From: Desulfobacterium sp.
GTDB lineage: Bacteria; Desulfobacterota; Desulfobacteria; Desulfobacterales; Desulfobacteraceae
NCBI GenBank assembly: GCA_016342325.1
Contig: JAEINR010000064.1
Coordinates: forward strand, 1-35,556
Direction: 5' to 3'
Length of the DNA: 35,556 nt
In this document: positions 1-35,556 of the stretch, one piece after another
How the letters are laid out: each line of letters starts with the position of its first letter
Numbering within the stretch: position 1 is the first letter of the stretch
Position numbers and translations under genes: made by a program
Notes under the pieces: generated by a model
Databases searched by the model: none
Told to the model about the DNA's origin: nothing
What the model saw: only the letters and a program-made list of their open reading frames with translations

Positions 1-27
1 TTTTGATGGATTCTGCTGTGAAGCAAC

Positions 28-70
28 GTCTCAGTTTATCTGAGCGAAACTGTCTCAATTTATGTGAGCG
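28..70. repeat. Tandem palindromic repeat pair (operator or IS end)
   Basis: Two 19-base copies, GTCTCAGTTTATCTGAGCG at 28-46 and GTCTCAATTTATGTGAGCG at 52-70, repeat with a period of 24 bases and differ at two positions. Each copy is itself an inverted repeat, CTCA-N7-TGAG. They lie just upstream of the binding-protein gene at 112. They could be tandem operator sites. They could also be transposase-binding repeats at the end of an insertion sequence lying to the left; IS21-family ends carry such tandem repeats. The sequence does not decide between these. Confidence 0.55.
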
Positions 71-111
71 CTATAGACGGATGGACATAAACAAACCTGA
101 GGATAAAAACC

Positions 112-867
112 ATGGGACATTTAATACACATGGCGATTTCATTGACGATCGTAATCGCCTGTGCCTTTCCACCCACACTGTTTGCCCAGGCAAAGGCGAT
201 CACTTTGGCGGCCGACGCCTTTGCGCCTTACTACGGAAACGAAATACTCAACCAGGGATTTGTTACGGAAATCACACGGAAAGCGTTGAAACGGTCCGGC
301 TATGACCTCACCATGGAGTTCATGACCTGGAAGCGGGCCGTGGCGTTAAGCCGCCAGGGGAAATATGCTGGTATTTTGGGAGCCTATTACACAGAGGAGC
401 GGAACAAGGATTTTGTCTATTCAATACCCATTGCCAGGGTGGAGGTTGTGCTCATGGCCCGGAAAGGAACCGACATGGCCTATACAACCCTGGAAGCCCT
501 CAAACCGTATCGGATCGGGATCCTCCGTGGCTATACCAACACAGCGGCCTTTGATGGGGCCGACTTTCTATACAAGGATCCTGTGGAAAATAACGAACAA
601 AATATTAAGAAACTGATCAACCATCGTGTGGACTTGATAATCAACTCAAGGGCCGTTCTCCAACATATTATCAATACGGCAATGCCCGACGCGGCAATGC
701 TGGTTGAATTTGTGGATCCCCCCCTCCAGGTCCGCAATCTTCATATCATGTTTACGCGAAAGGATCCCAACCACGACACCTATGTAAAAGCCCTGCACAG
801 GGGCTACGCAATGATCAAAAGGGACGGCACCCTTGACAGAATCCTCGCACGCCACGGCGTTCAATAG
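112..867 (+). CDS. Periplasmic solute-binding protein, SBP_bac_3 type
   Basis: This 251-residue protein has a signal peptide with a hydrophobic stretch at about residues 7-24 and a likely cut after AQA near residue 27. It then shows the usual pattern of amino-acid-type ABC binding proteins (SBP_bac_3): an early segment APYYGN, a middle segment YRIGILRGYTN at the domain crossover, and the C-terminal signature GYAMIKRDGTLDRIL. The length fits the family. A TGAGGA ribosome site lies about 8 bases before the ATG. No permease or ATPase gene adjoins it, so it may be an orphan that feeds a sensor or a transporter encoded elsewhere. The ligand cannot be told from the sequence. The gene faces the ParA operon tail to tail. 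Confidence 0.8.
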   Translation: MGHLIHMAISLTIVIACAFPPTLFAQAKAITLAADAFAPYYGNEILNQGFVTEITRKALKRSGYDLTMEFMTWKRAVALSRQGKYAGILGAYYTEERNKDFVYSIPIARVEVVLMARKGTDMAYTTLEALKPYRIGILRGYTNTAAFDGADFLYKDPVENNEQNIKKLINHRVDLIINSRAVLQHIINTAMPDAAMLVEFVDPPLQVRNLHIMFTRKDPNHDTYVKALHRGYAMIKRDGTLDRILARHGVQ

Positions 868-951
868 CATCAGGAAGACTCACGTCTCCTAACCTGGAGA
901 AGCCGGGACTAAAAAACACGAAATCACAGCGAAGAAGCTAAAACATCCCCC

Positions 952-1887
952 CTACTGGAGAAGGGAGTCGTTCATGGCAACCCGTCTCACAAGCTCCCGG
1001 TAATCCACGGCGCCGGAGCAGCCCGGAGCAAACTCAAAAATGGTCTTACCGAAGGAGGGGGCCTCACTAAAATTCTCATTGTAGCGGATGGGTTTGCAGA
1101 TCTGCTCCCTGTAAAGTTTTTTAAGCCTGGCAAAGATGAGCTGGGGATTCCTGATCCGCGTGTCCATAAAAGTTGGAACCACATATTTCAGCGAGACCTC
1201 CTGCCGGTATTTCTGGATGGAGCCAAGGCTCTTCATGAACTCGGAAAGCCCGTGCAGCGGCATCGCCTCCAGGGCCACCGGGATCAAGATTTCCGTTGAG
1301 TAGAACAGGACGTTGACCGTGAGCTGATCCCAGCCCGGAGAGGTGTCTATGATGATGAAATCAAATTTCGAGTCCAGGGGCTTGAGGGACTCTGAAAGGG
1401 TGTACTCCGCCCCGAAACTTTTTCGATCGATGATCCTTTTTACCCCGGCAAGGGATTTTCCCCCGCCAAGGAGCCAGAGGTTCTTTCGTGCCTGGATGAT
1501 CGCCTCGTCAGGGGTCAACTCCTGGGTCAACAATTCAGTGAGCCCTGCCTCGGGCTTTTTGCCCAGGATATAACCTGACTGCCCTTGGGTGTCAGTGTCC
1601 ACGAGCAGGACCTTGTAACCGGCCAGGGCCAGCCCCGCACTCAGGTTTACCGAGGTGGTGGTTTTTCCAACCCCTCCTTTGCTGAGTGTGACGCAGATCT
1701 TTCTTGCAACATCCAACGTCTTTGGCGTATTGGATTGTGCCATCTCCTGGGCCCGAATCTGGTCGACCTGGACGGGAAATCTATGGCTGCAGGCTTTACA
1801 TCGCGCAACAATTGTCTTTCCCGTTGGAATGGAGTCAATGTTTACCCTATGCTTTTTCGAACACTTGGGACAGACAATAACGGTCAC
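952..1887 (-). CDS. ParA/MinD-type ATPase with MJ0042 zinc ribbon
   Basis: This 311-residue protein joins an N-terminal zinc finger of the MJ0042 type (Cys6-x2-Cys9 and Cys30-x2-Cys33) to a ParA/MinD ATPase. The deviant Walker A motif KGGVGKTT lies at about 70-77, the A' motif VDTDTQGQ at about 96-103, and the Walker B-like IIIDTSPGWD at about 178-187. Such ATPases usually position chromosomes, flagella, chemotaxis arrays or pili, but no ParB or cargo gene is visible here. The start is GTG at 1887. It overlaps the upstream stop (GTGA) and is preceded by a perfect AAGGAGG encoded in the last codons of the upstream gene. It is the last gene of a PilZ-like / unknown / ParA operon, so a role in surface or motility positioning is an inference from context. 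Confidence 0.88.
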   Translation of the reverse strand: MTVIVCPKCSKKHRVNIDSIPTGKTIVARCKACSHRFPVQVDQIRAQEMAQSNTPKTLDVARKICVTLSKGGVGKTTTSVNLSAGLALAGYKVLLVDTDTQGQSGYILGKKPEAGLTELLTQELTPDEAIIQARKNLWLLGGGKSLAGVKRIIDRKSFGAEYTLSESLKPLDSKFDFIIIDTSPGWDQLTVNVLFYSTEILIPVALEAMPLHGLSEFMKSLGSIQKYRQEVSLKYVVPTFMDTRIRNPQLIFARLKKLYREQICKPIRYNENFSEAPSFGKTIFEFAPGCSGAVDYRELVRRVAMNDSLLQ

Positions 1888-2207
1888 GATTCCTCCTTTT
1901 TCAACTCTTCCACGATGGCATCCATGGCGATGTTGGCAATGCGGTCAATGGAGATGCTCCCCTTGGCCTCCCTTGAGACCTTAATCCGTATCTTTGCCTT
2001 TGACTCCCACACCTGGATGGTGACATTGTCCCGTGACAGTTCCCAGGATTTGTCGAGCTCAGGTTCAGATATTTGTGCTTCGACATCATCGTCAGCACTT
2101 CTGTAAATCAGGCAGTTAAGCTCCTCCATCTCGGGAAACTCTTCACCCTCATCCTTGCCGCTTAAAAGGTTGTCCATCACATCTTTTTTCTTATTTTCAC
2201 CCATCAT
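1884..2207 (-). CDS. Small acidic protein of unknown function
   Basis: This 107-residue protein is not recognised. The first half is acidic and low in structure signals. Residues about 60-85 look like alternating beta strands (VTIQVWESKAKIRIKV), and the end forms a probable amphipathic helix rich in Lys and Glu. No signal peptide or membrane segment is seen. It is a real gene judging from its place: its start overlaps the end of the PilZ-like gene by 11 bases and its stop overlaps the GTG of the ParA gene by 4 bases. A second in-frame ATG lies at 2204. It may be a partner or adaptor of the ParA ATPase, but that rests on neighbourhood only. Confidence 0.7.
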   Translation of the reverse strand: MMGENKKKDVMDNLLSGKDEGEEFPEMEELNCLIYRSADDDVEAQISEPELDKSWELSRDNVTIQVWESKAKIRIKVSREAKGSISIDRIANIAMDAIVEELKKEES

Positions 2208-2649
2208 TCTCTATTGCTCCAGCCCTCTGTTCTGTTGATGCGCCATTGTTCTCAAGCAACTCTTTTCGCAGGGCCAGGACTCTGGAATCGATTGTCTGGA
2301 CGGCACTTGCTTCAGGTTCTAACCAGCGTATCCCGCAGATTCTACGCAGTTCCCTGCCCGGGGAGAGGTGAACCACCTCCCCCTCCAAATTTTCCACGGT
2401 CTCGTCCCCAAGGACCAATCGGCACCCAACGATCTTGTCACCCACCATCAGGTTCATATCCCGGGTCAATTCCAGGGCAATACCCGTATTGCCAATATCC
2501 ACAAGGGAATGGGAAACGTTGTCGATGCTGACGGAATAGTTTTCCTTTGAAGTTAAAGGGATGCGAAATGAATTACGCACCATGTCGGTTAATTGCGAAT
2601 CATTGCTTATCTCTTGAAATTCTATGGACTCTCCATGATTGTCATCCAT
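2197..2649 (-). CDS. PilZ-domain-like protein
   Basis: This 150-residue protein has features of a PilZ domain, which binds cyclic di-GMP. An RxxxR motif lies at Arg25-Arg29 (RNSFR), and about 22 residues later comes DIGNTG at 51-56, close to the canonical D/N-x-S-x-x-G with Gly in place of Ser. Beta strands follow (VGCRLVLG, VENLEGEVVHL, CGIRWLEP). The Ser-to-Gly change leaves c-di-GMP binding uncertain. The start ATG at 2649 has an AAGGTGGGG ribosome site. It heads a three-gene overlapping operon ending in the ParA ATPase, which suggests that a second messenger controls localisation; this is inference. Confidence 0.65.
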   Translation of the reverse strand: MDDNHGESIEFQEISNDSQLTDMVRNSFRIPLTSKENYSVSIDNVSHSLVDIGNTGIALELTRDMNLMVGDKIVGCRLVLGDETVENLEGEVVHLSPGRELRRICGIRWLEPEASAVQTIDSRVLALRKELLENNGASTEQRAGAIENDG

Positions 2650-2793
2650 GGCCCCACCTTATGATATAGCTTGTTTATGTCAATTAACGACCCATTGTCG
2701 TTCACTATATAACAGCAAAAAATTACAGGCAAGGGAAATCCTGATGTTCCGCCCCGGCCCGCCAATAACGACGATTCACCTTATAAAACAGAG

Positions 2794-4827
2794 TTATCCC
2801 TCCGCGGGTTCCAGGACAAATGCCGTGCGTGTGGGAAGATAAAGACTCAATCGATAATCAGAATCGTCATTTGACGGACCCTTGACGGTGAAATGAACCT
2901 GATCTGCAACCAAACGCCCCTGCCCCCCGAACCGTTTCCCATCAGTATCCAGAACCATTCTATATTTTCCCGGAGGCGCATTGACGAAATAATCGCTAAA
3001 CGATCGGGTCGGATGGAAGTTAAAGAGAAAAACAAGCCCTGCTCTCTTAAACGCCAGGATCCGGTCCGATTCATGGTGACAGAGCAGGGTCGCCCCTGGG
3101 GAGTCAACGATCCCCCGGTTTTTTGCAAGGGCCACCATGTCCCTGTCGAATTCAGCAAGCCGGGAAAACATCAGAAGGGGATCGTCCTTTAAGGACCACT
3201 GGCGCCGGGCGTAGAGATAGGACCAGTTGTTGGCCGCGCTGGGGAAATCGATCCATTCGGGATGACCAAACTCGTTGCCCATGAAGTTCAGGTACCCGTT
3301 TCCCGCCGTCGCCAGGGTGATGAGCCGGATCATCTTGTGAAGGGCCACGGCCCGAACCGTGGTGATGGAACCATTGGCCCTTGCCATGCCGTGGTAGATA
3401 CTTTCTCCCATGAGGCGCATCATCAATGTCTGGTCCCCCACCAGGGCCTGGTCGTGGGATTCGGAATAGGAGATCGTCTTTTCCTCCTCCCTGCGGGAAT
3501 TGAGCTCATGCCACAGGGTGTCAAGGGGCCAGGTCTCATCCCGAAACGCTTTCAGGAGCCGAATCCAGAAATCCGGAATTCCCATGGCGAAACGAAAATC
3601 AAATCCGGTTCCCCCCATGGCTTGGGGTGCTGCCATGCCGGGGTAGCCGCTCACATCCTCGGCAATCGTAACGCAACCGGGATAATTTTCGTGGACAAGG
3701 CGGTTGGCCAGATAGAGATAGGACAGGGCATCCGGATCCACCGAGTCATCATAGTAGTCGTCATAACAGGTAAAAGCCCGGTTCAGCCCGTGGTCATAGA
3801 ACAGCATGCTGGTGACCCCGTCGAACCGGAAGCCGTCCATGTGAAATTCCTCGATCCAGTATCGTAAATTGGAGAGCAGGAACCGCACCACCATGGGCTT
3901 GCCGTAATCAAAGCACCGGGAGTCCCAAAGCCTGTGATGTCCCCGTTCTCCGGAATGGAAAAACTGATCCGAGGTACCGTCAAAACGACTTAACCCCTCG
4001 ACCTCGTTGCCGGCGGCATGGGAATGAACAACGTCCATGAAGACCCGAATCCCAAGGCCGTGGGCGGAATCCACAAGACACTTCAACTCCTCCGGGGTAC
4101 CAAACCGTGAGGAAGGGGCGAAAAAGCTTGTGACATGGTATCCGAATGATCCGTAATAGGGATGTTCCTGGACCGCCATGAGCTGGATGGCGGTGTAGCC
4201 GGCTGCCTTGATCCTCGGAAGCACCTGGGTCTCAAACTCCTTGTAGGTTCCCACCCTCCCCTGTTCCTGGGCCATGCCCACATGGGCCTCATAGATGAAG
4301 AGGCCGCCAGGGGTAGGCGGGGGATGCTGCCATTGATATTCTTCAATGCCCGGGTCCCACACCTGGGCATTGAAGATCAAAGAGTCAGGATCCTGGACAA
4401 CCCGGGTGGCTGCCGTGGGAATCCTGTCCCCCTGGCCGTGGTCCCAGGCAATGACCAACCGGTAAAGCTGGTTGTGGGTAAAGGCCTTTAACGGGAACCG
4501 GCCCTCCCAAATGCCGTCCGAACTCTTCTTTGCCAGGGAGAACCCGGGGTCAAGCGCCCAGCCGGTCATCTCCCCGATGATGTGGATGGACCGGGCCCCC
4601 GGCGCCCACTCCTTAAAGACCCACCCGTTGTTCAGTCGATGGAGGCCGAACTTCCGGTGGTAATCTGCAACATCCATAAGGGACTGTCTACCTTGTCCGG
4701 TGATCAACGCTTCTTTACTGCGGCAGTAAAGGATTCTGCTGTTGATAACCCCTTTGTAGGGCAAAAGACAGCGGTCCTCAAACATGGCAGGATCACACAA
4801 AAAACGGCCTTTGCAGCATTCGTTCAT
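2794..4827 (-). CDS. glgB: 1,4-alpha-glucan branching enzyme, eukaryotic-like
   Basis: This 677-residue protein cuts alpha-1,4 glucan chains and rejoins them as alpha-1,6 branches in glycogen. An N-terminal CBM48-like domain (NNGWVFKEWAPGA) precedes a GH13 barrel. The motifs are DVVHSHA (about 264-270), nucleophile region DGFRFDGVTS (about Asp334), acid/base AEDVSG (about Glu390) and SESHDQ (about 454-459), then MGNEFGHPEWIDFP. The combination DVVHSHA, SYSESHDQALVGDQT and GNEFGHPEW marks the branching-enzyme group best known from eukaryotes (GH13 subfamily 8), not the common bacterial GlgB. The start overlaps the end of glgA by 35 bases; AGGACT lies 4 bases before it. A later Met at 4785 (MFEDRCLLPYKG) is a possible alternative start. 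Confidence 0.93.
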   Translation of the reverse strand: MNECCKGRFLCDPAMFEDRCLLPYKGVINSRILYCRSKEALITGQGRQSLMDVADYHRKFGLHRLNNGWVFKEWAPGARSIHIIGEMTGWALDPGFSLAKKSSDGIWEGRFPLKAFTHNQLYRLVIAWDHGQGDRIPTAATRVVQDPDSLIFNAQVWDPGIEEYQWQHPPPTPGGLFIYEAHVGMAQEQGRVGTYKEFETQVLPRIKAAGYTAIQLMAVQEHPYYGSFGYHVTSFFAPSSRFGTPEELKCLVDSAHGLGIRVFMDVVHSHAAGNEVEGLSRFDGTSDQFFHSGERGHHRLWDSRCFDYGKPMVVRFLLSNLRYWIEEFHMDGFRFDGVTSMLFYDHGLNRAFTCYDDYYDDSVDPDALSYLYLANRLVHENYPGCVTIAEDVSGYPGMAAPQAMGGTGFDFRFAMGIPDFWIRLLKAFRDETWPLDTLWHELNSRREEEKTISYSESHDQALVGDQTLMMRLMGESIYHGMARANGSITTVRAVALHKMIRLITLATAGNGYLNFMGNEFGHPEWIDFPSAANNWSYLYARRQWSLKDDPLLMFSRLAEFDRDMVALAKNRGIVDSPGATLLCHHESDRILAFKRAGLVFLFNFHPTRSFSDYFVNAPPGKYRMVLDTDGKRFGGQGRLVADQVHFTVKGPSNDDSDYRLSLYLPTRTAFVLEPAEG

Positions 4828-6301
4828 AGAGTCCTATATACTTTTCAGCACAGGTTGTGTGGTTGAATTCAAGAACACCCTCGGTCATTATCCGCCGGAT
4901 CTGCTCCTCCTTGATCCGGGGGGACAGTTTAAAAAATGCCATGGCCTGGTCAACGGCCCATGAAAGTGCATTTGCATCGTGGACGTTGAAGAGAAACCCG
5001 TTGCCCTTGTCCCCATCGGGCTCAAGCTGCCTCACGGTATCATGGAGACCGCCTGTGTCAAACACAATGGGAAGAGTGCCGTAGATACACCCGGTCATCT
5101 GGGGAAGGCCACAGGGTTCGAAACGGGAGGGCATGAAAAGGAAATCAGCCCCTGCAAAAGCCTGGTGGGAGAGACTCTCACTGAAATCGTTCACGCTCAT
5201 CCGGTTTCTGATGCCATGGAAGTCGACGATGTCGTTAAAGTGTTTCTGATACTCTCCGTTTGCGACAAAGACCATCTGGAGATTATCCTCCTGGTATCGT
5301 TCAATGATATCATAGGCGATATCGGCCAGAAGCTGGCATCCCTTCTGGATCGGATCCAGGCGGGAGGGCCAGAAAAAAAGCGGTGCGTTCTCGTCCCGGT
5401 CAAGTTCCAGGGCATGCTGGAGGCATTCCTTGTTCAGCCGTTTCTTTTCCCGATGGTTTTTCGGGCCGTAGTTGTGGACAACCATCTCGTCAATGGCGGG
5501 ATTGAATTCCGGATCCGGGGCATTGAGCACCCCGTCTGCACACCCGGCATGCCATTTATTGGAGAGCTCCTGTCTCAGGCACGGCTCCACAAATGGATGG
5601 CGGTGCTCGATGATCTCCTGGAGAAAGGTGGGACTCACCGTGTTGACGTAGTGGGCCGCAAACACCCCCGAGGTCAAAAAATCCACCGGATTGGTATCCC
5701 TTGCGCCTTCGTAATTCCGGGGCGGGTTCCTGAAATAGAGATGTTTCCAAAAGGAGGCCGCATCAATGCCCCGGTCCTCGATCTCTGCCATGGTGGAGGT
5801 GACCGTGTGGATGTTGTGGACGGTAAACAGACAGGGGATCCCCATCTGTCTTGCCATGGAAGGCACAAGCCCCGTCATCCAGTCGTTGCAATGGATGATG
5901 TCCGGACGCACCCGGGGAATGATGTTGTTCATCACCTCCCGCTGAAAAGCCAGGGCCACCTTGAGGTTGGTGACGGAATAACCGGAATAGACATGGGTGA
6001 GGTAGTAAAAAGCCCTGTCTTCGGCAAGGTGGATCCGCTCGTCTTCCAACCGCTCCTTGATCCTGTCCAACTCCTTGTTGAAAAAATCGGGAAGATAACC
6101 GTTGATGATGGAACGGTAGTCGGGAAGGGCGACATGGACATCACCGCCCAGATCAAACAACGCCGAAATCAGGGCGGCCGAAACATCGGCAAGCCCCCCG
6201 GCCTTTGCAGAGTAGTTGGACATGTTGCCCATCTCCTCGGGAAGATAGGTTACTTCAGGGGTCACAATGAGAATACGGGGTTTTTTCCTTTGTGCTGTCA
6301 T
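4793..6301 (-). CDS. glgA: Glycogen synthase (GT5)
   Basis: This 502-residue protein elongates alpha-1,4 glucan from a nucleotide-sugar donor (ADP-glucose in bacteria). The N-terminal GT5 catalytic domain begins RILIVTPEVTY and has the donor/acceptor loop KAGGLADV at about 31-38. The C-terminal Rossmann domain has PSRLDPIQKG (about 314-323), the signature PSRFEPCGLPQM (about 391-402) and DTGGLHDTV. Length and order fit a complete enzyme. A ribosome site AAGGACAAGGGA precedes the ATG at 6301. It follows glgP after 18 bases and overlaps glgB, so it is the third gene of the glycogen operon. No glgC for ADP-glucose synthesis is in the window. Confidence 0.93.
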   Translation of the reverse strand: MTAQRKKPRILIVTPEVTYLPEEMGNMSNYSAKAGGLADVSAALISALFDLGGDVHVALPDYRSIINGYLPDFFNKELDRIKERLEDERIHLAEDRAFYYLTHVYSGYSVTNLKVALAFQREVMNNIIPRVRPDIIHCNDWMTGLVPSMARQMGIPCLFTVHNIHTVTSTMAEIEDRGIDAASFWKHLYFRNPPRNYEGARDTNPVDFLTSGVFAAHYVNTVSPTFLQEIIEHRHPFVEPCLRQELSNKWHAGCADGVLNAPDPEFNPAIDEMVVHNYGPKNHREKKRLNKECLQHALELDRDENAPLFFWPSRLDPIQKGCQLLADIAYDIIERYQEDNLQMVFVANGEYQKHFNDIVDFHGIRNRMSVNDFSESLSHQAFAGADFLFMPSRFEPCGLPQMTGCIYGTLPIVFDTGGLHDTVRQLEPDGDKGNGFLFNVHDANALSWAVDQAMAFFKLSPRIKEEQIRRIMTEGVLEFNHTTCAEKYIGLYERMLQRPFFV

Positions 6302-6319
6302 TCCCTTGTCCTTTCTCCA

Positions 6320-8875
6320 TCAACCCGCCCAGGTCATCAGTCCCGGGCTTGCCTTGAGAATCTCGTCCCCCTGGGGGATCACCCTTGCCGTGTAGCCGAA
6401 CCTGCCCGCATCAAAACAGGTGAGGGAGCAGGCGTAAACACAGGTGTTGCCTTCAAACCGCTCCTTCAATTCCATGGTCTGTATCCGTCCGCCCTTGAGC
6501 CGGGAAAGGGATCGAAGCCTTCCGTAATAGATCTGCACCTCCACCTCCCCGGGTTCAAGCTCGCCGAGGCACACCTTGACGGTGATCCCGAAGGTGTCAC
6601 CGGCCCGGAACCCGTTGCCGGAAACGATTGAGGGCTTTTCAACCCGGACATCCTTCCACAGGCTGGTAAGCCGCTTCTTTGCCATGGCAAGACCGGTTGC
6701 CGCCCTGGCACCGTCGGCCGTCAGCCGCCCCATGTTGATGGAGGCCGGAACATAGAAGCGATCCGTATACTCCTTGACCATCCGGTTGCTGGAAAAATCC
6801 AGGAGGGCCATCTTCATGGACGCCTTCATCATCTCGATCCACCCCAGGGGCGCATTCCCCGGCTTTCTGTCATAAAAGCGGGGAATCACATCGTTCTCCA
6901 GTAGATTGTAGAGCGCCTGGCTCTCCACCGAATCCTGGTAGGCCTCGTCCTGAAAATCGCAGCTGTCTCCAATGGCCCATCCCCTGTCCGGGGCGTATCC
7001 CTCACACCACCACCCGTCCAGGATACTCAGGTTGAGGCTGCCGTTCACGGCCGCCTTCATGCCCGAGGTGCCGCAGGCCTCGTTGGGGCGCCTGGGAGTG
7101 TTGAGCCATACGTCGGCCCCCTGGACCATGTACCGGGCGATGTTAATGTCGTAGTCCTCGAGAAAGACGACCCTGTGCCTCACCTCGTCCCGTTTGGCAA
7201 AGTTCATGATCCGCTGGATGATATGCTTTCCCTGGTTGTCGTTGGGATGGGCCTTTCCTGCAAAGACAAACTGTATGGGCCGGGTCTCGGAATTGATCAG
7301 GGCCTCGAGCCTGTCCGGATTTTTCAACAAAAGATCGGCCCGCTTGTAAGTGGCAAAACGCCTGGCAAAGCAGATGGTCAGCACATTGTTGTCCAGCACC
7401 GAGGATACGGCATCAAGAACGTGCCTCGGGGCGCTCCTTGCCGAGTATTTATCCAGCATAATCTTCCGGCACTGGCGGATGAGGCGGGACCGATCGATGC
7501 CATGCACATGCCATAGGTCCTCGTCATCGATGTTGTCGATTCTTTGGACCAGATCCGGGCCGTAGTGGAGGTCTCCCCAGTCCGTTGCAAGATAGCGATC
7601 AAACAGGGCCGCCTTTTGCTGGGAAATGTAAGAAAGGATGTGAACCCCGTTGGTGATGTGGGAAATGGGCACCTCTTCCTCGGGCCGTTCGGGCCAGATC
7701 CCGGTCCACATTTCCCGGGCCACACTGCCGTGGAGACGGCTCACCCCGTTCAAGTAGCCAGCAAGGTTCATTCCAAGGACGCACATATAGAAGCAAGGAT
7801 CCTGTTCATCATCGGATTTCATCTGCCCCCACAGGAGGAGGTCATCCCCGGGCATGTCAAATTGTTCGGCAAAGGGTTTAAGATAGGGCTTCACCAGGGC
7901 GGGAGGAAATTCATCATGGCCTGCGGCAACCGGGGTGTGGGTGGTGAAGACACTGCTTCGTTTGCTGATCTCCCAGGCAGCAACCGCGTCCACTGAAAAC
8001 TTTTTCATGATCTGGACAATTCTCTCAAGCCCTGCAAACGAGCAGTGCCCCTCGTTCATGTGAATCACGGCAGGAAAGATATCCAGCCGCTCAAGGACCC
8101 GCATCCCTCCGATGCCAAGGAGGGCCTCCTGGGCAATCCGGGTCTCCAGGTTACTCGAGTAGAGCCGCTGGGTGATGTCACGGATAAAGGGACTGTTCTC
8201 CCGCATATTGGTGTCCAGGAGAAGCAACCTCAGCCGCCCCACCTTGATCTGCCAAACCTGGGCCAGGATTATGCCGTGGGGGCTTTCTACCCGGACAACG
8301 ATCTTGTCGCCCAGATTGTCCCTGGCCTGCTGAACCGGCAGATCAAAGATATCGATCTCAGGATAGGTCTCCTGCTGCCACCCCTCAAGGTCAAACACCT
8401 GGCTGAAGTAGCCCCCCCGGAACAGGAGTCCCACCCCGGTAAGGGGGATGCCGAGGGAGGAGGCCGCCTTGAGGTGATCCCCGGCAAGCACCCCAAGTCC
8501 GCCGGCAAAGAGCGGAAGGGATTCATGGATCCCGAACTCCATGGAGAAATATGCAATGGTCTCCCGGGAGCCTATGTTCAGGTTGTCAAATCCCGGGGCA
8601 AAGGAGAACATGGCCTCGAACCTGGCCTTGACCCGCTCCATGTGCCCGATAAACCCGTCATCAAAAGTCAGCTCCTCATACCGTCTCTGGGAGATGGACG
8701 CCAGAAAGGCCACGGGATTTCGTTTTTTCGTTTCCCATTGAACCGGGTTGATCCTCCTGAAAAGCTCGACGGCATCATAGTTCCAGCACCACCAGAGATT
8801 TTTGGAAAGATAATCAAGAAACAAAAGGGGCTCGGGAATTGATGGATACACCTTGAAAACCTGCAAATTTTCCAT
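6320..8875 (-). CDS. glgP: Alpha-glucan (glycogen) phosphorylase, DUF3417 type
   Basis: This protein of about 851 residues releases glucose-1-phosphate from alpha-1,4 glucan using pyridoxal phosphate. An N-terminal DUF3417-like segment (YLSKNLWWCWNYDA) precedes the GT35 catalytic core. The core has SMEFGIHESLP, THTPVAAGHDEFP, FARRFATYKRADLLL and the PLP lysine region CGTSGMKAAVNG near residue 606. It belongs to the shorter phosphorylase group seen in many bacteria and archaea, not the E. coli GlgP/MalP group. I chose ATG 8875: an AAGGAG lies 6 bases before it, whereas it directly abuts ATG 8881. The gene then follows the debranching enzyme stop by 2 bases. It is the second gene of the glycogen operon. 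Confidence 0.93.
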   Translation of the reverse strand: MENLQVFKVYPSIPEPLLFLDYLSKNLWWCWNYDAVELFRRINPVQWETKKRNPVAFLASISQRRYEELTFDDGFIGHMERVKARFEAMFSFAPGFDNLNIGSRETIAYFSMEFGIHESLPLFAGGLGVLAGDHLKAASSLGIPLTGVGLLFRGGYFSQVFDLEGWQQETYPEIDIFDLPVQQARDNLGDKIVVRVESPHGIILAQVWQIKVGRLRLLLLDTNMRENSPFIRDITQRLYSSNLETRIAQEALLGIGGMRVLERLDIFPAVIHMNEGHCSFAGLERIVQIMKKFSVDAVAAWEISKRSSVFTTHTPVAAGHDEFPPALVKPYLKPFAEQFDMPGDDLLLWGQMKSDDEQDPCFYMCVLGMNLAGYLNGVSRLHGSVAREMWTGIWPERPEEEVPISHITNGVHILSYISQQKAALFDRYLATDWGDLHYGPDLVQRIDNIDDEDLWHVHGIDRSRLIRQCRKIMLDKYSARSAPRHVLDAVSSVLDNNVLTICFARRFATYKRADLLLKNPDRLEALINSETRPIQFVFAGKAHPNDNQGKHIIQRIMNFAKRDEVRHRVVFLEDYDINIARYMVQGADVWLNTPRRPNEACGTSGMKAAVNGSLNLSILDGWWCEGYAPDRGWAIGDSCDFQDEAYQDSVESQALYNLLENDVIPRFYDRKPGNAPLGWIEMMKASMKMALLDFSSNRMVKEYTDRFYVPASINMGRLTADGARAATGLAMAKKRLTSLWKDVRVEKPSIVSGNGFRAGDTFGITVKVCLGELEPGEVEVQIYYGRLRSLSRLKGGRIQTMELKERFEGNTCVYACSLTCFDAGRFGYTARVIPQGDEILKASPGLMTWAG

Positions 8876-8877
8876 GA

Positions 8878-11800
8878 TCATCTCCTTGTTGTAAGCTTAA
8901 GCCACACCCGAAGAAGCTCGCTGGACCCCCAGGCCTGGGCATCGCATCCCCTTGCAAGGTGGGGCGCATCACCATCCAGGATTTCCGGTACAAAACCGGC
9001 AGCCCCCTTTTCCATGATCTTGAGACTGCTCTTGAGCCATGATATCCCGGTGGCAGCCCCGGGAGGGCCGAACACCACGGCCCAGGCTTCGCAAAAAACC
9101 GGAAATACCCAGGTCCAGGCGGTACCGTTGTGGTAGGCAGGTTTTCTCTCCCGATCCTCGTTCCCGGTGTAATGCCCGGAATAGGGATGGTGGGGATCTT
9201 TTAACGGCCCGTTCTCCCCCTGGATGACAAGGGGATGACAAACCTTCCCGTCGTCAAGGGTGCGTATGGCGCCGGGCACCAGAAGCGCCATGCATTTTTC
9301 AAGGGCCGGAATGCATCGTTTCTCGTCCCGGACCGCACCCAGGGCGATCAGAAAAAGCTGATTGGGCCTTAGGGCATCATCGGCCACAGCTGTTGCAGCA
9401 GGCATCATTTCCGGGCTATGGAGACAATCGGAAAAATATCCCTTGTTTTTCAGAAAAAAGAGGTGTTGAACCGACGCTTCCACCCGGTGAGCCAGCGCTT
9501 TCCAGGGGTGGTGCCGGTCCCCATCGATTCCTGCGAGAAACACCAGGGCGTAATGCCACAGGGCCTGGATCTCCACCGGATACCCCTGCCTCGGGGTACC
9601 GGCAGGATAGTTGGTATCCATCCAGGTGAAGTGGGAAGGACTGTAAACAAGGGCACTTTCCCTGTCCATTTGAATACCGGTATCTGTCCCACGGATATAG
9701 GCATCACCAATGGAAACGAGGATCTGCCGGATGGTTCGATCACCTAAAAATTCATCCAGGAATGCCTTGCCCTGCTGTTCGACAATGTCTCTGACTGCGG
9801 CAACAAACCAGAGGGGGGCATCCGAGGTCTCCCGGTTGGCCGCATCACTGCCGCAGATCATGTTGGGAAGGGTACCGTTTTGTTCAAACCGCCCAAAGAG
9901 CCTCAGGATTTTCCTGGCCTCTTCCAGGCGGCCTGCCTGGATCAGGGCCCGGCAAAAGATGAGGCTGTCCCGGCCCCAGTCCAGGAACCAGGGGTAACCT
10001 GCAATCACACTTTTATCGTCCCCCCTGCCCACCACAAAGGTGGTCAGGCTCTTCATCAGTGCCTCGGTCAACGGCCACCCCCTGGCAAAATCCATGGAAC
10101 GGTCATTGTGGCCGGTGTAGGCGTTGACCCTGGATTCGACCCGGTTCTCGTTGACATCGGCGGCCAGAAGGATGGCGGAGTTGCCCTTAAGGGGTGCAAT
10201 GAAATAGCCCGGGCTGAAAAGGTCTGATTCAGAATCAAGACCCCGCTGGGCATCCAGGGGTCGGTGTACCATGTACTGCCACTCGGGTTCCCAGACAAAG
10301 CTGCCAAGGGAAACCCCGACTCTCAACGAACAATGATCGGGCTCAGGGGCAAATACAAACCCGTTTGTCACCATGGTGACCGCCTCCTTCCAGTGCTTCT
10401 CCGGCCCCTGCCAGGCCTTGACGGTCTCGTGGAAACTGCGGTATTCCATGTCAGGCCGGATAATGACGGTCACCGGCTTTGAATCGTCCAGAAGATGGTC
10501 CCGGTGGCCGGCGGTGGGTCTTGAAATGGTCAGCTCCAGGGAATTTTTATCCTCGATCATCTTGAGGGTAAGCTCGACCAGACAATGGTTACCTTCGCTT
10601 GTGGGTACCCGGAACCGCCAAATACCAGCGTTGTCGTAGGAGAAAATGAAACGATCCAGGCAATCCAGACAAAGTTCCCTTGAGTAACCCTGGAAGGTCA
10701 CCCATATCCTGCAACGGGCAAGGGCCATCCACCGGTCCTCAGGATAATCAGGGTTGATGTTTGCGGCAAGCAAAGCGTCATAGCGGCTCTCAAGCCTTCC
10801 CCACCAGGCAAAGGCCCGCATCATACCTCCCCGGTGATTCACCCCCAATAATTTCAAGGAGGGGTCCTTTGCAATGGCCTTTCTTGTGGATACGGACGAA
10901 ACAAAGGCCGAACCCGCCCCGGGCAGGTAGACCAGGGTGGCGATGGCCTCCCGAGTTCCCTTGGATGCAAAGACCCGGAGTTTCAAAATATATTCCCGTA
11001 TTCGTCCCTTGGTGTCCATGGGAAGAAAAATGGCAAAAAAACCACCGTCCGCCATGGCAAGGGCCTCTTCCTGGCCCAGGGTCGTGGCGTTGTTCCCGTT
11101 TTGGGTTCTGATCTCTGCCCTGAATGTATCAGGCGCCGTAACCATCAGTAAAAAACCGTGGGGCACCATGACCTGCCGCCCCACGTCCCGCTCCCATTGC
11201 CACACAACCACCCGGCTTTCGTTACCGTCCGGATTGACAGAGCGTACAAACGCCACAGGATCGCCAATAAGGCGTTGTGCAGCCCCTTTAAGATCCATGC
11301 CGGAGACATCCCCGTACCCGGTAAGGGCAGTAACGATTTTCAACACCTTGGCCCTTTGCTTCTGGAAGACCACCCGTTCCGGCATCCCCAGGTTCTGCAC
11401 GTCTGCCTTTCTGAGACCCGGGACATCATCCTTGTCCCGGGTCAGGGCGACCACCTCGCCGGGCATGAGCTCAAGCCGGCAGAGGCCGTCCTGTTGCCGG
11501 ACAAGGACCTTCCTCTCCGTGACCAGATCAAACATGGGGCCCTGGGCCGGACCACCGGCTGTCCAGGCAACCTCCTGGGCCTTGTCACAGTCAAGGTTGG
11601 CCAGCACCACGACCTCTTTATCTTCCCCTGGTTTTTCCCCTATAACCGCCCGGGACAGGGCCACGCAATTGGTCGTCCCCTGGTGCACCAGGCGTAGGCA
11701 GACGTTGCTTGCAAAGGCGGGATGGGTCTTGAGAATCAGGTTGAGCCTGCGGATATGGTCGGTCTGGTTGACCTTGGCACCCCAGTTCAGGGAAACGGAT

Positions 11801-13197
11801 TCGTGGACGTCGATCTTCCGGGTGGCAAACCACTCCACCCCGTTTGTAAAACCAAATCCCCCGCACACGGAGAAGAGCGCACAAAGGGAGGTCCGCATCA
11901 CGGCGTAGTCATGGGAGACGGCAGCCAGACGCGGGTTGTCATGGGTCTCGGCAAAGTGGATCATGTGGCCGAAGCGTTCGGAGATATCCATGGCAGAAGG
12001 GAGATAGGTTTCCAATGCCTGACGGTCATAGTTCTGGAACAGCTCGGAATAGGCCCAGTTGAAGTTGGCCCGGTCCAGGATATCCCGGGTGGCCGCAACC
12101 GGTCCCCCCAACCCCTCAAGGAAAAAGAGGGTATCCGGATACTCCTGCTTCACCCGTGCCACCATATACTCCCAGGCCGGCACGGGAATCATGTACCCGG
12201 CATCGCACCGGAACCCGTCCACCCCACGGCTGCACCAGAGGAGAAAAATGTCGGCCATATACCGCCACAACGCCTTTTTTGAGTAGTCGAGCCGGGTCAG
12301 GTCCTCCCATTGAACCCCCCAGGCTCCCGGCACCTGGATTTCTCCCTCCTCGCTCCTGACCAGCCACTCCGGATGGCGTTCATGGATGGAGGCGGCCCAT
12401 CCGGTGTGGTTGATGGCGATATCAAGAATCAGGTAGCCGGAACAGGAATGAATCCTGTCCACAAGCTCCGTGAACTGCTCCAAGGGCGTGGCCCCAGGAT
12501 CGAACTCGGCCAGGGCGGGATCCACATCGGTGAAGTTCAAGGCGGCATAGGGGCTGCCGAACCGCCCCATTCTGGCATAGGTGGTGGGGGTCGGATGGAT
12601 GGGAAGCAGGTGAATTGCCCGGCACCCTAAATGGGACAGAATATAGTCGACCTCGGCTTTAAGATCCCTGAACGTCCCTGAACAGGGAATCACGGAGTAC
12701 TTTTTTTTATCCAGGGCTTTGATCCAGCGGGCTTCCTCCTCCCCCTCCGGCAGGGCGGCGGCACACTTGGTGGGACCGAACTGCCGCACAAATGCATTGT
12801 AGACAATGTTGGCACAGCAGGAGCCCGCAGGCTCCACATTGATGACACAATTCTCCCCGGGAGGCCACACCGGAGCATCGCTGTCATCTGCGAAAAAAAA
12901 GCATTTTGCTTTAAAATGACCCGTCTCCCACAGGGGCAGGGTAATGGAAAACGTTGTCGGATCAAAGCGAACCATTTGGATATCGTGCCACGCTTCGTTG
13001 AGCTTGATTTCGTTGCGGTCGACCCTTGCGATGATCTCGCCCCTTGCAACGGTTGCCCTGCCAAGGTTTGTCCTGATCCACGCCATCCCTTCGACCGTGG
13101 AAGGCACCTTGAGGGTAAAGGTGACCACATCCCCGCAGAACATCACCTTGGATGTCCCGGGTGTGGGGTGCTGAAAAATCATATCCGACACTTTCAT
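8878..13197 (-). CDS. Bifunctional glycogen debranching enzyme (GH13 + GDE_C)
   Basis: This 1439-residue protein appears to carry both debranching steps. A GH13-like glucanotransferase half shows LDIAINHTG (about 254-262), nucleophile GVDGFRCDAG (about Asp330), acid/base FFLEGLGG (about Glu359) and AETHDNPRL (about 418), so the catalytic triad seems intact. Residues about 800-950 resemble a GDE N-terminal domain. The C-terminal amylo-alpha-1,6-glucosidase half has WFLDWGRDSL (about 1073), GTPRQGYPVEIQALW (about 1200) and NGTAWTW (about 1358). The order matches eukaryotic AGL-type debranching enzymes. A TAGGGT site precedes the ATG. It is the first gene of the glycogen operon. Confidence 0.88.
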   Translation of the reverse strand: MKVSDMIFQHPTPGTSKVMFCGDVVTFTLKVPSTVEGMAWIRTNLGRATVARGEIIARVDRNEIKLNEAWHDIQMVRFDPTTFSITLPLWETGHFKAKCFFFADDSDAPVWPPGENCVINVEPAGSCCANIVYNAFVRQFGPTKCAAALPEGEEEARWIKALDKKKYSVIPCSGTFRDLKAEVDYILSHLGCRAIHLLPIHPTPTTYARMGRFGSPYAALNFTDVDPALAEFDPGATPLEQFTELVDRIHSCSGYLILDIAINHTGWAASIHERHPEWLVRSEEGEIQVPGAWGVQWEDLTRLDYSKKALWRYMADIFLLWCSRGVDGFRCDAGYMIPVPAWEYMVARVKQEYPDTLFFLEGLGGPVAATRDILDRANFNWAYSELFQNYDRQALETYLPSAMDISERFGHMIHFAETHDNPRLAAVSHDYAVMRTSLCALFSVCGGFGFTNGVEWFATRKIDVHESVSLNWGAKVNQTDHIRRLNLILKTHPAFASNVCLRLVHQGTTNCVALSRAVIGEKPGEDKEVVVLANLDCDKAQEVAWTAGGPAQGPMFDLVTERKVLVRQQDGLCRLELMPGEVVALTRDKDDVPGLRKADVQNLGMPERVVFQKQRAKVLKIVTALTGYGDVSGMDLKGAAQRLIGDPVAFVRSVNPDGNESRVVVWQWERDVGRQVMVPHGFLLMVTAPDTFRAEIRTQNGNNATTLGQEEALAMADGGFFAIFLPMDTKGRIREYILKLRVFASKGTREAIATLVYLPGAGSAFVSSVSTRKAIAKDPSLKLLGVNHRGGMMRAFAWWGRLESRYDALLAANINPDYPEDRWMALARCRIWVTFQGYSRELCLDCLDRFIFSYDNAGIWRFRVPTSEGNHCLVELTLKMIEDKNSLELTISRPTAGHRDHLLDDSKPVTVIIRPDMEYRSFHETVKAWQGPEKHWKEAVTMVTNGFVFAPEPDHCSLRVGVSLGSFVWEPEWQYMVHRPLDAQRGLDSESDLFSPGYFIAPLKGNSAILLAADVNENRVESRVNAYTGHNDRSMDFARGWPLTEALMKSLTTFVVGRGDDKSVIAGYPWFLDWGRDSLIFCRALIQAGRLEEARKILRLFGRFEQNGTLPNMICGSDAANRETSDAPLWFVAAVRDIVEQQGKAFLDEFLGDRTIRQILVSIGDAYIRGTDTGIQMDRESALVYSPSHFTWMDTNYPAGTPRQGYPVEIQALWHYALVFLAGIDGDRHHPWKALAHRVEASVQHLFFLKNKGYFSDCLHSPEMMPAATAVADDALRPNQLFLIALGAVRDEKRCIPALEKCMALLVPGAIRTLDDGKVCHPLVIQGENGPLKDPHHPYSGHYTGNEDRERKPAYHNGTAWTWVFPVFCEAWAVVFGPPGAATGISWLKSSLKIMEKGAAGFVPEILDGDAPHLARGCDAQAWGSSELLRVWLKLTTRR

Positions 13198-13209
13198 GGC
13201 TGAACCCTA

Positions 13210-13227
13210 TTAATAACGTTTTATTAA
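13210..13227. promoter_or_regulatory. Inverted repeat in the glycogen operon leader
   Basis: A perfect inverted repeat TTAATAA-CGTT-TTATTAA lies 13 bases upstream of the debranching enzyme start, next to its ribosome site. Just beyond it (13231-13254) the GC-rich element GCCCTGGG occurs twice. It could be an operator or an mRNA hairpin limiting translation. I see no convincing sigma-70 promoter in 13228-13381. Confidence 0.35.
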
Positions 13228-13381
13228 CATTAGAGCCCTGGGGGCCCTGGGGTAAAAATGTCTATTCGCACTAGGAATTGTACATGGTTTTCTTTACATC
13301 GGGACAAGGGGTAGTCAAAACGGTTTCAACAGTTCAACAGTTCAGAAAGGACGCTTCCGGGGATTCCATGGCTGTTCACAT

Positions 13382-14122
13382 CTAAAGCCTGTCTATCTCT
13401 TCCATGAGCTGCTCCATGACAAGGGTGGCCCGGCCCTGGAGAAAAATATCGGTGACGGAATCGGTATAGGCCGATTCTGCCGTGTTGATCTCAATGATGG
13501 AGGCGCCGTGCTGCTTTGCTATCCTGGGAATCATGTTGGCCGGAGCCACCTCGCCGGTGGTGCCGATGAGGATAAAGCAGTCGGCCTTTTCAGCCTCCCT
13601 GAAGGCGTTTGAGTGGGCAGGCTCGGGGATGGGCTCTCCGAAAAACACGGCATTGGGTTTTAACAGCCCCCGGCAATGGGAACAGAAAGGGGGAAGCACC
13701 GCGAGATCGACTTTGTCCACATGGATTCTTTTAAGGCAGTTGAGGCAGACAAGCTTTCTCAAAGAGCCGTGGAACTCATGCACAACACTGTTTCCTGCAT
13801 CAAAATGGAGGTTGTCAACGTTCTGGGTAATCACCGCCTGGATGAGCTTTCGGTGTTCCAGCTCGGCCAGGGCGTAGTGGGCCGTGTTAGGCTTTACCTC
13901 GCCGAACAGGTCGTAGAAGATCTCCCTCATCACCTCCCAGGAGCGGGTGGAATTATTCAAAAAGTAACTAATCTCAAAGGCGGCAGGATCGTATCGGTTC
14001 CAGAGACCGTTCTCTCCGCGAAACGGAAGGATCCCGCTCTCAACGGATATACCGGCACCGGTAAAGGCGACGCAGCGGCGGGAGGATGTGACCATTTTTG
14101 CAGCCGTTGCATATTTGGACAA
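13382..14122 (-). CDS. Sir2-family NAD-dependent protein deacylase
   Basis: This 246-residue sirtuin removes acyl groups from lysines using NAD. It has GAGIS at 22-26 followed by ESGILPFRG, TQNVDNLH at 99-106, the catalytic His118 in EFHGS, a zinc site of Cys126-x2-Cys129 and Cys147-x2-Cys150, and GTTGEVAPAN for NAD binding. All core residues are present and the length is normal for a bacterial CobB/SrtN-type enzyme. The start is TTG at 14122, supported by AAGGAGG four bases upstream. It lies 12 bases after the E1-like gene, so it is probably co-transcribed with moaD and the adenylyltransferase. The substrate range cannot be read from the sequence. Confidence 0.92.
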   Translation of the reverse strand: MSKYATAAKMVTSSRRCVAFTGAGISVESGILPFRGENGLWNRYDPAAFEISYFLNNSTRSWEVMREIFYDLFGEVKPNTAHYALAELEHRKLIQAVITQNVDNLHFDAGNSVVHEFHGSLRKLVCLNCLKRIHVDKVDLAVLPPFCSHCRGLLKPNAVFFGEPIPEPAHSNAFREAEKADCFILIGTTGEVAPANMIPRIAKQHGASIIEINTAESAYTDSVTDIFLQGRATLVMEQLMEEIDRL

Positions 14123-14134
14123 GGGACCTCCTTG

Positions 14135-14824
14135 TTAGGTCAATTCAACGATATCAAAGGAGAGGGCCATGAGGTCTGCGATGAGCAGCTTGTTTCTCAA
14201 AAGCTCTCCCCGGTTAAGCAGCACCTTGACCGCCTCGGACGCCTGGAGGGCAGCCACAAACAACGCACAATAGGAAAGATTTCCCATCTCATTTTCAACC
14301 CCCGCCGCCCTTTTGGCAGTCCGTTCACCATAGACGAGGGCAAGCCCGGGATCCTCGGGAAAGATGGTAATGACCTGGCCAAGGGTTCCGGCAATGGCAC
14401 CCGAGATCAGGGGCACCCCTGCCCTTTTGCAGGCATCCTCCAGCAAGAACCGTGTATCCACGCTGTCCAGGCAGTCGATCACAAGATCGGCATCATCAAC
14501 AATTGCGTCGGCATTGCCGTCGTCAAGGAACCCGTCACAAGCTGTCACCCTGACGCTGGAGTTGACGGCCATGACCCGGGCCTTTGCAGCCTCAGCCTTT
14601 GGGTGACCCACCAGGGCCTCGGTTGAAAGGATCTGGCGATTGAGGTTAGTGGTATCAAACCTGTCTCCATCAATCAGAAACAACGACCCGACCCCGATCC
14701 TTGCCAGCATCTCCACCACACCGCCCCCAAGGCCTCCAAGGCCGATGATCGAGACCCTTGATCCTGCCAGAAGCGTCTGTTCCTCCCGGGTCAGGGAATT
14801 ATGGTTTCGGCAATACCGATCCAT
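14135..14824 (-). CDS. E1-like adenylyltransferase (ThiF/MoeB/HesA family)
   Basis: This 229-residue protein should adenylate the C-terminal glycine of a ubiquitin-like sulfur carrier. It has the ATP-binding GLGGLGGGVVEML at about 28-40, LIDGDRFDTTNLNRQ at about 51-65 with the Arg finger, and VIDCLDSVDTR. It lacks the C-terminal Cys-x2-Cys zinc pairs of classical MoeB/ThiF and has no rhodanese domain, so it is a compact HesA-like form. The region where a catalytic Cys would be expected reads SGAIAGTLGQV, without Cys. It starts 3 bases after the MoaD-like stop and ends 12 bases before the sirtuin, which makes the small protein its likely partner. Confidence 0.85.
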   Translation of the reverse strand: MDRYCRNHNSLTREEQTLLAGSRVSIIGLGGLGGGVVEMLARIGVGSLFLIDGDRFDTTNLNRQILSTEALVGHPKAEAAKARVMAVNSSVRVTACDGFLDDGNADAIVDDADLVIDCLDSVDTRFLLEDACKRAGVPLISGAIAGTLGQVITIFPEDPGLALVYGERTAKRAAGVENEMGNLSYCALFVAALQASEAVKVLLNRGELLRNKLLIADLMALSFDIVELT

Positions 14825-14827
14825 GGA

Positions 14828-15058
14828 TCAACCACCGCCCACCGGAGGAAAAATGCCGACCCTGTCACCCTGGCTGAGCCCATGATCGAGTTCCTGCTTT
14901 TTCCCGTTGATAAAAATGAGTTTTGTCTCTTCCCTTGGGATGCCGAGCACTGAAAGAAGTCCCTCCACCGTGGTGGCCCGGGGAACCCGGAATGCTTCCG
15001 GTGCCGGAGGGGTGTATTGTGTCAGGGTGGCAAATAATCTCAACTCGATTTCGATCAT
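14828..15058 (-). CDS. MoaD/ThiS-like sulfur carrier protein
   Basis: This 76-residue protein has the ubiquitin-like fold of sulfur carriers. It begins with a beta strand (IEIELRLFATL), carries LIFINGKK in the middle and ends GDRVGIFPPVGGG. The C-terminal Gly-Gly is the point of adenylation and thiocarboxylation, and the FPP-x-x-GG end is very like MoaD of molybdopterin synthase. No MoaE is next to it, so it may serve Moco/tungsten cofactor synthesis with a MoaE elsewhere, or another sulfur transfer. It heads the operon moaD-like / E1-like / sirtuin. The ribosome site before the ATG is poor (AT-rich), which is unusual for this window. Confidence 0.85.
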   Translation of the reverse strand: MIEIELRLFATLTQYTPPAPEAFRVPRATTVEGLLSVLGIPREETKLIFINGKKQELDHGLSQGDRVGIFPPVGGG

Positions 15059-15101
15059 TTTATATTAACACTTTCGCAGTCGTTTGTTATTTGATATTAA
15101 G

Positions 15102-15129
15102 TTGATGTAGTATGGCACAACTTTATAAA
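15102..15129 (+). promoter_or_regulatory. Sigma-70-type promoter
   Basis: TTGATG at 15102-15107 and TATAAA at 15124-15129 are 16 bases apart. They stand about 33 bases before the ATG at 15162, in the divergent gap between the moaD operon and the rhomboid operon. Confidence 0.45.
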
Positions 15130-15161
15130 TCGGTGCAATAGTTAAATTGAATAGGAAACCA

Positions 15162-15695
15162 ATGGGGCAATCTAAAAAAGAACCAATATCTGTTGAAGTA
15201 CTGGCCAATAATCTGGCCGCCTATGCCATAGACCGGGAAGAGCTCAAGCAACTGATCCAGGCGATTCCCCAGGACAATGATCTCAACATGGCCACCCTCG
15301 AGTATGAGCTTCAGATCCTGAGGATACTCAGTGTTGGCTGGGCCATCTCGTTTTACATGCCCAAGACCCCGGAAAAGAAGCGCCTGAGTCTCATCTTCTG
15401 GGAGAATATCAAGGAGATTTCAACCAACATCTCCACCCTCATGGAGACCACCACGGGCCAGGCCATCGATTATTTTACCATCCTCAAGGATCGTCTGGAC
15501 ATCTATGTAAAGGCCATGCAGAAAAACCCAGGCGGCGCATCCGAACCCACCACCATCATGGGGCCGGCCTTTGCCGTGGCCTGCGGCATCCCGGAAAACG
15601 CCATCGCCATTCTCATCGGCACCAAGATGTTCACCCTCTGCCTTGGCGGAGTAAAAGCGTACATTGAGTCCGTGGAGATCACCCCTATTCCATGA
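15162..15695 (+). CDS. Conserved-looking helical protein of unknown function
   Basis: This protein of about 177 residues is not recognised. It looks mostly alpha-helical, with amphipathic stretches and a mildly hydrophobic C-terminal part (GPAFAVACGIPENAIAILIG), but no clear membrane span or signal peptide. I chose ATG 15162, with AGGA five bases before it, over an in-frame TTG at 15147. The stop overlaps the start of the rhomboid gene (ATGA), and the rhomboid has no ribosome site of its own, so the two are translationally coupled. It may work with the protease, but the sequence gives no direct sign of how. Confidence 0.72.
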   Translation: MGQSKKEPISVEVLANNLAAYAIDREELKQLIQAIPQDNDLNMATLEYELQILRILSVGWAISFYMPKTPEKKRLSLIFWENIKEISTNISTLMETTTGQAIDYFTILKDRLDIYVKAMQKNPGGASEPTTIMGPAFAVACGIPENAIAILIGTKMFTLCLGGVKAYIESVEITPIP

Positions 15696-16411
15696 TGTCA
15701 AAAATAAGACTCCATCCCGACCGTGTTGTCAAGACCATCATCTATGTCAATGCAGCGCTTTTTATTGCAAGCCTTGTGTTGAGCGGCCGCCAGGTCGAAC
15801 TTTCCCTCAACCCGTTTACCGCCTTTTCTCCGTCGGTGAACACCCTCATCTTTATGGGCGCGGCAGGCACCATACCCATTGACCACTACCACGAGTGGTG
15901 GTCACTGATCGCTGCCAACTGGCTCCACGGCAGCCTTGTGCACATCATCTTCAACATGACCGCCCTTCTCCAGATCGGGCCCCTGATCATCAGGGAGTAC
16001 GGCTTAAGCCGGATGATCACCATCTACACCCTGGGGGGAGTTGCCGGTTTTTTTCTTTCCTACCTGGCAGGTGTGACCGTGACCATCGGTGCTTCGGCCG
16101 CCATCTGCGCCCTCATCGGAGCCGCCCTCTACTTTGGCAAGTCAAGGGGGGGCCTTTGGGGCCAGGCGGTTTACAAGCAGACCAGGGGATGGGTCCTGGG
16201 CCTTGCGCTCATCGGTCTCATGATACCCAACATCAACAACTGGGGGCATGGCGGCGGGGTTGTTGCCGGCATCGCATTGGGCTGGCTTCTCGGCTACAAT
16301 GAAAAGCGTGCCGAAAACCTGGGCCATGGGCTGCTGGCAGGCATCCTTGTTGTCCTGACCCTCGGCATCCTCTCCTGGTCACTTGTCTCCGCAACCCTTC
16401 TCAGCTTATAA
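15692..16411 (+). CDS. Rhomboid-family intramembrane serine protease
   Basis: This 239-residue membrane protein has about six hydrophobic segments. It shows the rhomboid core: WWSLIAANWLHGSLVHIIFN with His84-xxx-Asn88 in TM2, the serine motif GASAA with Ser135, and NNWGHGGG with catalytic His186. The serine motif is GxSA where most rhomboids have GxSG, but the Ser-His pair is intact, so it is probably active. Rhomboids cleave transmembrane helices within the inner membrane; the substrate is unknown. The start overlaps the previous stop (ATGATG at 15692). About 56 bases separate it from the polyamine-binding protein gene that follows. Confidence 0.88.
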   Translation: MMSKIRLHPDRVVKTIIYVNAALFIASLVLSGRQVELSLNPFTAFSPSVNTLIFMGAAGTIPIDHYHEWWSLIAANWLHGSLVHIIFNMTALLQIGPLIIREYGLSRMITIYTLGGVAGFFLSYLAGVTVTIGASAAICALIGAALYFGKSRGGLWGQAVYKQTRGWVLGLALIGLMIPNINNWGHGGGVVAGIALGWLLGYNEKRAENLGHGLLAGILVVLTLGILSWSLVSATLLSL

Positions 16412-16467
16412 ATCAATCTGGGGGCGGGCTTAGCGTCTAAGGTTTAAAGGAATTTAAGGATTTTTTT

Positions 16468-17544
16468 ATGTTAAATAGAATGCAACGAATCGGTTTTATT
16501 TTTACAATATTTATCTTTTTCGGAGTTGACCTGATTTTTATTCCGACTGACGCCGCCGCTGGGGATGAACAACCTGAGCTTGTCTTTTATAACTGGACGG
16601 CCTATGTGGGAACTGGGATCATTGAAGCCTTTGAAAAAAGCCGTAATTGCAAGGTGCGTCAGGCATTTTATCAATCCTCAGATGAGCGTGATGAGAAAAT
16701 CATGCGCAACGGTGGAAAAGGGTATGATATCATAGTGGTGGACGGAAATGATGTCTCCCCTTATGTGCGACGGGGCTGGATCGTTCCCATGGGAATTGGC
16801 AAAGTGCCGAATCTGGTTCAAATGGATGAGAAATGGATCAAAGCCTGGCCGGACACTGAGACCTATGCTGTTCCCTATCTGTGGGGAACCCTAGGGATCA
16901 TCTACCGTTCGGATTTAATTGACGAAGAGATTGTAAGCTGGAAGCAGTTCTACCAACCCAAGGAGGCCTGGCGGGGAAAAATTATGCTGGTGGACATTCA
17001 TCGTATCGGCATCGGTATGGCATTGAAGGCCCTGGGACACTCCTTGAATTCTGAAGACCCGAAAGCGATTGACGCCGCCATTGCTTTGCTGAAAAAACAA
17101 AAGCCCTACGTGCAGATATACGGATACCTGAAAACCGATGCAGACTCCGGCATCGTTTCAGGCGAAACCTGGATGGGTCAAACGTGGAGCGGGGATGCGC
17201 TCTTACTGCAAAAACGAAACCCAGCCATCCGCTATGTGATCCCCGAGGAAGGGGGGCAGATATCGCCGGACTATATGGTTGTTTCAGCACATGCAAAACA
17301 TCCGGCCCTGGCTTATGATTTTGTCAATTACCTCTCAGAAGCATCCAACAGTGCAAGGGCTGCCCGGGAACTGGCATTTGGATGCCCCAATGCCCAAGGG
17401 CGCAAGCTTCTACCCAAAGACATGATTGAAAACAAGGTTATTTACCCGTCACGTAAGGCCATGAAAAATAGTGAATTCACCAAAGAAATCCCCCCCCGTA
17501 TGAAGAAGAAAATGGTCGAGGCATGGTCCCAATTAAAAAATTAA
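16468..17544 (+). CDS. PotD/PotF-like polyamine-binding periplasmic protein
   Basis: This 358-residue protein has a signal peptide (hydrophobic about 8-25, likely cut after DAAA at 31). The mature part opens with the family signature LVFYNWTAYVGTGIIEAFEK and later has YDIIVVDGNDV, ETYAVPYLWGTLGIIY and GETWMGQTWSGDALL, as in spermidine/putrescine-binding PotD and PotF. AAGGA lies before the ATG. No potABC genes adjoin it. The next gene, 28 bases on, is a membrane hybrid kinase with a periplasmic sensor domain and a GGDEF output. This recalls the Vibrio cholerae NspS-MbaA pair, where a PotD-like protein reports polyamines to a c-di-GMP enzyme. A sensing role is therefore likely but inferred. 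Confidence 0.88.
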   Translation: MLNRMQRIGFIFTIFIFFGVDLIFIPTDAAAGDEQPELVFYNWTAYVGTGIIEAFEKSRNCKVRQAFYQSSDERDEKIMRNGGKGYDIIVVDGNDVSPYVRRGWIVPMGIGKVPNLVQMDEKWIKAWPDTETYAVPYLWGTLGIIYRSDLIDEEIVSWKQFYQPKEAWRGKIMLVDIHRIGIGMALKALGHSLNSEDPKAIDAAIALLKKQKPYVQIYGYLKTDADSGIVSGETWMGQTWSGDALLLQKRNPAIRYVIPEEGGQISPDYMVVSAHAKHPALAYDFVNYLSEASNSARAARELAFGCPNAQGRKLLPKDMIENKVIYPSRKAMKNSEFTKEIPPRMKKKMVEAWSQLKN

Positions 17545-17572
17545 CGCCCTTGAATTTGTCAAAGGCGAGCAC

Positions 17573-20542
17573 ATGAAGCTGAGAACGAAACTGCCTTTAT
17601 TTCTGATCCCCCTTGTTATCGGCCCCCTGGTGATTGTCAGTTGGCTTGCGTTGGAACGAATGCGCAGCAATGCGGAAGAAAATATGCTGCGCCAGATGAC
17701 GACGCTGATTCACGAAATTACCGTGGGTGCGGACAATGCAGACCGTACCATGAAGGCCAATGCCTTGTTGTTTTCAGGCTCAGGACTGCTGAAAAATTAC
17801 ATTTTCACTCCCGATGAAGACCGCTATCACTTTGCCCTGCTTCCGCTGGTGAACTTGTTTGCCAGCTACCACAATGCCTATCCTGATTATAAGGAAATCC
17901 GTTTCATTCTTCCTGACGGATATGAAGATGCCCGTTTTGCCGATGTTGAAGCCCCCAACAAGAATGAGGATGAATCCCAAAGCAGATGGTTTCGTAACAT
18001 GCAGGAAAGTAACGCACCAACAGTGAGTTCCTTTGAATGGAACCCAGACACCCTGGAACCTGTCATGATCGTTGCCCACCGGCTTGAGTTTGTGGATCCT
18101 ACGTTTGAGGATTCTACAGTCATTGAGCCGTCCCACAGAGGGTATCTTGTGATCACTGTCGGCCTGAATCGCTTGAAACAGCAGATTACAAACACAGATA
18201 TCGGAAAAAGCGGCGGCATTCTGATTTTCGACCCTGGGGGACGTCCACTATACCCCGATGCCCAGAGAATGCAGATACCGGATACCACGGCGATGTTTGA
18301 CGTTGCCAAATCCGCTGTTGAAAAAAACAATACGGTCACCTTTCAGTTCGGCAGGGAAAAACTTCTCATCCGGGCCGTTTCCCTGCCTGGTGGGTTGACC
18401 CTGGTCGGTTATCTGCCTGAACGGGAACTGGTTCAAGCGAGTAAGGAACTTGGCCGTACAGTCGTTGTCATTGGCCTCATCGCTGTGTTGCTTTCCACCG
18501 GGATGTTGATGCAGGTTTTGCAGTACCTGATTGTCCGCCCTTTAGGTCGCCTGGGGGCAGGTGCCCAATCCATTGGGAGCGGCAAATTTGACACACGGAT
18601 CGCCGTGACCGGGCATGATGAGGTGGCCCTGCTGGCAGGTCAGTTCAACAATATGGCCCAGGGACTGGTCGAGAGCCATAGATTGCGAAATGAAGCCCAG
18701 GCAGAAGCCCTGCAGTTAAAAGAAAGCGCCATTGAATCCCTCAAGGCCGCCGACAGGTTGAAGGATGAATTCCTGGCAAATACGTCCCATGAATTGCGCA
18801 CCCCGCTCCATGGCATAACCGGGCTTGCCGAATCTCTTCTTGGGGGAATTGCAGGCCCCATGCCCGCTGTTGCCCAGGATAATCTAGGCCTTATCATCGC
18901 CAGCGGCCGGAGGCTTTCAAACCTTGTAAATGATATCCTTGACTTTTCCAAACTCAAACACAGGGCATTGAAACTGGCCCTGCGTCCCGTTGATTTGAAG
19001 AGTGCCTGTGACCTGGTAATATCAATGGTCAGCGTCTTGGCCGAACCCAAGGGACTTACCTTGGAAAATCGAATTCCAACGGATTTACCCCAGGCGATGG
19101 CTGATGAAAACAGGCTGCATCAGATACTTTATAATCTTGTGGGCAACGCAGTCAAGTTCACCTCCGAAGGACAGGTGGCCATTGACGCATTTGCTGAAGG
19201 AAAAATGATCCGTATCCAGGTGGAGGATACCGGTATCGGGGTCCCTGAAGGCGACCGTGAAATCATATTCAAATCCTTTGAGCAGTTGGACAGCGGGCTT
19301 GATCGTGCTGGCACCGGCACCGGGCTTGGCCTGGCAATCACCAAAAAGCTGATCGAAAGTCATGGCGGCACCATTCATGTGCTGGCAAAAGATGGCGGAG
19401 GCTCTGTCTTTACTTTTACCCTGCCCCACGGCCCTGGGGCCCAACGGACGGAAGACAGTACGCCCCCTGGTCTTTCTGCAATTGAGGCAAACAGCCCGAA
19501 CAAAACGCCTGGCATGGCTGTGCAAAGGGAAACCTGGTTTTCTGATACAAAACAGCCTTCCGGAAAAAAAGAGCATATCCTGGTGGTTGATGACGAGGCC
19601 GTCAACCTGCGTGTCATTGAAAACCATTTGCGATTAAATGGTTTTCAAGTCTCCACGGCAGCTTCCGGGGCGGCGGCGATGGTTCAAATAGAAAAATCCG
19701 CCGAGGACCTGGATCTTGTACTGCTGGATGTCATGATGCCAGGCAAATCCGGTTTCGAAGTATGCGAAAGTATCCGCAAAACATATCGTTATGATTTTTT
19801 GCCGGTGATCTTTTTAACAGCACTGACCCGGGATGGTGACCTTGAACAGGGATTTTCGGTGGGTGGAAACGACTATATTCCCAAACCGTTCAGTTATACA
19901 GAGTTGCTGGCACGGATTAACCTGCACTTGCTGCTCAGCCGCCAGAGCCGGGATCTCCAGACCTTGAATGCCGAACTGGACAGGCGCGTGCAAGACCGTA
20001 CCCAGGCCCTTGAGCGCGCATATGCAGATATGGAACGCCTGGCCAACCTGGATGGTCTTACCGGCGTTAGTAACCGCCGGGCACTGGATGGTTATCTGGC
20101 AGAAGCCTGGGAACGAAGCAGCCTAACCAGCGGTAATCTAAGCTATGCGATCATGGATATTGATAATTTCAAGGCATTCAACGACACCTACGGTCACCAG
20201 GACGGAGATGATTGTCTCCATGCCGTCGCCCAAGCCATAAGCCGTATGGCTGAAAAAAATAACGGATTTATGGGCCGGTATGGCGGCGAAGAATTCTGCC
20301 TGATATTGGAGCGGCCTTTGAACGACGCGCTGGAAATGGTCAAGGCGATCTGCAAGGAGATCCGGTCTCTGGCCATAACACACCCAGGTGCCGCAACAGG
20401 TATAGTGACCCTCAGCGCAGGTGTTTCTGCCCGCTGTAATACCATTTCCTCTCCGGAAGACCTGATTCACGCTGCTGACAAATCACTTTACCTAGCCAAA
20501 AAAAGGGGTAGAAATCGTGTGGAGCCCATGGAGATCGCTTAA
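17573..20542 (+). CDS. Hybrid histidine kinase with receiver and GGDEF domains
   Basis: This 989-residue sensor has TM1 at about 6-26, a periplasmic Cache-like domain of about 265 residues, TM2 at about 293-318 and HAMP at 319-372. HisKA follows with His406 in NTSHELRTPL, then a HATPase with NLVGNAVKFT (about 520), EDTGIGVP and GTGLGLAI. A receiver has Asp719 in LVLLDVMMPG. A coiled coil leads to a diguanylate cyclase domain with GGEEF at 904-908. All catalytic motifs look intact, so it should both transfer phosphate and make cyclic di-GMP. The RxxD inhibitory site normally nine residues before GGEEF is absent (KNNG there). It is likely co-transcribed with the PotD-like gene. Confidence 0.9.
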   Translation: MKLRTKLPLFLIPLVIGPLVIVSWLALERMRSNAEENMLRQMTTLIHEITVGADNADRTMKANALLFSGSGLLKNYIFTPDEDRYHFALLPLVNLFASYHNAYPDYKEIRFILPDGYEDARFADVEAPNKNEDESQSRWFRNMQESNAPTVSSFEWNPDTLEPVMIVAHRLEFVDPTFEDSTVIEPSHRGYLVITVGLNRLKQQITNTDIGKSGGILIFDPGGRPLYPDAQRMQIPDTTAMFDVAKSAVEKNNTVTFQFGREKLLIRAVSLPGGLTLVGYLPERELVQASKELGRTVVVIGLIAVLLSTGMLMQVLQYLIVRPLGRLGAGAQSIGSGKFDTRIAVTGHDEVALLAGQFNNMAQGLVESHRLRNEAQAEALQLKESAIESLKAADRLKDEFLANTSHELRTPLHGITGLAESLLGGIAGPMPAVAQDNLGLIIASGRRLSNLVNDILDFSKLKHRALKLALRPVDLKSACDLVISMVSVLAEPKGLTLENRIPTDLPQAMADENRLHQILYNLVGNAVKFTSEGQVAIDAFAEGKMIRIQVEDTGIGVPEGDREIIFKSFEQLDSGLDRAGTGTGLGLAITKKLIESHGGTIHVLAKDGGGSVFTFTLPHGPGAQRTEDSTPPGLSAIEANSPNKTPGMAVQRETWFSDTKQPSGKKEHILVVDDEAVNLRVIENHLRLNGFQVSTAASGAAAMVQIEKSAEDLDLVLLDVMMPGKSGFEVCESIRKTYRYDFLPVIFLTALTRDGDLEQGFSVGGNDYIPKPFSYTELLARINLHLLLSRQSRDLQTLNAELDRRVQDRTQALERAYADMERLANLDGLTGVSNRRALDGYLAEAWERSSLTSGNLSYAIMDIDNFKAFNDTYGHQDGDDCLHAVAQAISRMAEKNNGFMGRYGGEEFCLILERPLNDALEMVKAICKEIRSLAITHPGAATGIVTLSAGVSARCNTISSPEDLIHAADKSLYLAKKRGRNRVEPMEIA

Positions 20543-20727
20543 GCGATAAGCCCGGGTCCTCCAGGGCAGGCCTGGTCCAGAAAATGATGAAAGGATCAAA
20601 CGGCGTGGGCATTTTTATCGACATTGCCAGCCTCCTGAACGAGGACATAAACCATGCCTATTGACAAAAAACCACCTCCTATCTATCCTGTCAAAAATAA
20701 TAACGGGAATACGATATAAGCAAAAAT

Positions 20728-21216
20728 ATGATTATAGAACACACCACCCCTTTTATAGATGCCTTTGCTTATGTAATGACGCATTATGTAAAGCTAAGGG
20801 TCAAGCCTGAAGAGCCTTTTTTTTCCACGGGAAAGGAAGAGACGCTCACGGACCGTGTAACCAGCGTGGTGGAATTAACAAGTAAGGGATTTGAGGGATT
20901 CCTCTCGATCTCCTTTCCCAGGAGCCTTCTACAGGAAGCTGCCTGTAAATTGCTTTCAAATGACGAAGAAATGGCCCGGGAAAATTACTTGAGTCTGGCC
21001 TGTGAAATCGTCAACATGATTTCGGCAAGGGGGAAGGATCGCCTGAAAACCCAGGGTATCGGTTTCAAGGTTTCGCTTCCGATCATTGATGCCAAAGGGA
21101 TTAAGGATAGAATTACCAAAATCGGAAAACCTGCACTGGTAATCCCTTTCAGTGTTAAAGGGAAGGGGCTTATATTTTTTTCACTTCAGATAGAAAAAGA
21201 GGCGAGGAGTATTTAA
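20728..21216 (+). CDS. CheX-like chemotaxis phosphatase domain protein
   Basis: This 162-residue protein resembles CheX of the CheC/CheX/FliY phosphatase family, which removes phosphate from CheY. The family motif E-x-x-N occurs as Glu93-Ile-Val-Asn96 in ACEIVNMISARGKDRL, within a helix. Strands SVVELTSKGFEGFLSISF and the C-terminal IPFSVKGKGLIFFSLQI match the expected fold. Its stop directly abuts the ATG of the CheY-like gene, which is its likely substrate. The ribosome site is weak (AT-rich). The 185 bases upstream contain no other gene. Confidence 0.75.
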   Translation: MIIEHTTPFIDAFAYVMTHYVKLRVKPEEPFFSTGKEETLTDRVTSVVELTSKGFEGFLSISFPRSLLQEAACKLLSNDEEMARENYLSLACEIVNMISARGKDRLKTQGIGFKVSLPIIDAKGIKDRITKIGKPALVIPFSVKGKGLIFFSLQIEKEARSI

Positions 21217-21807
21217 ATGGGCATAGATCACAACATCAATATCCTGGTTGTAGATGATTCCAGAATGATGAGGTCCATGATCAGGAAAAACCTGCTTTTA
21301 GACGGATATTCAAATATTGATACGGCGATAAACGGTAAAGAAGCCCTGACCACACTGCAGAATAAACGATACCAGTTGGTGACCCTTGATGTTTCCATGC
21401 CTGTTATGGACGGTTTTGAGTTCCTTGAGGTACTCAGGCAATTTGAAGAATTCAATGACGTATTGGTCATGATGGTGACGGCAGAGGCAGACCGGGGACT
21501 GATCATACGGCTGATCGAACTGGGTGCCAATGAATATATTGTCAAACCCTTCACCAGTGAGACCTTTGCCAAGAAACTCACGTTTATGCTGGAGAACAGC
21601 CACCGAACCAAGGAAGAGGTCCTGGCTGGCCTTAACACTGAAAAAGAAGACCAGGAAAATCTTGTGTCCCAGGTCAAGGATCACCTGGACGCTAAATGGG
21701 GAGGAGAAGAAAATCCAAAACGGGCAAATTTCTGCCCCAAATGCGGCACAAAGGCAATGGATGAGTCCAATTTCTGCCATCAGTGCGGCACCCCCCTTGC
21801 TATTTAG
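21217..21807 (+). CDS. CheY-like response regulator with zinc-ribbon tail
   Basis: This 196-residue protein has an N-terminal receiver: ILVVDDSRMMRS with the acidic pair near 13-14, phospho-acceptor Asp58 in LVTLDVSMPVMDG, MMVTAEAD, and Lys in YIVKPFTSE. A charged linker of about 40 residues leads to a C-terminal zinc ribbon with two Cys-x2-Cys pairs (FCPKCG and FCHQCG, about 170-190). There is no DNA-binding or enzymatic output, so the ribbon probably serves protein contact. GAGGCGAGGAG stands before the ATG. It is paired with the CheX-like gene upstream. Confidence 0.88.
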   Translation: MGIDHNINILVVDDSRMMRSMIRKNLLLDGYSNIDTAINGKEALTTLQNKRYQLVTLDVSMPVMDGFEFLEVLRQFEEFNDVLVMMVTAEADRGLIIRLIELGANEYIVKPFTSETFAKKLTFMLENSHRTKEEVLAGLNTEKEDQENLVSQVKDHLDAKWGGEENPKRANFCPKCGTKAMDESNFCHQCGTPLAI

Positions 21808-21844
21808 CTTCTTAGCTCTGATTTCCGCGTTATTTGTCTTTATT

Positions 21845-21868
21845 GCAGCCCCTCCGAAGAGGGGCTGC
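21845..21868. terminator. Hairpin between convergent genes
   Basis: A perfect 10-base-pair stem, GCAGCCCCTC and GAGGGGCTGC, encloses a 4-base loop. On the minus strand the loop is C(TTCG)G, a very stable tetraloop, and lies 7 bases after the dehydrogenase stop. No T-run follows on either strand, so it may act as a 3' end stabiliser or a Rho-assisted bidirectional terminator. Confidence 0.65.
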
Positions 21869-21875
21869 AGTCACA

Positions 21876-23501
21876 TTAACCCATGAACGGGTATCTATAG
21901 TCGGTGGGCGGAACAAAGACCTCTTTGATGGTCCGTGCACTGATCCATCGGTAGAGATTCAGTGGGCTTCCCGCCTTGTCGTTGGTGCCGGAGGCCCTGG
22001 CACCGCCAAAGGGCTGCTGGCCGACCACGGCGCCCGTGGGCTTGTCGTTGATGTAGAAGTTTCCTGCGGCGTGGGTCAACACCTTCCTGGCCTCGGCAAT
22101 GGCGGCTCGGTCGGTGGCAAAGATGCCACCGGTCAGGGCGTATTCCGAGGTTGAATCGCAAAGTTCAAGGGTCTCAGTGTAGGCATCGTCCTCATAGACA
22201 AAAATGGTCAGGACAGGACCGAAGATCTCCTCCACCATGGTCTTGAAATCCGGCGTCTTTGCCACAACCACCGTGGGCTCGATAAAGTAGCCGGTTGTGG
22301 CGTCACACCCTCCTCCGGTAATGATCTCGGCGTCTTCGCTCTTCTTTGCAAAATCGATGTAGGCGGAGATGGTGTCAAAGGCGTTCTTGTCGATCACGGC
22401 ATTCATGAAATTTGAGAAATCCTCGGGGGAGCCCATCTTGATGGTGGCCACGGTGTCCACAAGCTTCTGCTTGACCTCGTCCCACATGGAAGCCGGGATG
22501 TAGGCCCTGGAAGCGGCCGAGCATTTCTGGCCCTGGTACTCAAAGGATCCCCTCACCAGGCCCGTGACAACGGCATCCACTTCAGCTGAGTTGTGGACAA
22601 AGACAAAATCCTTTCCGCCGGTTTCGCCAACGATCCTGGGGTAGCAGCCGTAGGTGTCCAGGTTACTTGCCGCAGTGGTCCAGATATTCTTGAACACCTT
22701 GGTGGAGCCGGTAAAATGAACCCCGGCAAAATCAGGATGGTTGATAACCGGGGTGCCCACCTCGGCGCCGGAGCCGGGAAGGAAGTTGATCACACCGTCG
22801 GGAAGCCCGGCTTTCTTGAAGATCTCCATGATCAGGTGGCCGGAGTAAACCGCCGTTGAAGCCGGTTTCCACAGCACGGTGTTGCCCATCATGGCCGGTG
22901 CGGAACTCAGGTTGCCGGCAATGGCGGTGAAGTTGAACGGAGAGATGGCAAAAATAAATCCTTCCAGGGGCCTGTACTCGAGCTGATTCCAGATACCGGG
23001 ATCCGATATCGGCTGCTCCTGGTATATCTGGGTGGCGTAATAGCAGTTGAATCGTAAAAAGTCGATGAGTTCGCAGGCGGAATCGATCTCTGCCTGCATG
23101 GCGTTTTTCCCCTGACCCAGCATGGTGGCGGCGTTGAGTGCCATTCGATAGGGCCCGGCGATGAGCTCCGCCGCCTTTTTAAAGATGGCGAGTCGCTCCT
23201 CCCACGCCATGTGGAGCCAGGTCTTGGCTGCGGCCCTTGCCGCATCGGCAGCCATGGCCACCTCTTTGGCGCCGGCCTTATGATAGGTGGCAAGTTTGTG
23301 GCCGTGGTCATGGGGAACCACGCAAGTTCCCATGTTGCCGGTCTTGATCTCTTTTCCACCGATCACAAGGGGGATCTCGATCTCTTTTGCCTTAAGCGTT
23401 TCAAGGGCCTTCTTGAGCTCCGCCCGCTCACTGCTTCCCGGAGCGTAGGAAAGGATCGGCTCATTTTTCGGAGGGTCAATACTGAAAATTGCATTACTCA
23501 T
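21876..23501 (-). CDS. pruA: Delta-1-pyrroline-5-carboxylate dehydrogenase
   Basis: This 541-residue aldehyde dehydrogenase oxidises glutamate semialdehyde to glutamate with NAD, the second step of proline breakdown. It has FAISPFNFTAIAGNL, LWKPASTAVYS, VHFTGSTKVFKNIW, the general-base Glu in GETGGKDF (about 293) and the catalytic Cys in YQGQKCSAASRAY (about 326). The N-terminal extension and the sequence SPFNFTAIAGNL are typical of the stand-alone P5CDH group (ALDH4-like), not the PutA fusion. No proline dehydrogenase gene is in the window. AAGGA lies 8 bases before the ATG. It converges on the CheY-like gene. Confidence 0.9.
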   Translation of the reverse strand: MSNAIFSIDPPKNEPILSYAPGSSERAELKKALETLKAKEIEIPLVIGGKEIKTGNMGTCVVPHDHGHKLATYHKAGAKEVAMAADAARAAAKTWLHMAWEERLAIFKKAAELIAGPYRMALNAATMLGQGKNAMQAEIDSACELIDFLRFNCYYATQIYQEQPISDPGIWNQLEYRPLEGFIFAISPFNFTAIAGNLSSAPAMMGNTVLWKPASTAVYSGHLIMEIFKKAGLPDGVINFLPGSGAEVGTPVINHPDFAGVHFTGSTKVFKNIWTTAASNLDTYGCYPRIVGETGGKDFVFVHNSAEVDAVVTGLVRGSFEYQGQKCSAASRAYIPASMWDEVKQKLVDTVATIKMGSPEDFSNFMNAVIDKNAFDTISAYIDFAKKSEDAEIITGGGCDATTGYFIEPTVVVAKTPDFKTMVEEIFGPVLTIFVYEDDAYTETLELCDSTSEYALTGGIFATDRAAIAEARKVLTHAAGNFYINDKPTGAVVGQQPFGGARASGTNDKAGSPLNLYRWISARTIKEVFVPPTDYRYPFMG

Positions 23502-23555
23502 GGGTCATTTCCTTACATGATTTTTTAAATGCTGTTTAAACGATCCAGCGTACTG

Positions 23556-23585
23556 ATATTACCATATTTCCTAATTGACTGTTAA
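23556..23585 (-). promoter_or_regulatory. Possible pruA promoter
   Basis: Read on the minus strand, TTAACA (23585-23580) and TAATAT (23561-23556) are 18 bases apart, about 55 bases before the dehydrogenase start. The -10 box is a moderate match. Confidence 0.35.
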
Positions 23586-23782
23586 AGCTGATACCACTCT
23601 CGTTTCCGACCTGTCAACCGAATCATACCCTTTTTTCTGTGGAACCCACAAAAACATAGGTTATAAGTAGTAATTCGGATCAATATTTGCGGTCAATATA
23701 CAAATTAACACAGATTATTACGGACCACCATGACAATTAAAAAAATCATCTTTTCACCACGATAGTGCCGGTTAAATGACGT

Positions 23783-23842
23783 GATACCAACCCACCGTTA
23801 TTAATAAGTAGCGGTATCAATTGGTCTGACCAGAGCTATAAT
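23783..23842 (+). promoter_or_regulatory. Candidate control region for the lipid synthase operon
   Basis: A TATAAT at 23837-23842 is preceded by the palindrome TGGTC-T-GACCA (23822-23832) and by a larger dyad, GATACC (23783-23788) with GGTATC (23813-23818), that surrounds the perfect palindrome TTATTAATAA (23798-23807). No good -35 box is visible, which fits an activator- or repressor-controlled promoter. Confidence 0.35.
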
Positions 23843-23872
23843 ATCCGGCTTGGCCATTCGAACCAGAAACAG

Positions 23873-24005
23873 GCCTTCAGCCAGGATTGAAGGCTTTTAC
23901 AGAAGTTTTACAAACAAAACAGGTGTCGAAACACCGTTCATAACCGCCTGTTTTACCACTCTTTTACCTCCCGGTTCCCGGATCGCGTTTTCGCAAAAAC
24001 CGGGA
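23873..24005 (+). promoter_or_regulatory. Three-hairpin leader before the lipid synthase gene
   Basis: Three inverted repeats follow each other. GCCTTCA/TGAAGGC (23873-23894) is followed by TTTT and looks like a short intrinsic terminator. AAAACAGG/CCTGTTTT (23916-23954) contains the inner hairpin GGTGT-CGAA-ACACC. TCCCGGTT/AACCGGGA (23969-24005) contains GCG-TTTT-CGC. If transcribed, this would be a folded leader and possibly an attenuator. Confidence 0.4.
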
Positions 24006-24058
24006 CGAAACAGAGTTCCCCTTGTAATAAATCCCTTTCTCAATTATATGACGCAGTT

Positions 24059-27000
24059 ATGAAACGTACAACAGGCAACATCGCCGTAACCGGAATTGCC
24101 GGCATATTTCCAGGCGCCCACACCATTGAAAAGTTTACGGAGAACATCATGGCCGGCCACGAAGCCATCATGGATGTTCCCGAACACCGATGGATCGTCC
24201 CCCCGGACACCATGGTCTCAGACCAGTACCAACCTGACACGGCCGCGTCGAAACGGGCGGGACTGGTGGACAATTTCCCCTTTGACCCCGATGGTTTCAT
24301 CCTTGACCGGGATCTTCTTTCAGGACTCGACCCCCTGCACAAGATGGTACTCCACGCAGGAAGACAGGCCCTGTCAAACTGCTTCCACGATCAAAATATC
24401 CGGGAGAAAACCGGCGTTATCCTTGCGGCCATCAGTCTGCCCACCCAGGCCTCGTCCGAGATCTCCCACAGAATCGTGATGGGCGATCCCCGGGCCGTCA
24501 CCCGGGCCGATGCCCTTGCAGCCGGCGTGGTATCGGTCCCGGCAGCCCTGTTGGCACGGGCCATGGGCTTTTTCGGGGGATGCTTTACCCTGGACGCGGC
24601 CTGCGCCTCCTCCCTTTACGCCATCAAGCTGGCCTGTGACCGCCTCAACTCGGGCAGGGCAGACATGATGGTTACGGGCGGTGTGTCCCGGCCGGACGCC
24701 CTCTACACCCAGGTGGGATTCACCCAGCTCAAAGCCCTTTCACCCACCGGACGCTGCGCCCCGTTTGACAAGAGTGCCAACGGCCTGGTGGTGGGCGAAG
24801 GGTCGGGCATCCTTGTGCTGAAACGCCTGGAAGACGCCGTTGCCTGCGGGGACAAGATCTGGGGCGTCATCCAGGGAGCAGGATGGTCCAACGACATCGA
24901 GGGCAACCTGGTGGCTCCGGCCTCCGAGGGCCAGAGACGCGCCATGGCTGCCGCCTTTAAAAACGCGGGCTGGCTGCCCAAAGAGATCCAGCACCTGGAG
25001 TGCCACGGTTCTGCCACCCCTGTGGGGGACAACATCGAACTGAACTCCATGAAGACCCTGTGGCAGGAAGCGGGCTGCGACCAGGCCCCCTGTGCCATCG
25101 GATCCGTGAAATCCATGACCGGGCATCTGCTGACGGCGGCAGGAGCTGCCGGCATGATCAAGACCCTGGTGGCCATGGATGCAAAACGCCTACCCCCCTC
25201 CCTTAATTTTTCCGAGCCCACGGCCAACAGTCCCCTTTACACCACCGGGTTCAAAGTTCAGACAACGGCTTGCCCTTGGGACGCCAAGGTTCGCCGGGCC
25301 GGGGTGTCCGCCTTTGGGTTCGGCGGCATCAACGGCCATATCCTGGTAGAAGAGTTCACGCCCGGCAACCCCAGCCACCATTTCCAGCCAGGTCTTGCCA
25401 AAAAGGAACCCTCCCCAGATATTCCCATCGCCATTGTGGGCATGGAGACCATCACGGCAACCGCTCCCAACCTGGCCGAGTTCAAGGCGCAGGTCCTGGG
25501 CGGAAAAAAACCGACACCCAGGGCGCCTGGATCAAGATGGCGGATATCAGCGGACACCACCCCATCTTTTCCGACCATTAACGGCCTGTGGATCAATTCC
25601 GTGACCACCCGGCCGGGGGAATTTCACATTCCACCCAACCAGATTCCGGACCTGCTGCCCCAGCACCTGATCATGCTCAAGGCGGCAACCAACGCCCTCA
25701 AGGATGCGGACATTGCTGTCAGGCCCGGAAAGAACGAGCCACCCCGCACCCGGTTCGGGGCCGCCGTCGGCATTGAGTTTGACTATGAGGCAACGGATTT
25801 CCACCTTCGATGGCGCAACAACCAGGCAGACGAGACCGTGAAAGATGCCCTGGCCCCTCCCCTCACGGCCAACAGAACCCTGGGAGCCCTTGGGGGAATC
25901 GTGGCAAGCAGGCTCGCCCGGGAGTTCAAGCTGGGAGGCCCCTGCTTTACCGTATCGGCCGGGGCGGCATCGGGCATGAAGGCCATTGGGGCGGGAATCC
26001 AATCCGTGAGATCCGGGGAGACCGACACCTTTTTGTGCGGCGCCGTGGACATGGCCGGGGATTGTCGCCAGATCATTCTGGACGCCTGTTTAAAACCGTT
26101 CTCCAACAAGGCCGTTCCCTTTGACAAAACCGCTAAAGGCGCCCTCCCCTCCGAAGGCGCTGCTGCCGTGGTACTGAAACGGCTTGACCTGGCCCAAAAG
26201 GACGGCAACCGGATCTACGGTATCATCAAAGGCACCGGGGAAGCCTCCGGTGGCGAGATGGCCCATGAAGGAAACGCTCTACAGCCGGACATGGAAAAAC
26301 GCTATGGGGCCTCCCTTGAACAATGCCTGGACAATGCCGGGGTCTCCGCCCCTTCCATCGGCCTGTTCGAGGCCCATGCCAGCGCAGATCCAATGGAGGA
26401 CGCAACCGAACTTGCGGCCCTGGCCCGCTTTGACCTCTCCTGCGCCCTTGGGTCTGCGTCAGCCACCAACGGCAACACCCGATCCGTGTCAGGCCTTCTC
26501 TCCATGGTAAAGGCCTCCCTTGCCCTGTACCACCACATCATTCCCCCGGTTCCCGGCTTTGTTGCCCCGGGAATCGAGCTCCCGGTCGAAACCCATCTCC
26601 ACATCCCCCAAGCGCCCAGTTTCTGGGTCCGAAAAAAGGATGATGAACCGCGACGGGCCTGTGTCGGTACCATGACCCGGGACGGGGCCGTAAGCCACCT
26701 GGTCCTGGAAGAGTTTGCCCGAAACCAGGGGTCACCCATTTCAGACCGTATAAAAGCCGAACGCCTCAATCCCCTGGGCAACCAACAAACCGCCCTGTTT
26801 GTGGTCAAGGCCGATTCCAAAGCAAGCCTCCTGGCTCAACTGGAACAGCTCAAAGCCCTCACCCGCACCATGGCCGAAAAACCAGCCGCCGCCATTGGCC
26901 ACGCCTGGTTCCGGACCACCGTGCAGCAAACCAGTCAAGGCCCGACCCTGTCCATCATGGCAGCCAATGCCAACAGCCTTGCAAATTTTGTAGATGGCGC

Positions 27001-29821
27001 AGTGGAAGCGGTGACAAAGGACAGGGCGTGCACCATAAAAGGGTTTGAGGGCATTGCATACACCCTTTCACCCCTGGGTACAAAGGGCAGAACCGCCTTT
27101 CTCTATCCCGGTTCAGGCAACCACTTCCCGGGCATGGGACAAGCCATGGGCGCCCTGTTCCCGGAGATCCTCGATGCCATGGAAGAAAAGGGCGCCTCCC
27201 TTGACAAGCAGGTACAGCCGGCCCTCTACTACCCCCAGCGCCTCAACTGGGAGGCCGGGTGGCAGAACCATGCCATGGACAAGATCACGTCCCATGCCCA
27301 CAATATGATCTACGGCCAGGTATTTTTCGGCAACCTCATGACCCGGGTGGCGGAGAAATTCAACCTACGGCCCCAGGCCGGTATCGGCCACAGCCTCGGC
27401 GAGACCACCTCCCTGTTTTCCCTTGGGGTCTGGAACGATCCAAAGGAGATGCTCAACCGCATGGAGGCATCCGATCTCTTCACCCAAAAGCTTGCCGGTG
27501 ATTTCACGGCAGCTGCCACGGTGTGGAATCTGGCAGCCGGGGAGACGCCTCAATGGCGCGTTGCGGCCGTGAACCGAAACCGTTCGGCGGTGGAAGCGGA
27601 ACTAAAACACCACGACCGGCTCTATCTCCTCATCGTCAACACCCCCAATGAGACCGTGATCGGCGGCAGCCCGGACCAAATGGAAACCTTTGTCAAGAAC
27701 ACCGGGTGCGGCGCCATGTTCCTGGACGGTGTCGTCACCGTACACTGCCCGGTGGCAGAGCCGTGCAAACAAGAATACCTTGACCTCCACAGGTTCCCGT
27801 GCACCCCGCCCCCTGATATCGACTTCTACTCCTGCAGCCGGGCCCAACGGTATACCCCGGAAACCGAGGCAACGGCCCACTCCATCCTGGACCAGGCCCT
27901 TACCGGGTTTGATTATGTAAAGCTGATTAACCAGGCCTGGGATGACGGCATCCGGATATTTGTTGAAATGGGCCCGGGCGCATCCTGCACCCGGGCGGTG
28001 AAACAAATTCTCAAGGAAAAGGAGCACCTGGTGCTGTCCTTGTCCGAAATCCGGGGGAACGACCATGGGGTTCTTTTAAAAGGCCTTGCAACCCTGGCTG
28101 CCCACGGCCTGGATTTGGATCTTGCCCCGTTGTATCCCCTTGACAAGGAGAAAACAGGTGAACCGGCCGCCCATGAACTGACCCTTACCACGGGCAGATC
28201 AACCATGGATTCACAGGTGATTGCAGGCAATGACGGGCCAGTTAAAAAGGCAAAACCACTGAATACCGTTGCTAAGAAAAGCCCTGTAAAAACACCCATG
28301 GCCGATGATAAAAAGCAAAAAACACCGCCCACAAAATCGTTTGCCGAAACCAACGACCGCCCCCCTGGCACAGAATCTAATGCAACGCCCATGGACTCAG
28401 CCCGCTTGACGGCCCGGGCCCATGAATCCTTTTTGGCCATGACCCAGGATAACATGAAGGCCTATGAAACCCAGTTTGCAGCCCTTACCCGGGCAGCGGC
28501 AGGGGGTGGCGGGTCCCAGGAAACGGTGCCGGTACAAGCCTCCCAGGCAACCATGGGTGTGCACGACTCCCAGGCCACCGCGCCTGCACAGGGAAATAAC
28601 GACAATAAGCTAGGCCTGACCCCACTGTTTGACCGAAAGATGTGCATGGAGTTTGCCACGGGCCTGGCAGGCAATGTCCTTGGCGATCCATTCAAGATCA
28701 TCGACACCTATCCCGTACGGGTGAGACTTCCGGATGAACCCTTGATGCTGGTGGACAGGATCATGGATATCCAGGGAGAGATGCTCTCTTTAACCAAAGG
28801 AAAGATCGTCACCCAGCACGATGTCAAGCCGTCTGCCTGGTACCTGGACGGCGGCAAGGCGCCGGTCTCCATCACCATCGAAGCGGGCCAGGCGGATCTC
28901 TTCCTCTGCTCCTGGCTCGGCATCGACCATGTTGTCAAGGGCAAACGGCGGTATCGCCTCCTGGATGCAAGGGTCACCTTCCACCGGGATCTTCCCCGGC
29001 CCGGCGAAACCATCGAGTACCACATCGAGATCGACCGGTTCCTCAAACAGGGGGATGTATACCTCTTCTTTTTCCACTACGAGGGCTACATCAACGATGA
29101 GCTCCTCATCTCCATGCGGGACGGATGCGCAGGATTCTTCACCCTGGACGAGGTCGCCAACTCCGGGGGAATCATCCTGAAACCAGAAGACAAGGAAAGG
29201 GTAACACCCAAAGCCCCCTTTGTTCCCCCCATCCCGGTCACCCGGGAGCGCTATTCCGATGCACGGATTGCGGCCCTTCGCCAAGGGGACCTTGAAACCG
29301 GTTTTGGAAACAGGTTCAAGGGAATGAAGCTCGGAAAGCACCTGCGCCTTCCAGGGGAGCGGATGCACCTTCTGGACCGGGTGACCGACATTGATCCCTT
29401 CGGCGGCAGGTTCGGCCTGGGTGTCATCACTGCCGAAGCCGACATTCGACCGGATCACTGGTTTCTCACTTGCCACTTTACCGATGACATGGTAATGCCG
29501 GGAACCCTGATGTATGAATGCTGCGCCCACACCCTGAGGATATTTACCCAGAGAATGGGATGGGTGTCGGACAGGGATGATGTGCATTACGATGTCATCC
29601 CGGGAATAGAGAGTGACCTTAAGTGCCGGGGCCCTGTGACAGTGGACACAAAAAAGGCCGGGTATGAGATAGAGATAAAAGAGATGGGGTATGGGCCCGA
29701 ACCCTATGTGATTGCCGACGCCCACATGTTTTCGGACAACCACAGGATCATCCTTTACAAGAATATGGGATTGAAAATTGCGGGACTCTCCCGCCAAGAA
29801 ATTGAAAGGATCTGGAGCTAA
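24059..29821 (+). CDS. Pfa-like multidomain lipid synthase (KS-CLF-AT-pseudoDH-DH)
   Basis: This 1920-residue megasynthase resembles PfaC/HglE-type polyunsaturated or secondary lipid synthases. KS1 has the active Cys in LDAACASSL (about 182), ECHGSATPVGD and KSMTGH. A second KS at about 460-870 has SAGAASG where Cys should be, so it is a chain-length-factor-like domain. The acyltransferase has GIGHSLGE (about Ser1111) and VTVHCPVAEP. A Lys/Thr/Gln-rich linker spans about 1380-1540. Two hot-dog domains follow: the first (WYLDGGKAPVS, about 1594) lacks the catalytic His, the second has HFTDDMVMPG (about 1806). No phosphopantetheine site, KR or ER is visible. KS-CLF-AT recalls thraustochytrid PUFA synthase subunit B. 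The ribosome site is weak. It heads an operon with oleA- and oleB-like genes. Confidence 0.9.
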   Translation: MKRTTGNIAVTGIAGIFPGAHTIEKFTENIMAGHEAIMDVPEHRWIVPPDTMVSDQYQPDTAASKRAGLVDNFPFDPDGFILDRDLLSGLDPLHKMVLHAGRQALSNCFHDQNIREKTGVILAAISLPTQASSEISHRIVMGDPRAVTRADALAAGVVSVPAALLARAMGFFGGCFTLDAACASSLYAIKLACDRLNSGRADMMVTGGVSRPDALYTQVGFTQLKALSPTGRCAPFDKSANGLVVGEGSGILVLKRLEDAVACGDKIWGVIQGAGWSNDIEGNLVAPASEGQRRAMAAAFKNAGWLPKEIQHLECHGSATPVGDNIELNSMKTLWQEAGCDQAPCAIGSVKSMTGHLLTAAGAAGMIKTLVAMDAKRLPPSLNFSEPTANSPLYTTGFKVQTTACPWDAKVRRAGVSAFGFGGINGHILVEEFTPGNPSHHFQPGLAKKEPSPDIPIAIVGMETITATAPNLAEFKAQVLGGKKPTPRAPGSRWRISADTTPSFPTINGLWINSVTTRPGEFHIPPNQIPDLLPQHLIMLKAATNALKDADIAVRPGKNEPPRTRFGAAVGIEFDYEATDFHLRWRNNQADETVKDALAPPLTANRTLGALGGIVASRLAREFKLGGPCFTVSAGAASGMKAIGAGIQSVRSGETDTFLCGAVDMAGDCRQIILDACLKPFSNKAVPFDKTAKGALPSEGAAAVVLKRLDLAQKDGNRIYGIIKGTGEASGGEMAHEGNALQPDMEKRYGASLEQCLDNAGVSAPSIGLFEAHASADPMEDATELAALARFDLSCALGSASATNGNTRSVSGLLSMVKASLALYHHIIPPVPGFVAPGIELPVETHLHIPQAPSFWVRKKDDEPRRACVGTMTRDGAVSHLVLEEFARNQGSPISDRIKAERLNPLGNQQTALFVVKADSKASLLAQLEQLKALTRTMAEKPAAAIGHAWFRTTVQQTSQGPTLSIMAANANSLANFVDGAVEAVTKDRACTIKGFEGIAYTLSPLGTKGRTAFLYPGSGNHFPGMGQAMGALFPEILDAMEEKGASLDKQVQPALYYPQRLNWEAGWQNHAMDKITSHAHNMIYGQVFFGNLMTRVAEKFNLRPQAGIGHSLGETTSLFSLGVWNDPKEMLNRMEASDLFTQKLAGDFTAAATVWNLAAGETPQWRVAAVNRNRSAVEAELKHHDRLYLLIVNTPNETVIGGSPDQMETFVKNTGCGAMFLDGVVTVHCPVAEPCKQEYLDLHRFPCTPPPDIDFYSCSRAQRYTPETEATAHSILDQALTGFDYVKLINQAWDDGIRIFVEMGPGASCTRAVKQILKEKEHLVLSLSEIRGNDHGVLLKGLATLAAHGLDLDLAPLYPLDKEKTGEPAAHELTLTTGRSTMDSQVIAGNDGPVKKAKPLNTVAKKSPVKTPMADDKKQKTPPTKSFAETNDRPPGTESNATPMDSARLTARAHESFLAMTQDNMKAYETQFAALTRAAAGGGGSQETVPVQASQATMGVHDSQATAPAQGNNDNKLGLTPLFDRKMCMEFATGLAGNVLGDPFKIIDTYPVRVRLPDEPLMLVDRIMDIQGEMLSLTKGKIVTQHDVKPSAWYLDGGKAPVSITIEAGQADLFLCSWLGIDHVVKGKRRYRLLDARVTFHRDLPRPGETIEYHIEIDRFLKQGDVYLFFFHYEGYINDELLISMRDGCAGFFTLDEVANSGGIILKPEDKERVTPKAPFVPPIPVTRERYSDARIAALRQGDLETGFGNRFKGMKLGKHLRLPGERMHLLDRVTDIDPFGGRFGLGVITAEADIRPDHWFLTCHFTDDMVMPGTLMYECCAHTLRIFTQRMGWVSDRDDVHYDVIPGIESDLKCRGPVTVDTKKAGYEIEIKEMGYGPEPYVIADAHMFSDNHRIILYKNMGLKIAGLSRQEIERIWS

Positions 29822-29827
29822 CGCGAC

Positions 29828-30880
29828 ATGAGATACTCAAAGGTATTTATCGATACAATTGGTTATGAACTTGCCCCCCACGTGGTCACAACGGACGAGC
29901 TCGAGACGAGGCTTGCGCCCTTTTACGACGCGGTTGGCTTTGGAGAAGGACAACTGCTGGCCCTGACCGGCATCAAAGAGCGGCGGTACTGGGATGTGGA
30001 GCACACCCTGGCCCAGGGGGCTGCCAAGGCCGGGAAAAAAGCCATCGAGGCCGCTGGCATCACCCCGGACCAGGTGGAAAGCGTTGTGTTCTGCGGTGTT
30101 GGCAGGGACGGGTTTGAACCGGCCACGGCCTGTGCCGTGGCAGACGCACTCAAGGTCAGCCCCCAAGCCCATGTATATGATGTTTCAAACGCCTGCCTCG
30201 GCGTCATCTCCGGCATGGTCCAGGTGGCCAATGAGATCGAGCTCGGCCACATCAAGGCGGGTCTGGTGGTTTCCTGCGAGACGGCTCGCCAGATCGTGGA
30301 CGCAACCATTGATGAGATCAACCAGAATAAGAGCATCGATTTCTACAAAAAAACCATTGCAACCATGACAGGGGGATCCGGCGCCTGCGCCGTTCTGCTC
30401 ACCGACGGCACCCTTGGCAACGACACCGTACAGCGCCACGCCCTCAAGGGCGGGGTGGTCAAACAGGCCAACCAGTTCCACGACATGTGTCGCTGGACCT
30501 TTGAGGAGGCGGGCATGCCCACCCACTCCCGGGTCATCATGCGCACCGATGCCCACGGGGTACTTGAAAACGGCCTGACCCTTGCAAAGGAAACCTTTGC
30601 GCTGTTCAAGAAAGAGCTGAACCTGCCCCAGGGCAAGCCGGACAAGTTCATCTGCCACCAGGTGGGTTCCACCCACCAGCAGCTTTTCCACAGGGCCATC
30701 GGCATTGACAAGGAAAAGGATTACGCCACCTTTCCCTTTCTCGGCAACATCGGAACGGTCTCCCTTCCCATTACAGCGGCCATTGCCGATGAACGGGGCT
30801 TTCTACAGCCCGGTGACTATGTGGGATTCCTCGGTATCGGTTCAGGACTTAACTGTCTCATGATGGGGGTAGAATGGTAA
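29828..30880 (+). CDS. oleA: OleA-like thiolase-fold acyl condensing enzyme
   Basis: This 350-residue thiolase-fold protein resembles OleA, which condenses two fatty acyl-CoAs head to head, and more distantly FabH. The catalytic set is Cys123 (VSNACLG), His277 (ICHQVGS) and Asn307 (FLGNIGT). Glu97 in GFEPATA lies 26 residues before Cys123, the same spacing as Glu117 and Cys143 of Xanthomonas OleA as I recall it; that Glu is the base specific to OleA. The ending GIGSGLNCLMMGVEW also matches OleA closely. It starts 6 bases after the synthase gene, so the synthase product is a possible substrate. A FabH-like role is less likely given Glu97 and the oleB neighbour. Confidence 0.85.
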   Translation: MRYSKVFIDTIGYELAPHVVTTDELETRLAPFYDAVGFGEGQLLALTGIKERRYWDVEHTLAQGAAKAGKKAIEAAGITPDQVESVVFCGVGRDGFEPATACAVADALKVSPQAHVYDVSNACLGVISGMVQVANEIELGHIKAGLVVSCETARQIVDATIDEINQNKSIDFYKKTIATMTGGSGACAVLLTDGTLGNDTVQRHALKGGVVKQANQFHDMCRWTFEEAGMPTHSRVIMRTDAHGVLENGLTLAKETFALFKKELNLPQGKPDKFICHQVGSTHQQLFHRAIGIDKEKDYATFPFLGNIGTVSLPITAAIADERGFLQPGDYVGFLGIGSGLNCLMMGVEW

Positions 30881-31797
30881 CAAGAACGATCAACAACACG
30901 GCAACCAGCACCAACGGCTTTGACCACCTCTACCCCTTTGACGGAAATTTCCTGACCGTCAACGGCCATGCTCTCCACTACCTGGACGAGGGAAAAGGCA
31001 ACCCCGTGGTCATGGTCCACGGCAACCCCACCTGGTCCTTTTATTTCAGGCGCCTTGTCACGGATCTCTCCGTGGACCACCGGGTGATCGTGCCGGACCA
31101 TATTGGGTGCGGCCTGTCGGACAAGCCGTCAGCCAAAAACTACCCCTACACCCTTGAACAGCGGGTCAGCGACCTTGACGCCCTGATCAAAAGCCTGGAT
31201 CTTAAAGAAAAAATCACCCTCATCGTCCACGACTGGGGGGGCATGATCGGCTCTGCCTGGGCCCTTGATAACCTGGATCGAATTGACAAGATCGTTGTGA
31301 CCAACACGGCAGGCTTCCACCTGCCAAAGGAAAAACGGTTTCCCCTGCGGCTCTGGCTGCTCAAGTATCTGAGGCTGTTCGCCGTTCCCGCAGTGCTGGG
31401 CCTGAACGTCTTTTCAAGGGCGGCCCTGTACATGGCGCCCAGAAAGCCCCTTTCCAAGGAGGTTAAAAAGGGGCTCACCGCCCCCTACAACTCCTGGAAG
31501 AACCGGATCGCCACCCTGCGGTTTGTCCAGGACATCCCCCTCTGCCCTGAAGATACAAGCTACGATCTGGTCAACCGGGTGGACACCCAGCTCAACCGCC
31601 TTGGGAACCGGCCGATGATGATCCTCTGGGGAAAACACGATTTTGTCTTTGACATCCCGTTCCTGGACGAATGGAAACGCAGGTTCCCCAAGGCCAAGCT
31701 CCATTTATTTGAGGATGCAGGCCACTATCTCTTTGAGGATAAACCCGACGAAACGTCGGACCTTATCAAGGCGTTTCTTGTAAACGACGAAGCCTAG
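30874..31797 (+). CDS. oleB: OleB-like alpha/beta hydrolase (beta-lactone decarboxylase)
   Basis: This 307-residue alpha/beta hydrolase is of the haloalkane-dehalogenase group. It has VMVHGNPTWSFYFR (oxyanion region, 47-60), nucleophile Asp120 in IVHDWGG, a probable acid Asp256 in WGKHD and His284 in DAGHYLFED. In known olefin pathways OleB converts the beta-lactone made by OleC into a cis-olefin and CO2. Its start overlaps the oleA stop by 7 bases (ATGGTAA), which makes joint function likely. OleC and OleD are not found downstream: the next gene is an elongation factor. A haloalkane dehalogenase cannot be excluded from sequence alone, but the oleA overlap argues for OleB. Confidence 0.82.
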   Translation: MVTRTINNTATSTNGFDHLYPFDGNFLTVNGHALHYLDEGKGNPVVMVHGNPTWSFYFRRLVTDLSVDHRVIVPDHIGCGLSDKPSAKNYPYTLEQRVSDLDALIKSLDLKEKITLIVHDWGGMIGSAWALDNLDRIDKIVVTNTAGFHLPKEKRFPLRLWLLKYLRLFAVPAVLGLNVFSRAALYMAPRKPLSKEVKKGLTAPYNSWKNRIATLRFVQDIPLCPEDTSYDLVNRVDTQLNRLGNRPMMILWGKHDFVFDIPFLDEWKRRFPKAKLHLFEDAGHYLFEDKPDETSDLIKAFLVNDEA

Positions 31798-31862
31798 GGT
31801 TTTGCACTCGATTGGATGCCTGCTATACCTGTCCCCATAAGAAATGGGCACTATTCATAGGG

Positions 31863-31907
31863 GAGGGGCTGTAAATTGTTGTCCCTCTGATATTTCATCT
31901 TTTTTTA
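31863..31907 (+). terminator. Weak terminator-like hairpin after oleB
   Basis: GAGGGGC (31863-31869) can pair with GTCCCTC (31881-31887) with one G-T wobble, and a T-rich run follows about 10 bases later. It lies 66 bases after the oleB stop. Confidence 0.3.
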
Positions 31908-31936
31908 TCCTGGTACTTTTAAAGTTCCCACGTGAA

Positions 31937-31976
31937 TGATATGGATACTCTTTTAAAAAAGAGTATCCCAGTATCA
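31937..31976. promoter_or_regulatory. Long near-perfect palindrome before the elongation factor gene
   Basis: GGATACTCTTTT and AAAAGAGTATCC (31943-31968) form a perfect 12-pair inverted repeat with a 2-base centre. Outer arms TGATA (31937-31941) and TATCA (31972-31976) extend it. It ends 30 bases before the elongation factor start. It may be an operator, or a strong hairpin in the leader mRNA. It is not followed by a T-run. Confidence 0.55.
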
Positions 31977-32006
31977 TGAACATCAATACAGTTAGGAGTA
32001 AAAAAG

Positions 32007-32573
32007 ATGCCCAAGGCGTGTGATTTGAAAAAAGGGAACGTTGTGGAGGTAAACAACGAACCTTACATGGTTAAGCATATCGATGTGAAATCTCCATCGG
32101 CAAGGGGGGCTGCCACCCTTTATAAGGTCAGATTCAACAATGTCAGGACCAAACAGAAACTGGAAGAGACCTATAAGGGAAATGACTTTCTCAATGAGGT
32201 AGACCTCCTGAAAAGGCCAGTACAATATCTCTACCCCGACGGAAATCTCCATGTGTTCATGGACAGCGAAGAGTATTCCCAATACATGATCTCCGAAGAT
32301 GCCATTGAAGATGAAATGGTTTGGCTCTCAGACGGTATGGAAGGCCTTGTTGCCCTGATCATCGATGAAAGCATGGTATCCATTGAAATACCCAATACCC
32401 TTGTGTTTGAAGTGCTTGAAACCGCTCCCGGGATCAAGGGAGCAAGTGCATCGGCACGGACCAAGCCCGCAACCCTTTCAAACGGCGTTGAGATACAGAT
32501 CCCGGAATATCTTGAGCCCGGCGAGATGATCAAGGTCAATACGGAAACAAAGAAATACATGTCCAAGGCTTGA
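32007..32573 (+). CDS. efpL: Elongation factor P-like protein, YeiP/EfpL type
   Basis: This 188-residue protein is a full-length member of the EF-P family, which helps ribosomes through stalling motifs such as proline runs. It has the N-terminal KOW-like domain, the tip loop SPSARGAATLYK with Arg33 at the position that in EF-P carries the modified Lys34, two OB domains, and the ending APGIKGASASARTKPATLS then QIPEYLEPGE. The Arg33 loop and ETAPGIKGASASAR mark the YeiP/EfpL subgroup, which does not need EpmA-type modification. A good AGGAG stands 8 bases before the ATG. It is separated from oleB by 209 bases and probably has its own promoter near the palindrome. Confidence 0.93.
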   Translation: MPKACDLKKGNVVEVNNEPYMVKHIDVKSPSARGAATLYKVRFNNVRTKQKLEETYKGNDFLNEVDLLKRPVQYLYPDGNLHVFMDSEEYSQYMISEDAIEDEMVWLSDGMEGLVALIIDESMVSIEIPNTLVFEVLETAPGIKGASASARTKPATLSNGVEIQIPEYLEPGEMIKVNTETKKYMSKA

Positions 32574-32680
32574 TCCCAGGGTCTTACCCAAGCCACGATC
32601 CAAGGCCAGATACCAAGGCCGGACCCAAACCGCGATCCAAGGTCTGACCCAGGCCTTGGACCCTGGTTCCGCCATCCCCC
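32574..32680. repeat. Degenerate tandem repeats with nested inverted arms
   Basis: The element ACCCAAGCCACGATCCAAGG at 32586 recurs as ACCCAAACCGCGATCCAAGG at 32623 (period 37), with a shorter copy at 32647. TCCAAGG/CCTTGGA and CCCAGGGTC/GACCCTGG form nested inverted arms across the stretch, directly after the elongation factor stop. It could act as a terminator-like structure or be a decayed repeat element. Confidence 0.5.
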
Positions 32681-32742
32681 CTTGCACACCCTACCCCCCT
32701 TACCCCGGACACGCCGTAACCAAATCATTTTTCTAAAAATAG

Positions 32743-32783
32743 TGTAACCCATTGACACACCCGGACAGCAGCATTGGGTCACA
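32743..32783. promoter_or_regulatory. Possible enhancer site upstream of sigma-54 promoter
   Basis: TGTAACCCATTG (32743-32754) and CATTGGGTCACA (32772-32783) are inverted copies matching at 10 of 12 positions. They lie about 160-200 bases before the -24/-12 element, a usual distance for a sigma-54 activator site. Confidence 0.35.
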
Positions 32784-32943
32784 TTGTCCATTAAACCCCC
32801 TGTGGTTAAAACCCAGCCCAGCCCGGCGATCCACCGAAAAAACAATCATCTTCCTGAATTCAATTCATTTTCTTTTTTAATTTCAGAGCGTTACCACAGC
32901 CCCCCAGGACAAATGAATAAATTTAAGGCCAGAAAGCACACCC

Positions 32944-32959
32944 TGGCCCTGTTATTGCT
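32944..32959 (+). promoter_or_regulatory. Sigma-54 (-24/-12) promoter
   Basis: TGGCCC-TGTTA-TTGCT matches the consensus TGGCAC-N5-TTGCW at all but one fixed position, with the exact 10-base spacing between GG and GC. It lies about 72 bases before the alcohol dehydrogenase start. Confidence 0.55.
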
Positions 32960-33030
32960 CTTATAATCAATCAAGTTAAAGCAATGTTGATTTTTTCAAT
33001 AACGAACAAACTTTAATAAGGAGCATGACC

Positions 33031-34197
33031 ATGTCAAACGGAGAAGCAGTTTACGGTTTTTTTATTCCGACAGTATCACTTATGGGTATTGGTTCACACA
33101 AAGAGATTGCCGCCCAAATGAAAAGCCTGGGCGTATGTAAACCCTTTCTTGTAGCGGACAAAGGGATCACCGCTGCCGGACTCACCAAGCAAATCTGCGA
33201 CATGATCAAAGCCGATATGGGTGTGGATGCCGTTGTCTACGATGAAACAGTTCCAAACCCCACGGATAAAAATGTTGCGGAGGGTGTTGCCATCTATGAA
33301 AAAAGCGGCTGTGACATGATCATCACCCTGGGTGGCGGAAGCTCCCATGACTGTGGAAAAGGGATTGGCCTTGTGGCCGCAAATGGCGGAACCATCCATG
33401 ATTATGAGGGCGTCGATCAGTCCACAAAGGCAATGCCTCCCTTTATCGCCGTCAACACCACCGCCGGCACCGGAAGTGAGATGACCCGGTTCTGCATCAT
33501 CACCGATACCAGCAGACATGTTAAAATGGCCATTGTGGACTGGCGGGTCACGCCCTCTATTGCCATCAACGACCCCCTCCTCATGATGGGCATGCCTTCC
33601 GCCCTTACGGCCGCAACCGGCATGGACGCCCTGACCCACGCCGTTGAAGCCTATGTTTCAACCATTGCAACCCCCATTACCGACGCCTGTGCCATCAAGG
33701 CCATTGAACTTGTTGCCAAGCATTTGAGGCAGGCGGTTGCCAATGGAGAAGATCTTGGGGCAAGGGACAAGATGGCCTATGCTGAATATCTGGCAGGAAT
33801 GGCGTTTAACAATGCAAGCCTTGGCCATGTCCATGCAATGGCACATCAGCTGGGTGGTTTTTACAACCTTCCCCATGGTATCTGCAACGCCATCCTTCTT
33901 CCCCATGTTTCAAGGTACAACCTCATTGCCAAGCTCGAACGATTTGCGGACATAGCCGTTGCCCTGGGAGAAAACATCACAGGCCTCTCCACCCGGGATG
34001 CAGCAGAAAAAGCATTGACTGCGATCCAGACCCTTTCCGCAGATGTGGGTATCCCTGCAAACCTTACAGAGCTTGGGGTAAAGAAAGAAGATCTCACCAC
34101 CATGGCTGAGAATGCACAGAAAGATGCCTGTGGCGCCACCAATCCAAGACGTCCGACCCTGGACGATGTTGTGGGAATTTACACGGCAGCCCTATAA
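33031..34197 (+). CDS. Iron-containing alcohol dehydrogenase (group III)
   Basis: This protein of about 388 residues reversibly oxidises a primary alcohol to an aldehyde with NAD(P). It has the nucleotide site GGGSSHDCGK at 101-110 and the metal ligands Asp199 and His203 (TGMDALTHA), His268 (GHVHAMAHQLGG) and His282 (LPHG). TTAGTGSEMT is also typical. The family includes methanol, butanol and 1,3-propanediol dehydrogenases; the substrate cannot be fixed here. I chose ATG 33031, 7 bases after AAGGAG, over ATG 33025 which is only one base from it. It probably stands alone under a sigma-54 promoter. It could recycle alcohols or aldehydes, and a link with the nearby lipid genes is unproven. Confidence 0.92.
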   Translation: MSNGEAVYGFFIPTVSLMGIGSHKEIAAQMKSLGVCKPFLVADKGITAAGLTKQICDMIKADMGVDAVVYDETVPNPTDKNVAEGVAIYEKSGCDMIITLGGGSSHDCGKGIGLVAANGGTIHDYEGVDQSTKAMPPFIAVNTTAGTGSEMTRFCIITDTSRHVKMAIVDWRVTPSIAINDPLLMMGMPSALTAATGMDALTHAVEAYVSTIATPITDACAIKAIELVAKHLRQAVANGEDLGARDKMAYAEYLAGMAFNNASLGHVHAMAHQLGGFYNLPHGICNAILLPHVSRYNLIAKLERFADIAVALGENITGLSTRDAAEKALTAIQTLSADVGIPANLTELGVKKEDLTTMAENAQKDACGATNPRRPTLDDVVGIYTAAL

Positions 34198-34210
34198 TTG
34201 AACCACCAAT

Positions 34211-34222
34211 GGTCAGCTGACC
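34211..34222. repeat. 12-base perfect palindrome GGTCAGCTGACC
   Basis: A perfect palindrome lies 14 bases after the alcohol dehydrogenase stop. Its half CAGCTGACC is repeated directly at 34224-34232. No T-run follows, so terminator function is doubtful. Confidence 0.4.
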
Positions 34223-34248
34223 CAGCTGACCCAAAAACATAAAACCTA

Positions 34249-34315
34249 GGGATGTCCCTGTTCCATGGTTATCTTTCGTAAAATGGAAAGCCACTGCCAC
34301 GGAAGGGGACATTCC
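34249..34315. repeat. REP-like imperfect inverted repeat
   Basis: GGATGTCCCTGTTCCATGG (about 34249-34268) and CCACGGAAGGGGACATTCC (34297-34315) form imperfect inverted arms around a 28-base centre. Short GGGGACATTCC-type palindromes resemble REP elements associated with Y1-type (RAYT) transposases. No transposase gene is nearby. Confidence 0.4.
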
Positions 34316-34330
34316 GGCCGATACATCACA

Positions 34331-34360
34331 TTGACAAATGTTACTTTTTAGTTATATAAT
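34331..34360 (+). promoter_or_regulatory. Consensus sigma-70 promoter
   Basis: TTGACA at 34331-34336 and TATAAT at 34355-34360 are perfect consensus boxes 18 bases apart, about 90 bases upstream of the sensor kinase start. Confidence 0.7.
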
Positions 34361-34451
34361 TAATAAGTTATACGCTATAGAATTAGAGACGAGCCATACA
34401 ATGTCACATGTCGTTTAAAAATATCCTTTGGTTATCGGGGGAAATTATCCA

Positions 34452-35510
34452 ATGACTGAGAAACGATCTTACAAAGACAGGGGCCTATGGTCAAAAAGAA
34501 CAGACGATAAACCCATTGGGTCCTATCAACATTCATTATTTGCAGATGATATTGTTGAGACGATCCGTGAGCCATTGCTGGTGCTGGATTCTAATTTAAA
34601 AGTCGCCTTTGCCAATCACTCCTTTTACAGGGCTTTCAATGTAAACCCAAAAGAAACCGAGGGTTGTTTTTTATTCGATCTTGGGAATCGACAATGGGAT
34701 ATCCCCCAATTGCATGATTTATTAGCACAGATCCTCTCCCGGGATACCATTTTTGAAAATTTTGAAGTAGAGCATGAGTTTAAGGATATCGGTAAACGGA
34801 TCATGCATATAAACGCCCGCCGCCTGTACAGGAAGACCGGTCCTGACAAATTCATCCTTCTGGCCATAGAGGATGTGACCGAACGGATCAACTTGGAACG
34901 GGAGTTGTTTACATACAGAAATCATCTAGAAGAAGTAATCGAATCTCGATCTCAAGAAGTTGTAGCGATCAATAAAAAACTGTTGGAAGAGAAAGAGCGC
35001 TTGAAAATAACGCTTCGATCCATTGGAGATGCCGTAATCGCAACCGACATAAACGGGAAAATAACCTTTGTAAACCATGCGGCTGAAACCCTTGTCGGTT
35101 GGTCCCAAAGCAAGGCAATGGGGAAACCACTGTCTGACGTTTTAATTTTAATAGACGAAACGAGTCGCGAGCACTTTTCGAATCTTGCGGAAACGATAAT
35201 AGAATCAAAAGGAATTATAAACACCATCAGGAATGCAATACTTATTTCCAAAGATGGCAGCGAGCGGATCATCGCAGATAGCGGGTCTCCCATTTGGGAT
35301 ATGAAAGGAAGAATCACCGGGGCGGTCTTTGCGTTCCGTGATATAACAGAAGAAAAAAAAATGGAGGGCAATCTCAGGCAATTACATAAGATGGAATCCA
35401 TTGGGACATTGGCAGGAGGGATCGCCCATGATTTTAATAACGTCTTGTTCGCGATCATGGGATACACCGATCTTGCGATGTTATTGTGCGACAACTACCT
35501 TGGCCGGTGA
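34452..35510 (+). CDS. PAS-PAS sensor histidine kinase, 3' end lost
   Basis: The frame of about 352 residues encodes a cytoplasmic sensor with no membrane segment. PAS1 is at about 25-135 (ETIREPLLVLDSNLKVAFAN), a coiled coil follows at about 136-185, and PAS2 lies at about 188-305 (LRSIGDAVIATDINGKITFVN, ending FAFRDITEEKKMEG). The dimerisation/H-box has His326 in GGIAHDFNN, then IMGYTDLAML. The frame then stops after a few unrelated codons, and the ATP-binding domain is missing. The break falls where tandem repeats of insertion-sequence type begin (35485), so the gene was probably cut by an insertion. The start is ATG 34452 with GGGGGA upstream; a TTG lies in frame at 34428. Base composition is AT-richer than the neighbouring glycogen and lipid genes. 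Confidence 0.8.
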   Translation: MTEKRSYKDRGLWSKRTDDKPIGSYQHSLFADDIVETIREPLLVLDSNLKVAFANHSFYRAFNVNPKETEGCFLFDLGNRQWDIPQLHDLLAQILSRDTIFENFEVEHEFKDIGKRIMHINARRLYRKTGPDKFILLAIEDVTERINLERELFTYRNHLEEVIESRSQEVVAINKKLLEEKERLKITLRSIGDAVIATDINGKITFVNHAAETLVGWSQSKAMGKPLSDVLILIDETSREHFSNLAETIIESKGIINTIRNAILISKDGSERIIADSGSPIWDMKGRITGAVFAFRDITEEKKMEGNLRQLHKMESIGTLAGGIAHDFNNVLFAIMGYTDLAMLLCDNYLGR

Positions 35511-35556
35511 CGACAATTAACTTGTCCGGTTGATCATGTGATAAAAGTCCGACATT
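35485..35556. mobile_element. Putative insertion sequence end (IS21-like), cut by window
   Basis: Starting with TGTGCGACAAC at 35485, two direct repeats follow: CGACAACTACCTTGGCCGGT (35489-35508) and CGACAATTAACTTGTCCGGT (35511-35530), period 22, 17 of 20 identical. IS21-family termini begin TG and carry such tandem transposase-binding repeats. The kinase frame is lost exactly here. The transposase genes would lie beyond the window, so the family is inference. Confidence 0.55.

Follow-up and report, generated by a model that had tools for sequence, protein, structure and literature searches.

A conserved linkage of a PfaBC-type synthase gene with oleA and oleB in Desulfobacterium sp., and its probable place in a dispersed Pfa-Ole gene set

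The window that we analyzed (the whole stretch of DNA, 35,556 nucleotides in length) is the entire contig C204 of the 6.67 Mb genome of a Desulfobacterium species, and its plus strand carries three closely spaced open reading frames. The first (24059–29821, 1920 aa) encodes a PfaBC-type synthase with the domain order KS-CLF-AT-psiDH-DH, which was assigned from Pfam and NCBIfam matches, motifs, and comparison with relatives. The second (29828–30880, 350 aa) is oleA, assigned by NCBIfam, structure search, and motifs, and the third (30874–31797, 307 aa) encodes an OleB homologue, an alpha/beta hydrolase with an HDWGG motif, assigned by Pfam and NCBIfam, structure search, and motifs. The synthase frame ends with a TAA codon at 29819–29821 and is separated by 6 bases from the oleA ATG at 29828, and the oleB ATG at 30874 falls inside the 3' end of oleA, giving an overlap of 7 bases. 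The layout given in a preliminary description of this DNA, in which the synthase is followed after 6 bases by oleA and then by an oleB overlapping it by 7, was borne out base for base.

Pfam and NCBIfam found two ketoacyl synthase matches, one acyltransferase match, and FabA-family matches in the synthase; the PfaA and PfaB models matched it partially, with scores under their cut-offs. We take the motifs of the synthase, OleA, and OleB to have the functions that are assigned to them here. The first ketosynthase domain (24077–25378, limits approximate; Pfam and motifs) has its cysteine in DAACASS at residues 179–185, together with both histidines. The second (25424–26713, limits approximate; Pfam and motifs) reads VSAGAASG at residues 632–639 and has no active-site cysteine, and so it resembles a chain length factor. 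A PfaB-family acyltransferase (27071–28153, limits approximate; NCBIfam and motifs) with GHSLGE at residues 1110–1115 comes next, and the protein ends with a psiDH-DH didomain (28619–29803; Pfam, motifs, and didomain comparison) in which the first hotdog (WYLDGGKAPVSITIEAGQ, residues 1594–1611) has no histidine and the second contains CHF..LMYEC. KS, CLF, AT, and FabA-like DH are thus all present, as in a Pfa-type subunit, within one PfaB/C-type protein. Pfam detected no KR, ACP, or ER domain in the synthase, and it would therefore not be expected to make a chain alone.

OleA scored 450.3 bits against NF006720 (cut-off 285), which we take to be a KAS III-like model whose coverage includes OleA. 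Its best solved structures, 3row and others named 3-oxoacyl-[ACP] synthase III, matched over the full length with an E-value of 1e-52, and are presumably structures of Xanthomonas OleA. The cysteine in NACLG, the histidine in CHQVG, and the asparagine in GNIG, which we assume to be the catalytic residues, all align with 3row, and a Glu-Pro pair in GRDGFEPATA (residues 92–101) aligns with SRDYLEPSTA of 3row. Glu 117, followed by proline, belongs to a mechanism that has been called unique to OleA homologues (PMC7064751). From its sequence, the window's OleA would be expected to catalyze the head-to-head condensation of two acyl chains. We considered the idea that OleA acts in the manner of FabH, as starter enzyme for a core fatty acid synthase, and rejected it on account of the Glu-Pro pair and the presence of oleC and oleD in the genome. 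OleB is an alpha/beta hydrolase of the haloalkane dehalogenase type in an ole gene context; it reached the cut-off of none of the 21 NCBIfam models that it matched, and decarboxylation of a beta-lactone is its proposed step.

The presence or absence of the synthase and OleA was scored in 58 relatives, with the E-value cut placed at a visible gap in the matches (1e-113 / 4e-164 for the synthase and 4e-59 / 5e-109 for OleA). Both the synthase and a close OleA were found in 52 genomes, the synthase only in 2 (G020 and G031, which are 87 and 89% complete), and neither in 4 (G008, which is 70% complete, and G039, G047, and G054); three of the six relatives with no close oleA are thus incomplete genomes (70–89%). 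None of the 58 had a close OleA without a window-type synthase, and the co-occurrence gave a Fisher value of 3.5e-5, in which relatedness is ignored. Of the 52 relatives with both genes, 43 had oleA downstream of the synthase, sharing its contig and strand, and in 32 of these 43 it was at most 100 bases from the last synthase match; in the other 9 the two genes were on separate contigs. We also scanned named genomes, counting those 70 of the best 80 loci that have at least 3 kb of downstream sequence and leaving out the other 10: oleA was found within 3 kb downstream in 48 loci and was absent from this interval in 22. The 22 include three from Desulfamplus (L121, L124, and L130) with 10 kb of downstream sequence and no ole gene in it, one (L158) with oleA at 3.2 kb, and several (for example L140, L153, L160 from Desulfosarcina alkanivorans, and L172 from D. 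cetonica) in which oleB is present and oleA is undetectable at the locus. In the cultured strains Desulfobacter latus, D. vibrioformis, and Desulfospira joergensenii, by contrast, the synthase, oleA, oleB, and oleC adjoin. Synthase and OleA distances are correlated across 26 genomes (r = 0.84, with none of 2000 permutations as high), but we do not use this correlation as proof of coupling, because common descent alone would give the same result. The preliminary description had made its reading depend on conservation of the gene order in relatives, and that conservation is found: the coupling of the synthase with OleA is old and widespread.

These counts bear on the proposition that the synthase and ole genes are mere neighbours with no functional link. 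A six-base gap proves little on its own, and a site scan lent nothing to the operon: the intergenic region upstream of the synthase (23502–24058, no strand assigned), where a promoter would be expected, held promoter-like sites at chance level (3 found against 3.4 expected), and the 17 terminator-like sites found against 11.6 expected (SD 4.4) are not taken as evidence. The synteny, however, is maintained throughout the order and outside it, and because the same order recurs in both, the arrangement is not a matter of chance; we regard the absence of any functional link as very improbable.

The synthase and Ole activities that are not encoded by the three genes have candidates elsewhere in the genome. 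Contig C81 carries PfaD (617 bits, cut-off 449), which would supply ER, and a PfaA of 2730 aa with KS, AT, four ACPs, KR, PS-DH, and a FabA domain, so that both a PfaA of the KS-AT-tandem ACP-KR kind and a PfaD are present. The oleC gene (C159:29809–31434) encodes a protein that matches at 71% a protein above the NF006754 cut-off, and oleD (C194:406–1392) encodes one that matches at 58% a protein that scores best on the two OleD models (394–401 bits, cut-off 580); with these two genes, the Ole pathway would be complete. PfaA, PfaD, oleC, and oleD are all unlinked to the window genes. Among the 58 relatives, OleC homologues were found in 54 (E-value 1e-40) and OleD homologues in 55 (1e-30), a few of them distant. 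The two OleC proteins of relatives that were scanned scored 725 and 745 bits on NF006754 (cut-off 478), followed by olefin beta-lactone synthetase models, and the OleD homologues of relatives scored 401 and 394 bits on two 2-alkyl-3-oxoalkanoate reductase models, below the cut-off of 580. In the loci of relatives, oleB is frequently followed by oleC, with a gene for a protein of 220–262 aa between them in eight family loci; six loci outside the family have oleD next after oleC. For the small protein, whose gene is at C159:34688–35296 in the window's genome, a scan of one member against Pfam and NCBIfam at 0.001 found no match; the protein has one hydrophobic stretch, judged by eye in eight sequences and not a computed prediction. 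PfaA and PfaD relatives lie downstream of the ole genes in G009 and G032, with one small frame between, and upstream of pfaBC in G037 and G048, with a few intervening frames.

To place the locus beyond the order, we used a phylum sample of 198 genomes, the window's genome included, in which the didomain matched 13 genomes and OleA matched 21 at 1e-40. Outside the order, the didomain was found in eight genomes, of which the five with strong matches (585–591 bits) also have OleA and the three with weak matches (370–377 bits) do not; OleA was found in 16, 5 with the didomain and 11 without. The genes pfaD, pfaA, pfaBC, and oleA are consecutive in all five of the genomes with both, and in the outside-order genomes G209, G233, and G082 they are followed by oleB, oleC, and oleD in that order. 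In a KS-CLF tree (rooted for drawing only, and excluding G006, whose gene is short), the five outside-order synthases join those of the Desulfobacterales, apart from a second Pfa set that the window's genome carries on contig C17. The five clusters match the gene order of G. bemidjiensis, in which pfaD, A, B, C, oleA, B, C, D, and pfaE are described in tandem and which makes hentriacontanonaene (C31:9) (PMC4882568); gene order is our basis for linking them to Geobacter. Pfa and Ole operons are also adjacent in Photobacterium profundum SS9, and yet no hydrocarbon is reported as detectable there (PMC6463001), so adjacency is no proof of production.

That Pfa and Ole genes can be physically coupled has thus been published already, and this kind of pathway has been described. 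Of the preliminary description, the Pfa-like synthase beside OleA and OleB and the conserved order stand, and the polyunsaturated product that it suggested is likely. Its premise, that the Pfa and Ole genes of known systems lie apart, is not generally true, as G. bemidjiensis and P. profundum show, and its suggestion of an undescribed pathway is not supported, as the outside-order genomes share the published order. Nor would the three genes suffice, as KR, ACP, and ER (in PfaA and PfaD), OleC, and OleD are encoded elsewhere in the genome.

The distribution of the psiDH-DH didomains connects the window synthase with PfaA. The window didomain is the counterpart of the first of the two PfaBC didomains found outside the family. 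PfaBC has a single didomain, the first only, in 16 of 16 family members, and two in 8 of 8 order-level and 5 of 5 outside-order genomes; the window gene accordingly has no second didomain at its end, and the relative of that second didomain ends PfaA. All three family PfaA proteins compared end in a didomain, whereas none of seven from outside the family does (two order-level and five outside the order), the longest match there being 33 residues. The PfaA end of this genome is 47–56% identical to second didomains and 23–26% to first didomains, and the corresponding ranges for family PfaA ends are 43–56% and 22–27%. Family PfaA ends group with second didomains (97/97) and form their own branch among them (91/90), in a tree that drew a long-branch warning from the program. 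Most simply, the family's second didomain would have been transferred from PfaBC to PfaA, which suggests that these unlinked proteins belong to one synthase; such a move would be a natural domain swap that hints at which subunits cooperate. The AT segment is also variable: it had no match in 10 of 16 family and 1 of 8 order-level PfaBC proteins, and eight of the ten AT-less family proteins lie in one clade of the KS-CLF tree (96/96), with G004 outside the clade and G006 not in the tree.

We consider it likely that the window holds the linked core of an ancestral cluster whose parts still act together. The three genes would be the remainder of a pfaD-pfaA-pfaBC-oleABCD cluster, and PfaBC, the C81 PfaA (KS-AT-4xACP-KR-PS-DH-psiDH-DH), and PfaD (ER) would form one iterative PUFA-type synthase that yields an ACP-bound polyunsaturated chain. 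Two of these chains would be joined head to head by OleA, whose product OleD (C194) would reduce; OleC (C159) would close a beta-lactone, and OleB would remove CO2 to leave a long-chain polyene, perhaps resembling hentriacontanonaene (C31:9) by analogy with G. bemidjiensis. The steps given for OleB, OleC, and OleD are those of the published Ole pathway. The gene and domain content, the motifs, the conserved order, and the places of the didomains are what we observe; from them we infer the joint action of the parts, each catalytic step, and the product with its chain length and double bonds.

The pathway may instead halt early, with a polyunsaturated ketone as its end product. The positions of oleC and oleD outside the operon in the window's genus are in keeping with this, and E. 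coli with Pfa and OleA makes a 31:8 ketone (PMC6463001), but oleC and oleD homologues are kept in the window's genome and in nearly all of the 58 relatives, and oleB is retained beside oleA, which makes such an early halt unlikely. OleA might also be supplied by the C17 set, which has PfaA-, PfaB-, PfaC-, and PfaD-like genes (2521, 782, 2431, and 547 aa), or by acyl-CoA pools, acyl-CoA substrates having been described for OleA, while the window synthase makes another lipid. Against this, every one of the 58 relatives that has a close OleA also has the window-type synthase, and OleA adjoins that synthase and not the C17-type genes that occur in G000 and G001; we think a separate supply quite improbable.

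A role of the window synthase, with the C81 PfaA and PfaD, mainly as a core fatty acid synthase for membrane lipids, with OleA as a side branch, has points in its favor. FabF above the cut-off was found in none of nine family genomes as against five of five order-level ones, and the family seldom has a free-standing frame of FabZ size (among the frames listed, in G022 only, with a fragment in G024). Desulfobacterium autotrophicum is reported to be without fabA and fabZ, and its Type S Pfa-like cluster has been suggested as the core synthase (PMC3098273). However, a separate giant synthase on contig C7 (3877 aa), for which 30 of 35 family genomes gave a match, is a better core candidate, the five order-level genomes with FabF also retain a window-type synthase and a close OleA, and the pfaBC gene stands among ole genes. 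We therefore set this role aside as the primary one and keep it as an alternative of low probability; supply of chains to OleA remains our preferred function for the window synthase.

The closest known system is the Type I secondary lipid synthase cluster with ole genes of G. bemidjiensis, which has in common with ours the PfaBC fusion, PfaA, PfaD, the Ole set, an anaerobic host, and the gene order in relatives; Type I synthases were proposed by Shulse and Allen (2011) to supply olefin synthesis (PMC3098273). By the published description, pfaD-pfaA-pfaBC and the ole genes form one cluster, whereas here PfaA and PfaD, OleC, and OleD are on other contigs, the window links pfaBC, oleA, and oleB only, and PfaBC has one didomain and PfaA the other. 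Types C, K, and S come from the related sulfate reducers Desulfatibacillum alkenivorans, Desulfococcus oleovorans, and Desulfobacterium autotrophicum; Type C is given as a pfaBC fusion with KS-CLF-AT-DH2, and the available part of the report does not tie the three types to ole genes (PMC3098273). The Pfa and Ole systems of Shewanella and Photobacterium share with the proposed pathway the condensation of PUFA-type synthase chains by OleA, and whether their operons adjoin or lie apart varies with the host (PMC6463001). The OleABCD system of Xanthomonas campestris shares full-length OleA homology and the Glu-Pro pair. To our knowledge, no Pfa-type synthase adjoins it. In Shewanella and Photobacterium, PfaB and PfaC are separate, unlike the fusion in the window.

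We found no report of a Pfa-Ole system in the Desulfobacterales in the open-licence literature searched. The new findings are modest: conservation that is nearly order-wide in the genomes sampled, a cluster dispersed in this genus with all parts found, a moved didomain, and the small operon protein. One review suggested that Desulfobacterium autotrophicum and others might carry their pfa genes as remnants (PMC4882568); for the Desulfobacterales, a conserved and apparently complete Pfa-Ole set points against this view. A broader proposal, which we offer tentatively and as possible rather than probable, is that most of this order, whose anaerobes are important in sediments, makes a long-chain polyunsaturated product, either a hydrocarbon or a ketone and not necessarily of C31:9 chain, by a synthase whose two dehydratase didomains are redistributed between subunits, which in part of the family lacks the PfaBC AT segment, and which the unnamed protein of the ole operon holds at the membrane. 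The conserved set predicts polyene hydrocarbons in cultured strains, among them Desulfobacter latus, D. vibrioformis, and Desulfospira joergensenii, and such hydrocarbons could serve as biomarkers.

The genome from which the window derives also encodes, on contig C7, a giant single-chain synthase of 3877 aa with the domain order ER-KS-KS-AT-KS-4xACP-KR-DH (locus L072, 7071-18704). When a 1263 aa part of this protein was used for comparison, 30 of 35 genomes of the Desulfobacteraceae were matched at 1e-100, as were 6 of 23 other genomes of the Desulfobacterales. FabF above the cut-off was found in none of nine family genomes, whereas all five order genomes had it, and for this reason the giant synthase of C7 may be the primary fatty acid synthase of the family. 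The same genome carries a second Pfa set on contig C17 (L070-L071), with genes of 2521, 782, 2431, and 547 aa, and a counterpart of this set is present in the same-genus genome G001.

The oleB/oleC interval of eight family loci contains a gene for a 220-262 aa protein (L055:18181-18855 and orthologues). As read from the sequences, the protein has a Lys-rich N-terminal start and one hydrophobic stretch, and the one member that we scanned matched no family. In the window's genome, its gene lies ~3 kb away from oleC. G001 also has a diverged second ole-like set (L105, contig C28; OleC 48%, OleD 35%, OleA 29%).

Among the five clusters from genomes that do not belong to the order, four (G209, L191:459 onward; G120; G082; and G233) have a frame of 227-246 aa directly after oleD, which may encode PfaE (phosphopantetheinyl transferase).

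Within the window, oleB is followed by an EfpL-type elongation factor P gene (32007-32573), a relative of which is the gene next after oleB in G001 and in a second same-genus genome, G002 (85 and 76% identity, respectively). Glycogen-metabolism-type genes (alpha-amylase/CBM48, starch synthase, phosphorylase, and debranching enzyme) occupy positions 2794-13197 on the minus strand.
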